Source: a virus. Taken from it: a stretch of DNA of 64,000 nucleotides. The first letter of the stretch is position 1, and every line of letters starts with the position of its first letter. A program made the translations under genes and the position numbers. A model generated the notes under the pieces. It was given only the letters and a program-made list of their open reading frames with translations. It was not told the origin of the DNA and searched no databases. Shown here piece after piece: positions 1 through 64,000 of this stretch. The stretch covers positions 1 to 64,000 of the IMG/VR virus record IMGVR_UViG_3300027976_000028, one strand, 5' to 3'.

Positions 1-8
1 GAATTCAT
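1..8 (-). CDS. First codons of a gene leaving the window
   Basis: An ATG at 8-6 on the minus strand is preceded by an AAGGA-type ribosome binding site and, about 30 bases further up, by a perfect sigma70 promoter. Only two full codons are inside the window, so the product cannot be named. Confidence 0.55.
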
Positions 9-36
9 CTTCAATCCTTGTGCTGTTTAAGTATTA

Positions 37-65
37 ATTATACTGCAAAATGGGCCTATTGTCAA
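37..65 (-). promoter_or_regulatory. Consensus sigma70 early promoter
   Basis: TTGACA (65-60), 17-base spacer, TATAAT (42-37) on the minus strand, reading out of the left edge. The stretch from the -10 through TTAATACTTAAACAGC is shared with the promoters at 54035 and 54506, so it is a repeated promoter cassette. Confidence 0.85.
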
Positions 66-151
66 CCGGTATAATACCCTACAATCTGGCGGGTTATTCG
101 TTATGTTGCTAAAATACAACGAAAATAAGCTCAAAATAGAGCCCAAAGTGG

Positions 152-180
152 TTGACGCTCGAGCCGATATGCGTTATAAT
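152..180 (+). promoter_or_regulatory. Sigma70 early promoter, start point at the ATG
   Basis: TTGACG, 17-base spacer, TATAAT. Counting seven bases from the end of the -10 puts the transcription start at about 187, the A of the GIY-YIG gene's ATG. The transcript would therefore be leaderless. Confidence 0.8.
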
Positions 181-186
181 TAATAC

Positions 187-516
187 ATGAACAGCAAGAA
201 CACTCCAGTAACACGCAAACGCCGCGTAGATCGCAACCACATTATCTACGCTCTCTTGTGTGTAAATGGCGAAAGCTACATTGGATTGACTGTATCCGCT
301 GGCACTGCAATTAGCTCGGTTCGTGGACGCTTTAATCGTCATCTTAGCCGCGCAAAGACTGAATCCAAGGATTGGAATTTGTGCAATGCTTTGCGCATAT
401 ATGGCCGCGAAGGCTTCACAACTCAAGTTCTCGAAGTAGTGCGTGGCAAGCCTGCCGCTCATGCTCGTGAACGCGAATTGATTGCTGCATACACTCCTAC
501 TCTGAACTCTATCTAA
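187..516 (+). CDS. GIY-YIG domain nuclease
   Basis: 109 aa. Residues 19-36 carry the two GIY-YIG strands (IIYALL and SYIGLT), followed by the conserved Arg/His helix around RGRFNRHL and a distal Glu in RERELIAAY. The size fits a stand-alone GIY-YIG domain without a DNA-recognition tail, so it may be a small homing or host-DNA nuclease. First gene of a rightward early cluster; no Shine-Dalgarno is visible and the promoter abuts the ATG. Confidence 0.75.
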   Translation: MNSKNTPVTRKRRVDRNHIIYALLCVNGESYIGLTVSAGTAISSVRGRFNRHLSRAKTESKDWNLCNALRIYGREGFTTQVLEVVRGKPAAHARERELIAAYTPTLNSI

Positions 517-525
517 GGAAGTAAA

Positions 526-738
526 ATGTCCAAATTAAATGTCATCAAAGTGCAACCCAATTATATGATAGCATTGGGACTTGAAGCAGTTTCAACATAT
601 ACTATTGTAAATGGATATGAAATTCTGCAGCTCGAAGATTCTAAAAAGTTCTGTGCCCTGAAAATTGGAGCTCTGCGTGGGACTTCATTTAAGAATCGTG
701 CGTCTGCAATTGCATTCGCAAACCGTCAACCTGCATAA
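526..738 (+). CDS. Small early protein, unknown
   Basis: 70 aa, not recognised. It starts nine bases after the GIY-YIG stop with a good AAGGAAGTAAA ribosome binding site. It has a predicted beta-rich middle and a basic C-terminus. Position in the early cluster is the only functional hint. Confidence 0.65.
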   Translation: MSKLNVIKVQPNYMIALGLEAVSTYTIVNGYEILQLEDSKKFCALKIGALRGTSFKNRASAIAFANRQPA

Positions 739-747
739 GGAAGCACA

Positions 748-945
748 ATGTCTAAAATGAAAGACCTCTACTCAACAATTCTAACTATGCTTGAGCAAGG
801 CGACAGTCCAATTGACCGTGCATATATCTCGGAACATGTTGGAGTCCCGCTTGCATGGGTAAATGAAGTTGCCGATGAGTTAGCAAAAGAGGCACGCCTC
901 AAGTGGGAACAAGAATTTGAAGATGACGAAATGGCAAACGGATAA
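748..945 (+). CDS. Small acidic helical protein, possible HTH fold
   Basis: 65 aa, predicted all-helical. Residues 24-45 (AYISEHVGVPLAWVNEVADELA) could form a helix-turn-helix, and the tail is strongly acidic (EFEDDE). Good AAGGAAGCACA ribosome binding site. A small DNA-binding or inhibitor protein is possible but unproven. Confidence 0.65.
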   Translation: MSKMKDLYSTILTMLEQGDSPIDRAYISEHVGVPLAWVNEVADELAKEARLKWEQEFEDDEMANG

Positions 946-951
946 AGCATT

Positions 952-1155
952 ATGACAACATTTGAACGCTGGTTTATCCGACGGGTCTTTGCGCGAGATT
1001 TTGTGCAAGGCCATGACCATGCAAGGAACATTGAACGCGTCTATGGACTTGTTCGTGAAGTATGTGAAGATGAATTTACAGAAGATAACGCGCCTACTAT
1101 AGATGCGTTTCTAAGTGAGCAGTTTAAGAAGACACAATATTCAATGAAAGAATAA
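952..1155 (+). CDS. Small early protein, unknown
   Basis: 67 aa, not recognised. Begins six bases after the preceding gene, in operon with its neighbours, with a basic N-terminus and an acidic middle. No clear domain. Confidence 0.55.
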   Translation: MTTFERWFIRRVFARDFVQGHDHARNIERVYGLVREVCEDEFTEDNAPTIDAFLSEQFKKTQYSMKE

Positions 1156-1156
1156 T

Positions 1157-1591
1157 ATGAAAATCAAAATTAACGATCTTGAGGGCAATGCTCTCAACCG
1201 GGCAGTAGCAAAAGCACTTGGCAAAGAAGTATGGCTACGACACGATTTTTTGAAGGCACGCTATATTTTCCTTGAGTCAACTGCCGACCTTGCGTTCCAG
1301 TTAGAGAACCAGGACAATCTTCCAATCTTCGCGACCATAACCGACGGTGCCACTGCATATATTCCGGACTATTCCGCTGATGGAGAGGAATGTATGGCCA
1401 TCGTTGCTGAGCACCACATCTCCATTTTAGCGCCGGGCAATACGCTATGCTGGCCCTGGATTGCTGAAATCGGAAAGGTCCGCGGATACAGCTATGGTAA
1501 TGATAGGAGTCCAATCGTTGCTGCAATGCGGTGCCTTGTTGCATACAAGCTTGGCATTGGGGACGAAGTAGAAGTGCCAGATTTCGGCTAA
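1157..1591 (+). CDS. NinX-like (DUF2591) phage protein
   Basis: 144 aa. Shows the hallmarks of the NinX/DUF2591 family: an N-terminal LEGNALNRAVAKA segment, a central PDYSADGEEC motif, a tryptophan pair, and a C-terminal PIVAAMRCLVAYKLG before GDEVEVP. Family members are small accessory proteins of proteobacterial phages with no proven biochemical role. Last gene of the first early cluster. Confidence 0.7.
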   Translation: MKIKINDLEGNALNRAVAKALGKEVWLRHDFLKARYIFLESTADLAFQLENQDNLPIFATITDGATAYIPDYSADGEECMAIVAEHHISILAPGNTLCWPWIAEIGKVRGYSYGNDRSPIVAAMRCLVAYKLGIGDEVEVPDFG

Positions 1592-1599
1592 ATGCCCTC

Positions 1600-1628
1600 T
1601 TGCTATGTTCCCCTTTTTTCTGTATAAT
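1600..1628 (+). promoter_or_regulatory. Sigma70-type promoter
   Basis: TTGCTA, 17-base spacer, TATAAT, just after the NinX-like gene. It would drive the genes from 1663 to about 3574 with a 28-base leader containing GGAG. Confidence 0.65.
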
Positions 1629-1662
1629 ACAGACAGTAGATTTTTAATAGAATGGAGTAGTT

Positions 1663-2001
1663 ATGTTTAACTTTTTTAAGAAAAAAAGTACCCCGGTTGA
1701 GGATACTCGTTCGGAACTTGACAAACTTGTAGATGCTGAACTAAATGGCATGCCGCAACCGCTTCCAAGAAGCAGACCAATGAGAGCGCCATCTGCCAAC
1801 AAAGCTGACAAAGCCAAATTATCCGAGCCTGAACCAGTAATACACTATACAGTTGGTAATGATTCGGCCGGTAGAGTTGTCCTTCGTGTTGGCGATTATA
1901 ATTCAATTACCTTGACGATGAATACAGCGTCAACCAGGCATTTGATTAAAGCGTTGAAAGCAGCGATGCAGGATGAAGACACAGTAGCCGAGCCGGCATG
2001 A
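1663..2001 (+). CDS. Small early protein, unknown
   Basis: 112 aa. Short hydrophobic/basic N-terminus (MFNFFKKK), a Pro/Arg-rich linker, then a compact predicted alpha/beta C-terminal half ending in a helix (HLIKALKAAM). Not recognised. The ribosome binding site GGAG is well placed. Confidence 0.6.
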   Translation: MFNFFKKKSTPVEDTRSELDKLVDAELNGMPQPLPRSRPMRAPSANKADKAKLSEPEPVIHYTVGNDSAGRVVLRVGDYNSITLTMNTASTRHLIKALKAAMQDEDTVAEPA

Positions 2002-2183
2002 CAACATTGGGAATTATCGCTGAGCAACCAGATGAATTCTGCGTGTTCTGCGGGAATATTGATGAATGTCGTCCTTATGGGCCAAATCATGAAAATATTT
2101 GTTTTTCGTGTGCAACAACTAGAGTAGATAGAGAAGTGGTAGAGAAGAGAATGGCAGATTATATTTTTGGAGAATCAAAATGA
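1998..2183 (+). CDS. Small CxxC zinc-binding protein
   Basis: 61 aa, starting in a 4-base ATGA overlap with the preceding gene. Two CxxC pairs (FCVFCGN and ICFSCAT) about 20 residues apart suggest one bound zinc. Typical of tiny phage regulators or RNA polymerase/ribosome binders; no specific family recognised. Confidence 0.6.
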   Translation: MTTLGIIAEQPDEFCVFCGNIDECRPYGPNHENICFSCATTRVDREVVEKRMADYIFGESK

Positions 2184-2689
2184 TTACAATTGAACAATGG
2201 ATGAAACTTACTAACTTTCGCATTACCGAATGCGGAGATTATGGATGGCAGTGTTATGGTTCGTCTGCTTACTCACTTGACTCTTGGAATGGGGACAATG
2301 ACGAAGGGTATGGCTTCCATATTATTTTCGACACGCAGACGCAAGAAGTATATGAAGTGCAAGCACATGATTACATGAACCAACGCGCATACCGCTTGGT
2401 CAATCCTGCGTACATGCAAAAGAACCGCAACGAAGCAATGAGCCGCGGTGTCAATGCTGATGAAGCATGGGACGATATCGAGTATGTCACCCTGGACACA
2501 GTTGATGACTTCCTGGCTAAAGGAGCATCTATCATCGCCGGAGAAGATTACGACACGCGAGTTGAAATTCAAATTGATCTCGAAGATGACCTAATGTTGC
2601 AGTTGATGACAATGGCTCATGAGAAAGACATCACGCTGAATACGCTTGTAGCAGAACTTCTGCAAGGATTCATCGATAGCAAGTCGTAA
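2180..2689 (+). CDS. Phage protein with ribbon-helix-helix-like C-terminus
   Basis: 169 aa, overlapping the upstream gene by 4 bases. The N-terminal two thirds is Trp/Tyr/Asp-rich and unrecognised. The last 40 residues (a strand VEIQIDLEDD, then helices with MAHEKDITLNTLVAELL) match the ribbon-helix-helix pattern of CopG-type DNA-binding proteins. Possibly a regulator of early genes. Confidence 0.6.
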   Translation: MITIEQWMKLTNFRITECGDYGWQCYGSSAYSLDSWNGDNDEGYGFHIIFDTQTQEVYEVQAHDYMNQRAYRLVNPAYMQKNRNEAMSRGVNADEAWDDIEYVTLDTVDDFLAKGASIIAGEDYDTRVEIQIDLEDDLMLQLMTMAHEKDITLNTLVAELLQGFIDSKS

Positions 2690-2971
2690 GTGATCAATTA
2701 CATACGCTATGAAATCGGCGACATACACCCTGCTGGAGAAAAAGGGCAGTGGTATATGCATGCCTTCATTCAAGGCAAGACTATTGTAGAAGTTGTAGAG
2801 CAACGCAGAAATGCTCACAATTCGCATGGTAATATGATCTACAAAGTAGATTATGCCAAGAGCAAATTAGTTAAACAAAACTACGGAATGTCAAGAAATT
2901 CGGTAAATATGCCATTGGTCGTCGAGAAGATTGGCTACTACTTTGATCAAGGGATGACAGATGAAACTTAA
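2690..2971 (+). CDS. Small early protein, GTG start
   Basis: 93 aa. The GTG follows the preceding TAA directly, so translational coupling is likely. Mixed alpha/beta sequence with an aromatic N-terminus; not recognised. A later ATG is possible. Confidence 0.5.
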   Translation: MINYIRYEIGDIHPAGEKGQWYMHAFIQGKTIVEVVEQRRNAHNSHGNMIYKVDYAKSKLVKQNYGMSRNSVNMPLVVEKIGYYFDQGMTDET

Positions 2972-3356
2972 CCTATCAGTGGCGTTAGTGTTGATCATGT
3001 CCTTATCTGGGACTGTATTGGCGCAGTTGCCGTCACCTGGAGAACTCGGGGCAATAAATGATCCACGCTATTGTGGCGAACCAGCACGAACTGCTGCTGG
3101 GAGGATAATCCGCAGTAGGGCTGTACTAAATGACTTTGCAAAGGTATTTCCATGCCCTACTACACTAGCACCAATTGCAAGCTGCCCCGGATGGCAAATC
3201 GACCATGTTATCCCATTGGCATCAGGCGGGTGTGATTCACAGGTAAATCTCCACTGGTTGCCCGTGCAAATTAAAACATGTGCTCTCCCGGCTTGTAAGG
3301 ATCGTTGGGAACGAAAATACCATGCTATGCCCCGCCAAGCAGTGGTTATACAATAA
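2961..3356 (+). CDS. HNH nuclease with a signal peptide
   Basis: 131 aa. Residues 1-21 form a classical Sec signal peptide (Lys near the N-terminus, hydrophobic core, ALA-like cut site VLA before Q). The mature part has paired cysteines and an HNH core: WQIDHVIPLASGG, then an Asn in VNLHWLP and a Lys-Asp-Arg-Trp-Glu tail. It should therefore act in the periplasm, perhaps degrading incoming DNA during superinfection or scavenging DNA (inference). GGGATGACAG lies just ahead of the ATG. Confidence 0.75.
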   Translation: MKLNLSVALVLIMSLSGTVLAQLPSPGELGAINDPRYCGEPARTAAGRIIRSRAVLNDFAKVFPCPTTLAPIASCPGWQIDHVIPLASGGCDSQVNLHWLPVQIKTCALPACKDRWERKYHAMPRQAVVIQ

Positions 3357-3373
3357 TTAAAATAGGAAATAAT

Positions 3374-3574
3374 ATGGCAGACGTAGTTGATGACGCACAA
3401 GAAGCGATGGAAGCTCTTGCAGATTTTCAAAAAGCAACAGCAAAAGAATTTGTTCCAATTCGTACGGGTTTTTGCATAGAGTGTGAGGAGCCGACAGAGT
3501 TTACATTCTGTAGCGTACCGTGTCAACAAGACAACGAACGGCGAGAACGCATCAAGGCAATCGCAGGAAAATAG
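3374..3574 (+). CDS. TraR/DksA-like zinc-finger protein
   Basis: 66 aa, starting at the ATG after AGGAAATAAT. An Asp/Ala-rich N-terminal helix (MADVVDDAQ) is followed by a four-cysteine finger (CIEC and C..PCQ) and a basic helix. This is the plan of short TraR/DksA proteins, which bind the RNA polymerase secondary channel and alter promoter choice. It is shorter than usual and its second Cys pair is C-x4-C, so the match is moderate. Confidence 0.55.
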   Translation: MADVVDDAQEAMEALADFQKATAKEFVPIRTGFCIECEEPTEFTFCSVPCQQDNERRERIKAIAGK

Positions 3575-3595
3575 TATCGCAGTGTTGATGGTTTG

Positions 3596-3603
3596 TATAA
3601 ATA
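3596..3603 (+). promoter_or_regulatory. T4-type late promoter, exact TATAAATA
   Basis: Exact T4 late consensus ending four bases before the ATG of the kinase-like gene. In T4 the start site lies about six bases past this motif, so the transcript would begin at or inside the start codon. Confidence 0.7.
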
Positions 3604-3607
3604 CTTC

Positions 3608-4309
3608 ATGCGCTTACGAGAATTTATACAACCATTAGAAGAACTTGCAACTGTAACTCACCGTAATGAGATGGACCGTCTCTTCAAACAAAACGGTTAC
3701 AAAAAGATTGGTTCCGGTGCAGATGCAATGGTTTATAAGAAAGATAGCAGCCATGTTATCAAAATCTTATTCCCAGAAGATTATTCACCAGCAGCAAAGG
3801 CAATTAGATCATTCACAACGTTTTATGAATTTGTTAAGGCTAATCCAACATCACCGTTCCTACCCAAAATTTCTGAAGTAAACGAAATTGAAGTAATGGG
3901 TGAGGTTTTCACGCAGATCGCAATGGAAAAGCTAATGCCCTTAAAATCTGGATCTTTCCTTTTAGTCATTGTTTATCAAATAATCAGTGATATCGAAGAA
4001 GGTGGCGCGCCGGGGCCTAAAGGGGAAGGATTTAAGAACTTGCTATTATATCTTCAGAAACATCCAGCGAATTGGGATAACGACATCCCGTTCGACGATA
4101 GACATTATAACATGTCGCCGATTGCACAATCAATTCTAGCCAATCCCGCTAAACTGAAATTCTACAGTGATTTTTATGATATTGCAGAAAAATTACACGC
4201 CACAGGTTTAGCACATCCCGATGGTCCTTTAGGATGGGATTTACACACCGAAAATGTAATGCTTCGTGGTCAAACACCCGTAATCATTGACCCTTGGTTT
4301 ATGAGTTAA
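3608..4309 (+). CDS. Kinase-fold protein, putative capsid-targeted
   Basis: 233 aa from the ATG at 3608. The start MRLREFIQPLEE resembles the capsid-targeting leaders of the neighbours. The rest has kinase-fold signs: a glycine loop (IGSGADAMVY, residues 34-43), a Lys in VIKILF (about 52), a catalytic-loop-like DLHTEN (211-216) and a metal-site Asp in IIDPWF (228). The family resembles small-molecule or antibiotic kinases more than Ser/Thr kinases. Late promoter directly upstream. Likely packaged and injected (inference). Confidence 0.6.
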   Translation: MRLREFIQPLEELATVTHRNEMDRLFKQNGYKKIGSGADAMVYKKDSSHVIKILFPEDYSPAAKAIRSFTTFYEFVKANPTSPFLPKISEVNEIEVMGEVFTQIAMEKLMPLKSGSFLLVIVYQIISDIEEGGAPGPKGEGFKNLLLYLQKHPANWDNDIPFDDRHYNMSPIAQSILANPAKLKFYSDFYDIAEKLHATGLAHPDGPLGWDLHTENVMLRGQTPVIIDPWFMS

Positions 4310-4336
4310 TCACGCAGTAGGCAGCCTGCCCTTTTG

Positions 4337-4343
4337 CTAAATA
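4337..4343 (+). promoter_or_regulatory. Late promoter motif CTAAATA
   Basis: CTAAATA ending four bases before the ATG of the 1577-residue gene. Same spacing as the motif at 3596. Confidence 0.6.
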
Positions 4344-4347
4344 TCGT

Positions 4348-7300
4348 ATGAAATCCCTGAACGAGTATTTAAACGAAGTTATTGCCCAACAAGAGTATGT
4401 ATATCATGTGTCACATCTACCTAATCTTAAACTTGGGTTACGCAGTATAATTAAAAGTGGGTTACAGCCCTCTAAAGTTGGATATTCTGGACCCGGCGTT
4501 TATTTTGCATACAAGCCAGACGGCGGCTTCTACCATGTAGATGCAAGCGAAGCAACTATGTTTCGTGCTAAATGGAAAAATCTTGTTGCACATTATGGTG
4601 TATACCCGCAAGCCCCGAATGGCATACAACGCGACGACGATGAAATCATTGTACCAACGAGTGTACCCGTAGAAATGTTAGAAGTAGAATATAATCCCGG
4701 CGAATGGTGGGATGTAAAAAGTGCATTAGCAGCAGAAAATGGCCCAATGAACGAGGTTACCATTGACAACAAAGATGGTGCAGGCGCAGTCCCATACAAT
4801 GCTGATATAGACTACTTTGGACTTCGCGTACAGATGAAGCCAAGTACATTCCTACGCTTGGCCGAACCACTTGGCAAGCCACACGACCCGGAATTAGAAA
4901 AATATATGGCAGCGGGCGGTGCAACAGGCTCCCCATTTTTAGAAATAGCAATTCCTGAAGAATGGGATGTTGGCAATTTTAGTAAAGTTGCGCAGGTTAA
5001 ACGTCACGAAGGTCGTAATCGTGCCACAATAACACAAAAGTTAGAAGGTGACAGTCCAATAGAAGTTCACCTTATACCACTTGGAGGATATCGTAATCGA
5101 GATTTAACTCCAGAGTTTATTAAAGCGTTAAGCGATGGTTTATTCGCAGAGAGGACTACTCGTGTTGTAAATGGCCCATTGTTTACTGCAATGGTCGTAA
5201 CTGAAGATGATGAAACTCTGCCTATGGCCGATAATCCAGAACATGTCCGCATGGCTGAGTTAAAGAGACTTATGGGTGCGTTTCCAAACTCAGCAGACTA
5301 CATGTATAGTATCCCGGCGTATAAGCGGGCTCGCCTGCTATTCAACAAGGGCTTACTCAAAGCGTCAAGACCTGAAATTGAGTTACTCCTCAAATTAACA
5401 ACGTCGACTGGTGATCTTAAACCACTTAGTGAAGAAGAGGAATTAACTGAATTATTTGAACCAAGCAATAAAGAATGGAAGTGGAAGCATCACTATAACA
5501 CATCTGCTATAGCGTTATTTAAAATAGGCAAAATCCCATATATGTTTATGGCCGAAACATATACGCACCCCGATAGTCCAGAATCTGCGGGCATGTGGGA
5601 TGTTGTTTTCAAAATCGACAAGCACTATAGCGGCTATACTGATCTCGAGGCCACTTCATACGGAATCACTGGCTCTGGCAACTCTGCAGAAGTAATGGGA
5701 ACGGTAGTAAACATCCTAAAGGATTTTATCAGCATATACAAAGAAACACTTCGCGGTATTACATTCGTTGCCAACGAAGATTCACGACAATCCCTATATG
5801 CTAAAATGGCACATAGATTATTACCAAATTGGGAATTCTATAAAGATGGCAAGGAATTCATATTATCAAAGCCAGAGGATAATGTAAATGAATCAGTGGT
5901 TAATGAAAGCCTAAGCCGCATTGCCTATCACTATACAAGTTTATCTAGTGCATTAAATATATTGACTACTGGGCAGTTTCAGCTTGCATCAACACTTGGT
6001 AGTGTTGAGGAGAAATATGCGCCTCAAGGGCATCATTACTTCATGAGCACTACACGCTCTAGCAGAGGCGGCTATCACGACAGCAATGTAACAAAAAACT
6101 CGACAAGTGGTATATTATTTGCATTGGACGGCAACTGGTTTAATCAACACTACAAAGCAGGACCCATAGATTATTGGCAAAATCGTAATCAAAATCAAAG
6201 ATTTAACGTCACGCACCACGAATCCGAAGACCGTATATTTTCGCGGACACCTACTATTCCAATTGGCGGGATTACAGCGGTTCACGTATTCATGAAGGTA
6301 ATGGATAATAAAGAACGGGACAATTACGGTGCAATGGCACCAGCTAATGCGCGTCAACTATTATTACGAGCAAAGACACTTGGCATTAAGGCATACCTAT
6401 ATGAAGATGTTACTGCATGGCACAATTTAGATATTAGAAAAACTGTACCTATTACAAATAGAGAAACACTTCGCGGTCCCGATCTTAAGAAAGAACGTAC
6501 ATCATCAAAGCCCCGTGGATATTTAATGCCATGGATGGAATTGTTGCAAGCAAAAGAAGTGTCACAATTGTCTAAGGCTGCAGATCGCATTCGTTATAGT
6601 CTACAATATACATATGATGCTCAGAGTGCTATAGAGGGTTTAGCAAATAATTTAAGCAATGCCCGCAAGCCCGATTCAGGGGGCGATCGCGAAAATGCTG
6701 CGAAGCTAATAAGATTTATGCAACAGAATAAGTTGAACACTATTTCTGAACTTGTTAAGGCAATTGGGGACAAGTGGAAAGCTATTGCTGCCAAGAAACC
6801 CGCTAACGAAGTAATAGAATCAGATACCCCAATTAAACTTACAAGCAATGCAAAAGCTAAAGGTTGGATTGATAAAGTATACGCAAGGTATCCGCAGATG
6901 TTCCAACGCAATCATGTCATGCCTCTTGGCGGTGCGGGCAATGATCAACAGTTTGCTATGTTTGAACTAACACCAAGCTTCGCAAAACGTGATGCAGTGG
7001 AGGTAACATGGATACAAGCTTATCCAATGGGGCAAGGCGTAGGTGCAAGAGCAATGAAAGAACTGCAAGCACTTGCAACTGCAGATGGCATTAGTTTAAC
7101 ATTATTCCCTTGGGACAAAGGACAAGTATCGCAGGCTAAATTGACAAAGTTCTACAAAGGGCAAGGATTCAAGCCTACTGCCAAGGGTTCAAGGACCATG
7201 GCATGGAGTCCGATTACGGAATTGTTTGAACCGAGCACTAAAGACTGGAAATGGGAATTCCGTGGCAAATACACCGCCTCGGCGGTGTTTACTGTAGAAG

Positions 7301-9081
7301 GTATCCCGTATAAGTTTCATGCATCTACAGAGCCAGACCCAGATATTTACGGAATATGGGATATTGAATTTACAATAGAAACTCCAAGACCGCCCGGTCG
7401 TTCAGTTAGATACAATCTATCGGGTACAGGTAACTCGGCTGCTGTAATGGGAACCATAGTCGACATAATGAGGGCATTCCTAATTAAGTACAAGGATAAC
7501 ATCGGCGCATTGCAATTCTCTGCCGATGAAGTATCAAGGAAATCATTATATAAGCGAATGATTCAACGGTTATTGCCAAATTGGAAACTAAAGAGCTATC
7601 CTGGCGATATGTTCTCTATTACGCCGCCTGCGCTCCGCAAAAAAGTAATTAAGCCAACAGTTGAAACTGCAAGGAAAACTCTCAACGACTATCTTAACAT
7701 TGTTATCGAAGACTTCAATTCAAATCCATACAGCAAAACTACACTACCGCTGGGTCCATATCGCGGACTAAGTAATCCACTGGACAATGATCATTCAGAA
7801 TCATACGAAGCCTCGGAGTTATGGGATATAGTCGAAGATCAAATTGAAAAAGGTATTAAACCAACCGTAATCGATTTTCCTATAAATCAACTTGAAGCTA
7901 CACAGGATTGGTTAAGTAGTGAAGCAGGCGACGAAGCACTATTTGACGAATATACAGATCATCCGGTTGTATTAGCATACGCAGCCGACAATTATATACT
8001 TGATGGGCATAATCGTATTGCCGCTGCAATTAAAAATAAACAAGTTAAAATACCAGTGTTTTTGTTTGATGCTGATGTGAAAGTAACAGAAGGTGAATCT
8101 AATATGAAAATTAGAGAATTGCTAATGAACGGAGGCTGGGCAAGTGACTTAACTTTTTCCACAGTCATCACACCAGCAGTAGTGCAAGAAATGGTAAAAC
8201 ATCTTGCGGAGTTTGAACAGAAATTCAATGAATGGGAAAAGCAGGGTAATATGGGATTAGAGATTAACATTGGCAAACCAGTGGGCTCGGGTACATATTA
8301 TGAACGAGATCTTATACAAGATCCAACACGAGAATATGGCGATGTTGATGTTATGTGCTATATTACAAGTCTCCCAGATGAAAGTGCTGCCCAACGCATC
8401 GCTGTTTATCGCACTGCTATTCAATCTTTCTGCCAACTCAATGCAAAATACAAAACAGATAATGGCACTAATGTTATATTTGATTCAGCGGCAGGCCCCG
8501 TACAAGTTGATTTAGTTTACACCTTCCACGAACACGCAAATTGGGGACGAGCATTAGCACCAGAATATAGGGTTAAAGGGGCTATTAATACAAGTTTAAC
8601 AAGCGCAATGGCCGACGCCCTGAATCTTAGTTTTAGCTCTCAAGGTGTACAGGCAAAATTACGCAATGGACAGCCAGTAAGCTTCCGCCAAAGTAAAGAT
8701 ACGATACTACATATGGTATCAATTGATCCCGAGAACTGGGCAAAGGACATATATAGTTTCTATTATGAATTGGCAAAAGGTGAAAAGCCAACATCGTTTC
8801 CCGGGGGACTTGAACAGCATAGCGGGATTAAAGACGAGCAACGGTTAAGTGACATTGTATATGCTATCAAGAGTCTTGTAGCGGCCTTTGAGCAATCAAT
8901 GATATTACCTCCAGATTTAATGAATAAGATTGCCGATATATTTGTGAGCAAAATGGATGCACAAATTGGGTCGTCAAAGTACTTAACAGCTCAAACACCT
9001 GAAGCCGTCGCTAAAGCTGATAAGACTAAGGCTATGTTTATGCGCTACAAAGAAGAGATACCAAAGTTGCTTCTGAGCTAA
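4348..9081 (+). CDS. Giant modular internal-virion polyprotein (ART, GNAT, ParB-like, NTase)
   Basis: 1577 aa. N-terminal capsid-targeting-like MKSLNEYLNE. Module 1 (about 16-130) resembles an ADP-ribosyltransferase (YHVSHL, then SGPGVYFAY). A repeated domain starts at about 369 and 959, each copy preceded by [LI]TELFEPS. A second ART-like module starts at about 525 (YHYTSL, FMSTTR). A GNAT-like domain is at about 840-955 (QGVGARAM). A ParB-like module is near 1125-1240 (DGHNRIAAA). A nucleotidyltransferase-like module follows 1253 (YGDVDV, QVDLVY). Internal leader copies KTLNDYLNIVIE (1110-1121) and MKIRELL (1253) and sites VNE/S, VIE/S and VTE/G mark the joints. Probably a fusion of several once-separate packaged proteins. 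Confidence 0.75.
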   Translation: MKSLNEYLNEVIAQQEYVYHVSHLPNLKLGLRSIIKSGLQPSKVGYSGPGVYFAYKPDGGFYHVDASEATMFRAKWKNLVAHYGVYPQAPNGIQRDDDEIIVPTSVPVEMLEVEYNPGEWWDVKSALAAENGPMNEVTIDNKDGAGAVPYNADIDYFGLRVQMKPSTFLRLAEPLGKPHDPELEKYMAAGGATGSPFLEIAIPEEWDVGNFSKVAQVKRHEGRNRATITQKLEGDSPIEVHLIPLGGYRNRDLTPEFIKALSDGLFAERTTRVVNGPLFTAMVVTEDDETLPMADNPEHVRMAELKRLMGAFPNSADYMYSIPAYKRARLLFNKGLLKASRPEIELLLKLTTSTGDLKPLSEEEELTELFEPSNKEWKWKHHYNTSAIALFKIGKIPYMFMAETYTHPDSPESAGMWDVVFKIDKHYSGYTDLEATSYGITGSGNSAEVMGTVVNILKDFISIYKETLRGITFVANEDSRQSLYAKMAHRLLPNWEFYKDGKEFILSKPEDNVNESVVNESLSRIAYHYTSLSSALNILTTGQFQLASTLGSVEEKYAPQGHHYFMSTTRSSRGGYHDSNVTKNSTSGILFALDGNWFNQHYKAGPIDYWQNRNQNQRFNVTHHESEDRIFSRTPTIPIGGITAVHVFMKVMDNKERDNYGAMAPANARQLLLRAKTLGIKAYLYEDVTAWHNLDIRKTVPITNRETLRGPDLKKERTSSKPRGYLMPWMELLQAKEVSQLSKAADRIRYSLQYTYDAQSAIEGLANNLSNARKPDSGGDRENAAKLIRFMQQNKLNTISELVKAIGDKWKAIAAKKPANEVIESDTPIKLTSNAKAKGWIDKVYARYPQMFQRNHVMPLGGAGNDQQFAMFELTPSFAKRDAVEVTWIQAYPMGQGVGARAMKELQALATADGISLTLFPWDKGQVSQAKLTKFYKGQGFKPTAKGSRTMAWSPITELFEPSTKDWKWEFRGKYTASAVFTVEGIPYKFHASTEPDPDIYGIWDIEFTIETPRPPGRSVRYNLSGTGNSAAVMGTIVDIMRAFLIKYKDNIGALQFSADEVSRKSLYKRMIQRLLPNWKLKSYPGDMFSITPPALRKKVIKPTVETARKTLNDYLNIVIEDFNSNPYSKTTLPLGPYRGLSNPLDNDHSESYEASELWDIVEDQIEKGIKPTVIDFPINQLEATQDWLSSEAGDEALFDEYTDHPVVLAYAADNYILDGHNRIAAAIKNKQVKIPVFLFDADVKVTEGESNMKIRELLMNGGWASDLTFSTVITPAVVQEMVKHLAEFEQKFNEWEKQGNMGLEINIGKPVGSGTYYERDLIQDPTREYGDVDVMCYITSLPDESAAQRIAVYRTAIQSFCQLNAKYKTDNGTNVIFDSAAGPVQVDLVYTFHEHANWGRALAPEYRVKGAINTSLTSAMADALNLSFSSQGVQAKLRNGQPVSFRQSKDTILHMVSIDPENWAKDIYSFYYELAKGEKPTSFPGGLEQHSGIKDEQRLSDIVYAIKSLVAAFEQSMILPPDLMNKIADIFVSKMDAQIGSSKYLTAQTPEAVAKADKTKAMFMRYKEEIPKLLLS

Positions 9082-9110
9082 TGAGCTAAATAGAGTACAA
9101 TGATTTCATC

Positions 9111-9118
9111 ATTAAATA
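9111..9118 (+). promoter_or_regulatory. Late promoter-like ATTAAATA
   Basis: One base from TATAAATA, 15 bases before the ATG at 9134, with a ribosome binding site (AAAGGA) between. A CTAAATA also lies at 9086-9092. Confidence 0.45.
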
Positions 9119-9133
9119 TAAAGGAAAATTAAA

Positions 9134-9412
9134 ATGGATCTATTTCTCATAATCATCTTCATCGTAGTAGTGCTTGCGGTAGTCGTCTTTTACTTGCGTG
9201 AAGGAAAAGACGTACAAAACGAAGTCTCCAATATACCACCTAAATTTGACGATGCACCGTACAAAGTCGACCCGCCAGTTGTAGTTGAACCACCTGCTGT
9301 TACAGTGCCAGTAGTTGCCGCAGCTCTTGCAAACGATGTCACTAAATCAGCACCTAAGGTTACTGCAAAGCCAAAAGCTAAAGCTAAGAAGCCACGTAAA
9401 CCAAAAGCCTAA
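9134..9412 (+). CDS. Small membrane-anchored protein with Pro/Lys tail
   Basis: 92 aa. Residues 3-22 form one transmembrane helix; the remainder is Pro/Val-rich and ends in a Lys-Pro-Ala repeat (KPKAKAKKPRKPKA). The tail could bind DNA or the cell wall (TonB-like linker appearance). Lies between packaged-protein genes, two bases before the next ATG. Function unknown. Confidence 0.65.
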   Translation: MDLFLIIIFIVVVLAVVVFYLREGKDVQNEVSNIPPKFDDAPYKVDPPVVVEPPAVTVPVVAAALANDVTKSAPKVTAKPKAKAKKPRKPKA

Positions 9413-9414
9413 GT

Positions 9415-10131
9415 ATGTTGTTACGAGAAGTCATTGCGGTTCGCAAAGTTATCAATGAAGGTGGAAATGTCTTTAAGGACAAGGATGGCACACCGCTGAC
9501 TGATCGTATTCAACGTGCAGATGTAGAGCCTACAGTAAGATGGTTAGAGAGTATCACGGGATACAACTTGTTTTCTCACTTGCTTGGTACAACGGGCAAG
9601 AAAGAGAGTTCCGGCGACATTGATATTGGAATGGAAGAGGTTGCAACAAAAGAAGACTTAGTAAATAAACTAACAGTTTGGTGCTCTCAAAATGACGTAG
9701 AGGCAGCAACATACATTAAAAAGTCCGGCATTAACGTACATTTTAGAACGCCAATTGGCGGATCATCAGATCGTGGGTTTGTACAAACCGACTTCATGTT
9801 TGTTCCTAATTTAGATTTTGCCAAGTTTGCAATGGCAGCGGATCCGCATAGTAAGTATAGAGATATGTACAAGCATATCACGATGAGTTCTCTTGCAAAG
9901 CCGTTGAATATGTTATGGAACCCAACGACAGGTTTGTCTGATCGTACTACTAAGAAAGTAATATCTACAGACCCAGACAAAATTGCACAAACGCTATTAG
10001 GACCAAACGTTGATCGCACTGCGATTACAAGCGTAGAATCTATATTAAGAGCTCTTGAAAATGATCCTCAGAAGGACGAAAAATTAGCAGATGCAAGAGC
10101 AACTCTTGCAAAAACTGGGATAACAATTTAA
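9415..10131 (+). CDS. Nucleotidyltransferase-fold protein, putative capsid-targeted
   Basis: 238 aa. N-terminus MLLREVIAVRKVINEGG contains a predicted prohead-protease site INE/G at 14-16. The body has the nucleotidyltransferase signature ESSGDIDIGM (about 63-72) and a third acidic strand VQTDFMF, as in the C-terminal module of the giant upstream protein. Members of this fold transfer NMP groups to proteins or RNA. It follows the previous gene by two bases and abuts the next. Confidence 0.6.
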   Translation: MLLREVIAVRKVINEGGNVFKDKDGTPLTDRIQRADVEPTVRWLESITGYNLFSHLLGTTGKKESSGDIDIGMEEVATKEDLVNKLTVWCSQNDVEAATYIKKSGINVHFRTPIGGSSDRGFVQTDFMFVPNLDFAKFAMAADPHSKYRDMYKHITMSSLAKPLNMLWNPTTGLSDRTTKKVISTDPDKIAQTLLGPNVDRTAITSVESILRALENDPQKDEKLADARATLAKTGITI

Positions 10132-11592
10132 ATGCTATTACGACAAATTATACTTGAGAAAGAAGGATTCGATGCAAACGAGCTATTAGCATTTAAAGAT
10201 GTCATTGCGTCGAAGATTAAGCAATTGCCGCAAGATGATGCCACTGCTAAAACTCTTAAAGAAATTGAGGAATTATTGACGCACGTTAATGCAGGCGGAC
10301 GAATGGGTATGATAAATGGAGCATTGCACTCAATAAATGATCCAGCTGTATTATCTTCACAAAAACGGTTATCACAGTACCTTGCAAGTATGGAAGTAAG
10401 TCCTGACGAACGCAAGGAGTTATTTCACCTATGGAAAACAGATAAGATTCTTAACATTGATGTATTGTTGTCTAAAAAGAATGTTACCTTCTCGGAACTA
10501 TTCAACGGTTACGATACTAACAAAGCTATTAAAGAGTTAGTAGATGACGTAATGGAAGTTGCTGATTTGGGGCAAGGCAAGGGCGAGTTTGGTCTTAATG
10601 TATTATCAAAGAGTGTTAGTAAACCAGGGTCGCATACAAACTTAGATCAAGATGGAGATGACAAAGCTAAGGGTGACTTAATTATTAAATACAACGGAAA
10701 ATGGCGTAAGATTGAAGTTAAAACAACACAGGGCGGTGGCGCACGATTTGCCGACCAAGAAGTGCGTCCAGCCGAAGGATATGAAGCTGCATCATCTGAA
10801 TTAAATGCATCAGTAGAGAAGTTAAAGAGTTCATTGGTGTACAAAGAAGTATTCCCCAATGGAATGGCCAAGGGTTACGGTATGAACCTTGGGCAGGCTA
10901 TTAATTGGTATCGCCATACTCAATTGCCAAAAGTAAAAGCAGATTTCCTTAATAAGGTTGATAACGTAGTAACATTGATTTTTGGCGGTAAGAAAGCTGA
11001 TCATGCTAAAGTATCGGCTATTATAAAAGCCATTAAATCAGGTGATGATAATACTGCGAAGCAACAATGGGCACAGGCGTGTTTTAATTACTACATTGGA
11101 CAAAAGGATGACGAAGGTGTCCTGGCTATTAACTTGAATAGTAAGAGCATTATGTTCTATAGTACATCAGATGACCTTACTAAACAAGGTTTACGTTTCT
11201 CTGCTGATACAATTTACCTAACTGCTAAAGATGCACAGCGCGGAGCATATCCACAAATTAGTGTTATCCCAACCACCTTTGGTGCTAATGCCAAAGCAGC
11301 AGGAGAAAAGAAAGCTGCCGACGCCGAGAAGAGTAGACTACGTGGATTAACACGGGCAGCGACTGCAAATCCAGTTGATGCACCAGCGCGCCACCCAACA
11401 GTAACTCGTGCCCAATTTAACAAAGACATGCTAGCATTCGCTACTAACTTTGCACACCGTAAGAAGATATATGATCCGGGTCGTATTAAAGAACTTAGTG
11501 TATTTGCAGCTGATTTAATTGCCAGTGGCGCATCAATGACGAGCATTAGGAAGCAATTAAGCGGCCATGCTGCCGAGATGTTACCATCATAA
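10132..11592 (+). CDS. PD-(D/E)XK nuclease-like protein, putative capsid-targeted
   Basis: 486 aa, N-terminus MLLRQIILEKEG, similar to the preceding gene. Around residues 180-200, GDLIIKYNGKWRKIEVKT fits the PD-(D/E)XK core (Asp, then E-x-K), which suggests a packaged nuclease. The C-terminal third is helical and basic. A bidirectional terminator follows. Nuclease activity is an inference from one motif. Confidence 0.5.
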   Translation: MLLRQIILEKEGFDANELLAFKDVIASKIKQLPQDDATAKTLKEIEELLTHVNAGGRMGMINGALHSINDPAVLSSQKRLSQYLASMEVSPDERKELFHLWKTDKILNIDVLLSKKNVTFSELFNGYDTNKAIKELVDDVMEVADLGQGKGEFGLNVLSKSVSKPGSHTNLDQDGDDKAKGDLIIKYNGKWRKIEVKTTQGGGARFADQEVRPAEGYEAASSELNASVEKLKSSLVYKEVFPNGMAKGYGMNLGQAINWYRHTQLPKVKADFLNKVDNVVTLIFGGKKADHAKVSAIIKAIKSGDDNTAKQQWAQACFNYYIGQKDDEGVLAINLNSKSIMFYSTSDDLTKQGLRFSADTIYLTAKDAQRGAYPQISVIPTTFGANAKAAGEKKAADAEKSRLRGLTRAATANPVDAPARHPTVTRAQFNKDMLAFATNFAHRKKIYDPGRIKELSVFAADLIASGASMTSIRKQLSGHAAEMLPS

Positions 11593-11607
11593 TTTAACGT
11601 CAATAAC

Positions 11608-11635
11608 AAAAAAGGACCATTATGGTCCTTTTTTT
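11608..11635. terminator. Bidirectional rho-independent terminator
   Basis: A6, then the hairpin GGACCAT/ATGGTCC (11614-11628), then T7. It separates the converging genes ending at 11592 (+) and 11653 (-) and should work on both strands. Confidence 0.9.
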
Positions 11636-11652
11636 ATGAAGTATATCAATAA

Positions 11653-12003
11653 TTACGTTCCAAGTGTAACCGAATAATCTTCTACAGCAGCAGCAAACGT
11701 CCACAATACCAACGTGCCATCTGCAAATTGATGAGTGCCACCGCCGGTCTGATGAACTCGTAACTTCCTATCATGTACACGAGTTACATTGTATGTATTG
11801 CCATCACTGTCGAGTGCTTCAATAGTCATTAAATTATCGGATCCGCCAACCGCTGCAAGTCGAAACGGGGCTCTGCCCTCTCCAACTAAGTTGTACCGGT
11901 GAGTTCCTGTTTGTTTATTAATATCGGCAGTTGCTGGTGCTTCTTCAAATGTGAAGTTTGCAGTAATATTTAATAATGTTGATTGTTTAAGTGGTCGTCC
12001 CAT
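11653..12003 (-). CDS. Small beta-rich protein, likely virion
   Basis: 116 aa, predicted almost all beta strand (Thr/Val/Asn-rich), like phage decoration or fibre-tip domains. Ribosome binding site CAAGGAG upstream and a CTAAATA motif about 80 bases further up. Not recognised by family. Confidence 0.55.
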   Translation of the reverse strand: MGRPLKQSTLLNITANFTFEEAPATADINKQTGTHRYNLVGEGRAPFRLAAVGGSDNLMTIEALDSDGNTYNVTRVHDRKLRVHQTGGGTHQFADGTLVLWTFAAAVEDYSVTLGT

Positions 12004-12079
12004 TTGTTTCTCCTTGACGTTCTAGGTCTACGCTGTTGGTACAGCATAAGTCTTGCTAATGCAAGCTCTACTAGACAAG

Positions 12080-12154
12080 CTATTTAGTAATAGGTGGGTG
12101 TTTGCCGCCACATTTCGGGCATTCTTCTGATTCGATCATTAAGTTTAAGTACAT
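12080..12154 (-). CDS. 24-residue zinc-ribbon-like miniprotein
   Basis: An ATG behind a strong AAAGGAGATTAT site opens a 24-codon frame containing CPKCGGKH, a CxxC knuckle that could bind zinc with the His. Its TAG stop lies in a CTAAATA late motif. Very short, but the ribosome binding site and motif support it. Confidence 0.45.
   Translation of the reverse strand: MYLNLMIESEECPKCGGKHPPITK
12081..12087 (-). promoter_or_regulatory. Late promoter motif CTAAATA
   Basis: CTAAATA on the minus strand at the end of the miniprotein gene, a candidate late promoter for the gene starting at 12003. Confidence 0.4.
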
Positions 12155-12209
12155 ATAATCTCCTTTATGTAACCCATACTTAGCAGATCAACAAGTAGAT
12201 CATCATTTG

Positions 12210-12217
12210 TATAAATA
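12210..12217 (+). promoter_or_regulatory. T4-type late promoter, exact TATAAATA
   Basis: Exact TATAAATA ending four bases before the ATG at 12222. Confidence 0.7.
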
Positions 12218-12221
12218 ACAT

Positions 12222-13274
12222 ATGAAACTTTCTGAACTCCATACCATTATAGAAGATGAGGGCGGTGGTGCGTCTGCTGGTGCTACATCAAGTGGGGATA
12301 TTGCCACTGTATCATTCCCGTTAATGACAAGGGGTAAGAACAAAAAAGCAAGATTTGCAGCCGGTCGTAAAGCAGTTGGACTAAGTGGAAGTGTTACAAG
12401 TTACATTGGCAAGGGCGTGTATGAAGGTAGTGGCGCAGGGATAGGAAAGAAGCATATTAGCCCAAGTGGAGTTAAAACTAACATGCCACCATCAGACGAG
12501 GATTATGAGATCAACTACGGTAAGAAAGGGGTTGCTGCGAAAGGCATCGGAGAAGCCCACACACTTGACAACAACAGTGTTATCTACAAATTGGATCCAA
12601 CTGATCCAATGAACAAAACAGAGGTTATGGTGTTAGGCGGTGCAGGTCGTTATACATTGTCCTCTCTGCGTAATAAAGCACGAAAAGAAGCGCAAGCATT
12701 AACAACCGATTTACAAGCTGAACATGGTGGTTCATTCCGCAGTGCAGCATATAATATTAAACAATTAACAAATACACTGAATACCATCGTTGCTGCTTAT
12801 AATGAATTAAAAAGAATTAGGCAGAAAGGCGGTCGAGGCTCCCGTGGCATTACAGACGAGGATGCAAATTTCGTCCGCGAACACCTTGAGACACTTGAAC
12901 AATATGTTATTATTGTATCAGAAGCAAGGGGACTTACTGCTAATTTCAAAACAGCATTGAAAGAAGGCAAGTTAAACAAGATGCATACAGATGCAATATC
13001 GGGCATGTACCACCTTGGCATAGATCCGGGTTATGAGATGTACAGATGGTCAATTCACACCGCTGGAAACAAAGGAGGACCAGACGCTGGACTTGGTCCA
13101 AAAGCAGGACCATTCGCCTTCGCATACACCGACGAAGAGGATGTTATGATCCGCAATGCAGTGAAAGCAATGGGTGGCAAAATTAAAACATTGTCCGCAC
13201 GCGGTAGTATCGAGTCTGACGATGTCAATAAAGTCAGTGCAATTCCGGTGTTGAATTGGAAGAAGATTCATTAA
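12222..13274 (+). CDS. Putative capsid-targeted internal protein
   Basis: 350 aa. Leader MKLSELHTIIEDEGGG matches the shared N-terminal pattern. A Gly/Ser-rich linker follows (GSGAGIGKKH), then a long helical region (about 140-260) and an alpha/beta C-terminus. No enzymatic motif recognised. Exact late promoter with four-base spacing. The 3' end overlaps a homing-endonuclease remnant on the other strand. Confidence 0.6.
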   Translation: MKLSELHTIIEDEGGGASAGATSSGDIATVSFPLMTRGKNKKARFAAGRKAVGLSGSVTSYIGKGVYEGSGAGIGKKHISPSGVKTNMPPSDEDYEINYGKKGVAAKGIGEAHTLDNNSVIYKLDPTDPMNKTEVMVLGGAGRYTLSSLRNKARKEAQALTTDLQAEHGGSFRSAAYNIKQLTNTLNTIVAAYNELKRIRQKGGRGSRGITDEDANFVREHLETLEQYVIIVSEARGLTANFKTALKEGKLNKMHTDAISGMYHLGIDPGYEMYRWSIHTAGNKGGPDAGLGPKAGPFAFAYTDEEDVMIRNAVKAMGGKIKTLSARGSIESDDVNKVSAIPVLNWKKIH

Positions 13275-13560
13275 CAAGTAGTTGAGTTAAACGGACATTA
13301 TTTCTTTTCGTACGAGTTGCAGCTTTTTCTTCAGAAGACCTACTTGTCTGAGCAATGCTCATATTATGACGAATTATTGCCTTTTCTTCGGGCGATTTAT
13401 TTTTCTTAGTTTCACTTATTTTTTGCCGGGTTGCTGCTGTTCGAGGAATACCAATATCTAATTTGGGTTCAATTTTTGAGCTGTGTTTTCCGTAGTAATG
13501 TCGCTTTTCTACGATGTTTGTGATGCGATATACGCAATGATAAATAGGTTCGTTGGTCAT
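13234..13560 (-). pseudogene. Deleted GIY-YIG/NUMOD3 homing endonuclease (copy C)
   Basis: 108 codons, open. The start MTNEPIYHCVYRITN and HYYGKHSS look like a GIY-YIG domain, but the catalytic middle is missing and the frame jumps to NUMOD3-like repeats (RTAATRQKISETKK, SPEEKAIIRHNMS). The last 41 bases run into the oppositely directed gene. It shares its leader and first codons with copies at 38747 and 46159. Most likely a decayed mobile gene. Confidence 0.65.
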
Positions 13561-13630
13561 ATAATCCTTAATGGGGGTTGACTAATGACAGCGGTATTAC
13601 AAGTACGCGGCTGTCACCTATTCTATTTAG
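13561..13630 (-). repeat. Homing-endonuclease leader, copy C
   Basis: CTAAATA (13630-13624), then TGACAGC (13616-13610) pairing with GCTGTCA (13592-13586), then a conserved AAGGATTAT ribosome binding site before ATGACCAAC. The same order occurs at 38675 and 46089. Confidence 0.8.
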
Positions 13631-13638
13631 TCTAAATC

Positions 13639-13646
13639 GATAAATA
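13639..13646 (+). promoter_or_regulatory. Late promoter-like GATAAATA
   Basis: Ends five bases before the ATG of a seven-codon leader ORF at 13652. Confidence 0.5.
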
Positions 13647-13651
13647 TAACT

Positions 13652-13675
13652 ATGAAAATGAAGGCCATAAAATGA
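13652..13675 (+). CDS. Seven-residue leader peptide
   Basis: Reads MKMKAIK then TGA; the stop overlaps the ATG of the next gene (AAATGA). It imitates the start of the capsid-targeted proteins and could couple translation to the 1014-residue gene. Too short to prove by sequence alone. Confidence 0.35.
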   Translation: MKMKAIK

Positions 13676-16600
13676 TCACACTTAAAATTCTGCATGAAGG
13701 CAAATTTCAGAAACAAATCTCCAGCCGCGTGCATGAAGGAATTGTCATTGAGCAACTAACAAGGTATAAAGGACTTGTTGACGAGATTCAATATTCCGGA
13801 GAGTTAACTGAAGGTGCAAGAGAAGTAATGCAGCGAGTTGCCAAAAAAGTAGTACCAGCAGCTCTCGCAGCAGGAATGGCGATGGGCACACACGGAGCAA
13901 TGGCGCAAAATAATCCGCATTACCCCGGCCTAAACAAAAGCATTGGCCAGCATGTATCTGATATCTTTAGCCCCAACTACAATGAAATACAACGGCAACG
14001 CCAGTATGAAAGGCAAACACAGCAACGCGAATGGGATGCTAAACAGAATGAAATTCGCCAAGCCCGCGTGCGTGATGCAAGAAATTCTGGTCGTGATGCC
14101 ACTGGACAGCCGCGTGGCAATGTAAAAGTATATGACCAAGCACGCCGTTCAGCTGACGGCAAGTACTTTCTGTTGTATGACATGGATGATCGCATCACAC
14201 GGATTCCCGTCAACGGTACGGAGTATATGGAGGCTGATTCTCAACGCCTCCCTCACTATATTGCACCAAACGGCTCGGTATATTATGTACGGAGTCCAGC
14301 AGCAAATGCGCAACCAACAGAGCAAATGGTAGCAGATGGACTTGGGGCAACACCAATGATACCAGCAAGTGGTACTGGTGCAGAAAAGCGAGCAGGCGGA
14401 GCAGCAGTGGCCGGAGTAGGTAGTACAGGTAGTGTTGGTGTTGCTCCTAAAACAACACCTGCGGCCGCTATTGCCGCGGCCGGTATAAATCCACTTGATG
14501 CCGATGACGAAGTTATTTCAAATCCAGATGGCACAACAAATTTAAGTATTAAGAACGGCGAACTTGTCATTGATAAGCCCGGTGTTAACGAAGCAAAGGG
14601 GTTAGCCAAGAAAGTTAAAGTTGTTAAAGGCGAACACGCTAGTAAGACAGGCTATATTCGCCAAATTAAACATGGTGCATTTAAAGGTGCTCCGAAAACA
14701 TACTATATAGATCTTGAGGATGGCACGCAAGCAAATAACATACCCGCTTCGTCATTACGTTTAGTCAAAGATGCGCCAGTAACCGAAGGCGGCACATCAA
14801 ATGATCTACAAGCAATATTAGATCAATACTCTGAGTCGTATGCAGACTTTAAAGAAGGTGGTGACTTAACGGATAATGACGCATTCTTCCAGGCACTATT
14901 TGATTATTTTAGCAACTCTGGCGATATGCCTTATGGTGTTGCCAAAGCACGCGATGGAGATCCTGTCCAATGGATCACAGATAGATTAGATGATTTATCG
15001 GGTATGGGCGATAAAGTAGCAGAAAGCGACCCAAGTGGACTTATGCACGCCGCAAAAACAATGAATAACGAATGGCGCATTACAGCAATGATGGATGATG
15101 GCAAGGTAAAGAAATTCCGAGTTAGAACACAGAGTGCAAGAACAGCACAGGAGAAATTTAAGAAAATCCATGCCACCGCACAAATTCAAAATGTTGAACG
15201 CATCGCCGAATCACAAATTGAAGGGACGGCACCAGTCAACGAGTTTTACGATTCAAGTATTGATAGAAATGATGATAGCTATGGTCCCGATGATTTGCAT
15301 CTTTATATCAATGTCGCTAAAAAACTTGATATGAAGAAATACAAAACAGAAACTGCACATACTCTAATTTCCAAAAAAATGGCAGGATTAGTTGCGACAG
15401 TTGATGATGACAAGGTTACCTACGCTTATCAAACTGCACAAAAAGAGCAAGGGTTGCCTCATCTATTAGGCGAAGCCGATTTAGCATTTGATGCTGACGA
15501 TACACTGTATACACTCACTGATACCTATCGCGATATCATGTCATCTGATGCGTACGATACTGACAACAAGCAACAAATTGGATTGTTGTATGATATGTTA
15601 AGGGATCCATTAATGGCAGGGGATGAAGATGAATATTATAAAGTTCACGCTTACTTACACGCAAAGTACCCAGACGCAATGGACGAACTATTAAGAGCAG
15701 CAGACCACCTAGCTCAAGGACCGCTATCAGAAAACCCACTATCACCAACCACTAGATTCCGTAGTATTCATGGCAATTACTGCGGTACCGGTAATCGTGG
15801 TGGTATGCCAACTGACAAGTTAGACCGTGCATGTTTCCATCACGACGTAGGTTACAAAAAATCAAGAGAGTTGCCAGATAAAGACGCGGCGCTTGCTGCA
15901 AGAGTTATCGCAGATACTCGTTTCATGGATAGGGTGAATAAGATTCAGCATGATAAAAGCTACTCGGCTTCAGTTAGATTTAAAGCCAGGATATTTGGCA
16001 ACTATTTTAAGATAAAGAACAGAAATGCAGTTCCAGTAGGTGTTATTGAAGGCACACATGATTACGCTAAACAGTTCACGAGTATGATGGACAAAATCAA
16101 ATCAAAGAAAATGGTCACTGACCGTAGCACCGGCGTTGAGTATGATCCCGAAGAGGAATTTCTCAAGCTGTTACAGCAACATAAAGCACAATTTCAAGGA
16201 ATGGCTGCAATTGAAAAAGCACAGAAGAGAGGTGTAGCAGAATCATTAAATAAAGATAGATACGACCAAGAGCCCATTGATCAACTTGACGATCAAATAA
16301 GTGACATTCTGCTTCGTGCTTATGAGAAACACGATAATCGAGATGATGTCATTGCAGCAGCATGGCCGGCTGCAAAGCAAGCAGCACAAGAGTTGAGTAT
16401 TGATCCGACGGGCAAAAGCTTTCATACCGTTTGGAAATTGGCAATTGGTAGCGATGCTGAGTACGCAGATGAAAATCCAGCAATGGCAGACACTACAAAG
16501 CGGCTACAAGATCCAAATGATGGTAAAACTGCCAAACTAAGAGCAAGCGGCGATAAGAAACGCGACGGTCACCAATCTCAATCATATGGATATGTCCAAG

Positions 16601-16716
16601 ACATTCCAGATATTGATGCAGATGATGTCTTGGCGATAAGTAGTGCTATGAAACCCGTATTCGAGGCGCAGACGCGTGTTGGTAAAATCATCAAATCAGT
16701 TTTTGGAACAAAATAA
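13672..16716 (+). CDS. Internal-virion polyprotein with phospholipase A2-like module
   Basis: 1014 aa. Predicted protease sites: LHE/G (9), VHE/G (22), LTE/G (47), VNE/A (307), VTE/G (372), VAE/S (451), IAE/S (513), LGE/A (601), VIE/G (793) and VAE/S (857). Segment 48-78 looks like a signal peptide (basic start, Ala-rich core, AMA before Q79). Segment 308-372 is KOW-like. Around 701-728 a phospholipase A2 signature appears: YCGTGN calcium-loop-like, then D-x2-C-x2-HD-x2-Y with the catalytic His724-Asp725 pair, close to parvovirus VP1 and secreted PLA2. Predicted to be packaged, cut and injected, the PLA2 perhaps helping membrane passage (inference). Confidence 0.7.
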   Translation: MITLKILHEGKFQKQISSRVHEGIVIEQLTRYKGLVDEIQYSGELTEGAREVMQRVAKKVVPAALAAGMAMGTHGAMAQNNPHYPGLNKSIGQHVSDIFSPNYNEIQRQRQYERQTQQREWDAKQNEIRQARVRDARNSGRDATGQPRGNVKVYDQARRSADGKYFLLYDMDDRITRIPVNGTEYMEADSQRLPHYIAPNGSVYYVRSPAANAQPTEQMVADGLGATPMIPASGTGAEKRAGGAAVAGVGSTGSVGVAPKTTPAAAIAAAGINPLDADDEVISNPDGTTNLSIKNGELVIDKPGVNEAKGLAKKVKVVKGEHASKTGYIRQIKHGAFKGAPKTYYIDLEDGTQANNIPASSLRLVKDAPVTEGGTSNDLQAILDQYSESYADFKEGGDLTDNDAFFQALFDYFSNSGDMPYGVAKARDGDPVQWITDRLDDLSGMGDKVAESDPSGLMHAAKTMNNEWRITAMMDDGKVKKFRVRTQSARTAQEKFKKIHATAQIQNVERIAESQIEGTAPVNEFYDSSIDRNDDSYGPDDLHLYINVAKKLDMKKYKTETAHTLISKKMAGLVATVDDDKVTYAYQTAQKEQGLPHLLGEADLAFDADDTLYTLTDTYRDIMSSDAYDTDNKQQIGLLYDMLRDPLMAGDEDEYYKVHAYLHAKYPDAMDELLRAADHLAQGPLSENPLSPTTRFRSIHGNYCGTGNRGGMPTDKLDRACFHHDVGYKKSRELPDKDAALAARVIADTRFMDRVNKIQHDKSYSASVRFKARIFGNYFKIKNRNAVPVGVIEGTHDYAKQFTSMMDKIKSKKMVTDRSTGVEYDPEEEFLKLLQQHKAQFQGMAAIEKAQKRGVAESLNKDRYDQEPIDQLDDQISDILLRAYEKHDNRDDVIAAAWPAAKQAAQELSIDPTGKSFHTVWKLAIGSDAEYADENPAMADTTKRLQDPNDGKTAKLRASGDKKRDGHQSQSYGYVQDIPDIDADDVLAISSAMKPVFEAQTRVGKIIKSVFGTK

Positions 16717-16717
16717 A

Positions 16718-18862
16718 ATGAAATTCTTTACAGAAATTAAAACAGTTAGTGAAGCATCGGTTGCTGCAGGCCCACGCACCAACGTTGAAGAAATGTTCAA
16801 CCAGGACACATATGCTGGTAATCCTGGTGAGTTTGATAAAAGTGACCCACATGCCAAGCCCAAATTGGCACCAAAGAAGAAAAATCCCAACGATGGCAAA
16901 TTTGTTCAACATGGCGCAAAAGTTCCCCGTGGATATACAATGACTGCTCATGGGCGGGTTGTTAAAGAAGTGGCCAAAGACGGCCAGGTTGATGAAGGCG
17001 GACAATTCAGTTACGGTGCAAAGGACCCAAAGAAGGGCAGCCAAAGAGAATTAAGCGCAAAGGCAAACAAAGATGCCAAGAGTAAGTCAACACCAATCGA
17101 GCCCAAGGATCAAATGGTTGGCATCGCCAAGGTTACGAAAGTTAAAGAAGGACTCGCTGATGATTTCATGGCATCTATTGACAAGAAGAAATTCCCCCAG
17201 GCACGCATAGTTGGTAATGTTGATGCACAGAAAAAAGAGCGTGACGAGATGATTGCAAAACGCACCGCTGATAATGCAAACAAACCAACACCCGTTAAAG
17301 GTCCCGGCGATTTAGCAGCTGGCTTTGGGCAGAATAAAGGCTACGGTCAGGGTCGGTACATGGGTGATTCTAAAATCAATGCTGCAAGTGCAGTTACCGA
17401 AGCAGGTGGCGAGAAGAACTATGGTGTTCGCTACAAAGTATTCGCGAGTAAAGAAGGTAGACTTACTACAAAAGAATATTGGACAACATCGTCTGAGAAA
17501 TTAGAAAGAGCTGCAACGAAGATTGAGGAATTGGGTAACTTCCACTCTATCGACGGGTATAGCTATCCTCCTGAACCACAGGGCATGGCAGAAGGTGATC
17601 AAAGCAAAAGTGCATCTGCCAGCCGTGCAAAAGAAGCACACGAGCAAAACCTTGATGCAGCACATAGGGAATTGATGCAGCGTGATGCAGATGGTGAGGA
17701 TATGAGTGGATATCATGTCAATCCCCGTACATACAAAATTCAGAAGCAGCTACCGGGCAAAAAGTGGACGCAAGAAGAACAGCGGGCGCATATGATTGAT
17801 AGAATGCGTAATGAAGGATTAGAGGAAGCCAGCGTCATGACATCGGGTCACAAAGGATATGACGCCATGCTATCAATTATGAAAGCAGCCGCCGCCGGTC
17901 GTGCAGCCACATTTACCATTGGCGAAGAAGAACTTACATTAGATTACAACGAAGCTACATTCTTAGCAGGAAAATACAAGGCATTCCTAAAAGCAGGTAG
18001 ACAAGAAGAGTTCCTGAAGTATATGGAAAGTCCACGGCTGTTTGATCGTTTAATGTCACAGTTGCGCACGATGATTGATAAGCAAAAGAACTTCAAAGGT
18101 TCTGTACAAGGCGATCGTCAAGTGCCCGGCGAGAAAAGCAGTCCTTTTGAAAGTGTTACCGAAGGGCATGTGGGTCCAACGCATAAAGATTGGGCATCTG
18201 CTGTTCAACGGGTTAAACAAAACAAGTTTAAAACAAGTGATCTTGTAAATTCGGTACAAAGTGTACCATATAAGCATCTTGCACAATTAGCACGAGATTC
18301 TGGACTCACCCCATCTGACGAGATGTTGAAACATGAGAACAAAAGTAAAGTAAAAAATGTCGCCGAAGGGCACTGTTCTCCTGGTGACAAAGTGAAGATT
18401 GATAATCCAAGTTCAATCCATCATGGAAAGACAGCCACCGTTGTTTCTCACAATAAAGAAACTGATAAGACCATTGTTAAGCACTCTGGCGGCAAAACAA
18501 TGAGTGTTGACCATATGTATCTTGAGAAAATTAAGGCCACTAAGAAGATCAATGAACTTAGCCCAAAGACACTTGGCTCGTATGCTAAGAAGGCATCAAG
18601 TTCAAGCGACGAAAGAAGCAATTCCAGCTTATCGTCACGCGCCGCCTACAAATTAGCAAACGATGAAAGAAATGATGACGGAGACGAAGACGATCATAAG
18701 TCATTCATGCGCTCAAAGGGAATTGCAAAAGCTGTTGATAGATTGACCAAGGAAAGTCCCTCATTGAAAGAAGGGCAATACTTCTGCCTAAGAGACAATG
18801 TTGCCAAGGTAATCCCAACCGGTTATAAGTTACTTGAGAGTGGCTTCATTGCAAGGAAATGA
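16718..18862 (+). CDS. Internal-virion polyprotein with ten protease-like sites
   Basis: 714 aa from the ATG two bases after the previous stop. Leader MKFFTEIKTVSE/A. Further hydrophobic-x-Glu sites after residues 93 (VDE/G), 144 (VKE/G), 228 (VTE/A), 292 (MAE/G), 370 (LEE/A), 482 (VTE/G), 550 (VAE/G), 613 (INE/L) and 685 (LKE/G) cut it into pieces of about 30-112 residues. Most pieces are Lys/Asp-rich and probably disordered or helical; 551-613 is a KOW-like beta module. No catalytic motif was seen, so a DNA-condensing or scaffold role is as likely as an effector role. Confidence 0.7.
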   Translation: MKFFTEIKTVSEASVAAGPRTNVEEMFNQDTYAGNPGEFDKSDPHAKPKLAPKKKNPNDGKFVQHGAKVPRGYTMTAHGRVVKEVAKDGQVDEGGQFSYGAKDPKKGSQRELSAKANKDAKSKSTPIEPKDQMVGIAKVTKVKEGLADDFMASIDKKKFPQARIVGNVDAQKKERDEMIAKRTADNANKPTPVKGPGDLAAGFGQNKGYGQGRYMGDSKINAASAVTEAGGEKNYGVRYKVFASKEGRLTTKEYWTTSSEKLERAATKIEELGNFHSIDGYSYPPEPQGMAEGDQSKSASASRAKEAHEQNLDAAHRELMQRDADGEDMSGYHVNPRTYKIQKQLPGKKWTQEEQRAHMIDRMRNEGLEEASVMTSGHKGYDAMLSIMKAAAAGRAATFTIGEEELTLDYNEATFLAGKYKAFLKAGRQEEFLKYMESPRLFDRLMSQLRTMIDKQKNFKGSVQGDRQVPGEKSSPFESVTEGHVGPTHKDWASAVQRVKQNKFKTSDLVNSVQSVPYKHLAQLARDSGLTPSDEMLKHENKSKVKNVAEGHCSPGDKVKIDNPSSIHHGKTATVVSHNKETDKTIVKHSGGKTMSVDHMYLEKIKATKKINELSPKTLGSYAKKASSSSDERSNSSLSSRAAYKLANDERNDDGDEDDHKSFMRSKGIAKAVDRLTKESPSLKEGQYFCLRDNVAKVIPTGYKLLESGFIARK

Positions 18863-18864
18863 TT

Positions 18865-19488
18865 ATGGAACTTACAGTACTTACAGTAGATCAATTACAA
18901 GAATGTTTGCCTAACGCACGCCGAGAGCGTCTTGAATTTTTCGTTGATGGTATTAACGAAACATTCGAACAATTTGAGATTGATACACCGCAGCGCATGG
19001 CAATGTTTCTTGCTCAAACTGCCCACGAATCTGCTAACTTCTCTGCTGTTGAGGAAAATTTAAACTACTCAGCCAAGGGCTTATTGGGCACATGGCCAAA
19101 GCGTTTTCGTGGCGTAGAGAATCAATATGCCCGCAAGCCACAACAAATTGCCAACAGAGCATATTGTGATCGCATGGGCAATGGTTCAGAATCAAGTGGT
19201 GATGGATGGAAATACCGTGGCCGCGGCCTGATTCAACTTACTGGCCAAGACAATTACCGTACCTGTGGAGATGCATTGAATCTCAATTTACTCGATGATC
19301 CTGATATGGCTTCAAAAAATCCAGCAGCAGTGCTTAGTGCAGGATGGTTCTGGACCACTCGTCGTTTAAATGAGATAAGTGATTCAGGCGATGTAGCAAA
19401 GGCCACAAAGGTTATCAATGGCGGTTCTAATGGTCTACTTGATCGGCAATCTAAGTATCAACATATTATAAATGTGCTTAGTGCATAA
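18865..19488 (+). CDS. GH19 endolysin (chitinase-type lysozyme)
   Basis: 207 aa. Family 19 glycosidase signs: AQTAHESANFSAVEENLNYS with the catalytic Glu, YRGRGLIQLTGQDNY, and the late motif VINGGSNGL. The domain fills the protein, with no signal peptide or wall-binding domain, so release needs a holin that I did not identify. The ATG at 18865 is preferred because AAGG is well spaced; another ATG at 18859 overlaps the upstream stop. Confidence 0.9.
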   Translation: MELTVLTVDQLQECLPNARRERLEFFVDGINETFEQFEIDTPQRMAMFLAQTAHESANFSAVEENLNYSAKGLLGTWPKRFRGVENQYARKPQQIANRAYCDRMGNGSESSGDGWKYRGRGLIQLTGQDNYRTCGDALNLNLLDDPDMASKNPAAVLSAGWFWTTRRLNEISDSGDVAKATKVINGGSNGLLDRQSKYQHIINVLSA

Positions 19489-19500
19489 CATCCTTGGTCA

Positions 19501-19707
19501 TTATATCCCCCACCGCAACACAAACAATACTAAATCTTCCTTGTCTTTGAAATAGATAGTTTCAAACCCATTTGTGTACCAAACCATGTCCTCATTCCAA
19601 AGAGAGCACTGTACACCATTTCCAAATGTAGTACTACACCATTCAATTATATCCTCCCACGGCGCTAGACCATTGTACTGCCAGGCGGTATAATCCAAAC
19701 TAGTCAC
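19501..19707 (-). CDS. LRWG-family small protein 1
   Basis: 68 aa, Trp-rich, ending in YFKDKEDLVLFVLRWG. This C-terminal strand-helix motif recurs in the four genes upstream. N-terminal half has a WEDIIEWC helix. Ends a leftward operon and overlaps its neighbour by 4 bases. Function unknown. Confidence 0.7.
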   Translation of the reverse strand: MTSLDYTAWQYNGLAPWEDIIEWCSTTFGNGVQCSLWNEDMVWYTNGFETIYFKDKEDLVLFVLRWGI

Positions 19708-19925
19708 CTACCCCACCGTAAGTTAAACCATGCAAGGTCTTCAGCAGACGAGAAAAAGAAATCATACTTATTAAGATTAATCCGGTGATAAGCAAGATGT
19801 ACATTTACCTTGATATCAGCATAATGATTATAGTTTGTAATGTAAGTTGGGCAATTTAATTTAGCCCAAATAAGTGCATCATCTACTATTGCCTCATCTA
19901 CAATTGCGATAAAACTCATGCCCAT
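19704..19925 (-). CDS. LRWG-family small protein 2
   Basis: 73 aa, ending in FFSSAEDLAWFNLRWG. N-terminal half is a predicted strand and helix (ALIWAKLNCP). Shares the C-terminal signature but little else with its neighbours, as expected of rapidly diverging paralogues. Confidence 0.7.
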   Translation of the reverse strand: MGMSFIAIVDEAIVDDALIWAKLNCPTYITNYNHYADIKVNVHLAYHRINLNKYDFFFSSAEDLAWFNLRWGR

Positions 19926-20359
19926 CTCAACTTAAAATACATATAGTCTTCTTGGTCCTTAAAGGCAACGAATACAATATCGACACCGCTGATCTCATTA
20001 ATCTCCCACTCACTGTCGGCATCGTATCTAAACACACGAAAGAAATCGTGGCGTACTTTATCGCAACAGTTATCCTCACACCAATCGACTATATCGTCAA
20101 AACCATATCTATATCCGCCGGGGCCATAATCATATTTTAAAGTATATGCGTAATGCTTACTGCTTTCGAACCCGTGAACATATTGGTAGCCGTGATAATA
20201 GTCCTTCACGCGAGTAGCACGATAGGAAATATCAGGATCGTTTTTGCGATTATATTGCTTCCATGTTGCACATCCGTTTTTCTTAAGAAGGCGATCATCG
20301 GACCATGCTTTATATTTCGCCTGTACCTTTGGGAATAGTAGTGGTAGTAAACTATCCAT
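19916..20359 (-). CDS. LRWG-family protein 3 with N-terminal extension
   Basis: 147 aa. About 70 extra residues at the N-terminus, rich in Lys/Tyr/His, precede a core with FDDIVDWCEDNC and a C-terminal AFKDQEDYMYFKLRW. The internal WC helix lines up with the one in the gene at 19501. Largest member of the cluster. Confidence 0.7.
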   Translation of the reverse strand: MDSLLPLLFPKVQAKYKAWSDDRLLKKNGCATWKQYNRKNDPDISYRATRVKDYYHGYQYVHGFESSKHYAYTLKYDYGPGGYRYGFDDIVDWCEDNCCDKVRHDFFRVFRYDADSEWEINEISGVDIVFVAFKDQEDYMYFKLRWA

Positions 20360-20624
20360 GTACTGTCACCCCAAACCGTAACCCGCACATTATAGCATCT
20401 TCCTTTGTAGTAAATGTTATTTGGGAAATAATATCATACTTGCTGCTTGTATCACTTACATCTGAACTTTCCATAATCCAGCTGTTATTCATCCCGTGAT
20501 ATGTGTTAAACCAGTTCCACTCTTCTTTAGTGGTGCGTTCGAGTTTTTCGACATTTTCTTGTAGCCATGTTAAAATATCGTTGTCGTCATTGTCGCCAAT
20601 GTATAAATTGTAAACTTCAGCCAC
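20352..20624 (-). CDS. LRWG-family protein 4
   Basis: 90 aa. Helix ILTWLQENVEKLE, central Trp/Asn-rich part, then TFTTKEDAIMCGLRFG before a short tail. Trp is replaced by Phe in the motif. Overlaps both neighbours by 8 bases. Confidence 0.65.
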   Translation of the reverse strand: MAEVYNLYIGDNDDNDILTWLQENVEKLERTTKEEWNWFNTYHGMNNSWIMESSDVSDTSSKYDIISQITFTTKEDAIMCGLRFGVTVHG

Positions 20625-20865
20625 CGAATGTCAACTTAAAGTAAGCTGCCTCATCTTTATCTCTTATCAATACAGTAAACATTGGATCGCCAGAATTGAA
20701 GCATGAGGTGAAGTAAGCCGTTGGGCAGTTAGTACCCATCCATATAACAAATTCTGCATTGTCATCTGTATACACCCAACAAAACCAACCTACGCGAGTT
20801 TTGTCAAATGTTGTTACTTCTGATAACCCATTATCGTATTGCCAATAGCGGATATTAACGTTCAT
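20617..20865 (-). CDS. LRWG-family protein 5
   Basis: 82 aa from the ATG that overlaps the upstream stop (ATGA). Beta-rich with WFCWVY, then a divergent motif LIRDKDEAAYFKLTFGG. A GTG 9 bases further upstream is an alternative start. Confidence 0.65.
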   Translation of the reverse strand: MNVNIRYWQYDNGLSEVTTFDKTRVGWFCWVYTDDNAEFVIWMGTNCPTAYFTSCFNSGDPMFTVLIRDKDEAAYFKLTFGG

Positions 20866-21152
20866 TGTGACCACATGTTAATTAGCGCAATTGAATCTAT
20901 GATAACGAGCAATGAGAAGTTAGCAACCATACCGGTACTTCCGCGTGTCTTTGCTGCCCACCCAAATATTATACATTGAAGAATAAAAACTGGATAAAGA
21001 ATTAGAAACGGCGGATGCGGAACTGTTAATGCCATCGTAATAGCGCAGCCAATGCTCATGAACCATGCAAGAATTTCGAGGGTAGTCCGTGTAGGATTCT
21101 CCTGCCAATCCTCTTTTACATAGTCACGAATCGCAACTAATAATTTTTTCAC
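20862..21152 (-). CDS. Small three-helix membrane protein
   Basis: 96 aa. Basic cytoplasmic start, then three predicted transmembrane helices (about 26-44, 48-66, 76-94). Lies between the DsbA-like gene and the LRWG cluster. It could be a holin or a superinfection-immunity protein by size, but nothing specific supports either. Confidence 0.6.
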   Translation of the reverse strand: MKKLLVAIRDYVKEDWQENPTRTTLEILAWFMSIGCAITMALTVPHPPFLILYPVFILQCIIFGWAAKTRGSTGMVANFSLLVIIDSIALINMWSQ

Positions 21153-21155
21153 AAA

Positions 21156-21410
21156 TTAATCAGATTTGTTTTTTGTTACAATTAGAATCTCTTCAACATC
21201 GTTAAGGTCTGATTGGTCCTTGTCGAAGTCGCCCTTAAAAGCCTTTGTAATAGCCTTATTAAGGACCGCTGGTTTGATTTCCATTTCCTCTGCAATAGCT
21301 GCGACCGTTTCTCTGAGGCCCACGGACAGGTCATCTATTTCTCGCTTGACTTGAATTCCTTCCTGGATCACTTTTGTTAGCTTGGCAATTTGTTCTGGTG
21401 TAAAGCTCAT
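21156..21410 (-). CDS. DsbA-like double-stranded DNA-binding protein
   Basis: 84 aa from the ATG after AAGGGAATAT. Sequence TPEQIAKLTKVIQEG, then AIAEEMEIKPAVLNKAITKAFKGDF, recalls the small dsDNA-binding/late-transcription protein (DsbA) of T4-like phages, including its helix-turn-helix-like centre. First gene of a leftward early operon. Identification is from memory of the family. Confidence 0.5.
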   Translation of the reverse strand: MSFTPEQIAKLTKVIQEGIQVKREIDDLSVGLRETVAAIAEEMEIKPAVLNKAITKAFKGDFDKDQSDLNDVEEILIVTKNKSD

Positions 21411-21430
21411 ATATTCCCTTGTAAATATAC

Positions 21431-21459
21431 ATTTTACACTAATCAAGAGCAGAAGTCAA
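21431..21459 (-). promoter_or_regulatory. Sigma70 early promoter
   Basis: TTGACT, 17-base spacer, TAAAAT, minus strand. Drives the DsbA-like gene and probably the LRWG cluster. Confidence 0.7.
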
Positions 21460-21524
21460 CATAAGTTGTAGCCAATGGCTAAATGGGCTCGTCGATATAA
21501 TGAGTCTTAACTTCTAGTCAAATT

Positions 21525-22391
21525 TTACATTACATAAATATTGCCCACGCATGAGTTTAGGACATCATCAAACATACTACCCATATCCATTGACAATGCA
21601 TGGCTTGCATTGGCCCGGTCAGTATCGTTTCTAAATTCTGGATTCAAGTTCATGAACCGTGTTGGGTTGCCCCATGCCTTACGCCCGTATGTTAGGTTCA
21701 TTGGAATTGGATTTAATGTGATATGGCCATCTTTGAGGTATTGTGCAAACATTTCATACATGAACTCGTATGGTCGTTTAATTAAATTACTGCGGCTACT
21801 CTTCTGTGTGCCAATTGCATTAAACAATGCATTATATTCCGCAGTTTGATCATAGTTCATTCTATCAGATCCAGTTCCGTATACGCCACTTTGCTTCTTT
21901 CCATAGCAATCAGCAAGTGTGTTATTAACCGTCGAGAAAAAGTGCTTCTCTGCTTCTTTCCAGTCGCCCCATTTGCGACCACTACCTGCCCTGGGACCAT
22001 CATTAATAGCATTAATAGCATGTCCAAATCTATGCATCATTACCCAGGGAGTCATCATTACTTTGGCTTCGCCACTATTCCCAACAAACACTACTGTAAT
22101 TGCATCATTGCTATCTTTTAGAATCTGGGTAGCAATATCTGTTCCAAATATCTGGTCAAGTATGTTAGTATCAACTTTACCTATTTCAGGGTACTTGCCT
22201 GTGCCCGTTAGATTAGAGAAAAACAATCTAAAATCATATGGGGTATTTTCCAGGAACTTTGCAGTCTTTAATTGGTTAGTTGGATGAGGCACAAGTTTCT
22301 TATCAACACCGCGGAATGGTCCAGGTTTAGAGAAATCTCCAAGCGGCTGAAAGTCTGCCAATGGTGCTTCGGTTATGTCTTTAATTTTCAT
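21525..22391 (-). CDS. Putative capsid-targeted protein with zincin-like HRFGH
   Basis: 288 aa. Leader MKIKDITEA with predicted cut ITE/A at residues 6-8. Residues 115-130 (PWVMMHRFGHAINAIN) look like a metallopeptidase helix, but the catalytic Glu of HExxH is Arg (H120-R-F-G-H124). A later AEYNALF and FMYEMFAQYL could supply further helices. So this is either an inactive zincin or a different fold. Late promoter five bases upstream. Confidence 0.55.
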   Translation of the reverse strand: MKIKDITEAPLADFQPLGDFSKPGPFRGVDKKLVPHPTNQLKTAKFLENTPYDFRLFFSNLTGTGKYPEIGKVDTNILDQIFGTDIATQILKDSNDAITVVFVGNSGEAKVMMTPWVMMHRFGHAINAINDGPRAGSGRKWGDWKEAEKHFFSTVNNTLADCYGKKQSGVYGTGSDRMNYDQTAEYNALFNAIGTQKSSRSNLIKRPYEFMYEMFAQYLKDGHITLNPIPMNLTYGRKAWGNPTRFMNLNPEFRNDTDRANASHALSMDMGSMFDDVLNSCVGNIYVM

Positions 22392-22396
22392 ATCGA

Positions 22397-22403
22397 TATT
22401 TAT
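22397..22403 (-). promoter_or_regulatory. Late promoter motif ATAAATA
   Basis: Five bases before the ATG at 22391, overlapping the stop codon of the preceding small gene. Confidence 0.55.
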
Positions 22404-22555
22404 GCTTGGCTATACGGATTGCACTTATAATCGCTATCGCCTGGAACGTTTTCGGGATATACTAGATAGTGATTGGGATTAGGCGTTGGTTCTTTACCAG
22501 GTACATAATTAGCGTCAAGTACTGCTACCCAAGCTGGGTTTACTGGTGTTGTCAT
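22400..22555 (-). CDS. Small Pro/Asn-rich protein
   Basis: 51 aa, starting in an ATGA overlap with the SGNH hydrolase stop. Pro-rich with tyrosines (HYLVYPENVPGD). Its stop lies inside the next gene's late promoter. Unrecognised. Confidence 0.5.
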   Translation of the reverse strand: MTTPVNPAWVAVLDANYVPGKEPTPNPNHYLVYPENVPGDSDYKCNPYSQA

Positions 22556-23454
22556 AGTTTCTTTTTGGCATTGCATGATAGCAGCAATGACGCTTTGACC
22601 TGTTCATAGATTGAATCTGCATATTGTTTATGCTGCATCGGGCCCGAATGCATCCCATCGCGTGCCTGCTTGAATTTGGTACCAGATGGATCACCTCTGC
22701 TAAAATTCAACTCAGGTGGAATCGGGAAGAATGCCCTAAATCTTGGATTGACAAATCTCGGCAATTCTTTAATAAATAGCTCTGACCATGAATCGAGAAT
22801 TATCGACGAATTATGCACCTTTGCAAAGAGTTCAAAGATATACAGGTTTTTGTTTGTTTGATAACTAAGCCAATTATTATCCATTACAAAATTAGTGAGA
22901 TAATTTTCAAGTCGTGTTTTTTCATCTTGTGATGTACCTGAATGTATATACACAGTCGTTGGCTTTTTCATATGTGTTAAGAACAGTTCGGTACGTTCAG
23001 ATCCAGGTAATAGACCAATAATTAAGTCAACATCCTTAATAAGGTGTTGGGTTTGACTTAGCAGACGAACAAGCCGGTCGGTTCCGTCACCAGCAGCTGA
23101 TAAATTAATAAGTTGCAGGTCTATTCCGTCGTCGCGTAGTCTTTTTGCTAATACCTCACACCAGATTGCTTCCTGCGGTAGCCCGATGCCAAACGTAAAC
23201 GAACAGCCCATTGCAACAATCGTCGGTTTTGTAAAATCTATATTGTCAAACTCTTTGCACCGTAATTCAATTGAATTAACTGTATACGAAAATGATGACT
23301 CAACGTAATCAGTAATAGCAGTGCCTTCGACGTTCTTTTTAAAATTTTCCTCAGTATCTGCGGGCCACCATCTCCATTCATTATGCCCAAGTTGAGTAGC
23401 TGGTATGCACGATTGTGAATAATCTATGCCATCAAATGTATATGGTATAGTCAT
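22552..23454 (-). CDS. SGNH/GDSL-type hydrolase
   Basis: 300 aa. Block I is AMGCSFTFGIG with the nucleophile Ser, block II/III is NLSAAGDGTD, and a C-terminal RDGMHSGP supplies the Asp and His. SGNH enzymes are esterases or deacetylases; in phages they often trim surface glycans or sit in the virion. It lies in a chain of overlapping genes, several with capsid-targeting leaders. Substrate unknown. Confidence 0.65.
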   Translation of the reverse strand: MTIPYTFDGIDYSQSCIPATQLGHNEWRWWPADTEENFKKNVEGTAITDYVESSFSYTVNSIELRCKEFDNIDFTKPTIVAMGCSFTFGIGLPQEAIWCEVLAKRLRDDGIDLQLINLSAAGDGTDRLVRLLSQTQHLIKDVDLIIGLLPGSERTELFLTHMKKPTTVYIHSGTSQDEKTRLENYLTNFVMDNNWLSYQTNKNLYIFELFAKVHNSSIILDSWSELFIKELPRFVNPRFRAFFPIPPELNFSRGDPSGTKFKQARDGMHSGPMQHKQYADSIYEQVKASLLLSCNAKKKL

Positions 23455-23690
23455 TTATAACCTGTAATTTCTGGCTTTTCGAACCAGAGTTTGAACCACG
23501 CATCTGTTCCGGGTTTAATATTCTGTTCACGTTGGATTTTACCTAGATTCTTTGATTCTATTTTTGGTAACGGAGTTTCACGCCCCATTCTTACTGCGTC
23601 TAATACTGATGGATCAATATATGCATCTGGTATAGTGGGATCGATTTGATTAAAATCAGAAGCGACAAACTTATACTGTTTCATTATCAT
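23451..23690 (-). CDS. Small hypothetical protein
   Basis: 79 aa, overlapping both neighbours by 4 bases. Asp/Pro-rich first half and a Lys-rich second half with DAWFKLWFEKP. No domain recognised. Same operon as the SGNH hydrolase. Confidence 0.6.
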   Translation of the reverse strand: MIMKQYKFVASDFNQIDPTIPDAYIDPSVLDAVRMGRETPLPKIESKNLGKIQREQNIKPGTDAWFKLWFEKPEITGYK

Positions 23691-23896
23691 TCTGATTCAG
23701 TAACTGGCACTCCAGCGAGTTCGCATATACGGTTTGTATCAAGTTCGTCTCCTTCTTCTACGGTTTCAACCGTATAAGCCGTACCTCTTGCGGTAGAGGA
23801 ATTGGCAAAGCCCGCCAACACCATAATACGGCTTAAATCCGGTACTTCGGATACATTAATACTACCATGTCCTTCATTTATTATTTTATTTGTCAT
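23687..23896 (-). CDS. Small protein with protease-site-like start
   Basis: 69 aa. Begins MTNKIINEGHGS, which contains INE/G, so the first eight residues may be removed during head maturation. The remainder is acidic, ending PVTESE. Sits between two similar small genes and may be a packaged peptide. Confidence 0.55.
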   Translation of the reverse strand: MTNKIINEGHGSINVSEVPDLSRIMVLAGFANSSTARGTAYTVETVEEGDELDTNRICELAGVPVTESE

Positions 23897-24075
23897 TTTG
23901 TTACCTTCTTTTGGCCATCTTTTAATGGTGATGTAGGGTAAAACTTAGCAAGCATGTCTTTCATCGTATGTGTATTCACATCCACGCTAAGGGCGGTGGA
24001 CCATCGTGGATCCTTTGCCTCGCTAGCATTGCGTGGAATATACCCACCGGATTCGCTCAATTCTTTAATCTTCAT
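23893..24075 (-). CDS. Small putative capsid-targeted protein
   Basis: 60 aa. Leader MKIKELSESGG with predicted cut LSE/S. The remaining 52 residues are basic near the end. Its start codon directly follows a hairpin with a U-run (see 24076-24109), which probably confines expression to late infection. Confidence 0.6.
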   Translation of the reverse strand: MKIKELSESGGYIPRNASEAKDPRWSTALSVDVNTHTMKDMLAKFYPTSPLKDGQKKVTK

Positions 24076-24109
24076 AAAAATGCCTCTACTGTATTTAGCA
24101 GTAGAGGCA
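24076..24109 (-). promoter_or_regulatory. Hairpin with late promoter in loop and SD in stem (copy 1)
   Basis: Minus strand: TGCCTCTACTG, loop CTAAATA, CAGTAGAGGCA (11-bp perfect stem), then T5 and the ATG. The right arm holds AGAGG, seven bases from the ATG. Read-through RNA would hide the ribosome site and may terminate; RNA started from the loop promoter would lack the left arm. T4 regulates lysozyme, soc and I-TevI in this way. Confidence 0.75.
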
Positions 24110-24130
24110 GTTGTTTAGCGGAGGTTATTT

Positions 24131-24298
24131 TTATGACATCCAGAAGTTACTGCCGCTGTTGCGACGATCCAGCCTGCGTACCCGCTCTTCTAAGTCTGAA
24201 GCAGTTTGTGCAGCATTAAGGTAACGCCTATCTTCCCATAACAATGTATCTGCTGGAGAACACATACAAGAGAAGAATTTTTTAAGTTCTTCCCACAT
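24131..24298 (-). CDS. Small hypothetical protein
   Basis: 55 aa. Starts MWEELKKFFSCMCSP, then a charged helix with ASDLEERVRRLDRR (coiled-coil-like). Two bases from the phasin-like gene. Unrecognised. Confidence 0.5.
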   Translation of the reverse strand: MWEELKKFFSCMCSPADTLLWEDRRYLNAAQTASDLEERVRRLDRRNSGSNFWMS

Positions 24299-24300
24299 AC

Positions 24301-24525
24301 TTACTCGCCCTTGGACGTTTTCTTGGGCTTTGTGAATGCTTCAAACGATGGCATAACAGGGAAGCTTTTGTAAGCCTCGGTAATTTGCTCAGCAAATGTA
24401 GCGGCCAATTTTGTGTTTGCCTCAACTACAGATTTAGTGAAGGTGGATGTTGCTGCGACAAATTGTGTTGCTGCATCCTGAGCCAATTTTTGGCTTGTCT
24501 CTACTGATTTTTGAAAATCGAACAT
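24301..24525 (-). CDS. Phasin-like protein
   Basis: 74 aa from the ATG after AAGGAAAAATTATT. A single long amphipathic helix (AQDAATQFVAATSTFTKSVVEANTKLAATFAEQ) with the Ala/Thr/Phe heptad pattern of phasins, which coat polyhydroxyalkanoate granules, then a Lys-rich tail. Shorter than bacterial phasins (about 110-190 aa). It might bind granules of a PHA-storing host, but any amphipathic helix protein could look alike. Confidence 0.45.
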   Translation of the reverse strand: MFDFQKSVETSQKLAQDAATQFVAATSTFTKSVVEANTKLAATFAEQITEAYKSFPVMPSFEAFTKPKKTSKGE

Positions 24526-24619
24526 AATAATTTTTCCTTTGTTAATGTACTTACTAGTGGTTTCTACTAGTATATTTACCTTGCATCGCAGCAGAGTTTG
24601 CCCATAAGCCTGAAATAAG

Positions 24620-24626
24620 CTAAATA
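24620..24626 (+). promoter_or_regulatory. Late promoter motif CTAAATA
   Basis: Five bases before the ATG of the HNH gene at 24632. Confidence 0.5.
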
Positions 24627-24631
24627 TATGT

Positions 24632-25222
24632 ATGAGTACTATTAATATACAATATTGCGCATTGCCGGAATGCGGCAAGCAGTTTAATAATTGGCGGACT
24701 AAATGTTGCTGCCGCAGTCATTCTGGAAGATACTCTTCTAAAGCTAAACACGGGACGTTACATTTACCAAGCAAGACGCTTGATGAGATTAAACTTGCAA
24801 AGAAGGAAAAGTTGCAAATTAAGAAGAATTTTGTCGGCCCGTGCCAGCCAAACATTACCAGAGTTTACACTAAGTACGACACTAAGTCGGTGAAACCTAA
24901 GCCACCCAAGCCACCGAAAATAAAGAAACCTAAGCCACCAGGAAAATCAATTGAACAACAGAAGGCAGAATGGGTAGCCTATACGGTAAACCGACGCAAA
25001 AAGCGTGATTGCTCGATGCCATTATGGGCCAACAAAGAAAAGATATTAGCATTCTATGTAGAAGCGAGACGATTGACAACACTTACTGGTATTAAGCATG
25101 AAGTAGATCATGTAATACCGTCGAACCACCTGCTTGTATGTGGATTGCATAATGAATTTAATCTGCAGGTCCTGACAAAGACTGAAAATTGCATAAAGAA
25201 TAATAAATTTGTTATTGACTAG
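24632..25222 (+). CDS. HNH endonuclease (probable homing type)
   Basis: 196 aa. N-terminal Cys-rich segment (CALPECGKQF...KCCC), basic Pro/Lys linker (KPPKPPKIKKPKPPG), and a C-terminal HNH core: HEVDHVIPSNH, CGLHNEFNLQVLT, ENCIKNNKF. It lies on the opposite strand between leftward genes, typical of a free-standing homing endonuclease. Confidence 0.8.
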   Translation: MSTINIQYCALPECGKQFNNWRTKCCCRSHSGRYSSKAKHGTLHLPSKTLDEIKLAKKEKLQIKKNFVGPCQPNITRVYTKYDTKSVKPKPPKPPKIKKPKPPGKSIEQQKAEWVAYTVNRRKKRDCSMPLWANKEKILAFYVEARRLTTLTGIKHEVDHVIPSNHLLVCGLHNEFNLQVLTKTENCIKNNKFVID

Positions 25223-25284
25223 GGTATTATGGACAAATTGATTCAATTAGGTGAAATTAGAGTTATTCTCAACTGGAACCACTG

Positions 25285-25479
25285 TCAATAATTGCCCTTG
25301 ATGCTCAGCTGTAAATTCCGGGCTGCTCTAAATACATCTTCTACATCTGTAAACTCTGATGGATTTTCTTGCATTGCAATGGCCTCATCAGAGGACCGCG
25401 CCATGACTATCTTCGTTGCACCACCACTGCTCATAACGGTCCACCTAACCAATGGTGCCGGGCTTCTTGGTTGCGTCAC
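25285..25479 (-). CDS. Small hypothetical protein
   Basis: 64 aa if the ATG at 25479 is used, which overlaps the upstream gene by 35 bases; a later ATG (MSSGGATK) would remove most of the overlap. Contains a short alpha/beta segment with ARSSDEAIAMQENP. Not recognised. Confidence 0.45.
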   Translation of the reverse strand: MTQPRSPAPLVRWTVMSSGGATKIVMARSSDEAIAMQENPSEFTDVEDVFRAARNLQLSIKGNY

Positions 25480-26911
25480 GTTGCAATTTTACGTTCTTTA
25501 GCAGACTTTTTAGTCCATTAACGGAAAGCTCGCCAGCAGTAAATCGTGCAAAATATGCAATCGGATCATTGATATCTTTTGGTCCCAATAATTGATATAG
25601 CTTCTTTAGATATTCTTGACGATATTTTGTCGGATCAAGTGCTGCATCAAGTGCAACAACATACCTTAATAATGTAGGTTCAATTTTATCATAATATTTA
25701 TTTAACCAGTCTCCGCCTGGCGCACGAAATTCGATATATCCATCATGGGTATTAATTGTTGTATACTTTTGTGTATTGCCGCTATGGATAGCCTTTGTTG
25801 CAAATTCACTTAAATGCTCTTTCATCCGTCCTAATACTGCCGCTACATCTGCTGGACTATCGCGCATTTTTTGTTTAATTATCCCCATTGCTGATTTTGC
25901 ATATGTATTGCCCTCTCGTCCAAACGATGCGATTATGTGCTCGTTGCCCATTAGTAATGCCAGTTTAATGTAATCTAATTTTTGGATACTATACTCGGGC
26001 AGGCTAACATTTATGTGTAATCCAGTGCTAGCATTTGTATAACATTTCATACTGGAACTGGTTGCCCATGCTTTTATCTTAACTAAATCGAGTAATAGCT
26101 GCTTAAATGGCAATGGTGGGCTAACAAACTCTAATCCACTTTCATCGCGATTATCGGGTTGCAAGCTGCCGTCGGGCTCAATAATATAGGTATTAGCCTC
26201 GCGCTTTGCCCTATGTGCATCACCACCGTCATGATTAACTGGCCGCCCTATCATAGTGCTAAATTCGTCAGCAAGATACGCAATGTCTAAGTCGCCTTCA
26301 TCGTCACGAGTATGTTCGGTGTAGTAGGGCCACGACACACCGAAACTATTTTCAATGGGTCTCATTGAGTTGTAGTTATCGCGTATCCACTCTCTTTCGG
26401 TGGTATCGTTGTGATTGTCATCGTGCCACGTGTTATTCCAATCCTCATACGCACTGCGATAATGGCGATTTGAAACTCCGATTGCTGTATCTACGCTTGC
26501 TTGGATTTCATCGTCTGACGCTGCTGGATCAGCATCCCTGAAGTATGCCGTTACTACTTCTTCTTTTTCTAAAGCCCAGTCATCGTTTTGTTTATCACCG
26601 AGCCAATCTAAGTACTCATTTTCAAGTTTATCTTTAACATCACGCAATGCATTTCTACCACTCTGCCCACCTTCATCAAAGAATCTAATAACATCGTCTA
26701 TACTATTTGGTCTTTCGTCGTAACTATAATCAGGTTCACTATCATAATAATCGTCTAACCTGCCGTTAATGCTAATGCCCGGTACAATCATTTCAAATTC
26801 CATGCCAGCTGTGGCATTAATTTTGGAGGCTAACATACGCAAGCTACTTGGTGACATGTTAAATTCGTTAAGTTGGATTGCTGTAAACGGGTAAATATCT
26901 TTAATTCTCAT
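25445..26911 (-). CDS. Amidoligase-like protein, putative capsid-targeted
   Basis: 488 aa. Leader MRIKDIYPFTAIQLNE. GMEFEMIV (36-43) and, later, EPDGSLQPDNRDESGLEFVSPPL and TGLHINVSL match the glutamine-synthetase-like fold of putative amidoligases (COOH-NH2 ligases), which form peptide-type bonds. A charged insertion (about 70-220) separates the first strand from the rest. Late promoter four bases upstream. If packaged, it would modify peptides or wall material on entry (inference). Confidence 0.6.
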   Translation of the reverse strand: MRIKDIYPFTAIQLNEFNMSPSSLRMLASKINATAGMEFEMIVPGISINGRLDDYYDSEPDYSYDERPNSIDDVIRFFDEGGQSGRNALRDVKDKLENEYLDWLGDKQNDDWALEKEEVVTAYFRDADPAASDDEIQASVDTAIGVSNRHYRSAYEDWNNTWHDDNHNDTTEREWIRDNYNSMRPIENSFGVSWPYYTEHTRDDEGDLDIAYLADEFSTMIGRPVNHDGGDAHRAKREANTYIIEPDGSLQPDNRDESGLEFVSPPLPFKQLLLDLVKIKAWATSSSMKCYTNASTGLHINVSLPEYSIQKLDYIKLALLMGNEHIIASFGREGNTYAKSAMGIIKQKMRDSPADVAAVLGRMKEHLSEFATKAIHSGNTQKYTTINTHDGYIEFRAPGGDWLNKYYDKIEPTLLRYVVALDAALDPTKYRQEYLKKLYQLLGPKDINDPIAYFARFTAGELSVNGLKSLLKNVKLQRDATKKPGTIG

Positions 26912-26915
26912 TAAC

Positions 26916-26922
26916 TATTTAG
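26916..26922 (-). promoter_or_regulatory. Late promoter motif CTAAATA
   Basis: Four bases before the ATG at 26911. Confidence 0.55.
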
Positions 26923-26942
26923 CAATTGTGATGCACTCAAGA

Positions 26943-26964
26943 GAGTCTGGCCGAAGCCAGACTC
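26943..26964. other. Strong hairpin upstream of the amidoligase gene
   Basis: GAGTCTGGC, loop CGAA, GCCAGACTC: a perfect 9-bp stem with a tetraloop but no U-run on either strand. It may stabilise an RNA end or be a factor-dependent terminator. Confidence 0.6.
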
Positions 26965-27187
26965 AATGACATAATGCGTGGACAAATTAGAAATAGTCAA
27001 ATAGGGAATAAAAAATAGAAACTAGCAAATATGCGATTTAGTTAGGACATACTAGCAAACATCAAAATTTATAATATGATGCCCTAACAAGTCAGTTAGT
27101 TTAGAGTTTTCAGGTCTAAGCCATAAGGGTTATAGTTTTCGAGACTATATTTTATTTCTAGCTACTCCACGGACTAAGGGGTCAATC
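26965..27187. other. Non-coding stretch with nested stem-loops
   Basis: No start codon with a supported frame was found. Paired segments: 27041-27050 with 27079-27088 (10 pairs, one G-U); TATAGT/ACTATA near 27130-27150; GACTAAG/CTTAGTC near 27174-27193. A repeated ACTAGCAAA occurs at 27021 and 27051. It may be an untranslated RNA or just a long 3' end of the gene starting at 27775. Confidence 0.35.
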
Positions 27188-27775
27188 TTAGTCTAGTCCA
27201 AGTTCAGCAAGCACAAGTGCAATCTGTCCAGGAACCTCAAACTCAGTACGAACGTTGATGGAAACCATCTCGTCCTTAATCTTCCGACGACGTCTGCGAA
27301 TTGTTTCCAATTCAGCCTTTGCATCAGCAATAATGTTAGCAGGAACAACATTTACCTCAACGGTATATGTAGAGTGCCCATACAAGCTTGCGCGAGCATT
27401 CTCCGCAGTTGATGCAGTTTTACGTGCTGTGATTTCAGCAGTAAGCACAAGAATGTCATGCCGCGGTGTAAGTTCGGATAGAGCCTTAACACGGGTTTCA
27501 GCAGAAGCCAAGAATGCTTCCTCTGCAAGATAATCGGTAATACCAACCTGCGCATTTTGTTTTGCAACGGCTGCACGAAGGTAGCGATTAGCATCCAACA
27601 GACGACCAGCCTTGTTATTTGATTCCAGAATCTTTGCTAATTGTGCGTCAAGGGTTGCCTCAAGACCAGCATCAAAGAGGCTAACATTAACTTCGGTTTT
27701 TTCGGAACCGATTCGTTTAATTTCATCAACAATAATTTGTTGGACTACAGATGCCTTGCGTAGATTTATTTTCAT
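27188..27775 (-). CDS. Helical early protein, unknown
   Basis: 195 aa. Predicted long helices (about 50-110 and 145-170, the latter with RRRRRKIKDE, likely coiled coil) between beta edges. AAGGAAACAAA ribosome binding site and a consensus early promoter. Not recognised. Confidence 0.65.
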   Translation of the reverse strand: MKINLRKASVVQQIIVDEIKRIGSEKTEVNVSLFDAGLEATLDAQLAKILESNNKAGRLLDANRYLRAAVAKQNAQVGITDYLAEEAFLASAETRVKALSELTPRHDILVLTAEITARKTASTAENARASLYGHSTYTVEVNVVPANIIADAKAELETIRRRRRKIKDEMVSINVRTEFEVPGQIALVLAELGLD

Positions 27776-27810
27776 TTTGTTTCCTTAGTAATGTATTGCA
27801 CTATACGACT

Positions 27811-27839
27811 ATTATAGCAACATTACTATGGATTGTCAA
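27811..27839 (-). promoter_or_regulatory. Consensus sigma70 early promoter
   Basis: TTGACA, 17-base spacer, TATAAT, minus strand; the -35 overlaps the stop of the gene ending at 27836. Confidence 0.85.
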
Positions 27840-28156
27840 CGGATTTCGGTAGAATTGATATACCATTGTTGACCGTCCCTATTGCTTACTTCCAGGCCCC
27901 ATTGAAGCTTCTGCGGGATAACTTGGTCCATCTCAAACTCAATTATATCACGTGCCGGGGTATCGACAATGTCCTGACATAGGTCAAACATATAGCACAT
28001 TAAGCCCTGTTCATTTTTGTATTCGATAACATTATCGCTCATAACAAGGTCTGCAATTCCCTCGTGGATGATATCAGTCATCTCTTCAAATTCTTTATTA
28101 GTTAGTTCTCGGGCAACACATACTCTAACATAGTGTTTTGGTTCAACTGTTTCCAT
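27836..28156 (-). CDS. Hypothetical protein
   Basis: 106 aa. Begins METVEPKHYVRVCVARELT, then an alternating helix/strand pattern rich in Asp/Glu. A weak TTAAATA motif lies at 28182-28176. Unrecognised. Confidence 0.6.
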   Translation of the reverse strand: METVEPKHYVRVCVARELTNKEFEEMTDIIHEGIADLVMSDNVIEYKNEQGLMCYMFDLCQDIVDTPARDIIEFEMDQVIPQKLQWGLEVSNRDGQQWYINSTEIR

Positions 28157-28215
28157 AAATGCCTTATCAATATACTATTTAACGTTGGCGTGCTGACGAA
28201 ATTAGATCATTGCAA

Positions 28216-29103
28216 TTATGCTACGATCCAAACTGTTGCATTACGGAATACCGGAATAACTACTGCGCCACCAGCTACTACAGCCTCACCAAATGATGGT
28301 GTTAATGCATCGGTTACATACGCCCGATCTCCAATAGTACCGGCCGGCAGAGTTGCAACTGTGTATCCAGTAAGGCGCATCGTGTCAACATAACTCTTTG
28401 TTGTCAGATCAGTAGCAGCTACTGGCCCAGCAGGATTAATACCTGCATATATTGTTTCACTGTCACTTTTAACATATAATATTGTATCAGTGGTATTACT
28501 TAGCACACCATCTGTTACGACGCCAACGGCTATTTTAAATGCATTATCATCGTTAAATGCCCCAATGCTAAGGAATTTGCGATTAAGTGGATCACTTGAA
28601 CTTGAAATGCTAAGTCGTGCTTCAGACACGCCGACTACATTCGATGCCGCCATAATACGAACACCAGTCAAGTGATTAGTAGGAGGGCCTTCCACGCCGT
28701 CGGTAACAACTGTCGCTGGATCCGCTCTAAAATGCAAGCTATTGTTGAACACGTTTAGTTGTGACCATTTTACGTAAGTATTTGACGCAACGGTTATACC
28801 ACCTGACACTGCCAACGATGATAATGTACCAACACTTGTTAAGCTAGATGAGGTAACATTGGCGGCAAGTGTATTGCTACCCAATGTAGCTGCCGCAGCA
28901 GACGATTGTGTCGTTGAGTCTGGAAATGTTATATTGCTTCCACTTGCCATTGCTAGTGCAGTTAATACACCAACACTTGTTAAGCTAGATGAGGTAACAT
29001 TGGCGGCAAGTGTATTGCTACCCAATGTAGCTGCCGCAGCAGACGATTGTGTCGTTGTGTCTGGAAATGTTATCTTGCTTCCATCAATAACTAAGTTTGC
29101 CAT
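28216..29103 (-). CDS. Appendage/fibre protein with near-identical repeats
   Basis: 295 aa. Two copies of a 47-residue unit (ITFPD[TS]TTQSSAAAATLGSN) open the protein, then a beta-rich body and a C-terminal YVDT-like end common in phage fibres. The Thr/Ser/Ala repeats resemble shaft segments. Ribosome site AAGGAGAAATAA and a CTAAATA late motif upstream. Part of a five-gene appendage block. Confidence 0.65.
   Translation of the reverse strand: MANLVIDGSKITFPDTTTQSSAAAATLGSNTLAANVTSSSLTSVGVLTALAMASGSNITFPDSTTQSSAAAATLGSNTLAANVTSSSLTSVGTLSSLAVSGGITVASNTYVKWSQLNVFNNSLHFRADPATVVTDGVEGPPTNHLTGVRIMAASNVVGVSEARLSISSSSDPLNRKFLSIGAFNDDNAFKIAVGVVTDGVLSNTTDTILYVKSDSETIYAGINPAGPVAATDLTTKSYVDTMRLTGYTVATLPAGTIGDRAYVTDALTPSFGEAVVAGGAVVIPVFRNATVWIVA
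28828..29083. repeat. 115-bp tandem duplication in the fibre gene
   Basis: 28828-28942 and 28969-29083 are the same except for two bases; the period is 141 bases (47 codons), so the frame is kept. Very recent duplication or ongoing unit exchange. Confidence 0.9.
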
Positions 29104-29141
29104 TTATTTCTCCTTATTCGTACAAATATGTATCATTTGAG

Positions 29142-29148
29142 TATTTAG
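29142..29148 (-). promoter_or_regulatory. Late promoter motif CTAAATA
   Basis: Minus strand, about 39 bases before the ATG at 29103, leaving a leader with a strong AAGGAG site. Confidence 0.55.
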
Positions 29149-29169
29149 CCCTTATAACAAAATATAGTC

Positions 29170-29520
29170 TCATAGTATTACTATGCGTTGGCCAGGCCCA
29201 ACGGTCAAACTACTAGTAGCGCCAGAATCAACGAATGTTATTGGTCCAACTGCATGTAGATTCTTTCCAGCAGGCGTGGTGTAATGTGTATTAATAACAG
29301 TGTTGTTTTCAATAAACACACCATCAACGCCGTCTATATCAGCCCCATTGATTGCATCGGTAAGCTGTGTGTTAGTAACAAGATCCCCAACAGTTGCAAC
29401 ACTATTTGCTAATTGTAGTCCAGAAAGCTTTTTAGTAACACCGTTAATAACAGCAACCAATTCGTCGTCTGCGTCAAATGTTATCCCTGGTGGTAATTCT
29501 GAAATTTTAATAATTGCCAT
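29170..29520 (-). CDS. Small virion appendage protein
   Basis: 116 aa. MAIIKISELPPG followed by DDELVAVINGVTKKLSG is the short assembly-domain start found on many phage fibre proteins; the rest is beta-rich. Probably attaches to or caps the neighbouring fibres. Confidence 0.55.
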   Translation of the reverse strand: MAIIKISELPPGITFDADDELVAVINGVTKKLSGLQLANSVATVGDLVTNTQLTDAINGADIDGVDGVFIENNTVINTHYTTPAGKNLHAVGPITFVDSGATSSLTVGPGQRIVIL

Positions 29521-29528
29521 AATTGCTC

Positions 29529-29927
29529 CTAACTAATATGTTGTAATGTAATATAAATGTTATATGTTGCACTTATAGCAGTTCCTATATTACATTCAAT
29601 ATTCAATGTATTAACGTTTAACGATAGAATTATATCGCCGTCGAACGTTTCTTCAAATATGTCCTCGATACGTGTAATATTGCCACCAACTGTAATGGTG
29701 CCACGAATGTGTTTTGCTGCAACCCGACCATCTTGATCTTTAGCAAACATTTTTAAATTGTAAAATTCGGTTCCTTCGACATCAAATCCGTAGCCATTGC
29801 GGTCAAGGGCAAACGCATTTACTCCGTTACATACTGCACCAAGTACAATATTTCTTGCAGCCATTGCACCAACCCCAATGTTAAATTCGCTTGATGTAGT
29901 GCCACTTATATTGTTAAAGGTTTTCAT
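29529..29927 (-). CDS. Beta-rich virion protein
   Basis: 132 aa, Gly/Asn/Thr-rich with alternating hydrophobics, predicted beta sandwich. Overlaps the large upstream gene by 4 bases. Likely structural from context only. Confidence 0.5.
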   Translation of the reverse strand: MKTFNNISGTTSSEFNIGVGAMAARNIVLGAVCNGVNAFALDRNGYGFDVEGTEFYNLKMFAKDQDGRVAAKHIRGTITVGGNITRIEDIFEETFDGDIILSLNVNTLNIECNIGTAISATYNIYITLQHIS

Positions 29928-31912
29928 ATGTATGTAACCTCGACTCTAAACGTACCAGTACCTGTATAAGTTGGCATGTTGATATTTACTGTACGTCGAT
30001 CAAATGTAACTAATGATGTTTCTATATTATATATTCCAATTGCACTCCCGCCATGTTTACTAAACTGCCAAACAATTTCATCACCAACAATAACGGTAAA
30101 ATCTGGAGCAGCTACTAATTCTGTTAAGACAATAACACTAACATTAAGTATTCGTCGATTCTCGCTTATAATACCAATTGACGCATTCTCATGTGGCAAT
30201 GTGATATCATCAATAATTGTTCTTGCATCAACAGAAACACTTCGCTGCCCTCCAATTTTAACCCAACCTGACTCGGAACTTGGATATGTAAACAATGCCC
30301 ATTCGCCATTGCCATCATCGATGACATACGATTGATCGCCTACTAATGCGTTTAATGAGTCACGCGCCATAATATTTGCAACAACAACGGTGGCACTCGA
30401 CCGCAATCCTTGTTCAATTTGCAACCCAAGGGCAAAGTGCCCAGTCTGCCCGCTCATTACGCCAGCTGTGGTAATAAATTGCCCCTGTACATCACTTATT
30501 GTTAACGGGCCGCCGTCGTCTCTTGTTAATCTTAAAGAGAATGTCGTTGTATTTGCTGCGGTAAACTCATTCAACGACGAGATTGAAGTTAAACCACTAA
30601 AATTGTTGCCATTCTTATCAGGCTCGGTATTAACAATTGTAATACTGCCACCAACCGTGTTAGTTAATGTTAGCATTGTACCGCTGGCTGACGCTATTAG
30701 GTCAATGAGGCCGGCAGAATTGATATCAGTAACCATATCATTTATATCGGAAATGTCAACTTCGCCGTATGCAGCACTGCCGCTTGTAGTTGTTGTAAAA
30801 TTAACAACAACACTATTTATGGTTGCACTAAATGGTGCATACCCGCCAACCAGTCCATATGCCGATCCATTTATTGCAACGTCTGAGGTTGACAATGTTG
30901 CTGCGCCAACCTTGCTTGCAGTAATACTGTGATATGCAGTATTAGCATTTATAATATCAACTGCGTCATCTATTGTGTACGTACCATTTCCACTTTGTAA
31001 AGTCATCTGCAAACGATTAAATTCAATAACGTCACCGTCTGTACCAGTTGGATCAATACCAAGCCCCGTTGTAATGCTTGGATTAGCCAATTCAATTACC
31101 ATGTATATGGGTCGTCGACTTGCGTCACTCGTGGTTAGCGCACCAGATCCATCAATGCTTGGATATACATAATCTCCGATAACACCGGGCAAGTTTGGTA
31201 CAAAGTCAATAATACCATTTGCTGGCCGTAAAATAAACCCGTGCGGGCCCGGCCCGGGATGCACCACTGTGCCAATAAACTTTCCAACGTTGTTTGCATT
31301 ACTTAACGCAAAGAGACCATTATCAATGCAAATTGCATTGCCTTGTACAAAGCCATTGTCTTCCTGCTCAAGCAGGTAGTTAATAAGTGGATTTAAATAT
31401 TGGAATCGACTTTGTACGTTATCAGCAAAGTTTGCCGACGCAACACCTGGTAATGGGTCGAGCATTGGATACCCAAGTTCGTTAATTTGAAAGAATATAA
31501 CAGCACCCGGAGTTCCAAACATACCCCATCCAGCCGGATCGTTAAAAGTGTTATAGCGCAATCTATCTTCACATACCGCAACAATCATATTATTTGTTTT
31601 TGTCAAAATGCTCATAATCTGTAGCACCTTACCATCCTGCGCACCACTGACAAAATCCCCTACCTCAATGTCATGAGCATTAAACAGATATGGGATACGA
31701 GTTAAGTTTGACCCATGTGCTCGTTCATCAACTGAGAACGTTACTTCCCATTTATACGGCTGCGGATTATAGCCACCACTCCAGTACGGGTCTGTTATGT
31801 CGTTAGGGTACGGCCAACTTCCTAGACTTACAAACGACATGGCAGTGCCCGATAAAACCTTACTTGGTTTATTGAGTCCTACAAAGTTAGTTTTCCATGC
31901 ATGAATTGCCAT
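29924..31912 (-). CDS. Large appendage/adhesin protein
   Basis: 662 aa. Almost wholly beta-rich, with many Thr/Ser/Asn and Gly turns. The first 130 residues (WKTNFVGLNKPSKV, aromatic-rich) look like an attachment domain, the middle contains a repeat-like VDISDINDMV region, and the C-terminus is a beta domain ending in FRVEVTYI. No enzyme motif seen. Position beside a collagen-like protein suggests a tail fibre or tip. Confidence 0.6.
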   Translation of the reverse strand: MAIHAWKTNFVGLNKPSKVLSGTAMSFVSLGSWPYPNDITDPYWSGGYNPQPYKWEVTFSVDERAHGSNLTRIPYLFNAHDIEVGDFVSGAQDGKVLQIMSILTKTNNMIVAVCEDRLRYNTFNDPAGWGMFGTPGAVIFFQINELGYPMLDPLPGVASANFADNVQSRFQYLNPLINYLLEQEDNGFVQGNAICIDNGLFALSNANNVGKFIGTVVHPGPGPHGFILRPANGIIDFVPNLPGVIGDYVYPSIDGSGALTTSDASRRPIYMVIELANPSITTGLGIDPTGTDGDVIEFNRLQMTLQSGNGTYTIDDAVDIINANTAYHSITASKVGAATLSTSDVAINGSAYGLVGGYAPFSATINSVVVNFTTTTSGSAAYGEVDISDINDMVTDINSAGLIDLIASASGTMLTLTNTVGGSITIVNTEPDKNGNNFSGLTSISSLNEFTAANTTTFSLRLTRDDGGPLTISDVQGQFITTAGVMSGQTGHFALGLQIEQGLRSSATVVVANIMARDSLNALVGDQSYVIDDGNGEWALFTYPSSESGWVKIGGQRSVSVDARTIIDDITLPHENASIGIISENRRILNVSVIVLTELVAAPDFTVIVGDEIVWQFSKHGGSAIGIYNIETSLVTFDRRTVNINMPTYTGTGTFRVEVTYI

Positions 31913-32757
31913 TACACGCTACTTAATAAAAATTGGACTATACAATGTGTCGGTTGACCAAGAGCAGCCAACGCACCGGTAACTGTTTTTGTTAGTCCAA
32001 GCGTCATTGGATTTACTGAAGGACTAAACCCAGTAAATGCCGTCGGCGAACCACTTGTTCCACCTGCTGCTACAGACCTTGTAGGAAAATCACTAGCCAA
32101 TGCTCGTGTCAAATATACATTAGTTGTTGCCTGGTAACCATACACCTGTATACCCATTGGCGCAGTTGCGCTGCCATTGAATATAAATGTAACAGTTGCT
32201 ATACTTGCGCTTGCATCTGTAATAAGGGCACTAATTCCGCCGCCTAAAACGTTCACCCCACTCAAATTACCACTTGCATCATAGTTAATTCGCGCTGTTG
32301 CTTTATATGCCCCTTCTGTGCCAGGTATACCCTGCGCCCCTGTTGCACCGTTGGCTCCGGGCAACCCTGTTGCACCGTTGGCCCCATTGCTGCCTGGAAA
32401 GCCTGTAGCACCAGTAATTCCTTGTAAGCCTTGTTGACCCGGAAAGCCTCGTTGTCCATCCACTCCGTTTATACCAGGCAGTCCTCGAAAAGCCGCTGCT
32501 CCATCAATTCCCGGGTATCCGCGGAGGCCAGCTGCACCAGCTGCACCAGTTGCGCCAGCTGCACCAGCTGCACCAGTTGCGCCAGCTGCACCATCCACTC
32601 CGTCAATGCCAGGAGCACCATTGGTCCCATTGGTACCATTTATACCATGTACTACACGGTCGTCGAGTATTTCGAGAATCTCATCAGCAGTTAACCCAAG
32701 ACCGCTTCCGCCACTACCACCGCTAAATTGTCCACCTGAGCTTGCACGAATACCCAT
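31912..32757 (-). CDS. Collagen-like fibre protein
   Basis: 281 aa. Residues about 38-150 are Gly-X-Y triplets ([20 protein letters not shown]), a collagen-like triple-helix shaft, followed by a 130-residue beta C-terminal domain. The N-terminus has GGSGGSGL and a short acidic helix. Typical phage side-fibre plan. The stop and the next start share a base. Confidence 0.85.
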
Positions 32758-32767
32758 TTTATTCTCC

Positions 32768-33124
32768 TTAAATACTCAGAACAACACGTTCAAAGTTGCC
32801 ACTTGTTAGTGCCACTCTTGCGCGGAGGTATACAAAGTTTCCAATAATATTGAAAGTTTTAACACCAGTTGTTGCTTCCTCATAATCTTCAAAGTCAAGC
32901 ACTGCTGCAAGTGTTACTGGAAACCAATCGTTGGCTCCAGGATTGTCGCTAAGTGAAGCATCTACATATATTCTGCCGATAAAATTTACAAGATAAAAGC
33001 CAACCGTATGCATACCATCAGAGTATCCATAATAGCCACTTGCGCGGCATGCTTCTCCTGTTTGAATCCCAAATTGATCTACAATAGCAGCAGGGTCTAG
33101 CATATTTTGTCCGCTTAAACTCAT
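32768..33124 (-). CDS. Small virion appendage protein
   Basis: 118 aa. Starts MSLSGQNMLDPAAIV; the middle has aromatic Gly-Tyr segments and the C-terminus is beta-rich (VYLRARVALTSG). Probably a structural partner of the collagen-like fibre. Confidence 0.5.
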   Translation of the reverse strand: MSLSGQNMLDPAAIVDQFGIQTGEACRASGYYGYSDGMHTVGFYLVNFIGRIYVDASLSDNPGANDWFPVTLAAVLDFEDYEEATTGVKTFNIIGNFVYLRARVALTSGNFERVVLSI

Positions 33125-33126
33125 TT

Positions 33127-33291
33127 TTATTCCTTGATTACTTCTACGATAACATCGGCGCCAACTAATTCCTGCACCACAGCTTCTAAACTTGCTGTTA
33201 GGTCTTCGTTAGCTAAATGATCAACGGTTGTGCCTTCTTTGTGCAGTTTGCTAAGTTTGATCACTATGATTTCTTCGTATATTTTTGCCAT
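33127..33291 (-). CDS. Small protein behind a regulatory hairpin
   Basis: 54 aa: MAKIYEEIIVIKLSKLHKEG, then VDHLANEDL and LEAVVQELVGADVIVEVIKE. Predicted strand-helix-helix-strand. Three bases from the fibre gene at 33124. Its ATG directly follows a hairpin/U-run like that at 24076. Confidence 0.6.
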   Translation of the reverse strand: MAKIYEEIIVIKLSKLHKEGTTVDHLANEDLTASLEAVVQELVGADVIVEVIKE

Positions 33292-33328
33292 AAAAAATGC
33301 CTCCAACTGTATTTAGCAGTTGGAGGCA
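33292..33328 (-). promoter_or_regulatory. Hairpin with late promoter in loop and SD in stem (copy 2)
   Basis: Minus strand: TGCCTCCAACTG, loop CTAAATA, CAGTTGGAGGCA (12-bp perfect stem), T6, ATG. The right arm carries GGAGG, eight bases from the ATG. Stem sequence differs from copy 1, yet loop, U-run and spacing are kept, which argues for selection. Confidence 0.8.
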
Positions 33329-33345
33329 CATATTGTCTTAAGAAT

Positions 33346-33984
33346 TTACGATGGTTTTCGTATTCGTTCAAATCGTTCAATGAAACCACCTAATTGTAGC
33401 CGTAACATAGCGGCTTCTGTATCATCTTTTAGATACAGGTACATGGGTTGCCCCCATGCATAAGTTGCATACATTCTGCCATCTTTGACAATCTGACCGA
33501 TCATACCAGCAGCAGCCCACCCATCTACGTCAAGGGTAGCAACAGCAGTTTTAAGCAGTGTTGGATCGGCATTTCTAAGCTTTTGGCTATACGGAATAAG
33601 CGCCCGTATTGGAAACTTGCCGTACCACGGAGTTGCCCGTATGACATCATGCACGTGATCTAATAGTAGCTCCTTACTTGCATCATTGGCCGGTGCCCAC
33701 AATTCAATAGCAAGGTGCCCATACGAACAAAGTACAGTATCAACTTCATCTTCAGTATGCAGAAATATACTTAGGTTCATTTCTCGACGAAATCCAAAGT
33801 CAGTAAACTTTGTTTGGCACCAACCCTTAATTCTATTGGATTCATCAAGCCGCATTATCCTATTACTGCGATTGTGTTTCCACGCACCTGGAATAATTCG
33901 ATCAGTCTCAATTGGCAATAGCTGTAAAATGACCTTGTAAGGCCACTTTTTCCAGTACAGTTTTTGAGTCGAATGTGTTTTCAT
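33346..33984 (-). CDS. Hypothetical protein, LRWG-like C-terminus
   Basis: 212 aa. Basic aromatic N-terminus (YWKKWPYKV), a central ELWAPANDASKELLLDHVHDVI region, and a C-terminal YLYLKDDTEAAMLRLQLGG that recalls the end motif of the 19.5-20.9 kb family. Overlaps the clpA stop. Function unknown. Confidence 0.55.
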   Translation of the reverse strand: MKTHSTQKLYWKKWPYKVILQLLPIETDRIIPGAWKHNRSNRIMRLDESNRIKGWCQTKFTDFGFRREMNLSIFLHTEDEVDTVLCSYGHLAIELWAPANDASKELLLDHVHDVIRATPWYGKFPIRALIPYSQKLRNADPTLLKTAVATLDVDGWAAAGMIGQIVKDGRMYATYAWGQPMYLYLKDDTEAAMLRLQLGGFIERFERIRKPS

Positions 33985-36203
33985 TATGAGATTTCAAGTT
34001 CACCATTGACAGTGTTAATACAGTGAGTATCGAGCCCATCTTTGATAATACGCTTGGCTATTGGTAACCGAATTTGCTCGTTAATTAACCGCTTCATTGG
34101 ACGAGCACCCATTGTTTCACTGTAACCGTGTTCAGCAAGGTAGTCTAACACTGCATCACAATATACAATGCTTTGATTTTGTTCAACAAGTTGTTCTCGG
34201 ATTTGAAGCATAAATTTATCAGCAACTCTACGGGCAATCTCACGTGGCAATCGATTAAACTTAACAATAGCATCAAGCCTATTTCTAAATTCCGGCGTAA
34301 AGAAACGCTTAACAGCATCATCTGAAGCAGAATCATTCAATCCGCCACCAAAGCCAATGACATTCTTCTCACTATCAGCAGCGCCAAGATTACTTGTTAG
34401 AATAACAAACGCATTACGGGCACTTGCTTGCTTATTATCGCTACCAGTAATAATGCCATGATCCATTAAGCCCAGCAAGACTTGAATTATGTCTGGGTGA
34501 GCTTTTTCAATTTCATCAAACAGTAATACGCAATTCGGAACACGGGTTAGTTCATTAATCAACTTTCCACTACCAGCCTTACCTTCACCATAACCAACAT
34601 AGCCAGGCGGTGAGCCAATCAATGACGCAATCTTGTGGGATTCTTTGTATTCGCTCATATCAAAGCGGATAACTTCCATTCCCAATCCAAGTCCCAATTG
34701 TAGTGCCAATTCAGACTTACCAGTTCCAGTTGGTCCCACAAACAGGAAGTTTGCCATTGGGCGATTTACTTCTTTTAATCCAGACTTGGCAATATACACC
34801 ATGTTCATTAAACGTTCAATTGCTTCATCTTGGCCAAATACGTTTGTACGCATACGGCTTTCGAGGTCAGCAACTGCTACGTTCTTTTGTTCGCCAAGTT
34901 GTTCTAAAGGAATACGTGTAATCTCGCTTAGTTCCTTACGGATATCATCAGCTGTTAGTTCAGTACCTTCGGCTGCATTAGTAACACGCAACCTTGACAT
35001 AGCGGCGTCGATAATATCAATTGCTTTGTCGGGTAACTTCTTGTCTAACATATACTTCATTGACAAGTCAATGGCGAGATCAATTGCAGTATCGCCAATT
35101 GTTAGTTTGTGATATGCACTATAAATTGGGGCGACTCGTCGCATTAGAGTTTGAGTGTCAGTAACTGACATTTCTTCAATGTCAATCTTTGTAAACCGAC
35201 GCAGTAAAGCACGATCCTTGTCGAAGTGTTCGCGGAATTCTTCGTATGTGGTACTGCCGATGCATCTCAATCTACCCTTTTCCAAACTTGGTTTTAGTAA
35301 GTTAGCAACGTCCATGCTACTCCCCCCGCCAGCCCCTGCGCCCATAATCATATGGATTTCATCAATGAACAGAATAGCATCTTCGCGCTCTTCTAATGCC
35401 TCAAGGACTTGTTGCATACGTTCTTCAAAGTCGCCGCGGTATTTTGTACCAGCAAGCAATTTCCCGATGTCTAAACTGTAGATAGTTTTACCCTTTAGTA
35501 CCGTTGGTACTTCATCACGAACAATAGCAACTGCAAGGCCTTCTACAATTTGAGTTTTGCCAACACCTGGTTCGCCAACCATAATGGCATTGTTCTTCTT
35601 CTTGCGAGTAAGTGTCTGAGCCAGACGGAACACTTCTTTCTCACGACCAATCAATGGATCTATTAATTTTGCCTCGGCACTTTTATTGAGGTTAGTAGTG
35701 TATTTGTTTAGGATCCTTTCACCGTCGCGCCTCTTAACATTACTGCTTTCCTTACTATGGCCATCCTTTAATTTTCCAACGTAGTTAATCAATATTTCTT
35801 TAGTGATACCATTTTTCGCCAGAAAGAAATTAGCATGACTGTTCTTTTCAGTAGCAATACTTATTAGTAAGTCAAGTGGTTCCATATGACCCCTGCCGGT
35901 AAAGATGGCTTGGGTATACGCTCGGTTGAAGCATCGTTCAAGTGTAGCAGTTTTGCGTGGCTTAGTAATGCCCTCTACTCGAATATCATCTTGCTCTAGT
36001 AACCAAGCATCAATTTCATCCCGTAACTCAGTAACATCTACATCCAATTCTTTGAGAGTGTCCCTTACTTCATCATCGTCAAGCATGACGCGCAGGATGT
36101 GTTCCAGCGTAACATATTCGTGTTCGCGGCTCAGCGCGTCTTGAAATGCCCGTGCAATCACCTCGTTAATTCGTCCGTTATTGTTCTCATTTTCTTGACT
36201 CAT
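33984..36203 (-). CDS. clpA: ClpA-type AAA+ unfoldase
   Basis: 739 aa, close to bacterial ClpA (about 758). Clp N-domain (about 1-150), then two AAA+ modules: Walker A GEPGVGKT and Walker B LFIDEIH; second Walker A GPTGTGKS and LLFDEIEKAHP. Pore loops KYRGDFE and GYVGYG are present, and FRNRLDAIVKF is intact. Where ClpA has its ClpP-docking IGL loop, this protein has IGF, so docking on host ClpP is likely. No ClpP gene is in the window. Own early promoter at 36239. Confidence 0.92.
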   Translation of the reverse strand: MSQENENNNGRINEVIARAFQDALSREHEYVTLEHILRVMLDDDEVRDTLKELDVDVTELRDEIDAWLLEQDDIRVEGITKPRKTATLERCFNRAYTQAIFTGRGHMEPLDLLISIATEKNSHANFFLAKNGITKEILINYVGKLKDGHSKESSNVKRRDGERILNKYTTNLNKSAEAKLIDPLIGREKEVFRLAQTLTRKKKNNAIMVGEPGVGKTQIVEGLAVAIVRDEVPTVLKGKTIYSLDIGKLLAGTKYRGDFEERMQQVLEALEEREDAILFIDEIHMIMGAGAGGGSSMDVANLLKPSLEKGRLRCIGSTTYEEFREHFDKDRALLRRFTKIDIEEMSVTDTQTLMRRVAPIYSAYHKLTIGDTAIDLAIDLSMKYMLDKKLPDKAIDIIDAAMSRLRVTNAAEGTELTADDIRKELSEITRIPLEQLGEQKNVAVADLESRMRTNVFGQDEAIERLMNMVYIAKSGLKEVNRPMANFLFVGPTGTGKSELALQLGLGLGMEVIRFDMSEYKESHKIASLIGSPPGYVGYGEGKAGSGKLINELTRVPNCVLLFDEIEKAHPDIIQVLLGLMDHGIITGSDNKQASARNAFVILTSNLGAADSEKNVIGFGGGLNDSASDDAVKRFFTPEFRNRLDAIVKFNRLPREIARRVADKFMLQIREQLVEQNQSIVYCDAVLDYLAEHGYSETMGARPMKRLINEQIRLPIAKRIIKDGLDTHCINTVNGELEIS

Positions 36204-36238
36204 TTATTACCTCTTCGTTAAGTTGGATAGCATAGCGT

Positions 36239-36267
36239 AGTTTACACTATTTTATTTATTATGTCAA
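36239..36267 (-). promoter_or_regulatory. Sigma70 early promoter for clpA
   Basis: TTGACA, 17-base spacer, TAAACT, inside the 3' end of the DnaJ-like gene. Confidence 0.75.
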
Positions 36268-37081
36268 GCACGGTCCTGCTCATATCGTCTTGCTCAAGTT
36301 TTGGGATCAGTACATCTAAAATTAAGAACGCATTACCATTTTTCTCTGTACCTCGTATGCGGAATCCACGGTCACGAAGCCGTAATTGTGAACAATGTTG
36401 TGTCCCTGGTGGCACGTTGACTTCAAGGTCCTTCCCATCAATAGTTTTAATGGTTATTGTTGCGCCAAACATTGCCTGCCATACTGTAATTTTAACAGTA
36501 GCAACTAAATTGCGCCCATCGTTAAGAGTCCATACTGTGTGATCAAGTATAACAATGCGTACATATAAATCGCCAGCGGATTTGCCATTTATAACTGCGC
36601 TACCTAATCCAGCATATCTAACCTTAATATCCGTTGTTGACCCTGGAGGAAACTTAATAGACATCTGTTTTTTATTGCCTTCTGGATCAGTAAAATCAAT
36701 GTCCTTCTCAAATCCAGAATGAGCTTCTTCTAATGTACAAGGTACGCTAATGTGAAAATCAGGATTTGTAATTGATGCAGCAGCGTGGTGGTTTCTAAAC
36801 TCGTCAAAGTTGAAATTGAAAGCTCCGCCGTTCCCACGAGTTTTAAACAGATCATGCAAATTTGCGAAGCCATCACCGTTACGTGTATAGTCGCGGAACT
36901 CATTGTTGTCTGATTGGGCCTTACCAGACAAAATAGCTTCGTATGCTTCATTAACTTTTTTAAATTCTGCTTCGTTACCCCCTTTGTCTGGGTGGTGTTT
37001 TTGGGCGGCCCGGCGATACGCCTTTTTAACCTCGTCAGCAGTTGCACCAGCAGTAAGGCCTAATATTTCGTAATAGTTCAT
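36242..37081 (-). CDS. DnaJ-like co-chaperone (class B)
   Basis: 279 aa. J domain 1-65 with the essential HPD (KHHPDKGG), Gly/Phe-containing linker (about 70-100), then two C-terminal substrate-binding beta domains. No CxxCxGxG zinc region, so it resembles CbpA rather than DnaJ. It should recruit host DnaK. The -10 of its promoter ends eight bases before the ATG, so the mRNA has at most one leader base. Confidence 0.88.
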   Translation of the reverse strand: MNYYEILGLTAGATADEVKKAYRRAAQKHHPDKGGNEAEFKKVNEAYEAILSGKAQSDNNEFRDYTRNGDGFANLHDLFKTRGNGGAFNFNFDEFRNHHAAASITNPDFHISVPCTLEEAHSGFEKDIDFTDPEGNKKQMSIKFPPGSTTDIKVRYAGLGSAVINGKSAGDLYVRIVILDHTVWTLNDGRNLVATVKITVWQAMFGATITIKTIDGKDLEVNVPPGTQHCSQLRLRDRGFRIRGTEKNGNAFLILDVLIPKLEQDDMSRTVLDIINKIV

Positions 37082-37088
37082 AACTTAT

Positions 37089-37117
37089 ATTATACTACCA
37101 TATGCGGCAGCAGTCAA
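37089..37117 (-). promoter_or_regulatory. Sigma70 early promoter, leaderless
   Basis: TTGACT, 17-base spacer, TATAAT; predicted start at 37082, one base before the DnaJ ATG. Confidence 0.75.
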
Positions 37118-37120
37118 CCG

Positions 37121-37387
37121 CTACTTCACTGATTCGAAAATCTTCTTCTGTTCAGCGTACCACTCATTCCATGCTTCTACTTTAATACCGCATTCGTAAT
37201 ATGTAGTAAAGTTTTCCGTTGTTATTCGTGCAATATCGCTTAGTTTGGCATCATCGTTTAATTTCTTCAATGGCGGGCAAGGCACAGTGACTTCCTTCCC
37301 CGGTGGTCCCGGAAATAACACTGTTACTGGAACAGATGTTGCACATGCTGAAATGAATACAGTACATAAAATGATTATATATTTCAT
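37121..37387 (-). CDS. Outer-membrane spanin lipoprotein (Rz1-like)
   Basis: 88 aa. Signal sequence with lipobox (FISAC, Cys at about 15), Pro-rich stretch (FPGPPGKEVTVPCPP) and a helical C-terminus. Overlaps the inner-membrane spanin gene by 4 bases, as spanin pairs do. With it, it would fuse the inner and outer membranes at lysis. Confidence 0.75.
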   Translation of the reverse strand: MKYIIILCTVFISACATSVPVTVLFPGPPGKEVTVPCPPLKKLNDDAKLSDIARITTENFTTYYECGIKVEAWNEWYAEQKKIFESVK

Positions 37388-37860
37388 TTTTGTTTCTTTG
37401 CATCCTTTAGTGGTGCAGATGCTGCATCATTATATACTTTAATAAATTCATCTGGAATTACACACTGATTATCATATTTGATAATCTCACGATCAACATA
37501 CTTAATTATATCTTTGCCGCGTTGTTTAACTATTCTTGTTTTAGTTATCACTTTAGTTTCAATTTGTACAATTACTTCTTTGCTTTTTCCTTCTGCAATA
37601 ACAACTCGAGCCTCAACCTCCTTAACCCGTTCTCGCCATACCTGTTCAGTTTTCATACCACCAAACAAATATACTCCTAACGTTAGTACAAGAACAGAGA
37701 CAATTTGTAATAACTTTGAATATGCCCGTAACGGTGGAACATATTTCAATACTGGGTCAAGAATAAAGAAACTAACAACAACTCCGACGATACCCATAAG
37801 AAGTATGGCATTAACGATGAATACCATAAAGGAGTTTGGAAGTATTGTAAGAAGCCACAT
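37384..37860 (-). CDS. Inner-membrane spanin (Rz-like)
   Basis: 158 aa. Two hydrophobic segments (about 8-34 and 46-66), then a charged coiled-coil (VKEVEARVVIAEGKSKEVIVQIE) and a Rz-like end with a single Cys (DNQCVIPDEFIKVYNDAASAP). Rz usually has one membrane helix; the extra one could add holin-like behaviour (speculative). Confidence 0.7.
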   Translation of the reverse strand: MWLLTILPNSFMVFIVNAILLMGIVGVVVSFFILDPVLKYVPPLRAYSKLLQIVSVLVLTLGVYLFGGMKTEQVWRERVKEVEARVVIAEGKSKEVIVQIETKVITKTRIVKQRGKDIIKYVDREIIKYDNQCVIPDEFIKVYNDAASAPLKDAKKQK

Positions 37861-37863
37861 AAA

Positions 37864-38079
37864 TTATTTGTGCCTGTACGTAATACGGCCCTTTGTTAAA
37901 TCGTACGGGCTCATAACAACATCAACTGTGTCACCCAATATAATAGCAATTCGATTCATTCGTAATCTCCCAGCCAAGTGTCCCAATATTTCAACACCAT
38001 TCTCGAGTTTTAATTTAAATATAGTGTTTGGGAGTAGTTCTAATACTTCTCCCTTAAGTGTAAATCCTTCTTCTTTCAT
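37864..38079 (-). CDS. infA: Translation initiation factor IF-1
   Basis: 71 aa, full length. OB-fold sequence [21 protein letters not shown], then [21 protein letters not shown] and the family-ending [15 protein letters not shown] line up with bacterial IF-1 throughout. IF-1 sits in the ribosomal A site during initiation. AAGGA lies just before the ATG. Rare in phages, and found here with a phage bS21 gene. Confidence 0.93.
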
Positions 38080-38085
38080 TTGTCC

Positions 38086-38646
38086 TTAGTACTTTGCAAG
38101 ATTTTTCATTCGTATATACCACTCGCGGCTCTCGGGGGGGAGTGCATAAATTTTCGGATCTTGTATAACAACCGCAGTTAGTTCTCCAATATTTAAATCA
38201 GCACGTTCACCGTCCATGCCAATAAATTTCCATTCTTGTTTGTCGGTTGTTTTGCTTATATCATTAACGATATCAATGATTTTCTGACATAGCCCTGCAG
38301 CCCTTTGCAATTCAATGTACACGTGGAACTTACCATCAGGATCACTTGCATCACTTACCTCTACATCGTCTATGGAGTTAATTGACCACTCTAAGTATGC
38401 ACCTAGATCAGTTGCAGCATCCTGCGAAGCAGCCTTAAATGCCACTACGACAGTATCTGCGTCAGTGTCCATTTTAGACTTATAACGGTCGATCTCAATT
38501 AATTCGTCGATCATATCACGCAGATCACCAGACCGAAGATTTTCTCTTAGAATGTACTTTTTTACTTTAGGGTGGTTCATGTGATATTTAGCAAACTCAG
38601 TAGTATTATATAATAAACCAGATTTAATGTCAATGTTTCGTCCCAT
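38086..38646 (-). CDS. Hypothetical protein
   Basis: 186 aa from the ATG at 38646; an upstream ATG would only translate the homing-endonuclease leader backwards. Helical N-terminus, then alpha/beta with TVVVAFKAASQDAATDLG and KFHVYIELQRAAGLCQKIIDIV. The mobile leader begins within 30 bases of the start, so the gene's own promoter may have been displaced. Confidence 0.55.
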   Translation of the reverse strand: MGRNIDIKSGLLYNTTEFAKYHMNHPKVKKYILRENLRSGDLRDMIDELIEIDRYKSKMDTDADTVVVAFKAASQDAATDLGAYLEWSINSIDDVEVSDASDPDGKFHVYIELQRAAGLCQKIIDIVNDISKTTDKQEWKFIGMDGERADLNIGELTAVVIQDPKIYALPPESREWYIRMKNLAKY

Positions 38647-38674
38647 ATTATGGTAAAATCGAGCTCGTGTTTGA

Positions 38675-38746
38675 CTAAATAGAATAGGTGACAGCCGCGG
38701 TATTGAGCCACCCGCTGTCATTAGTCAACCCAGATTAAAGGATTAT
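38675..38746 (+). repeat. Homing-endonuclease leader, copy A
   Basis: CTAAATA (38675), TGACAGC (38689) pairing with GCTGTCA (38714-38720), TTAGTCAACC, then AAAGGATTAT before the ATG. Same layout as copies at 13561 and 46089. Confidence 0.8.
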
Positions 38747-38902
38747 ATGACCAACGAAACTATTTATGCAGCCACTTTCTATGTTTATGCTTACATACGA
38801 AAACATGACTCTATTACTGCCAAAGCAGGTAAAGGCAGAACTCACACAGATGAGACCAAACAAAAGATGCGAGATGCCTATGCAAGTCGCAAAAAATCTT
38901 AG
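38747..38902 (+). pseudogene. Remnant of a GIY-YIG/NUMOD3 homing endonuclease (copy A)
   Basis: 51 codons. The first 27 (MTNETIYAATFYVYAYIR, then TAKAGK) parallel the intact copy at 46159, but the frame then jumps to a terminal NUMOD3 piece (RTHTDETKQKMRDAYASRKKS), so about 195 internal residues are missing. Deletion product; still has an intact leader and ribosome site. Confidence 0.75.
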
Positions 38903-39414
38903 GCCTGTACTTTATCGTCTTGCAGTGGGTCTAAAGTGTTGAGTTCCTCATCATACGCAGTTTCTACTGAATCTGCATCAATGTCCTCTGCATCCTTCAA
39001 ATCCTCAGTGATATTTAATAATTGTTTTGGCATTCTGATATTTACAAGCCATACGGACTTGTATTCAATTCGAGGAATATGATCGCCTTCCTTGGTAATG
39101 ATAATATCGTTAGGTCCTTTAACTTTTACAAAAGTCTCGAACTTATCCTTGCCCATCTTCACCTTACACCCGCTCTTAATCAGACGCATAGCAGCGTCAG
39201 GATCAGGCATCATTTTGTTTGGATACATTAACGTTAGTTCGACCCAATGACGCTCAATAAATGGGCCGTCAACAATTTCACCATATAACCAATTGTCATA
39301 TGCATACACATCCATACGATCAAAAATACGGTCAATCTCGCATAGCGTGTCAATAACGTTAGAAGAATTGTGAATTGAATCGAGATTCTTATAGATAGAG
39401 TTTTGTTTTGGCAT
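38899..39414 (-). CDS. Late protein, unknown (possibly virion)
   Basis: 171 aa from the ATG at 39414 (MPKQNSIYKNLD); an upstream start would run through a late promoter. Acidic C-terminus, a Trp-containing centre (DNWLYGEIVDGPFIERHWVEL) and basic KMGKDKF. The late motif suggests a structural role. Family not recognised. Confidence 0.6.
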   Translation of the reverse strand: MPKQNSIYKNLDSIHNSSNVIDTLCEIDRIFDRMDVYAYDNWLYGEIVDGPFIERHWVELTLMYPNKMMPDPDAAMRLIKSGCKVKMGKDKFETFVKVKGPNDIIITKEGDHIPRIEYKSVWLVNIRMPKQLLNITEDLKDAEDIDADSVETAYDEELNTLDPLQDDKVQA

Positions 39415-39422
39415 CGTACTCT

Positions 39423-39429
39423 TATTTAG
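39423..39429 (-). promoter_or_regulatory. Late promoter motif CTAAATA
   Basis: Eight bases before the ATG at 39414. Confidence 0.5.
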
Positions 39430-39568
39430 CAGTTTGTTGCCATAACCACGCCCGGTTAACAGATATAGGTAAATAATTTTGGTGCAGCAATGCACTAAAA
39501 CCCGCAAACGGGTGACACTAAATTTAAGATAATCATAACCACCCGTCAATGTAAAAACCGGAGTCTGA

Positions 39569-40345
39569 ATGAAGAATAAGCCTAAAAGTAGACTAGATGC
39601 GACGCGTAGAAGTGCTCGCAGCACACGTTTTGCAAATCAAGGTAATGAAGTAATAGACCTTAATACCTTTCGTGAACCAGAAAGACCTTCAAAATTTACC
39701 AAACGAGTTGATATCTATCCTCGTAATGATGCCCAGGAGCAATATTTAGATCAATTAATGGACGAGAATAACCGAATTGTTATTGCATCGGGCAGCGCCG
39801 GAACTGGCAAAAGCTATATGGCAACATTAGCAGCAATTAAATTCCTAAGGGAAGGATCCACCTCAAAAATTATAATTACCCGCCCAATGGTTGAGGTAGA
39901 GAACGAGCAAGTGGGGTTTTTACCTGGCGACCTTAACGAAAAACTTGCTCCATGGGTACGACCGTTGATGGACATATTCGAAGAACACTATACAAAATAT
40001 GCCATTGCAAAAATGCTTGCAGACGGCGTTATTGAAGTGTCTCCTCTAAGTTTCATGCGTGGAAGATCATTCCGGAATGCAATTATAATTGCAGATGAAA
40101 TGCAAAATGCAACCCCTAATCAGATGTTAATGTTACTTACACGTATATCAACAAACTCTAGGATTCTGCTCACTGGCGACACGCGCCAAACTGATAGATA
40201 CGGTGATCAAAACGGGCTGGTTAATCTGCTTACTAGGTTGCAGAACTCAGAACGCGATGGTATTGTATATACTCTGTTTGATAAACGCCATGTTGAGCGA
40301 GATCCAATTGTATCCGAGGTCCTTGACCTGTACGAAGAATGCTAA
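39569..40345 (+). CDS. phoH: PhoH-like P-loop NTPase
   Basis: 258 aa. Walker A GSAGTGKSYMA (about 70-80), RPMVEVENEQVGFLPGDLNEK, Walker B IIIADEMQN and the sensor LLTGDTRQTD are those of PhoH, an ATPase common in marine and freshwater phages whose exact role is unsettled. Starts after CCGGAG. Only rightward gene in its area apart from the endonucleases; overlaps the convergent HAD gene by 4 bases. Confidence 0.9.
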   Translation: MKNKPKSRLDATRRSARSTRFANQGNEVIDLNTFREPERPSKFTKRVDIYPRNDAQEQYLDQLMDENNRIVIASGSAGTGKSYMATLAAIKFLREGSTSKIIITRPMVEVENEQVGFLPGDLNEKLAPWVRPLMDIFEEHYTKYAIAKMLADGVIEVSPLSFMRGRSFRNAIIIADEMQNATPNQMLMLLTRISTNSRILLTGDTRQTDRYGDQNGLVNLLTRLQNSERDGIVYTLFDKRHVERDPIVSEVLDLYEEC

Positions 40346-40923
40346 TTCTCTAAAGTAACAATCTTATAGATGTCGTTCCACGTTTGCACACGTGGAACGA
40401 TTCCATTATATGAGGTGTTATGCGGGTTATTCATAAGCAATGGGCGTAACCCGTATTTGTAGGCAAGTTCTGAGTTACTTGGTTTATCCTCAATCCAAAA
40501 ATATCCACTATCCTTATAGTGCATTAACTGTTCACCCTTGTCATGATGTATGCCCAATACGTACAGTTCGTTTATTGCATCGGCACCAAATACATTATCC
40601 AAATTTCGTCTACGTAAGCCACATGTCCATGGATGGGAACCAGCGGTAGTTATTGCGATAATCTTATAACCTGCATCTTTGAATTTACGTATACCTTCTA
40701 CACTGTCTCTCCACGGAGACAACGATTCAAAGTCAGAAGATGCATTAAATTTGGAAATTAATTCAAGGCTAGCTGCATGGGTGAGTCCCAATTGTTTGCC
40801 AAGGCTGTATTCATTCATATACCTGTCATCAAATGTATGACCAAGACGAATTGCAAAGGTTTTAAACTTAGCTTCCCAATCCAAAATTACGCCGTCGCAA
40901 TCTGTCAAAAGTACTTTATCCAC
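40342..40923 (-). CDS. HAD-superfamily phosphatase
   Basis: 193 aa. Motif I LLTDCDGVILDW with nucleophile and acid Asp; motif II Thr in IIAITTAGS; motif IV FWIEDKPSN. Likely a (deoxy)nucleotidase or small phosphatase in nucleotide turnover. Overlaps the clamp-loader gene by 8 bases. Confidence 0.75.
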   Translation of the reverse strand: MDKVLLTDCDGVILDWEAKFKTFAIRLGHTFDDRYMNEYSLGKQLGLTHAASLELISKFNASSDFESLSPWRDSVEGIRKFKDAGYKIIAITTAGSHPWTCGLRRRNLDNVFGADAINELYVLGIHHDKGEQLMHYKDSGYFWIEDKPSNSELAYKYGLRPLLMNNPHNTSYNGIVPRVQTWNDIYKIVTLEN

Positions 40924-41845
40924 GGGCTAATATTTCCAATTCACAAAGAGTTGCACTCAAATTGATCTCGGCATCTGCACATAGGGAATGGTTCACTAGC
41001 CCTTTGCGGATTAACAACAATGCTTGATCTTGTATGTCACTATCAAGGCCCCAAAGGTCAAGGTTGCGATACATAAAGCGGAACATATCTTCATATTCCT
41101 CTAATGTGATTTGTTTAATAATCAAATCGCGAGCTTCGCGATAACGTCCTTTATGAAACAAGTCAACCATAGCGAGTTTGTAGTCACTTTCAGCGTCATC
41201 AGCTTTTACAGCTTCCAACTTGCCCGACGCACTGCGCATCTGTATCGTATTAATTGCCTTCCGTAAATCTGGATAGCACGCCTTCACATACATGTCAAGA
41301 GTTGCTAGATCAAAATCAATATTTTCAGTAATAAGGATAGTGGCCAAGCGGGCAGTGAATTCAGTTTGGTCGACATTCTTAAATGCCATTGTTTGCAGCC
41401 GAGAATGCAATGCTGGAATGATTTTGTTTGGATAGTTGCAAGTTAGTATAAAGCGTACACCATCACTGTACTGTTCAAGCATCCCTCGTAGAATTGCTTG
41501 TGCAGGTGGCGATATAAAATCTGACTCGTCAAGTAGTACAACTTTGAACTTTCCCATTGGCATCGTGCTGCAGAAATTGGTTATCTTATTGCGTAAAATA
41601 TCAACCCCGTTATCACGTGAGGCGTTTAGGTGCATAAAGTCCCCTGGATCAATAGCAAGTTCGTTGACTAATATTTTGGCCAGTGTAGTTTTTCCAGTGC
41701 CTGCCGAACCCGACAGCAGGAGGTGTGGGATATATTGATCCTTAATCCAAGTCTTAATCGTATTTTCTTGTTCTTTGTTTATCCAAACATAATCGCTTAC
41801 TGTTGCAGGCCGATACAACTCTACCCATAATGGTTTAATTGACAT
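40916..41845 (-). CDS. Sliding-clamp loader subunit (T4 gp44-like)
   Basis: 309 aa. The start LWVELYRPATVSDYV is the RFC-type YRP box; Walker A SGSAGTGKTTLA; Walker B VVLLDESDF; sensor FILTCNYPNKI; arginine finger in HSRLQ. Matches the small RFC/gp44 subunit that loads the polymerase clamp. The gp62 partner and the clamp are not in view. Confidence 0.88.
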   Translation of the reverse strand: MSIKPLWVELYRPATVSDYVWINKEQENTIKTWIKDQYIPHLLLSGSAGTGKTTLAKILVNELAIDPGDFMHLNASRDNGVDILRNKITNFCSTMPMGKFKVVLLDESDFISPPAQAILRGMLEQYSDGVRFILTCNYPNKIIPALHSRLQTMAFKNVDQTEFTARLATILITENIDFDLATLDMYVKACYPDLRKAINTIQMRSASGKLEAVKADDAESDYKLAMVDLFHKGRYREARDLIIKQITLEEYEDMFRFMYRNLDLWGLDSDIQDQALLLIRKGLVNHSLCADAEINLSATLCELEILARG

Positions 41846-41872
41846 TTACTTCCTCTTCTGATGTTAGTATGC

Positions 41873-41902
41873 AGTATAACATTATTCCAGGACAATTGTC
41901 AA
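41873..41902 (-). promoter_or_regulatory. Sigma70 early promoter for the clamp loader
   Basis: TTGACA, 18-base spacer, TATACT; leader contains GAGGAAG. Confidence 0.7.
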
Positions 41903-41913
41903 TAGCTTGTTGT

Positions 41914-42081
41914 TCAAACCACCTCTTCGATTACTCCAAGGACCTCAGCGATAATGAACAGTACACCAGCAGTAACAAGACTACCGCCAATTAATGCTAC
42001 GCCTGCAATAATTCTGATTGCACTCTTGGCAAGGCTTACATAAAAGTGGCCTTTGCTTGTATCTTTAGTTTGAATATTCAT
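41914..42081 (-). CDS. Small membrane protein
   Basis: 55 aa from the ATG (MNIQTKDTSK) that has GGAG upstream. Two closely spaced hydrophobic segments (AIRIIAGVALIGGSLVTAGVLFIIAEVLGV), probably a helical hairpin. Overlap with the upstream stop suggests coupling. Unknown. Confidence 0.55.
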   Translation of the reverse strand: MNIQTKDTSKGHFYVSLAKSAIRIIAGVALIGGSLVTAGVLFIIAEVLGVIEEVV

Positions 42082-42083
42082 TG

Positions 42084-42665
42084 CTATGTTCTCCATTTGA
42101 ATTCTGTAAAATGTGTGTTGCGATACTTAGTTAACCATTCAAGGGCTCGATTACTATCTGCAGCCCACCCCGGTAAATATGAGTCAAATTCTTCTTGGGT
42201 GTGGCGTTCCCACTCTATGCTTTTTGTTGGTACTACGTTAGCAGCAAGGTGTTCAATTGCTTCATCAAGTGTTCGTTTACTATTATCACCAAAAGCCAGG
42301 TTGATATTATATGCAGCGTGCTTATCAAGCCCCTTGATAGTATCAATGCCCAACATTCCTTCTACATGACATTTCTCACAAGAACATGGAATACATGTGC
42401 AATCTCCGGCGTGCCTATTCATCAACTCAGAAATATAGCATTCGAATAGCTCGTTGACGCGGTTGTCAACAAAGTTTACTTCGTTGGGCTTTACAATTCT
42501 ACGAACCCGTTTAACGTCAAAATACTTTTCGCCAAGGTAAAAATGCGCCTCGAAAATAATATCTTCGTATTCTTTAAGCTTAATTTTGTACCACAGTTCC
42601 TTCTTCTCTTGCCCATCAAGTTCAACAGTAGTCCGAAGAGGATTTTGTGCGTATGTGATTCTCAT
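42084..42665 (-). CDS. Hypothetical protein with Cys cluster
   Basis: 193 aa. N-terminal beta domain (MRITYAQNPLRTTVELDGQEKKELWYKIKLKEYE), then a CTCIPCSCEKCH cluster (about 106-117) that could bind zinc or iron-sulphur, then a helical C-terminus with LAANVVPTKS and FDSYLPGWAADSNRALEWL. Not assigned. Confidence 0.6.
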   Translation of the reverse strand: MRITYAQNPLRTTVELDGQEKKELWYKIKLKEYEDIIFEAHFYLGEKYFDVKRVRRIVKPNEVNFVDNRVNELFECYISELMNRHAGDCTCIPCSCEKCHVEGMLGIDTIKGLDKHAAYNINLAFGDNSKRTLDEAIEHLAANVVPTKSIEWERHTQEEFDSYLPGWAADSNRALEWLTKYRNTHFTEFKWRT

Positions 42666-42744
42666 TGTTAGCTTATATTGTATTCAAAGTATACCAAGGA
42701 CCAATTGTTTGTATCAGTTGCCTCTGGTGTACATGGACGTACCT

Positions 42745-42846
42745 TCAATATCCTGTGGCATTAAGCGAGTTAAGTTGTCTAACTAAATCTGCAATATCTG
42801 TCCAAGATATTGTTACTGAACTATAACTTACCCGCCTGAATACCAT
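42745..42846 (-). CDS. 33-residue protein after the GroES-like gene
   Basis: 33 aa: MVFRRVSYSSVTISWTDIADLVRQLNSLNATGY. AAGAGAATAAC precedes the ATG, 11 bases from the upstream stop. Short strand plus amphipathic helix. A longer reading of the same frame would overlap the GroES-like gene and is unlikely. Confidence 0.45.
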   Translation of the reverse strand: MVFRRVSYSSVTISWTDIADLVRQLNSLNATGY

Positions 42847-42856
42847 CGTTATTCTC

Positions 42857-43240
42857 TTATTGTAATATTGGTCGCAAAAATTCCGATGGGTCAATACTAT
42901 CCGGTGCAGTACTTGTATTCCTGCCAATAAAGTCATCAAACGGTGCTTCATCTTGCACTGCAAGGATTTCATCATTGTCAAGCAGCACCAATTTAAGATC
43001 CTTGCCATTGTGTTCAATGGTGGTTTGGTTCGACCATCGACCATGTGCAACCAGTACATACTGGCCAGGAGTAACCCAATCAATTTTCTCGCCGACCATT
43101 TGAATTTTAGCCCAGCGTGGACGGATGCCGCGTTCTTTGCCGTTCTCTCCAGCGATAATAATGCCAGCTTTTGTCACGCGCTCATCCATGCCAAGCAGAG
43201 TAGCAAGGATCTTCTTTGGTAAAGGTTTAATAGTTTGCAT
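42857..43240 (-). CDS. GroES-like co-chaperonin (gp31 type)
   Basis: 127 aa. Hsp10 layout: IKPLPKKILATLLG start, mobile-loop-like DERVTKAGIIIAGENGKE (about 18-36), then a beta barrel (IQMVGEKIDWVTPGQYVLVAHGRW) and EILAVQ. T4 gp31 replaces GroES to fold the capsid protein; the long acidic C-tail here (DDFIGRNTSTAPDSID) is unusual. Confidence 0.8.
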   Translation of the reverse strand: MQTIKPLPKKILATLLGMDERVTKAGIIIAGENGKERGIRPRWAKIQMVGEKIDWVTPGQYVLVAHGRWSNQTTIEHNGKDLKLVLLDNDEILAVQDEAPFDDFIGRNTSTAPDSIDPSEFLRPILQ

Positions 43241-43608
43241 TATGTGTTTAGTGTAGGTAGTTCGATAATTTGGATGCTGCCGTCGCTATATTCAACTTCG
43301 GTGCTCAAGCCATCTGCAGATGGTCTGCTACTAACTATAGTTGGACCGGTAGGTGTCGACGCTGCTGGTCCAACTATAGTTTCGTCGGCTTTCAGACTAA
43401 CTTGTTGCACACCTTTATTCTGCAATGCAGAATTAGCTCGACTAATAGTTTGGTTTGGAATGGTTACCTTTCCATAAGCATCAACGACATCGCCGCGGCC
43501 GTTCATTGAAGAATTGCCAACTGCCTTTGTGTCGCCATTTTTATCTGCAAACGCGCCCATATTAAACTCGCGCCCAGCATAAGTTTTGTACTTTGAATTT
43601 GCACTCAT
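43240..43608 (-). CDS. Hypothetical protein containing a perfect inverted repeat
   Basis: 122 aa, Ser/Gly/Asn-rich, with TIVGPAASTPTGPTIV in the second half. Start overlaps the polymerase-fragment gene (ATGA). Unrecognised; may be disordered or structural. Confidence 0.5.
   Translation of the reverse strand: MSANSKYKTYAGREFNMGAFADKNGDTKAVGNSSMNGRGDVVDAYGKVTIPNQTISRANSALQNKGVQQVSLKADETIVGPAASTPTGPTIVSSRPSADGLSTEVEYSDGSIQIIELPTLNT
43333..43381. repeat. 15-bp perfect inverted repeat
   Basis: AACTATAGTTGGACC (43333-43347) and its exact complement (43367-43381) with a 19-base gap. Lies inside a coding frame and has no U-run. Confidence 0.85.
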
Positions 43609-44081
43609 CTTATAAATTCCCTTATATCTAAATTATATTTAACAGCATCAACTGAGTGTAGTCCTATCAAAAACAACAGATATGAAGATACACTTGATCC
43701 CCGTCCTACCCCCCACACTATGTTATTTTCTCGCATTACTCTAACCAAATAAATCATAAAACGCAACATTGGTTCCATCTTACGTTCGCGATACAATACT
43801 AATTCTTCAACTACACGCATCGTTTCATCTAATGTAGTTACCTTCTCTGTAAAGTATATATCTAAATCTAACGCCAGTATATCAGACGGAACATTCCATT
43901 GTTGTAATGCTTCGTCTACTGTATTATGCAATGGCTTTGCTACAAATATTGGGTCTTGTCCAATCTCATAACACCCTAATATATAATCGTCTAACAACGA
44001 GTCATTGATAGTTAGTATGCCGCCCTTATTCTGGTATAATAACTCAACAAGATCTGACTCAGATAACATTGTCACGGGCAT
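43605..44081 (-). CDS. DNA polymerase III alpha-like fragment
   Basis: 158 aa. The last 55 residues (VRVMRENNIVWGVGRGSSVSSYLLFLIGLHSVDAVKYNLDIREF) match the GxGRGS region of the PolIII alpha (DnaE) family, ending before the catalytic Asp motifs, so it cannot polymerise alone. The N-terminus is helical and partly DnaE-like. Either a degraded gene or a repurposed nucleotide/DNA-binding module. A later ATG at 44069 would avoid the overlap. Confidence 0.6.
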   Translation of the reverse strand: MPVTMLSESDLVELLYQNKGGILTINDSLLDDYILGCYEIGQDPIFVAKPLHNTVDEALQQWNVPSDILALDLDIYFTEKVTTLDETMRVVEELVLYRERKMEPMLRFMIYLVRVMRENNIVWGVGRGSSVSSYLLFLIGLHSVDAVKYNLDIREFIR

Positions 44082-44302
44082 ATACTATCTTTAAATGGGT
44101 CATTATCACCTTTTTCTGCTGTAAATCTCTGCTTATATCCAATTTCAAACATTGCGCTTCTAATCGATTCTAAATGAGATAGCATTTGATTCATAGCTTC
44201 TTGATTGCTTCCGGCATTATATGCAGCCGTATATTTCTTACTGATAAACGATTGCCGTTCCATCAATTGATCAAAAGTCATAGTTAGATAATTTGCATCC
44301 AT
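44072..44302 (-). CDS. Small helical protein
   Basis: 76 aa, mostly helical (FDQLMERQSFISKKYTAAYN, MLSHLESIRSAMFEIG). Overlaps the polymerase-fragment start by 10 bases. No family. Confidence 0.55.
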   Translation of the reverse strand: MDANYLTMTFDQLMERQSFISKKYTAAYNAGSNQEAMNQMLSHLESIRSAMFEIGYKQRFTAEKGDNDPFKDSICP

Positions 44303-44310
44303 AATTTAAG

Positions 44311-44637
44311 TTATACCGAAAAGCTTGATCCACACCCGCAACTAGATGTTGCTGAAGGATTGTTAATTGCAAAACTAGAGCCGTTTAAGTCATCCTTATA
44401 GGAAATTTCTGAATCACGCAGGTATTGCATACTCATTGAATCTACTACTACTTTAACACCTTCTTTGTCAAATGTAAAGTCGTCTTCGTTCGTTTCTTCA
44501 TCAAACGAAAAGCCATATGACATACCAGAACACCCACCACCTTGCACAAATATTCTTAGGGACATGCTACTCAATGTATCATCTTCTGCAAAAATGCTTT
44601 TAATCTTTGTAACTGCTGATTCTGTAATGTTAATCAT
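44311..44637 (-). CDS. A-type Fe-S carrier (IscA/ErpA-like)
   Basis: 108 aa. All three conserved cysteines are present: [11 protein letters not shown] and the C-terminal SCGCGSSF. The line-up [37 protein letters not shown] is that of IscA/ErpA, which deliver Fe-S clusters to target proteins. Seen in some marine phages; it may supply a phage Fe-S enzyme or support host respiration. Confidence 0.9.
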
Positions 44638-44640
44638 ATA

Positions 44641-44847
44641 TTAACTCCTTGTTATAATGTTAATTATCTCTTCCTTCTTATCGCGAGTATTTATGGTAAT
44701 ATCATGAACATGGGCGTATGCAATAACTTGCTTTTTTGTTAGCAGTGATAACTTGGCAGGATTGTGGCGTAAAGAAACAATCAAAGGTTCACTAATTGTT
44801 GCAATTGTATTATCAATTTCTATGCCAAGAAACGTTTTAATTGACAC
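44641..44847 (-). CDS. Small hypothetical protein
   Basis: 68 aa. A helix-extended-helix-like C-terminus (LTKKQVIAYAHVHDITINTRDKKEEIINII) resembles SAP/Rho-N nucleic-acid-binding modules. Overlaps the upstream gene by 11 bases. Confidence 0.5.
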   Translation of the reverse strand: MSIKTFLGIEIDNTIATISEPLIVSLRHNPAKLSLLTKKQVIAYAHVHDITINTRDKKEEIINIITRS

Positions 44848-45112
44848 TCTGTTCTCCTATGACTATACTTGCAAACATTGCGTCATTTTCATTCTCAAAC
44901 AAAAAACAGGCATCGCCGTTTGCAGAAAATGCCCACCCGGTCCAGCCAAATGACAACTCTTCCACTTTGTTAAGAATGTCATGTGGGATTCCTGCTTCAC
45001 AAAACGGATTAAGTGGCTTACAAGCATAAACCGTTGACCATACTGTTTTCGGTTTTAAATCAGTTGAAAAACTATATGATTTCTTAAAGTCTCTTATGTC
45101 AAGTTGTTTCAT
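44837..45112 (-). CDS. Hypothetical protein, LRWG-like C-terminus
   Basis: 91 aa. Contains VEELSFGWTGWAFSANGDACFLFENENDAMFASIVIGE; the strand plus ENENDAMFA helix is laid out like the end motif of the 19.5-20.9 kb family, with the LRWG residues lost. Function unknown. Confidence 0.5.
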   Translation of the reverse strand: MKQLDIRDFKKSYSFSTDLKPKTVWSTVYACKPLNPFCEAGIPHDILNKVEELSFGWTGWAFSANGDACFLFENENDAMFASIVIGEQSVN

Positions 45113-45120
45113 TTCTTCGC

Positions 45121-45336
45121 TTATATGTAATAATAATCATTGTTTACTTCAGTAAATCGCTCTATAAAACTTTCAAGATAACAACGGTATTCTCTACATT
45201 CAACAGCAGCTGACCTATCTTTAGATTCTTCTCGATAATGAATCCACACACGTCCTTGCAGCTCACTCACGTGTATCACACGGAACTATCTGTGGCTTGG
45301 GCTGACCCATACACTGTCACTGTTCACTATCGTCAT
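45121..45336 (-). pseudogene. Small gene with an in-frame amber codon
   Basis: ATG at 45336 after AAAGGATTAGGC opens MTIVNSDSVWVSPSHR, then TAG (45288-45286), then an uninterrupted 54-residue frame (FRVIHVSELQGRVWIHYREES to NNDYYYI) ending at 45121 next to the following gene. Other genes here use TAG as a real stop, so this is a nonsense mutation, suppression/readthrough, or a sequencing error. A GTG inside could restart. Confidence 0.5.
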
Positions 45337-45413
45337 GCCTAATCCTTTATTTGAAAACTTCCATGGCATCAGTTTCTATATTTTCTGTCATACGCAACAT
45401 ATACCTGTAGTTA

Positions 45414-45905
45414 TCAGTAATCCGCAAAAAGATCCTCGTTATCGTCTCTATGTCCTTGCCTACCAGCCATGTTGTTATCGGTTTCACGAACTTCAACTCT
45501 TGTGCACCAAACCCTTGCTGCTTCAGACGACCCGCAGTTTGGAAGGAATATGCCGTTAATATACTTATAAAGGAAATCTGCGATGCCCTCGCATCCAGTT
45601 TTCTCTACTTCTGTAATCTTTGCTAGGCCAAGTGTCTGTAAATTTTTAATTTCTGCATACAGCGGGTCATTTGTGGCCAATAATAAACAATGATCAAATT
45701 TATCTTCTAAGAATTCTTTAAGAGGTTTCAGCCCACCAAAATCAGTTACCCAGTTACGGGCATCTAGTGTGTCTGATTCAAATTCAAAATGGAATGACAT
45801 GGCGTAACCGTGAATTTTGTTACAATGTGAGTCTGCACGCCATTGTCGATATGCGACTGGTCCCAGTTGTTTGTATGTTTTAGTACTAAAATATTTGTTT
45901 GCCAT
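45414..45905 (-). CDS. queD: QueD-like 6-pyruvoyl-tetrahydropterin synthase family
   Basis: 163 aa from the ATG after AGGAGATAACA. WRADSHCNKIHGYAMSFHFEFE (about 22-43), WVTDFGGLKPLKEFLEDKFDHCLLL and a final Glu in TRVEVRET match QueD/PTPS, which makes carboxytetrahydropterin for queuosine/preQ0. Two usual zinc ligands are changed: the first His is Tyr (AYRQW) and HGH is HGY. Phage relatives sometimes show HGY, so activity is uncertain. QueC lies at 58 kb. Confidence 0.7.
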   Translation of the reverse strand: MANKYFSTKTYKQLGPVAYRQWRADSHCNKIHGYAMSFHFEFESDTLDARNWVTDFGGLKPLKEFLEDKFDHCLLLATNDPLYAEIKNLQTLGLAKITEVEKTGCEGIADFLYKYINGIFLPNCGSSEAARVWCTRVEVRETDNNMAGRQGHRDDNEDLFADY

Positions 45906-46040
45906 TGTTATCTCCTGTTTGATTAGCAATGACATGCAGAGTTTCTAAAGCGGGATGAATGCCTAAGTCCGCTGTTGTTATTTATACAGATGTTAACGAC
46001 CTGATAACTCGTTAATGCCAAGTTTATTATACAATAATTT

Positions 46041-46069
46041 ATTATACAATAACATTAAGGAAATGTCAA
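46041..46069 (-). promoter_or_regulatory. Consensus sigma70 early promoter
   Basis: TTGACA, 17-base spacer, TATAAT, minus strand. Should drive the QueD to GroES-like operon with a long leader. Confidence 0.8.
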
Positions 46070-46088
46070 TACCTACGTGTCGATTCGG

Positions 46089-46158
46089 CTAAATAGAAGT
46101 GGTGACAGCCGCGGTACGGAAATACCCGCTGTCATTAGTCAACCAGATTAAGGATTAT
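46089..46158 (+). repeat. Homing-endonuclease leader, copy B
   Basis: CTAAATA (46089), TGACAGC (46103) pairing with GCTGTCA (46128-46134), TTAGTCAACC and AAGGATTAT before the ATG at 46159. Intact copy of the three-member family. Confidence 0.8.
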
Positions 46159-46902
46159 ATGACCAACAAAACTATTTATACAGCGATTTTCTATGTTTAC
46201 GCTTATTTACGAAGTAAAGATTCAAAAACTGCAAAAGCTGGTACACCTTACTATATCGGTAAAGGAAAGGACCAAAGGGCATGGAATAAACATAGAAATG
46301 CACCTGTCCCAAACGATAAATCACATATCGTACTTCTTGAAACCAATTTAACTGAAATTGGAGCATTTGCAATCGAACGCAGAATGATTTGTTGGTATGG
46401 CAGAAAGGATCTTGGTGGTATTCTGCTCAATCGGACAGATGGCGGAGAAGGAGTAAGTGGGTATATTCGTTCAGTTGGATCAATTGCCAAGTCCACTGCT
46501 GCTAATATAGGTAGGGTTCATTCTACCAAATCAAAGGCAAAGATTTCAAAGGCAAATCTTGGGCAGAGACGCACAGAAGAACAAAAGGAAAAATATCGGC
46601 TGGTGCGCGGCGAGTTATATACACAAGGCATGTTCGGAAAAACACATTCGGAAGAATCCAAAGATAAAATGAGTGTTGCACAAACTGGACATATTTGTTC
46701 CAGTGAAACAAGGGTTAAAATTGGCGACAAAAACCGTGGGCGTACTCGATCTGATGAATATAAGGCTACTAAGAGTACAGATATGTTAGGGGAAAATAAT
46801 CACATGTTCGGAAAAACACATTCAGTAGAAACTAAGGCCAAAATTAGTGCTACAAAAAAACGTCAACATGCTGAATTAGCCTCTCAGCGTCAAAATCCTT
46901 AA
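46159..46902 (+). CDS. GIY-YIG homing endonuclease with NUMOD3 repeats
   Basis: 247 aa. [13 protein letters not shown] and [18 protein letters not shown] form the GIY-YIG core, with [12 protein letters not shown] carrying the catalytic Glu; at least four NUMOD3 DNA-binding repeats follow ([52 protein letters not shown]). Free-standing homing endonuclease; its 3' end overlaps the exonuclease gene by 27 bases. Confidence 0.88.
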
Positions 46903-47454
46903 TTTACTAAATGCCTGCTGCACGCCAACTAATTGATTATAGCAGTCTTGCAGCGCATGGTGAGCGCCACCTTTCTGCTTCTCAATATCAACCAGTGCCA
47001 TTAATGTACGGGCGTCACGGGCCTGCCAATAAGACCACGCTACACCACGCTTCAATTCACGTGAGAAGTGTTCCAGAATACCCAAGTCAAATCCTGTTCC
47101 ATTTGCCCACATAGAATCAACTCCACCGCACCATTTGTGAAAGTCCTTAAGCACATCCCTAATGTCGTGCCTATCTTTTTCGTTGAACGCTTCTGCGCGA
47201 ACTTCTTCGGCTTGCTTGCTCCACCATTCAAGTGTGGCATCATCAATAATATGATCAAGCCCTTCAAAACTTTCAAAGCTTACGCGGCGGTAGAATGTGT
47301 CCATCTTTTCCATGGGGTTATTAGTATCATCAGCCCACGGATTAAATCGTATAGCCCCAATCGTCAGCATTAAACTGTTTGGTTTTGTGCCAAGTGTCTC
47401 CAAATCAACCATGATTTGATTACCTGGATTAGCAAAGTTAAATACTTTGTTCAT
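46876..47454 (-). CDS. DEDDh 3'-5' exonuclease (DexA/DnaQ-like)
   Basis: 192 aa. Exo I MVDLETLG (Asp, Glu), Exo [14 protein letters not shown] (Asp), Exo [13 protein letters not shown] (His, Asp): all DEDDh catalytic residues are present. Size and motifs resemble T4 DexA, which helps degrade host DNA or single strands. Confidence 0.85.
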
Positions 47455-47457
47455 AAG

Positions 47458-47820
47458 TTATCCCAACATTGTGCCCGAGCCAACCACTTCGCCGGCTTCG
47501 TTAATTTGAACATCGCGCCGCCCAATTGTAATCGACAATGTTTTCTCACCATCTTCGTTATCCAAGCTTGCTGTGACTAATCCTTCTTCGAGGAATGGTG
47601 TCCCAAAGTTTTGGTCGATGATCTCTTTGAGGCGTTCTAACGTAAGCATAAGTTTCTCCTGTGTTTCTGTTTTCTTTGTGAGGATGATTGTTCCATCTTC
47701 CTGCACATTCCATAGCAGTGTGTCACCAATTTCCCATCCAAAACTATCAGTAAAACCTTCAGGGAATGGTAGGATAAGATCACCTGTTTCCAAATCTTCT
47801 ATTAGCGTGACTGTAGTCAT
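47458..47820 (-). CDS. AbrB/MazE-like N-terminal domain protein
   Basis: 120 aa. The first 50 residues (DLETGDLILPFPEGFTDSFGWEIGDTLLWNVQEDGTIILTKK) fit the swapped-hairpin AbrB DNA-binding fold; the remainder is an unrecognised beta-rich domain. Possibly a regulator. Four-base overlap with the upstream gene. Confidence 0.55.
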   Translation of the reverse strand: MTTVTLIEDLETGDLILPFPEGFTDSFGWEIGDTLLWNVQEDGTIILTKKTETQEKLMLTLERLKEIIDQNFGTPFLEEGLVTASLDNEDGEKTLSITIGRRDVQINEAGEVVGSGTMLG

Positions 47821-48056
47821 TCTATTTCCTTACCGTTAAATCCTGTGGTTGACAATATGTCAGTCGCCTGGACCGCAATTTGACGCATGTCATATGCACT
47901 TGGATAATGTCGCAGTACCCACCTAACCCGTTCGCGGACATCCTTTGGTACACGCGGGGTAACGCTTGGAGATGATAGGTCTTGTATTAACTTCATGCCC
48001 TCTAATAGAGCCCTGTAGCGTTCATCTGGGAGGGTCATAATTTTTCTTAGGTCCAA
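47817..48056 (-). CDS. BPSL0761-like small protein
   Basis: 79 aa. MTLPDERYRALLEG, then PRVPKDVRERVRWVLRHYPSAYD matches the BPSL0761 family known from Burkholderia and other proteobacteria; function unknown. It is a hint to the host lineage. Confidence 0.6.
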   Translation of the reverse strand: MDLRKIMTLPDERYRALLEGMKLIQDLSSPSVTPRVPKDVRERVRWVLRHYPSAYDMRQIAVQATDILSTTGFNGKEIE

Positions 48057-48889
48057 AGGCCATGTCTAACTTTTATAAGTCGTATAAGCATTTCTTCATC
48101 TTCTTTTTCATAATCTGCTTCTATCTTAGTCAACAGCTTATGTGCTTTGTCAGTAGCTTTCTTAAGCACCGGATCCTTTGGTGGGTTGAAACTAAGCTTG
48201 CCGCCATTAGCAATACGCTGTGCCTCACACGATGCACCCCAGCCACTGGCTTCATAAGGATCGGGACGCTTGCGATAAACCTCGGTCCACCAGGTGTACA
48301 AATCTAAGATTTCCTGTGCCTTAACAGCCTGTGGAGTTGGCTTACCAAAGTCTTTGTGACTTAAATCCATGCCATAGCTATCATCAACTTTAAGATTGCG
48401 TTGCCAATCTAGGTTATCGATACCTGCTTGTTTGCAGCGCCATACACGCCAACGAAACCAACCGGTTGCATAGAACGGAGCATTATATTTTTTACGTCCT
48501 TCTTCAGACCATGCAATGTTCCACCATGCCAGTTCTACTTCCACAAAGTCCACAAGCTCGTTGAAGAGGCAGGGAAGAAACCTGTTGCCAACATCGCTCC
48601 AATCGCCGGGTTTAATATCAACGCGAGAAGCAGTAAGGCAGTGAGTACGAGTGACCCAACGATTGTTGATGTAGTACTTGACGGCATATATGCTCCTGAC
48701 GGGCCATGTAACAAAATCTTGAATGTGACCCAGTGCTTCTTCGGCCATCCAGAAGCGAAAGCTGTGTTTCATTTGAGCCAGAGTATTCCAGTTGTCCCAT
48801 TCTTCAGAGGTGCCTGCCTTCAGTTTAGCAGTGCCGCGGACCCAATCGCCGAACTTTGAGCAGGACCAATATCTGCTGTGACTTGCCAT
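48047..48889 (-). CDS. Conserved large-phage hypothetical protein
   Basis: 280 aa, strikingly Trp-rich. SRYWSCSKFGDWVRG, FRFWMAEE, INNRWVTRTH and LPCLFNELVDFVE recur, as I remember, in hypothetical proteins of many large phages. Predicted helical; function unknown. Driven by a consensus early promoter with AAGGAG. Confidence 0.65.
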   Translation of the reverse strand: MASHSRYWSCSKFGDWVRGTAKLKAGTSEEWDNWNTLAQMKHSFRFWMAEEALGHIQDFVTWPVRSIYAVKYYINNRWVTRTHCLTASRVDIKPGDWSDVGNRFLPCLFNELVDFVEVELAWWNIAWSEEGRKKYNAPFYATGWFRWRVWRCKQAGIDNLDWQRNLKVDDSYGMDLSHKDFGKPTPQAVKAQEILDLYTWWTEVYRKRPDPYEASGWGASCEAQRIANGGKLSFNPPKDPVLKKATDKAHKLLTKIEADYEKEDEEMLIRLIKVRHGLWT

Positions 48890-48912
48890 CGTAATATACT
48901 CCTTATAATAAT

Positions 48913-48941
48913 ATTATACACTATAGTTGTCTCTATGTCAA
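48913..48941 (-). promoter_or_regulatory. Consensus sigma70 early promoter
   Basis: TTGACA, 17-base spacer, TATAAT. Its -35 overlaps the end of the deaminase gene. Confidence 0.85.
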
Positions 48942-49474
48942 TCGATTTCTAATTTATTTATAGTAACGCCTGCTTGTCTAAGAAAGGCAAGACCCGCGTC
49001 ACTACGATAGTTGTCACGGTAAAATACTTGCGTAATACCACTTTGGTAGATCATTTTTGCGCATTCAATACACGGAGCATGGGTTACAAACAACACCGCC
49101 CCTTCGCTTGATTCAGTACTTCGTGCAACATTTGCCAAGGCGTTGGCCACCGCGTGGAGGACCTCGGGTTTGGTTTTCAAACAATACCGGCGAAGTATCT
49201 CACAGCTCTCGTTTTCCCCTGCAACTACCACGGTTTCAGTAAGTGGCCACCGCGCATAAATCTCCTCGGCACCAAGCCATCCACCTGCACCCGGATCCAT
49301 ATACGCTTTATCTTCGCAGTTATTATCCCAACCGCTTGGCATGCCATTGTAGCCGATTGAGATGATACGGTCCTCTTTGACCAGGATAGCACCTACTTGC
49401 AATCGTTTGGCAGACGATAGCTTTGCATATATTTCTGCAACTTCCATGTGAGCTTTAATTATTTTTGGTTTCAT
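48938..49474 (-). CDS. dCMP deaminase-like protein lacking the catalytic Glu
   Basis: 178 aa from the ATG at 49474. dCMP/cytidine deaminase fold: KRLQVGAILVKEDRIISIGYNG, zinc ligands in THAPCIECAK (C135, C138) and H107. The invariant HAE is HAV: Glu is replaced by Val109 (codon GTG at 49150-49148, one base from GAG). This should abolish deamination. An upstream in-frame ATG lies before the promoter -10 and is unlikely. The mRNA would be nearly leaderless. Confidence 0.8.
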   Translation of the reverse strand: MKPKIIKAHMEVAEIYAKLSSAKRLQVGAILVKEDRIISIGYNGMPSGWDNNCEDKAYMDPGAGGWLGAEEIYARWPLTETVVVAGENESCEILRRYCLKTKPEVLHAVANALANVARSTESSEGAVLFVTHAPCIECAKMIYQSGITQVFYRDNYRSDAGLAFLRQAGVTINKLEID

Positions 49475-49482
49475 AATGAATA

Positions 49483-49511
49483 AGTATAGCATTAATATAA
49501 GGAGTTGTCAA
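49483..49511 (-). promoter_or_regulatory. Sigma70 early promoter, near-leaderless
   Basis: TTGACA, 17-base spacer, TATACT; predicted start 49476, two bases before the ATG. The -35 reaches the start codon of the divergent hydrolase gene. Confidence 0.7.
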
Positions 49512-50068
49512 TGAAAAAGTTTCTCATACATGGCGCCAATGCGTCCAATATGTCATGGAATTGGGTAGGTCACCATCTTGAGAATCACGAACGTATATCG
49601 TGGGGTATGACAATTGAGCCAGAAGATAACCTTAAAGCCATGGATAAACTTATTACCGAACCATGTGTCGTTGTCGGCCACAGCATGGGAGGCCTCTATG
49701 CATGGCATCTTGCTAAAAGAAACCCAGGTTTAGTAACTGCTGCTATTTCTATCGGGACACCATGGGGTGGCTCTAAGTCAGTTAGTTTCTGGAGATTGTT
49801 CAATATGACATCTCCGTGGCTTACTATGTTAAGCAGGACAGAGAAATGGACTACGCAACCTCGTCGAATTGCGCCACCGTGCCCATGGACAAATGTTGTT
49901 ACTACACACGGATTTGACATATGGGGTGTTGATGCCAATGACGGTGTAGTAACAGTTGAAAGCCAACGCGACCTAAAGAATCCAACGCTTGAAATAGTTT
50001 TGCACTATGGACATACTGAGGTGCTGCAAAGCCCTGAGTTGGTAAACATAATTAAGTCGTCAAAATAA
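49511..50068 (+). CDS. Alpha/beta hydrolase (lipase/esterase-like)
   Basis: 185 aa from the ATG after AAGGAGTTGTCA. Nucleophile elbow GHSMGG (about 58-63), oxyanion-region FLIHGANAS, acid Asp in GVDANDGVV and His in HYGHTEVL. Resembles PGAP1/lipase-type hydrolases. No signal peptide, so cytoplasmic. Unusual phage cargo; substrate unknown. Confidence 0.75.
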   Translation: MKKFLIHGANASNMSWNWVGHHLENHERISWGMTIEPEDNLKAMDKLITEPCVVVGHSMGGLYAWHLAKRNPGLVTAAISIGTPWGGSKSVSFWRLFNMTSPWLTMLSRTEKWTTQPRRIAPPCPWTNVVTTHGFDIWGVDANDGVVTVESQRDLKNPTLEIVLHYGHTEVLQSPELVNIIKSSK

Positions 50069-50362
50069 TTTCTCACCGTGCTTTCGTATTAGCTTTTTCA
50101 TATTTTTTGAATTCTTATCACACGATGAATTCATTAACTCAACATCAATATCTTCAGCAGTATTAAATCCCCAGACCTCTGCATTGCGTTGAGTATTAAA
50201 TCTTGCCCGTATTAGCAAGTTATTGACAAGCGAGTTTCCATGCCATTTTGCTGATTCTGCTCCGCTAAGAACCTGTAGCATCCCTTCCTCTGCGATGTCT
50301 GACCATGGGATTATTGTATCAAATCCATTGTCATCAAACAGTACAATCCATTGTGTTGACAT
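50060..50362 (-). CDS. Small hypothetical protein
   Basis: 100 aa. ATG in a TGATG overlap with the upstream stop. WIVLFDDNGFDTIIPWSDIAEEG looks like a small alpha/beta fold; the tail is Lys-rich (SKNMKKLIRKHGEK). Converges with the hydrolase gene (9-base overlap). Confidence 0.55.
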   Translation of the reverse strand: MSTQWIVLFDDNGFDTIIPWSDIAEEGMLQVLSGAESAKWHGNSLVNNLLIRARFNTQRNAEVWGFNTAEDIDVELMNSSCDKNSKNMKKLIRKHGEKLF

Positions 50363-50559
50363 CAATAATCTCCTGAAGATTCGCCTTTAAGGATACTTAT
50401 TGCACGTTCGAGATTTGCAAGAGTTGCTGGCACCAGTCGCAGTATAGTGTTGTTAGTATGTTCATTAAAAATTGATATTTCGCAACTATCTTCTGTTTTG
50501 ATTAGTAGTAGTTGAAGCCCATTGATATCAAGGAGTGGAAATGCAATATATGCTTTCAT
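50362..50559 (-). CDS. Small hypothetical protein
   Basis: 65 aa. Beta-rich first half (AYIAFPLLDINGLQLLLIKTEDSCEISIF), helical end. Overlaps both neighbours. Unrecognised. Confidence 0.5.
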   Translation of the reverse strand: MKAYIAFPLLDINGLQLLLIKTEDSCEISIFNEHTNNTILRLVPATLANLERAISILKGESSGDY

Positions 50560-50864
50560 ATTACACCTTTGTTTCCGTCCTTAATAAAAATACCTTTTAG
50601 TGTTGGATGGCGTAGTCTAAATGCAGTCCCAAGTTCTTCAAGCGTTTTGCCCATACATACAAACTCGCTAGTAACTGCGTCATATACAAAGAGCATGCCG
50701 TCATGTTTTTCAATTGTCAATGATATAAATGATCGTTTAATAAAGTCTTTCATTTTTGAAAGTCTACGTGTTAGATATCTATGTATCATTGTAATGATAA
50801 CTTTGAACGCAATCCAGAAAATAACCAATGCAAGTAGGAGGTCACCTGTAGACATATCAAACAT
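50556..50864 (-). CDS. Membrane-anchored hypothetical protein
   Basis: 102 aa. One N-terminal transmembrane helix (LLLALVIFWIAFKVIITMI), a basic juxtamembrane stretch (HRYLTRRLSKMKD) and a soluble domain with MLFVYDAVTSEFVCMGKTLEELG seen in other phage proteins. Function unknown. Confidence 0.6.
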   Translation of the reverse strand: MFDMSTGDLLLALVIFWIAFKVIITMIHRYLTRRLSKMKDFIKRSFISLTIEKHDGMLFVYDAVTSEFVCMGKTLEELGTAFRLRHPTLKGIFIKDGNKGVI

Positions 50865-50865
50865 A

Positions 50866-51144
50866 TTAATCCTTAGTACGAATAGAAATTACGTTTTCAA
50901 CACGGAAGCTTCTCCAGCCTTCAGCATTGGTACACCACACACTCATCACTTCAGGCTTAAACAACTTTGTAGAGTGATGCTCATTTAATGCAACTGGGGG
51001 CAAGTATGCAGTATCAAGGGTGCAGGGCATTTCGCGGAGTTCTCCATTGACCTTGACAAATTCGATGATGCAAATTTTATTACCTAATTCATCATTTAGC
51101 TTTGCTCGCCGTGCTGTAAGATCTTCATCTGTAAATGTAAACAT
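50866..51144 (-). CDS. SH3/WYL-like small phage protein
   Basis: 92 aa. IIEFVKVNGELREMPCTL and KLFKPEVMSVWCTNAEGWRSFRVENVISI match a small beta-barrel, WYL-like phage family. Such proteins bind nucleic acids or ligands in regulators; role here unknown. Confidence 0.55.
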   Translation of the reverse strand: MFTFTDEDLTARRAKLNDELGNKICIIEFVKVNGELREMPCTLDTAYLPPVALNEHHSTKLFKPEVMSVWCTNAEGWRSFRVENVISIRTKD

Positions 51145-51145
51145 G

Positions 51146-51466
51146 TTATTCCTTTAATAATGTTAGAAGTGATTGATATTCTATATATGAATCATTTAGA
51201 GTTTGATATTTCTCACGCAATGCCGCTTCGTTACCTGACTTTAATGCAGCATCTATTAGAGTTTCGGGCAGCTGACGATTCTTAATAAATTCGCTATTTT
51301 TGATAATAAAGTCGCACATCTGCCTCTTTTTAAATCCATCGCTGCTTAAAAAGGCTTCTGGTGTCCCAAAATAAGAACGCAAATGGGTAGAGTTGATATA
51401 ATATATAATGCGGTTTGTATTATTACCGTCCCTTGTGTCCTCGATAATTTTTGTATGTGTAGTCAT
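51146..51466 (-). CDS. Hypothetical protein
   Basis: 106 aa. YYINSTHLRSYFGTPEAFLSSDGFKKRQMCDFIIKN, then a helical charged half. No family recognised. One base from the next gene. Confidence 0.5.
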   Translation of the reverse strand: MTTHTKIIEDTRDGNNTNRIIYYINSTHLRSYFGTPEAFLSSDGFKKRQMCDFIIKNSEFIKNRQLPETLIDAALKSGNEAALREKYQTLNDSYIEYQSLLTLLKE

Positions 51467-51467
51467 G

Positions 51468-51686
51468 TTAATATTTTGATATTACTTTTGGGCCGTAGCT
51501 CTCAAAGTCCAATCCAGCATTGCGGCCTTCATAAACACGGCCGTTCCACGCCATCAGAAGTTTAACTGACTTGTTTAGCACCACAGTAAGATTACGCTTG
51601 TCATGAAAGTCCATCACTACGCCCTCGATAAACTTCTTACTTGCCACCGCAACTACGGTACATGTTTCGCTATAATTTGTTGTCAT
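51468..51686 (-). CDS. Hypothetical beta-rich protein
   Basis: 72 aa, predicted small beta barrel (CTVVAVASKKFIEGVVMDF, NLTVVLNKSVKLLMAWNGRVYEG). Possibly SH3-like. Confidence 0.5.
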   Translation of the reverse strand: MTTNYSETCTVVAVASKKFIEGVVMDFHDKRNLTVVLNKSVKLLMAWNGRVYEGRNAGLDFESYGPKVISKY

Positions 51687-51825
51687 TTACTTCTTCCAAT
51701 ATAAACTCCCGGGAACTACCATTCCAATGTACGTCACAAGGCATCCCTGGCCCATATTGACCACTAACCAATACCTTTATAAGCTCGGGATTTATGCTTA
51801 CTGCACTGGCAATAAGGTTTGACAT
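51670..51825 (-). CDS. Small hypothetical protein
   Basis: 51 aa, starting MSNLIASAVSINPELIKVL, with a Gly/Pro turn and an acidic helix. Overlaps the next gene's start by 17 bases. Confidence 0.45.
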   Translation of the reverse strand: MSNLIASAVSINPELIKVLVSGQYGPGMPCDVHWNGSSREFILEEVNDNKL

Positions 51826-52037
51826 TACGAATTCATGCTTACATACGGGCTAAATTCATCGCCTGCCCACGTGCTCATCACCAATTGCAATGGGGCAAAA
51901 TCATATTTCTTTGCAATCCACAAATGCATAACGTCCAATAATGGGGCAGTATCATAATGAGTCCCAAGCTGCCATGACTTGGTGGAGTCACGAACATGTA
52001 CAAGATGTTCAATGTTGAGTTGGCGTGCCGTTTTCAT
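51825..52037 (-). CDS. Hypothetical protein
   Basis: 70 aa. HLVHVRDSTKSWQLGTHYDTAPLLDVMHLWIAKKYDF. Stop and next start overlap (TAATG). Unknown. Confidence 0.5.
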   Translation of the reverse strand: MKTARQLNIEHLVHVRDSTKSWQLGTHYDTAPLLDVMHLWIAKKYDFAPLQLVMSTWAGDEFSPYVSMNS

Positions 52038-52213
52038 TTTAGTTCCTTTATTTTATTAATGACGTTTATTGCATCTAAGTATGCAGTATCTTCTACAATT
52101 GCCTCAAAGTTTTCTTCTTGCAAGTCGGTAACTTCCTGTAGATTTTTCATTGCTCGTTTAATGTGCGCCGGTAATGTATTGGTTAGCTTACTAATGTCTT
52201 CATCGGCAGTCAT
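52034..52213 (-). CDS. Small acidic helical protein
   Basis: 59 aa; predicted two helices (SKLTNTLPAHIKRAMKNLQEVTDL and FEAIVEDTAYLDAINVINKI). ATGA overlaps on both sides. Confidence 0.5.
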   Translation of the reverse strand: MTADEDISKLTNTLPAHIKRAMKNLQEVTDLQEENFEAIVEDTAYLDAINVINKIKELK

Positions 52214-52347
52214 ACAAGCTCCTTAAGTCCCATGTATTGCTCATCAACTTCATCAAGTTTATCATCCCATCCTTCGAACGCTTCATCGCTTTCGACCACG
52301 GGAAAGTAAGCAGGATCTTCAAACGTCTGCCAATTAATCTTCTTCAT
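52210..52347 (-). CDS. 45-residue acidic protein
   Basis: 45 aa: MKKINWQTFEDPAYFPVVES, then a highly acidic helix (FEGWDDKLDEVDEQYMG). Acidic mini-proteins of this kind are often DNA mimics or enzyme inhibitors; no proof here. Confidence 0.5.
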   Translation of the reverse strand: MKKINWQTFEDPAYFPVVESDEAFEGWDDKLDEVDEQYMGLKELV

Positions 52348-52456
52348 ACTTTTCCTTGTTGTCTATTTTAATCAATGCTGCAAATGTCAAACCAATGATC
52401 ACGCCAAATAGCAGTCCTACAAAGAATGAATATAATCCAATATATGTCAATGTCAT
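52334..52456 (-). CDS. 40-residue membrane protein
   Basis: 40 aa; one long transmembrane segment (IGLYSFFVGLLFGVIIGLTFAALI) and a charged tail (KIDNKEKYEED). Start in an ATGA overlap. Confidence 0.55.
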   Translation of the reverse strand: MTLTYIGLYSFFVGLLFGVIIGLTFAALIKIDNKEKYEED

Positions 52457-52626
52457 ACTATTTCCCGTAATGTTATTTCTATACGAACCTTTTCGGCTCG
52501 GGCAGTGCTTATACTTCCTATAGCACGAAAAATGTTTGCTTCTTGCTGCAAGGTACATTCGTTGTCCTTGAGCAGCTTGATTCCGTTCTCAAGAATTGAA
52601 ATTATACTGTTGAGATCTGCGTTCAT
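52453..52626 (-). CDS. Small helical protein
   Basis: 57 aa, heptad-like: ISILENGIKLLKDNECTLQQEANIFRAIGSIS, then a basic strand. ATGA overlaps both sides. Possibly a coiled-coil dimer. Confidence 0.5.
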   Translation of the reverse strand: MNADLNSIISILENGIKLLKDNECTLQQEANIFRAIGSISTARAEKVRIEITLREIV

Positions 52627-52901
52627 TTTTTATCCTTCTGGTCGTAATTGAGAATTCTGGCAGCAGCATATCCAACTGCGGCGCCGCGTACAATTGAACC
52701 AAGCAGGCTACCAAATGTATCACGCTCTGCTTCTGGTGCATGATAGTCATTATTCAACTGGCGCTGTTCTTCAACTACCTGACGATGAATAGCGTACTTT
52801 TCTTCAAGAACCATTAATTCGTCGCGGACAGGTCCTTGCACAAAACCAAGTTTCTGGCGCGCCTGCAAGCGAAACATTTCTTCTAGTTCCAAGTTGGTCA
52901 T
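52623..52901 (-). CDS. Hypothetical protein with C-terminal hydrophobic segment
   Basis: 92 aa. Helical charged N-terminus (LELEEMFRLQARQKLG), then a C-terminal FGSLLGSIVRGAAVGYAAARIL that could be a membrane helix or glycine-zipper. Function unknown. Confidence 0.5.
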   Translation of the reverse strand: MTNLELEEMFRLQARQKLGFVQGPVRDELMVLEEKYAIHRQVVEEQRQLNNDYHAPEAERDTFGSLLGSIVRGAAVGYAAARILNYDQKDKK

Positions 52902-52908
52902 TTTAATC

Positions 52909-53022
52909 TCAATTACTTACATCAACAATAGCCCGCCACCAATAATCATAAATCCAATTGGGAGCCGATCCCACATAGACACCAATAGCGATTGCAAGGG
53001 TAATAAGTGCAGCAAAGTCTAT
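52909..53022 (-). CDS. Small membrane protein with ATA in place of ATG
   Basis: A 37-residue frame (IDFAALITLAIAIGVYVGSAPNWIYDYWWRAIVDVSN) has AGGA seven bases before an ATA codon, exactly where an ATG is expected, and stops just before the next gene. The frame is also continuous with the 36-residue upstream gene apart from its TAG. Either an AUA start, amber readthrough, or a point mutation. Confidence 0.4.
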   Translation of the reverse strand: MDFAALITLAIAIGVYVGSAPNWIYDYWWRAIVDVSN

Positions 53023-53031
53023 TGTGTATTC

Positions 53032-53142
53032 CTACCAGAATTTAGTAACAAAGTGGACTGCGACGTAGGCGATAGTTCCCCAAAAAGCAAGAACTAACAC
53101 GAAGACAGCGATAGCAATTTTGATGATTGTAGATAGTTGCAT
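53032..53142 (-). CDS. 36-residue membrane protein
   Basis: MQLSTIIKIAIAVFVLVLAFWGTIAYVAVHFVTKFW; one transmembrane helix. Ribosome binding site AAGGAAAAATC. Ends in TAG, in frame with the following ORF. Confidence 0.5.
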   Translation of the reverse strand: MQLSTIIKIAIAVFVLVLAFWGTIAYVAVHFVTKFW

Positions 53143-53165
53143 GATTTTTCCTTATTGATGCTTAG

Positions 53166-53396
53166 TTATGCAGAATACGCAAACGATACTTTTATTTTAT
53201 GATTTTTACAACGCACTTCAGTTGGACATTTGAGTTTTTTTGATAGCCCAAACACATAGTCCCTTGCCCATGCTAACGGCAATTGCATCGTACTATAGTC
53301 ACCATACAAAGCTGGAGTCCAGCGTGAACGCCCATTGAATCCAGGGGACATAGTTGGCTCACCAACGCCAACCCAAATTTCATATAACGGTATCAT
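53166..53396 (-). CDS. Hypothetical protein
   Basis: 76 aa from the ATG after AAAGGAATATATA. IPLYEIWVGVGEPTMSPGFNGRS and a Trp-Ala-rich centre (LPLAWARDYVFGL). Not recognised. Confidence 0.5.
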   Translation of the reverse strand: MIPLYEIWVGVGEPTMSPGFNGRSRWTPALYGDYSTMQLPLAWARDYVFGLSKKLKCPTEVRCKNHKIKVSFAYSA

Positions 53397-53421
53397 TATA
53401 TATTCCTTTGCTTTGTTTATA

Positions 53422-53697
53422 TTATGCGGCACTCAGCATGTTAGCCGGTACTTTCCAGTTACCAGTTGGAGTCAGAACAGTAATGAACTTGATTGCGATT
53501 TTAGATACGCTGCCTGACATAGTAAGGCCACTGCGGGTCGAAGTGAATTTCACTTTAGAACCAATGCTAAAGGTCCGCTTGTTTAGTTTGGCCAGCAAAC
53601 CCCTGCGAAACTGGATAATCTCAGCGAGCTTGTTAAGCTCATCATTGGTGAAATTAGCTTGCATGATGCCGTTGCTTACTTCTTGGAGCGTATTCAT
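53422..53697 (-). CDS. Small SH3-like phage protein
   Basis: 91 aa. Helical N-terminus (TNDELNKLAEIIQFRR) then a beta barrel typical of nucleic-acid/SH3 folds (GSKVKFTSTRSGLTMSGSVSKIAIKFITVLT...NWKVPANML). Driven by its own consensus promoter with AAGGAAC. Confidence 0.6.
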   Translation of the reverse strand: MNTLQEVSNGIMQANFTNDELNKLAEIIQFRRGLLAKLNKRTFSIGSKVKFTSTRSGLTMSGSVSKIAIKFITVLTPTGNWKVPANMLSAA

Positions 53698-53722
53698 TTT
53701 CAGTTCCTTCTGTTAAAAGTTA

Positions 53723-53751
53723 ATTATACTATAGAAATAATAACCTGTCAA
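53723..53751 (-). promoter_or_regulatory. Consensus sigma70 early promoter
   Basis: TTGACA, 17-base spacer, TATAAT; -35 overlaps the stop of the upstream gene. Confidence 0.85.
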
Positions 53752-54005
53752 TCGACTGGTTCTTGGCAATAAAATGGTGTTGTAGGGGCGGCGTAGAAGT
53801 TGGAGCTAAACCCCAGATCGATATATACAGCTTTGCGAACGAAGTCGCTGTCAGCCTCTCCAAAGTCATTGGGGAACCGTTGCGCAAGGGATACAAGTTC
53901 CCTGTGAACCTCGGGCCAATTCATGTGAAGGATGCGAGCTTGGCGGACAATTGCATGAACTGCATCGTTGCCAAATTCTGAGGACATTGAATAATTTGGT
54001 GTCAT
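53748..54005 (-). CDS. Hypothetical protein
   Basis: 85 aa. Helical start (FGNDAVHAIVRQARILHMNWPEVHRELVSLAQRFPNDFGE) and short C-terminus. Monocistronic early gene with CGGAGATC before the ATG. Confidence 0.55.
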   Translation of the reverse strand: MTPNYSMSSEFGNDAVHAIVRQARILHMNWPEVHRELVSLAQRFPNDFGEADSDFVRKAVYIDLGFSSNFYAAPTTPFYCQEPVD

Positions 54006-54034
54006 TTCGATCTCCGTTTGCTGTTTAAGTATTA

Positions 54035-54063
54035 ATTATAACGCAGATTGGAACAACTGTCAA
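54035..54063 (-). promoter_or_regulatory. Consensus sigma70 promoter of the repeated cassette
   Basis: TTGACA, 17 bases, TATAAT, followed by the shared TAATACTTAAACAGC leader. Confidence 0.88.
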
Positions 54064-54065
54064 TG

Positions 54066-54476
54066 TTAAGTGTTGTATTTTTGCAACACTTCCAAACACT
54101 GTTCCTTTGAGCGTTTGGTTACAACAACCTTGCCGCCAAAAAATCCAATCCAAAGATTACGATGCAATACGAATTTCACTTCGCCATCTGCCCCTTTGTG
54201 CTTTTCACGAATTGCAACTTTCAACTCCATTGCTTTAGGAGGCTTAACTGCTTTCTTAGCAACCGGCTTGATACCCAATGGAGTAACGCCTGGCAATGCA
54301 GCAACTTGTGGAGTCACTTTGATTTTGGGCTTTATTGATTCAAGTGCAACAAAGCCGTGAGCCTTGTCATACTTTGCAATTTCTGCGGGATTCTTGCCCC
54401 AAGTAGCAAGCAGACGCTTAACTTCAGTTCCAGGCAGTTGGTGCCAATTAATAGTGGAGTCGGTCCAGTTTTTCAT
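54066..54476 (-). CDS. Hypothetical basic protein
   Basis: 136 aa. N-terminal INWHQLPGTEVKRLLATWGKNPAEIA, a Pro/Lys linker (KPVAKKAVKPPKAMELKV) and a C-terminal beta domain (VKFVLHRNLWIGFFGGKVVVTKRSKEQCLEVL). The stop lies in a GTGTTG/CAACAC hairpin that may act as a terminator. Confidence 0.55.
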   Translation of the reverse strand: MKNWTDSTINWHQLPGTEVKRLLATWGKNPAEIAKYDKAHGFVALESIKPKIKVTPQVAALPGVTPLGIKPVAKKAVKPPKAMELKVAIREKHKGADGEVKFVLHRNLWIGFFGGKVVVTKRSKEQCLEVLQKYNT

Positions 54477-54505
54477 ACTAAATCCTATTTGCTGTTTAAG
54501 TATTA

Positions 54506-54534
54506 ATTATACTGCAAATAGGACCATATGTCAA
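54506..54534 (-). promoter_or_regulatory. Consensus sigma70 promoter of the repeated cassette
   Basis: TTGACA, 17 bases, TATAAT, and the same TAATACTTAAACAGCAAA leader as at 37 and 54035. Confidence 0.88.
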
Positions 54535-54582
54535 CTGTTTTTGTTGTATTTTTACAACACTAATAATTGGCGGTTTTTACCA

Positions 54583-54822
54583 TTACAAGGGCACAGCGGT
54601 CGTAGCACTTTTATCTGTAAATTCCCGCTTCATGTAATAAGGCAATAGCTTTCGCTGTATGGAATACATAAGATCAACACTATCGTCATCAATAACCCAT
54701 CGGTACGGGCAGTTTTTCCAACTGTGTGTCTTTAAGAACTTATAGTAAAGCTTGCGGTGCTCTGCATTCAGCGGGTCAAATATAGTGTACGGCCGCAACC
54801 CTTTAACAAATGTTTTTAGCAT
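54583..54822 (-). CDS. Hypothetical protein
   Basis: 79 aa from MLKTFVKGLRPY; the longer frame begins upstream of the promoter. Aromatic and basic (AEHRKLYYKFLKTHSWKNCPYRW), alpha/beta. A 13-codon leaderless ORF (MFTIERYNAKNIC) may precede and overlap it. Confidence 0.5.
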   Translation of the reverse strand: MLKTFVKGLRPYTIFDPLNAEHRKLYYKFLKTHSWKNCPYRWVIDDDSVDLMYSIQRKLLPYYMKREFTDKSATTAVPL

Positions 54823-54850
54823 TGTATCTTTCAATAGTGAACATAGATAT

Positions 54851-54879
54851 ATTGTAGCATATGATACGCCAGGTGTCAA
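54851..54879 (-). promoter_or_regulatory. Sigma70 early promoter
   Basis: TTGACA, 17 bases, TACAAT, just after the gene starting at 55068. Confidence 0.78.
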
Positions 54880-54882
54880 GTG

Positions 54883-55068
54883 TCAACTGGCCGGTTTAAC
54901 AAGATGAAATGTGTACCCAACAAATCGCCCTCGTTTTATTATTTGATTTGGATACTTTGTTGCAAGATGGTATATATTTCGTTGCTTAAATCCAGTAGCA
55001 ATTTCATATTCGCCTACGGTAATGTAAGTGGTAATTTTTCCATTAGGGGATGTTACTATTAGTTTCAT
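54883..55068 (-). CDS. Small hypothetical protein
   Basis: 61 aa. Begins MKLIVTSPNGKITTYITVGEYE, then a DNA-binding-like ATGFKQRNIYHLATKYPNQIIKRGRFVGY (helix-turn-helix appearance). Possible regulator or endonuclease-associated module. Confidence 0.5.
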   Translation of the reverse strand: MKLIVTSPNGKITTYITVGEYEIATGFKQRNIYHLATKYPNQIIKRGRFVGYTFHLVKPAS

Positions 55069-55080
55069 GCTGCGTGTGGG

Positions 55081-55638
55081 TTATGTAACCAATCTACTAT
55101 GTTTCGGAACGCGAATCATCAAAAAGTCCATTTGATCAGACAAAATATTTCTATTCTGCAGGATCATATTTTCAGCATGTGAAGGAGCATAAGGGAGGTA
55201 CAGAAGTTCCATCTTTGCTTCTTTTAGCGTTAAATCCGATTTGCGTGAGTTGCAAGAGCGGCATGCTGTAACACAATTTTCAAATGAGTTCTCACCACCC
55301 TTACTTGTTGGCACAATATGGTCCCGGCTAAGTTGAGTGTGATTTGCATGGTGATCGCCACAGTACGCACAGATATTACGGTCCCGTCCAAACAATGTCC
55401 TATTTGTAAGGATAACAGTAGAATGCTTGTACGGATTGAACCCGTGACCTTTAATTGCAATAATGCTTGGCGATTCAAGGTAGCTCATCGTGCCATCCAT
55501 TTGGATTCCACCGCGGTAGCGAGCGACAATACCTCCAAGACTCCATGCCACTGCTTTGCGGGCGTGATAGGAAATTGCATCATCGTGCGAAATCCATTGT
55601 CTTGGCGTACCAGTAATGTCTAGTGCTAAAATTGTCAT
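55081..55638 (-). CDS. HNH endonuclease
   Basis: 185 aa. Zinc-bound HNH: CAYCGDHHANHTQ, LSRDHIVPTSKGGENSFENCVTACRSCNSRK has both CxxC pairs and the catalytic Asp-His. N-terminal domain WISHDDAISYHARKAVAW is common to large-phage HNH proteins. May be homing, packaging-linked or anti-host. Confidence 0.85.
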   Translation of the reverse strand: MTILALDITGTPRQWISHDDAISYHARKAVAWSLGGIVARYRGGIQMDGTMSYLESPSIIAIKGHGFNPYKHSTVILTNRTLFGRDRNICAYCGDHHANHTQLSRDHIVPTSKGGENSFENCVTACRSCNSRKSDLTLKEAKMELLYLPYAPSHAENMILQNRNILSDQMDFLMIRVPKHSRLVT

Positions 55639-55661
55639 TTAATTCTTCCCATTTATATTCT

Positions 55662-55919
55662 CTATGTACTTAGCTTCTTTAACATTAGTATCTCTGCTGC
55701 TTCTTGGATTCTTTCTTTTTCTGCGTCAACAAATAGCGGGAGGACAGCATTTACAAGTGCGATGACATATTCTTTTCCTTTGTCTCGGAGGTCACTGTAT
55801 TCAGATGAAGACGCTACGTAGCAATAAGTGCTATCCTTAAGCATTTCTTTAATACCACCAATTAATATCTTTGCAGCCATATCTTCTTTTGACATACCAT
55901 TCCTTATCGAATAAACCAT
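55662..55919 (-). CDS. Small hypothetical protein
   Basis: 85 aa, helical (SKEDMAAKILIGGIKEML; IALVNAVLPLFVDAEKERIQEAAEILMLKKL). Overlaps the upstream gene by 16 bases. Unknown. Confidence 0.5.
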   Translation of the reverse strand: MVYSIRNGMSKEDMAAKILIGGIKEMLKDSTYCYVASSSEYSDLRDKGKEYVIALVNAVLPLFVDAEKERIQEAAEILMLKKLST

Positions 55920-56491
55920 TCTGCTATTGCCTGGCCGCCACCAGTAGTTCCTTCTAAATCTCTTAACTTAATCCACGATCTACCTACTACAGTGTCATCC
56001 CTAACAATCGCTCTCCCAAGTAAAATTACAATGCCCCATTCATTGCGAGCCCACCGTGGTTTATACGGTGGTGCATTATCATCGAACTCGTTGGTTAGTA
56101 TCTTTCTTGTCAATTGATTTCCATCGCGATCTACTTCATAATATACTGCATCTTTAGGAACTATAAGGCCCGGTGGTATTTGATCAGTAGAATACCAGTG
56201 TCTAAATCCAGACACAATCCATTCGACCATAGTATGCGGTTCCCAGTATAACTGTCCAATATGGCCGCGTTTATACTTGCCGTGCCATTCATCTGCTGCC
56301 ATATTTCCTATTAATGTAACAAGCGTGTGGTCAGTTGCAACAACCCCTATAATATTGTCCTGTTCAACAAATTGCGCCCAGTTTGTTATAGGGATAATCT
56401 TATCACCACGAAGGATTACACTTAATCCAAATCGATCTTCCTTGTTGGGATTTCCATCCTCCCATTCGTACATCTCTGCATATCCTGACAT
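55904..56491 (-). CDS. Hypothetical early protein
   Basis: 195 aa, beta-rich with many tryptophans (EWEDGNPNKEDRFGLSVILRG, NWAQFVEQDNIIGVVATD, ARNEWGIVILLGRAIV). AAGGAATAACT before the ATG and a consensus promoter. Not recognised. Confidence 0.6.
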   Translation of the reverse strand: MSGYAEMYEWEDGNPNKEDRFGLSVILRGDKIIPITNWAQFVEQDNIIGVVATDHTLVTLIGNMAADEWHGKYKRGHIGQLYWEPHTMVEWIVSGFRHWYSTDQIPPGLIVPKDAVYYEVDRDGNQLTRKILTNEFDDNAPPYKPRWARNEWGIVILLGRAIVRDDTVVGRSWIKLRDLEGTTGGGQAIAEWFIR

Positions 56492-56518
56492 AGTTATTCC
56501 TTAATTATATATTGATAC

Positions 56519-56547
56519 ATTATACTACATAAAGACGCAATTGTCAA
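56519..56547 (-). promoter_or_regulatory. Consensus sigma70 early promoter
   Basis: TTGACA, 17 bases, TATAAT. Confidence 0.85.
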
Positions 56548-56549
56548 TA

Positions 56550-57284
56550 TTACATTACAATTTTCACTCTTGTTAGACGGGTTTCGGCTGGACCTTGCAT
56601 ATTGATTCCGTCATACTCAACATTGTGTAGACCGTGCAGAGTATGTCCATGGGCCTTGACTACGCCAACAATTGGATACTCTTCGGGCATGTCTGGCCAC
56701 ATATCAACAAGTTGCGAGCTGGTCCAAAAATACAGATTAGCACCATCTGTTGCTCGGACTACTGAGCCAGTAAACACCTTGCCTGCAAACTTTGCAATTG
56801 TTTTAACATTAATGCGAATGTGCTGCCCTACTACTCCTTGATGCATACTTGTAGTATATAAGCCTTGTGTCAATTCCTGTCGGACCTCCTTGATAAGTTC
56901 GCGATGGTAACGAGAGCCCATACATGCCATATACACCATTCCCTGGTCATCAACTTCGGCGGCTGTTATAAAGTTCAAAATCTTTTGGTCAAACTCCTTA
57001 ATAGTGCCAGCAAGTGCATCGAATGCAATGTATTGAAAGTGGTCAGCCATTGCTGCACCTACTTCGTAATCCTTGTTAGTAAGCGTTCGTAACCCCATTG
57101 TAATTGCATCAGTAATAATTGCTCGGTTTGCACGGTTCATAGGCTGTCCAGTGTCTTGACTCATTTCCGGAAACTTAATATACACCCCTTCATTTATGCG
57201 GTCAGCATGCGCTACCAATGCCCAGGCGGCAGCAATAGGTAGTTTGTTTTCCTTCAGGTACGCTTTTCTTTCGTCTGGGGTCAT
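56550..57284 (-). CDS. Hypothetical early protein
   Basis: 244 aa. Helical N-terminal half (DERKAYLKENKLPIAAAWALVAHADRI; AMADHFQYIAFDALAGTIKEF) and a C-terminal beta domain with VKAHGHTLHGLHNVEYDG. The layout suggests a small enzyme or DNA-processing protein; no catalytic motif was certain. Confidence 0.6.
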   Translation of the reverse strand: MTPDERKAYLKENKLPIAAAWALVAHADRINEGVYIKFPEMSQDTGQPMNRANRAIITDAITMGLRTLTNKDYEVGAAMADHFQYIAFDALAGTIKEFDQKILNFITAAEVDDQGMVYMACMGSRYHRELIKEVRQELTQGLYTTSMHQGVVGQHIRINVKTIAKFAGKVFTGSVVRATDGANLYFWTSSQLVDMWPDMPEEYPIVGVVKAHGHTLHGLHNVEYDGINMQGPAETRLTRVKIVM

Positions 57285-57310
57285 ATCATTTTCTATTCAT
57301 GTGATAGTTT

Positions 57311-57339
57311 ATTGTAGCATCATACGAGCCACTTGTCAA
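57311..57339 (-). promoter_or_regulatory. Sigma70 early promoter
   Basis: TTGACA, 17 bases, TACAAT. Confidence 0.8.
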
Positions 57340-57364
57340 GCTTCGGCTGTTGTATCTTTACAAC

Positions 57365-57371
57365 ATAAATA
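57365..57371 (+). promoter_or_regulatory. Late promoter motif ATAAATA
   Basis: Five bases before the ATG at 57377. Confidence 0.5.
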
Positions 57372-57376
57372 ACTGT

Positions 57377-58051
57377 ATGAATATCCTGCCGCAAATATTA
57401 CCAGAACTGGGCCTACAGCAACGAATGGACCTCATTGCTTGCTTCTTAAATAATAAAGAGTTTCAATCGTATCCTGGACGAAGTTTCGGATTAGATACTG
57501 GTCCTGCTATGGAAATCGTCAAGCCCATAATTGACAGTGTTCTTGGAGAAGGAACATGGAAACAGAATGGCGGCAACTTTTTCGAGACGAGTGTTGGTTA
57601 TCGCATTCATGCTGATACTGGCAAAGATGGCCCAGACAATGTGTTGCAGACCTTTGTATTTCCTCTGAGCCTTACGCCAAACACCATTGGAATTACAAAG
57701 CCAGAAAATGTGCGATTACTAATTCTAAATCAAACATGGGACGGCGATGCAGCATTTTTCGTGCGTGGCACACCAAATGTGCAAAGTGAATACAATATAG
57801 TAGTTGGCAACTATAGGGATGTAGGGAATAAAGACGATGGCGAGACTATCGACGGCCTGCTAATTGATCACTGTCCTCATTTGAATCCAAGTAACTTTGT
57901 GGGACTAAGCGTTGATAAAAATTTTCAATGGATACCAGGCATCCCTATTACCTTCCCTCGCAATAGGTTGCATGTAAGTTCAGCATTTACGCGGCAAGGG
58001 TATGAGAAGAAACTAGGCCTTAGTATTTTTACTTCTGGCCAGGGTCAGTAA
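57377..58051 (+). CDS. Fe(II)/2-oxoglutarate oxygenase-like protein
   Basis: 224 aa from the ATG that follows the late motif. HxD motif in SVGYRIHADTGKDG, LQTFVFPL after it, and a distal His in RLHVSSAFTRQGYEKKLGLSIF fit the double-stranded beta helix of 2OG oxygenases. Converges with QueC, overlapping by 23 bases. Substrate unknown. Confidence 0.55.
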   Translation: MNILPQILPELGLQQRMDLIACFLNNKEFQSYPGRSFGLDTGPAMEIVKPIIDSVLGEGTWKQNGGNFFETSVGYRIHADTGKDGPDNVLQTFVFPLSLTPNTIGITKPENVRLLILNQTWDGDAAFFVRGTPNVQSEYNIVVGNYRDVGNKDDGETIDGLLIDHCPHLNPSNFVGLSVDKNFQWIPGIPITFPRNRLHVSSAFTRQGYEKKLGLSIFTSGQGQ

Positions 58052-58658
58052 AGACAAGCGCCCCAAGCGCCCAGGCACGTTCTTTACAGTTATAACACTC
58101 GCTGCAACGTCCAACAGTTAGTGCAGTACACGAATGTGTTAATTCAATTAACGGCCAAACATTAAATGTCTTGTATAAGCTAAGTGTGTGCCGTTTGTCA
58201 ACTAATGCAAATGGGCATGTTGTTCCTGGAAAATAAACAACAGATGGACGCTGCGGGTATTCGCCGGGCATAGGTACAGGTGGATGTGCTTGACTACCAT
58301 AAAATACATGTTGCATATTATGCAAAGTTATTGCGTCTTGGTGCCCGCTGCGGCTTTGCTGACTGTGATGTAATGTTGGATCGCCCACTTTAATCGGCCG
58401 CGGTAAATTTATATCAAGTTTTGTATTAATCCAATCAACTATTGGGCTAACGTAATCCCACGCGCCATCGGCTCTTGCAACTGTGAAGGGAGTGATAGTC
58501 TGAGTACTGTTAGACATCTTATGCTCAAGAGCAATGAGGTATAACAGTATTGCAGAGTCTGCGCCGCCACTTAACATTACTCCAATTCGTTCGACATTCT
58601 CTGGCAAAGTTATATCGATTTGTTTTATGTAATCGTCCTTGCCAACGGTAATTCTCAT
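58029..58658 (-). CDS. queC: QueC-like 7-cyano-7-deazaguanine synthase
   Basis: 209 aa. PP-loop VMLSGGADSAILLYL and the QueC zinc pattern SC-x8-C-x2-C-x2-C (SCTALTVGRCSECYNC) near the end. QueC turns carboxy-deazaguanine into preQ0 using ATP and ammonia. QueD is at 45 kb; FolE and QueE are not in the window. It could feed tRNA queuosine or 7-deazaguanine DNA modification. Confidence 0.75.
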   Translation of the reverse strand: MRITVGKDDYIKQIDITLPENVERIGVMLSGGADSAILLYLIALEHKMSNSTQTITPFTVARADGAWDYVSPIVDWINTKLDINLPRPIKVGDPTLHHSQQSRSGHQDAITLHNMQHVFYGSQAHPPVPMPGEYPQRPSVVYFPGTTCPFALVDKRHTLSLYKTFNVWPLIELTHSCTALTVGRCSECYNCKERAWALGALVFTDPGQK

Positions 58659-58659
58659 A

Positions 58660-59421
58660 TTAGTGCCTATGTTGTAAATGCTTCAATACTTTATCTACAT
58701 TTGCCACAGTAAACGGTACATTTAAAATCAAATGCCAAGAGTCGTTTACCCACGACATAGTGCGGTGTGTCATACGGGTGTTGACGTAATATACTCGTCC
58801 AAGTTCGATGTTTAATTTTTGATCTGCGCCCAACAGCCAATCGTACTCCATGGGTCCGCAGTTCTTAAGAAATGCCACCAACCTAAAGCAAGGCCTTGGC
58901 ATACCAGGATGGTCGCGGTGCGGGACAAAATAGCCACCGATGCTACTGTTAATAATGAATGATCTTCCTAACGGAGTAAACTCGTCAAGGAATCCTTTAA
59001 GGCTTATTAATCCACCTGGTGGCGGAATATCGCAATCAAGATATAATTGTGTCGGATTGCAAAATTCTTTCTCATCAGGGATACGACCAAGTTTGTTTGC
59101 TGCCTCGGGGATGCTTGGGGCAATAGTATGATCCCATCCTTCGATGGTAGTAAGTGTCATAGACTTACGATTATTTGGACGGTCTGAGCGCGGTAAATAA
59201 TCAACCCAATCGTTTGAATACTTTTGATTAATGACCCCTTCTAACCCTAGTACGTCTATTTTCCAGTCAAGTGGTTCAAAATTGCCAATTTGACTCAATG
59301 CCATTTCACATTCCAACACTCCAGGCATAGTATGGCATCGTTCAATGTTTATACCAACTCTGCTGCCGCTTACACCGGCACCTTGCACTGCATTTGGATT
59401 TGATTTATTAAATAGTGTCAT
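58660..59421 (-). CDS. 2OG-Fe(II)/aspartyl-hydroxylase-like protein
   Basis: 253 aa. HxD in GGYFVPHRDHPG (about 165-176), FRLVAFLKNCGPMEYDW, then a distal MTHRTMSWVNDSWHLILNVPF: the order of aspartyl/asparaginyl beta-hydroxylase-like oxygenases. Ten-base-scale spacing to QueC (one base apart) suggests co-expression. Confidence 0.6.
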   Translation of the reverse strand: MTLFNKSNPNAVQGAGVSGSRVGINIERCHTMPGVLECEMALSQIGNFEPLDWKIDVLGLEGVINQKYSNDWVDYLPRSDRPNNRKSMTLTTIEGWDHTIAPSIPEAANKLGRIPDEKEFCNPTQLYLDCDIPPPGGLISLKGFLDEFTPLGRSFIINSSIGGYFVPHRDHPGMPRPCFRLVAFLKNCGPMEYDWLLGADQKLNIELGRVYYVNTRMTHRTMSWVNDSWHLILNVPFTVANVDKVLKHLQHRH

Positions 59422-59524
59422 ATTAGATTTTCTAATTCTTCTTTGATTACTTTCAATGATCAGATTGCGCCATTTTGATGTATGGTTGCTATTGTGCTAA
59501 AATATTTCTCTAATCTACTAACAT

Positions 59525-59532
59525 TATTTATA
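59525..59532 (-). promoter_or_regulatory. Exact TATAAATA late promoter
   Basis: Minus strand, about 104 bases before the gene starting at 59421; overlaps the stop of the gene at 59528. The 59422-59524 stretch holds no convincing ORF. Confidence 0.55.
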
Positions 59533-60076
59533 CCGTAATTATAAACAATTTAAATCGTTCTTGTAATTCCGGGTATGTTAACCGTTCTGCAGTAGTAGCA
59601 TCATTAAGAGCAATACTCAAACAATACCTATCTTTGTCGGCATTCTCAACAGTATGTAAACAACCTACATTTACAATATTAAAATGGTGTAGCTCTTGTC
59701 TTTCAGCTTCTATTGCATCCTTATCGGGTATTCTAAGATATTTAGTATTAGCCATGCTAATTCCCGATGTAATGTTGTTAACGTTATTTGGTCTGTACCA
59801 TATCATATTACTTCCTTGGCCGCCGGCAATGTAGTTAAGTTTTGCCTTGTCATTGAGTTCGTGACCGTCGACGTGAATTTGATGTTTAGCAAAAGGTTTT
59901 AGATAAAACATTTCAAGCCATTGGATTTGAATATTAAACTCCTTTAAAAGGGTAGCATGTGCAGCATCATCAATGATGCTATTGGGAACGCGGGCCTGGA
60001 CAATTGACGTTTTGTACTGCTCAAAGTCAATATCTATGTTGATATCCAAATTAAGTTTGCTGTAGTAGTTGTTCAT
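59528..60076 (-). CDS. 2OG-Fe(II) oxygenase-like protein
   Basis: 182 aa. HxD in KHQIHVDGHEL, KLNYIAGGQGSNMIWYRP, then a distal NVGCLHTVENADKDRYCLSIAL with His and a 2OG-binding-type Arg. Overlaps the next oxygenase-like gene by 4 bases. No close functional relative known to me. Confidence 0.6.
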   Translation of the reverse strand: MNNYYSKLNLDINIDIDFEQYKTSIVQARVPNSIIDDAAHATLLKEFNIQIQWLEMFYLKPFAKHQIHVDGHELNDKAKLNYIAGGQGSNMIWYRPNNVNNITSGISMANTKYLRIPDKDAIEAERQELHHFNIVNVGCLHTVENADKDRYCLSIALNDATTAERLTYPELQERFKLFIITV

Positions 60077-60603
60077 TTACTACTTTCAAATAGCACACAC
60101 GCATGTTCGAATGAATATTGCTGCTGAACACTCCAGCTAAGAATAACTCTATTAGATATGCCGCGGTTAATAACTTCATGCGGAATTAAATTGTTAATAA
60201 GTGTTGGATGTAGTAACACAAATCTAAAAATTTCAGTCACTGGAGATCGCACTAAATTGTACACACGGGCTGCATCGTATTCTAACTCTACATTGTCTTC
60301 TAACTTGTAAAATATAGTATCTGACTCTTCTGTTCCACTTATAGGAATGTTAAAGGCACAATTTCTAGCTGCATCTATATGCAATGGAATACCTTTGCCA
60401 CTATGAATAGTATATATATTGTATAACTCGCTAAGGAATGGAAACTGATCTCTAATAGAGGTCATGTAATGGTCATCTTTTACTCTACGTTGATGTGGGG
60501 CCAACCCCACTTGCGATTTAAATTGTTCGTCGAAAACTAATGTTCTAATATACTCTATGTCTAATTCTACATCAGGTGCATAGATAAGATTGGTACTGTT
60601 CAT
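60073..60603 (-). CDS. 2OG-Fe(II) oxygenase-like protein
   Basis: 176 aa. GKGIPLHIDAARNCAFNIPISG carries HxD; NNLIPHEVINRGISNRVILSWSV carries the distal His and Arg. Same domain plan as the gene at 59528, so probably an old tandem duplication. TATAAATA five bases before the ATG. Confidence 0.6.
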   Translation of the reverse strand: MNSTNLIYAPDVELDIEYIRTLVFDEQFKSQVGLAPHQRRVKDDHYMTSIRDQFPFLSELYNIYTIHSGKGIPLHIDAARNCAFNIPISGTEESDTIFYKLEDNVELEYDAARVYNLVRSPVTEIFRFVLLHPTLINNLIPHEVINRGISNRVILSWSVQQQYSFEHACVLFESSK

Positions 60604-60608
60604 ACAAT

Positions 60609-60616
60609 TATTTATA
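60609..60616 (-). promoter_or_regulatory. Exact TATAAATA late promoter
   Basis: Minus strand, five bases before the ATG at 60603. Confidence 0.65.
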
Positions 60617-60619
60617 CGT

Positions 60620-61033
60620 TTATTGAATGACTGCTAGTCTAATTCCTTTGGATTTAAGGCGTTCTTCCCATGCAAAGAATGTTGCTCCGTGCGTCATAAC
60701 ACCCTGATAATCCCATTCGTATTGATGTACCATTTCGTGAGCAACGACTCTGATTAGCTTCTTTATGTTTGGAAATTGTTTTTCTATGCGGATTACTACA
60801 GTATAATGCTTGCCCCATCGTGAACCACGTTGCCATCCTTCGCATTCGCCCCAAATGCCACGTTTAGTGTAACTGCGGACGACAATTTTTGGCATGGTCA
60901 ACATCCCATTAAAAACTGCATTGTTAACAGCATTGTATATTGATATTACCATATCAGCCGTGACAACTGTTGGTGACTTGTTGCCTTGTTTATCGGCATA
61001 CTTAACAAGCGTATTTAACTGGAGCTTTGCCAT
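60620..61033 (-). CDS. SprT-like zinc metalloprotease
   Basis: 137 aa. VVAHEMVHQYEW is the HExxH zinc helix, followed by the third ligand in GVMTHGATFFAWEERL. SprT/Spartan proteins cut proteins bound to DNA. A leader with GGGGGAT lies between a late motif and the ATG. Confidence 0.82.
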   Translation of the reverse strand: MAKLQLNTLVKYADKQGNKSPTVVTADMVISIYNAVNNAVFNGMLTMPKIVVRSYTKRGIWGECEGWQRGSRWGKHYTVVIRIEKQFPNIKKLIRVVAHEMVHQYEWDYQGVMTHGATFFAWEERLKSKGIRLAVIQ

Positions 61034-61060
61034 AAATCCCCCTGGTTATTGCGAACGCTC

Positions 61061-61067
61061 TATTTAG
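61061..61067 (-). promoter_or_regulatory. Late promoter motif CTAAATA
   Basis: About 27 bases before the SprT-like ATG. Confidence 0.5.
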
Positions 61068-61104
61068 TTATTAAACAAATTTCTTGAACTGCTTGCTTAA
61101 TACC

Positions 61105-61728
61105 CTATACAGGCATAAGCATCAATACTTGATTAATTTCGTCCCAATTATTGAAGCGTCGAATAGTCAGATCATCTACGTCCCTATTCCACGGGTGGTC
61201 AATTAGAAATGTTGCATGTCCAGCACTTGCACTTGCCCTTGCAGTTGCTTCGGTGGCTGTCACACACACTGCATTTTCGTGTTCTTTGAGCAATGGATAT
61301 AGTTTTGTTGTTTTATCAACCACTACTAAATCTCGGAATACGTTTGGGAAAACAAGTTCAAGATTAGCACGTTTTAGTATCGCACGATGCAAAGCACCAT
61401 GAGCGCGGCTATAACCAATAATGTACCACCCTTGTTTATGCAGGCTTGGTAACACTGCTTGGGAGTTTAGTATTGGATACGTGGCACCCCATTGCCACGA
61501 TTCTGAGAGAAATTCGTGGTTCCATAAGGCTGCAAGTTCTTCTGGTACGCCAAGCCATGCTCCAAGGTGCTCTCGTAGCAACAACGGGGTGTTTGTAGCA
61601 TTGCTAAGCCTGTTAAGACTATGCAGCCATTTTACTAATGCACCAACGGTATCAACGCAAGTGTCATCTAAATCAATAATTAGCTTACGAGGTATGTCAT
61701 TGATTGCATTAGCCTGCAAGTTCAACAC
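61105..61728 (-). CDS. 5'(3')-deoxyribonucleotidase-like HAD protein
   Basis: 207 aa. IIDLDDTCVDTVGALVKWL is HAD motif I; a late FLIDHPWNRDVD matches the DxPWN-type motif of the NT5C deoxynucleotidase family. Likely removes phosphate from (d)NMPs. No ATG near the 5' end: a GTG at 61728 or nearby TTG is probable, overlapping the clpS stop. Confidence 0.65.
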   Translation of the reverse strand: MLNLQANAINDIPRKLIIDLDDTCVDTVGALVKWLHSLNRLSNATNTPLLLREHLGAWLGVPEELAALWNHEFLSESWQWGATYPILNSQAVLPSLHKQGWYIIGYSRAHGALHRAILKRANLELVFPNVFRDLVVVDKTTKLYPLLKEHENAVCVTATEATARASASAGHATFLIDHPWNRDVDDLTIRRFNNWDEINQVLMLMPV

Positions 61729-62017
61729 TTACGCCCAATGGGTGACCATTCGTTCGAGCAATCTGCGTTGATTCCATTGCCTTTTGTTCAGCAACTTCGT
61801 AACTATAGACTCCGGCAGTGCCTTTGCCTTGTTGATGAACCTGTAACATAATTTGGACCGCTGCTTCTTGGTCGCGATGGAATATAACTTTTAACAGTTC
61901 GATTACAAATTCCATTGGTGTTGCATTATCATTTAGGACCACTACGCGAAATCGCTCTGGTTCTTTAACACCAATTACGTTGTTGGTTTTCTTAATTGTT
62001 TCGGTATCAGTAGTCAT
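61709..62017 (-). CDS. clpS: ClpS N-end-rule adaptor
   Basis: 102 aa from the ATG with GGAAG upstream (an ATG 12 bases earlier is weaker). FRVVVLNDNATPMEFVIELL is the N-degron pocket region; FHRDQEAAVQIMLQVHQQGKGTAGVYSYEVAEQKA continues the ClpS fold, including the Met-containing helix and VHxxG. ClpS delivers N-end-rule substrates to ClpA, also encoded here. Confidence 0.92.
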   Translation of the reverse strand: MTTDTETIKKTNNVIGVKEPERFRVVVLNDNATPMEFVIELLKVIFHRDQEAAVQIMLQVHQQGKGTAGVYSYEVAEQKAMESTQIARTNGHPLGVSVELAG

Positions 62018-62041
62018 TATATCTTCCATGTTGTTACATAC

Positions 62042-62048
62042 TATTTAG
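62042..62048 (-). promoter_or_regulatory. Late promoter motif CTAAATA
   Basis: About 25 bases before the clpS ATG; combined with an early promoter, so clpS may be made throughout infection. Confidence 0.45.
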
Positions 62049-62079
62049 TTTGGGAATCACTATAATATAGTGACACTTA

Positions 62080-62108
62080 ATTGTACAACAAAAACGTTGC
62101 AATGTCAA
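62080..62108 (-). promoter_or_regulatory. Sigma70 early promoter
   Basis: TTGACA, 17 bases, TACAAT; -35 overlaps the bS21 stop codon. Confidence 0.8.
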
Positions 62109-62356
62109 TACATTCTTTTTAATGCTCCAAGACCGTTTGACGCTACTTGTTTGAGCCACCTGCAACGTGCTTTGCTTTTTGCAACTTTTCGAGCCATAGT
62201 TGGCTTAATAAACGCCTCGCGTTCCTTGAGTTCCTCAAGTAACCCATTATCTTCAATTTTATTCTTAAACTTGCGCAATGCTTTCTCTAAATTGCCATCT
62301 TGGACTATTACTATTGTACCCTTCTTTCGGGTATTTTTATTTGGATTGTCTCTCAT
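62105..62356 (-). CDS. rpsU: Ribosomal protein bS21
   Basis: 83 aa from MRDNPNKNTRKK. IVQDGNLEKALRKFKNKIEDNGLLEELKEREAFIKPTMARKVAKSKARCRW aligns with bacterial bS21, including the basic central helix. bS21 sits near the anti-Shine-Dalgarno of 16S rRNA and influences initiation. Six bases after clpX without its own Shine-Dalgarno, so probably coupled. Phage copies are known in large phages. Confidence 0.88.
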   Translation of the reverse strand: MRDNPNKNTRKKGTIVIVQDGNLEKALRKFKNKIEDNGLLEELKEREAFIKPTMARKVAKSKARCRWLKQVASNGLGALKRMY

Positions 62357-62361
62357 GTATT

Positions 62362-63588
62362 TTATGCTGCCGTTATATTTGTAAACACCTTGACAGGCGA
62401 GTGGTCTTCCACTGTTGTCGCAGTAATTATACACTTACTTAACCCTTCTGCTGCTAATTCTGGTAGATTAAACTGAATATCCAACAAAATTGTTTCAATA
62501 ATGTTCCTCAACCCACGAGCGCCTGTTTTCTTAGCAATACTTTTCTCTGCAATAGCAATACGTGCTTCATGAGTGAATTCTAACTCAACACCATCCATCT
62601 TAAATATCGCTGTAAACTCTTTCTCAATGCTATCTTCGGGCTCACACATAATACGAACAAGGTCTTCGGCAAGTAATGTATCAAGGGCAGCAATAACTGG
62701 AATACGTCCCATAAACTCAGGAATCATTCCAAATTTAACAAAGTCCTCGGGCTCTACATTGGCAATCCAATGATCAGTTTTTATATCGGCAGTGCCAATC
62801 TCTGCACCAAATCCAATCTTTATACCACCGGTCATACGTTTCTTGACTTGCTCGTCAAGACCAATGAATGCGCCGCCCAATATGAATAAGATATTCTTTG
62901 TATTGACTACATTAGTGGCACCAGCTGGATGTTTTCTTCCACCAGTAACCGGGACACGACATTCGGTACCTTCAATAAGTTTTAACAATGCCTGCTGTAC
63001 GCCTTCGCCACTTACGTCTCGGCTAATGCTGGCACTTTCACTCTTACGACCCTTCTTATCAATTTCGTCAATGTAGATGATACCACTCTCTGCCTTCTTA
63101 ATATCACCATCTGCACTTTGCAGTAAACGGTGGATGACACTTTCGACGTCATCACCTACATACCCAGATTCAGTTAATGTAGTAGCGTCGGCCATTGCAA
63201 ACGGGACGTTGATTCTCTCGGCAAGCTTTTTGGCAAGTAAAGTCTTACCGCTACCAGATGGTCCCACTAACAATACATTACTTTTCTTAATAAGATCGTT
63301 GTCGCTACCTTGACTAAGTCGTTTATAGTGATTACGTACAGCTACACTTAATTGACGCTTAGCCATATGCTGCCCAATAATGAATCGGTCAAGGTATGTC
63401 TTAATTTCCAACGGAGTAGTAGCATCGTCAAATGTAGAAGGTGCTGTTCCTTTATTGGTGGACAATGCTTCTAAACATAAGTTGATGCAAGAATTGCATA
63501 TATATGCGCTATCGCCGGCAATTAGCGCATCAACTTCGTCTCTGTGTTTATTACAGAAACTACATACAAGATTTTGTACTTTATCCAA
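62362..63588 (-). CDS. clpX: ClpX AAA+ unfoldase
   Basis: 408 aa, near full length. N-terminal zinc domain ([16 protein letters not shown]), Walker [13 protein letters not shown], pore loop GYVGDD, Walker [13 protein letters not shown] loop GGRKHP, and IGFGAE in the position of the ClpP-docking IGF loop. Everything needed to partner with host ClpP is present. Operon with bS21. Confidence 0.94.
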
Positions 63589-64000
63589 AACTAGACTCCA
63601 AAAGATTGCTAAGTGATGCTATGTCAGAGAATGACGGGATTTGAATTGCATGTAGCAATGTAATGAACTCATCATTTCCGGGCTTTACATAGAAGACGAC
63701 TGGGTGCTCTAATTTACACATCGCCAATGCCATGCGAATTTCATGCTCTGAGCATGTTGACATATCAACAATAACAAGCTGACAATTATCAACAACATGC
63801 CAATACCAGATCCATGCCTTGGGATCTGGGTGTCCAGATTCGTTAGCATAAAAGGTAAGTTGATCGGATTGTACCCCTTCTTCGACCATCTCAATTACTT
63901 CATCTTGCCATGCTTTGTCATTGCTAACAAGGCAGATGCTTAGTCCGCTTGCGGGAATGTGTAATGTAGGTGGACTAACCACATATACGTTTGAATCTTT
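63581..64000 (-). CDS. Hypothetical protein, start beyond the window
   Basis: The open frame runs to the right edge (the first GTG inside is at 63982, giving 133 aa). Rossmann-like pattern: [24 protein letters not shown], then [22 protein letters not shown] and [13 protein letters not shown], reminiscent of nucleotide- or sugar-binding folds. Overlaps clpX by 8 bases. Not assigned. Confidence 0.55.

What the first reader, a model, noticed from the sequence alone, without database searches (positions are those of the whole stretch)
4348..9081. Giant fused effector with internal copies of its own leader
Besides the N-terminal MKSLNEYLNEVI there is KTLNDYLNIVIE at residue 1110 and MKIRELL at 1253, each opening a new domain. 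[LI]TELFEPS occurs twice before a duplicated domain and resembles the N-terminus of T4 Alt as I remember it. This looks like successive fusion of separate packaged proteins, with the leaders kept as cleavage signals.
Basis: partly seen in the sequence, partly recalled or inferred. Interest (0 to 1): 0.88.

Follow-up and report, generated by a model that had tools for sequence, protein, structure and literature searches.

The report
Phage effector polyprotein with capsid-protease sites
A large aquatic phage carries one giant gene that strings together at least seven enzyme-like modules, which related phages encode as separate genes, each joined to the next by the short signal that T4-type phages cut inside their maturing heads; this suggests the phage packs several host-takeover enzymes as one chain and cuts them apart before injecting them.

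Summary
The ORF (4348-9081, 1577 aa) and its motifs are real. It is a fusion of modules: an ART1-like N-terminus, a ParB/Srx-like domain, an LTELF domain, a DarT-like ADP-ribosyltransferase, a GNAT related to anti-CRISPR AcrVA5, a second LTELF, a ParB-like region and a nucleotidyltransferase-like domain. Relatives encode most modules as stand-alone genes or in other fusions. Stand-alone modules start after a 9-residue leader, M[KR]xxEF[IL]xE, nearly identical to T4's capsid-targeting sequence (ipIII MKTYQEFIAE|A). At this leader pattern's last position Glu occurs in 175 of 221 ORFs (background 8%). Inside fusions the leader is lost but its cleavage tripeptide stays: [ILVMF]xE at the exact register in 75 of 118 internal module starts, 0-15 at other offsets, 5% in a control. 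Most large relatives encode the T4-type prohead protease (S77) and gp23. In 11 cultured phages, LxE-type sites before modules track S77 (7 with, 4 without). Best explanation: a capsid-packaged polyprotein cut by the prohead protease into separate injected effectors. No proteomics exists, and the 71-kb record contains no protease or capsid gene.

The parts
4336..4343 (+). GCTAAATA, T4-type late-promoter-like motif 4 nt before the ATG
   Evidence: 10 copies in the window vs 3.8 expected; CTAAATA is the putative late promoter of a T4-like phage (PMC1524935)
4348..4377 (+). N-terminal leader MKSLNEYLNE (residues 1-10), predicted capsid-targeting sequence, cut LNE|V
   Evidence: compare T4 ipIII MKTYQEFIAE|A; leader census
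4378..4722 (+). ART1 module (residues 11-125), ART-like by motif (YHVS...GVYFA)
   Evidence: homologues in L102, L103, L106; no Pfam match; structure model unreliable here
4747..4755 (+). junction site MNE|VTIDN (residues 134-136)
   Evidence: stand-alone homologues MRAQEFVNE|VNIDN, MRANEFINE|INIDN; register test
4756..5196 (+). D2 module (residues 137-283), ParB/sulfiredoxin-like
   Evidence: 51% identical to a separate gene in L002; fold search best PadC ParB-like, probability 0.41, also Srx; weak
5443..5451 (+). junction site LTE|LFEPS (residues 366-368), same as processed T4 Alt LITE|LFDE
   Evidence: model segment with pLDDT below 50
5452..5871 (+). LTELF module copy 1 (residues 369-508; DUF6934-like)
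   Evidence: Pfam PF22028 on the whole protein 5.7e-7; duplicated at 7222; stand-alone in L089, L108
5899..5907 (+). junction site VNE|SLSR (residues 518-520; a second VNE|S at 513-515)
   Evidence: stand-alone MRINEILTE|SLSRIAFHYT etc.; flexible linker in the model
5908..6792 (+). ART2 module (residues 521-815), DarT-like ADP-ribosyltransferase fold
   Evidence: more than 80 relatives; most of the core has pLDDT above 85; top fold matches are DarT chains 7omw/7omx, probability 0.99, E 0.03
6811..6819 (+). junction site VIE|SDTPIKL (residues 822-824)
   Evidence: stand-alone GNAT genes MRAAEFITE|EPIKL, MKASEFITE|DDVIKIKL; register off by one residue in the automatic test
6820..7203 (+). GNAT acetyltransferase module (residues 825-952), related to AcrVA5
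   Evidence: profile hit to PDB 6iuf (AcrVA5) E 4.8e-6; 10-11 of 12 family members match Pfam GNAT models
7213..7221 (+). junction site ITE|LFEPS (residues 956-958)
7222..7629 (+). LTELF module copy 2 (residues 959-1094)
7702..7710 (+). candidate site VIE|DFNS (residues 1119-1121), after KTLNDYLNI
   Evidence: sequence only; no stand-alone homologue found in register
7711..8082 (+). ParB-like region (residues 1122-1245; ILDGHNRIAAA motif)
   Evidence: ParBc_2 E 0.014, below cut-off; weak match to a leader-bearing ParB-like gene in L002
8083..8091 (+). candidate site VTE|GES (residues 1246-1248)
   Evidence: sequence only
8104..8130 (+). MKIRELLMN: remnant start and leader of a once-separate NT gene; cleavage Glu replaced by Asn
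   Evidence: stand-alone NT genes MKINEIILE|GGWAST, MRAREFILE|GGWAST; the one homologue-defined joint of this protein without [LIVM]xE
8131..9078 (+). NT module (residues 1262-1577), pol-beta-type nucleotidyltransferase by motif
   Evidence: 38% identical to a separate gene in L002; GS...GDxD...D invariant in 19 sequences; no Pfam or PDB hit
3608..4309 (+). neighbour: kinase-like protein with leader MRLREFIQPLE
   Evidence: Kinase-PolyVal 2.4e-4, below cut-off; phrog_15752
13672..16716 (+). neighbour: 1014-aa likely second polyprotein with a phospholipase A2-like module
   Evidence: PF08398 over cut-off; 12 [LIVM]xE[SAGN] vs 2.8 expected
16718..18862 (+). neighbour: 714-aa likely third polyprotein
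   Evidence: 10 [LIVM]xE[SAGN] vs 2.6 expected

Best explanation
This is a polyprotein of capsid-packaged, injected effectors. Shown by sequence: it is built of modules that relatives encode separately or shuffle into other fusions, and the modules are joined at [LIVM]xE tripeptides in the register of the stand-alone leader's cleavage site. Inferred: the N-terminal leader (MKSLNEYLNE) takes the whole chain into the prohead as the T4 capsid-targeting sequence does. The T4-type prohead protease then removes the leader and cuts the joints, so that separate enzymes lie in the mature head and enter the host with the DNA. Those enzymes would be a DarT-like ADP-ribosyltransferase, an AcrVA5-like acetyltransferase, ParB-like and nucleotidyltransferase-like proteins, and others. 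The NT module has lost its own Glu and probably stays joined to its neighbour, is released a few residues upstream (VTE|GES), or is made from an internal start.
For: Separate leader-bearing genes in relatives and shuffled fusions. Leader census: Glu at P1 in 175/221 vs 8% background, P3 I/L, P1' mostly S/A/G. Junction test: 75/118 at the exact register vs 0-15 at other offsets. After de-duplication only P3 (72%) and P1 Glu (75%) are kept; leader positions M, K/R and F/I/L are at background; 21 module families. Negative control 8/165. T4 ipIII leader MKTYQEFIAE|A and T4 Alt mature start MELITE|LFDE. gp21 specificity L/I-x-E and CTS function (PMC9026906). S77 protease in 14 of the 18 relatives' contigs first searched, gp23 in 14; gp23 N-terminus LLAE|SSAGTTTAGN in the same genomes. 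In cultured phages the S77 carriers have an [LI]xE site directly before the module and those without S77 do not. Sites fall in low-confidence linkers. T4-type late-promoter motif at the gene.
Against: No virion proteomics exists for this virus. The 71-kb record and the closest separate-gene relative (L002, 166 kb) contain neither S77 nor gp23, so the protease is inferred from relatives. Several joints here have V or M at P3, whereas leaders in relatives are 87% I/L. The NT joint lacks the Glu. Some [LI]xE lie inside folded modules, and the total number is at expectation in this protein. The polyproteins of L102 and L103 lack an N-terminal leader. Related sequences are not independent, so the counts overstate the evidence.
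Confidence: 0.74

Rival explanations
1. A conventional polyvalent protein: packaged and injected as one uncut multidomain chain. The internal [LIVM]xE are fossil leader ends from recent gene fusions, not cut.
For: Polyvalent proteins with ART, ParB, kinase and GNAT domains are known, and some (N4 virion RNAP) are packaged unprocessed (PMC5512222). Two neighbours match PolyVal families weakly. The NT joint has lost its Glu.
Against: A decaying fossil would lose all leader positions alike. Only P3 and P1 are kept, in 21 module families, and the two sites modelled with support lie in predicted flexible linkers.
Confidence: 0.16
2. The tripeptide and the residues after it are structural N-caps of the modules, unrelated to proteolysis.
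For: The ExL/ExS context is conserved within each module family.
Against: The same tripeptide precedes unrelated folds. ART2 homologues in phages without S77 (Dickeya JA13, Sen-NF, Lu11, HRDY3) start without it.
Confidence: 0.04
3. The chain is an assembly or gene-calling artefact that joins separate genes.
For: Relatives have separate genes.
Against: One open frame of 1577 codons in two contigs. Long independent fusions in other contigs: 1118, 1293 and 1906 aa.
Confidence: 0.01
4. The protein is expressed late but stays in the producing cell or has a scaffold or head-assembly role; cutting, if any, serves head maturation rather than effector delivery.
For: Leader and late-promoter motif tell of head entry and timing, not of injection.
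Against: The modules look like enzymes that modify host targets (DarT-like, AcrVA5-like GNAT). T4 Alt and IPs with the same signals are injected (PMC9026906).
Confidence: 0.05

Closest known systems
T4 internal proteins (IPI, IPII, IPIII) and Alt, with capsid-targeting sequences cut by gp21
   Same: Leader sequence and length, L/I-x-E cleavage motif, late-promoter-type motif, one module an ADP-ribosyltransferase; LTE|LFE is the same as the Alt processing site
   Different: T4 uses one short protein per leader; here one leader heads several modules with sites between them. Alt itself is not homologous by our tests
Polyvalent proteins (Iyer et al. 2017, PMC5512222)
   Same: Many unrelated enzyme-like domains in one chain (ART, ParB-like, GNAT), shuffled between relatives, predicted to be injected
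   Different: Those are proposed to be cut by a metallopeptidase domain of their own or not at all; here the joints carry sites of the T4-type prohead protease and no peptidase domain was found in the chain
phiKZ/SPN3US head ejection proteins processed by the prohead protease (PMC5694885, PMC10052503)
   Same: Many internal proteins processed at a short x-x-E motif during head maturation
   Different: There the cuts remove propeptides from single proteins, motif A/S-x-E, divergent protease
AcrVA5 anti-CRISPR acetyltransferase (PDB 6iuf)
   Same: The GNAT module is a distant relative by profile search (E 4.8e-6)
   Different: AcrVA5 is a small stand-alone protein of a Moraxella prophage; target of the module unknown

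Membership tests
T4-type capsid-targeted (CTS) internal proteins | 10-19-residue N-terminal propeptide of CTS type ending L/I-x-E | tested here: met
   MKSLNEYLNE|V; 175 leader ORFs in relatives; T4 ipIII MKTYQEFIAE|A
T4-type capsid-targeted (CTS) internal proteins | Genome encodes gp21-type (S77) prohead protease and gp23 capsid | tested here: inconclusive
   Absent from the 71-kb record, which may be a fragment; present in 14 of the 18 relatives' contigs first searched
T4-type capsid-targeted (CTS) internal proteins | Present and processed in virions | not testable with these tools
   No proteomics
Polyvalent proteins | Two or more domains of disparate biochemical activity in one chain | tested here: met
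   DarT-like ART, GNAT, ParB-like and nucleotidyltransferase-like modules
Polyvalent proteins | Carries curated polyvalent-associated Pfam domains | tested here: not met
   Only DUF6934 in Pfam for this ORF; neighbours have sub-threshold Kinase-PolyVal and LPD24
T4 Alt family | Sequence homology to Alt domains | tested here: not met
   hhalign probability 7.8% for LTELF vs the Alt N-domain; only the processing site is shared
DarT-like ADP-ribosyltransferases (ART2 module) | ART fold | tested here: met
   Four DarT structures among the top seven fold matches, probability 0.96-0.99, but E 0.03-0.1 and TM about 0.48
DarT-like ADP-ribosyltransferases (ART2 module) | NAD-dependent transferase activity | not testable with these tools
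   Conserved STTR and ExEDR motifs only
Pol-beta nucleotidyltransferases (NT module) | GS...DxD...D catalytic motif | tested here: met
   Invariant in 19 sequences; no Pfam or PDB sequence hit

The most novel reading that the evidence does not exclude
In T4-related large phages the three-residue prohead-protease site works as a general modular joint: injected effectors are recombined freely into polyproteins that share one capsid-targeting leader and are cut apart in the head. This is a polyprotein payload strategy not previously described for phage effectors, and the leader census is a way to list the injected effectors of uncultured phages.
Probability: 0.55. Interest if true: 0.85.

Novelty: new variant of a known kind. 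Interest (0 to 1): 0.74.

Why it matters
Packaged effectors that act before any phage gene is expressed are hard to find. A short leader plus cleavage site, recurring across 72 protein families in these loci, gives a sequence rule for predicting them in uncultured phages, and the joints explain how giant multi-enzyme chains can be delivered as separate proteins. The modules (DarT-like ART, AcrVA5-like acetyltransferase, ParB-like and nucleotidyltransferase-like) suggest new host-takeover or anti-defence enzymes.

Tried and rejected
LTELF as an Alt N-domain homologue: profile comparison not significant. Sequence searches for known families of the ART2 and NT modules in PDB and Pfam: nothing significant. 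Global enrichment of cleavage tripeptides in this protein: none, so the claim rests on position. A combined multi-module alignment for structure prediction misaligned ART2 with GNAT and was not used. Model of residues 1-299: ART1 part unreliable (pLDDT below 50), so ART1 is named by motif only. Megablast against known phages: no match. NT and D2 in cultured phages: none.

Full report
Observation. The ORF at 4348-9081 (+), 1577 codons, is real and open. A second IMG/VR contig (L001) differs by six bases over about 16.9 kb and has the same frame.

Anatomy. Profile searches of IMG/VR with the segments brought in about 130 loci. Relatives show the segments as independent modules: ART2 (more than 80 loci), NT (41), D2 (11), GNAT and LTELF. 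In L002 (166-kb contig) ART2, D2 and NT are separate genes in one cluster, 38-51% identical, among further small genes. Elsewhere the same modules are fused in other orders: GNAT-ART2, ART2-LTELF, LTELF-ART2, D2-LTELF, GNAT-NT, ART1-GNAT-NT (1118 and 1293 aa) and ART1-GNAT-LTELF-NT (1906 aa).

Leaders. Stand-alone modules begin directly after a nine-residue leader, e.g. MRINEILTE|SLSRIAFHYT (ART2), MRAREFILE|GGWAST (NT), MRAQEFVNE|VNIDN (D2), MRAAEFITE|EPIKL (GNAT), MRAREFIIE|SFNQPY (LTELF). Among 3,921 unique ORFs, the pattern M[KR]xx[ED][FILVY][LIVFM]x is followed by Glu in 175 of 221 cases, against 8% for the same pattern inside ORFs. P3 is I or L in 87% and P1' is S, A or G in 46%. This matches T4: ipIII starts MKTYQEFIAE|A, gp21 cuts after L/I-x-E, and the first ten residues of IPIII suffice for head targeting (PMC9026906). 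T4 Alt is annotated as cut at MELITE|LFDE, the same as LTE|LFEPS and ITE|LFEPS here.

Joints. Mature N-termini of leader-bearing proteins were searched in all ORFs. At 118 internal places where such a module starts, [ILVMF]xE stands at the exact cleavage register in 75; other offsets within 20 residues give 0 to 15. After removing duplicates (106 joints, 21 module families), Glu at P1 is 75% (background 6.5%) and a hydrophobic P3 is 72% (24%). Met at P9, K/R at P8 and F/I/L/V/Y at P4 are at background, and E/D at P5 is slightly raised (27% vs 13%). N-termini of proteins without a leader give 8 of 165. So what survives fusion is the cleavage site, not the targeting leader. In this ORF five of six homologue-defined joints have it: MNE|V 136, LTE|L 368, VNE|S 520, VIE|S 824, ITE|L 958. 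The NT joint has LMN instead.

Protease. Of the 18 relatives' contigs first searched, 14 encode S77 and 14 gp23. Nine further, mostly short contigs had no S77. gp23 of these genomes carries LLAE|SSAGTTTAGN, the likely capsid cut. Among cultured phages with ART2 or LTELF modules, seven with S77 (nt-1, ValKK3, D484, K566, Slicko01, SCTP-2, Mel-JY01) have [LI]xE directly before the module. Four without S77 (JA13, Sen-NF, Lu11, HRDY3) do not. Several of the seven are close relatives of one another. The window's 71-kb record has neither gene and may be a fragment.

Functions. ART2: good model core; DarT structures lead the fold search (probability 0.99, E 0.03). GNAT: related to AcrVA5 (E 4.8e-6). 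D2: ParB/Srx-like fold, weak. Region 1122-1245: ParB-like, sub-threshold. NT: pol-beta-type motif, no database hit. LTELF: unknown, matches DUF6934. ART1: by motif only.

Neighbourhood. The island 3608-18862 contains further leader-bearing ORFs. The 1014-aa and 714-aa ORFs are strongly enriched in [LIVM]xE[SAGN] (12 vs 2.8 and 10 vs 2.6 expected), which this ORF is not. A GCTAAATA motif, late-promoter-like (PMC1524935), lies 4 nt before the start codon.

Judgement. Fusion of separately encoded, leader-bearing modules with selective retention of the cleavage tripeptide is shown by sequence. Packaging, cutting and injection are inferred from T4. No held paper found in nine searches describes prohead-protease sites between effector modules; only open-licence papers were searched.

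Noticed in passing
window 13672-16716 and 16718-18862 (+): Two large neighbouring ORFs (1014 and 714 aa) are strongly enriched in [LIVM]xE[SAGN] sites (12 vs 2.8 and 10 vs 2.6 expected) and look like further polyproteins; the first has a phospholipase A2-like module.
   Followed up: partly
window 4336, 9085, 24619, 26916 and others; leader ORFs in relatives: GCTAAATA occurs 10 times (3.8 expected), in places only a few bases before the start codon; in relatives TAAATA begins 10-12 nt before the ATG of leader genes in 27 cases. Late mRNAs of these genes may be nearly leaderless.
   Followed up: partly
L184 and L185 (Pseudomonas phages HRDY3 and Lu11): Phages without S77 have another shared leader on neighbouring genes (MKIQLAVA, MRIQLAVA, MEMxLALA), perhaps a second capsid-targeting system with a different protease.
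   Followed up: no
L179 (Alishewanella phage Slicko01) 354-6024: Eight consecutive genes share a longer leader of type MKIDxLYESxLxE, the last without the final Glu register; one is ART-PolyVal, three or more are ART2 paralogues.
   Followed up: partly
L102 near 2803 and L103 near 1703: A leader-bearing gene is followed in the same frame, after a single stop codon, by a 1118- or 1293-aa polyprotein that has no leader of its own; readthrough or re-initiation could join them.
   Followed up: no
internal joints of 13 de-duplicated places in relatives, e.g. L055, L102, L103: A short basic module NFADGKxPGRKG recurs behind cleavage sites in many proteins; possibly a DNA-binding tail.
   Followed up: no
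window 25445-26911 (-): Amidoligase_2-like protein (PF12224, E 6.4e-5) with leader-like start MRIKDIYPFTAIQLNE.
   Followed up: no
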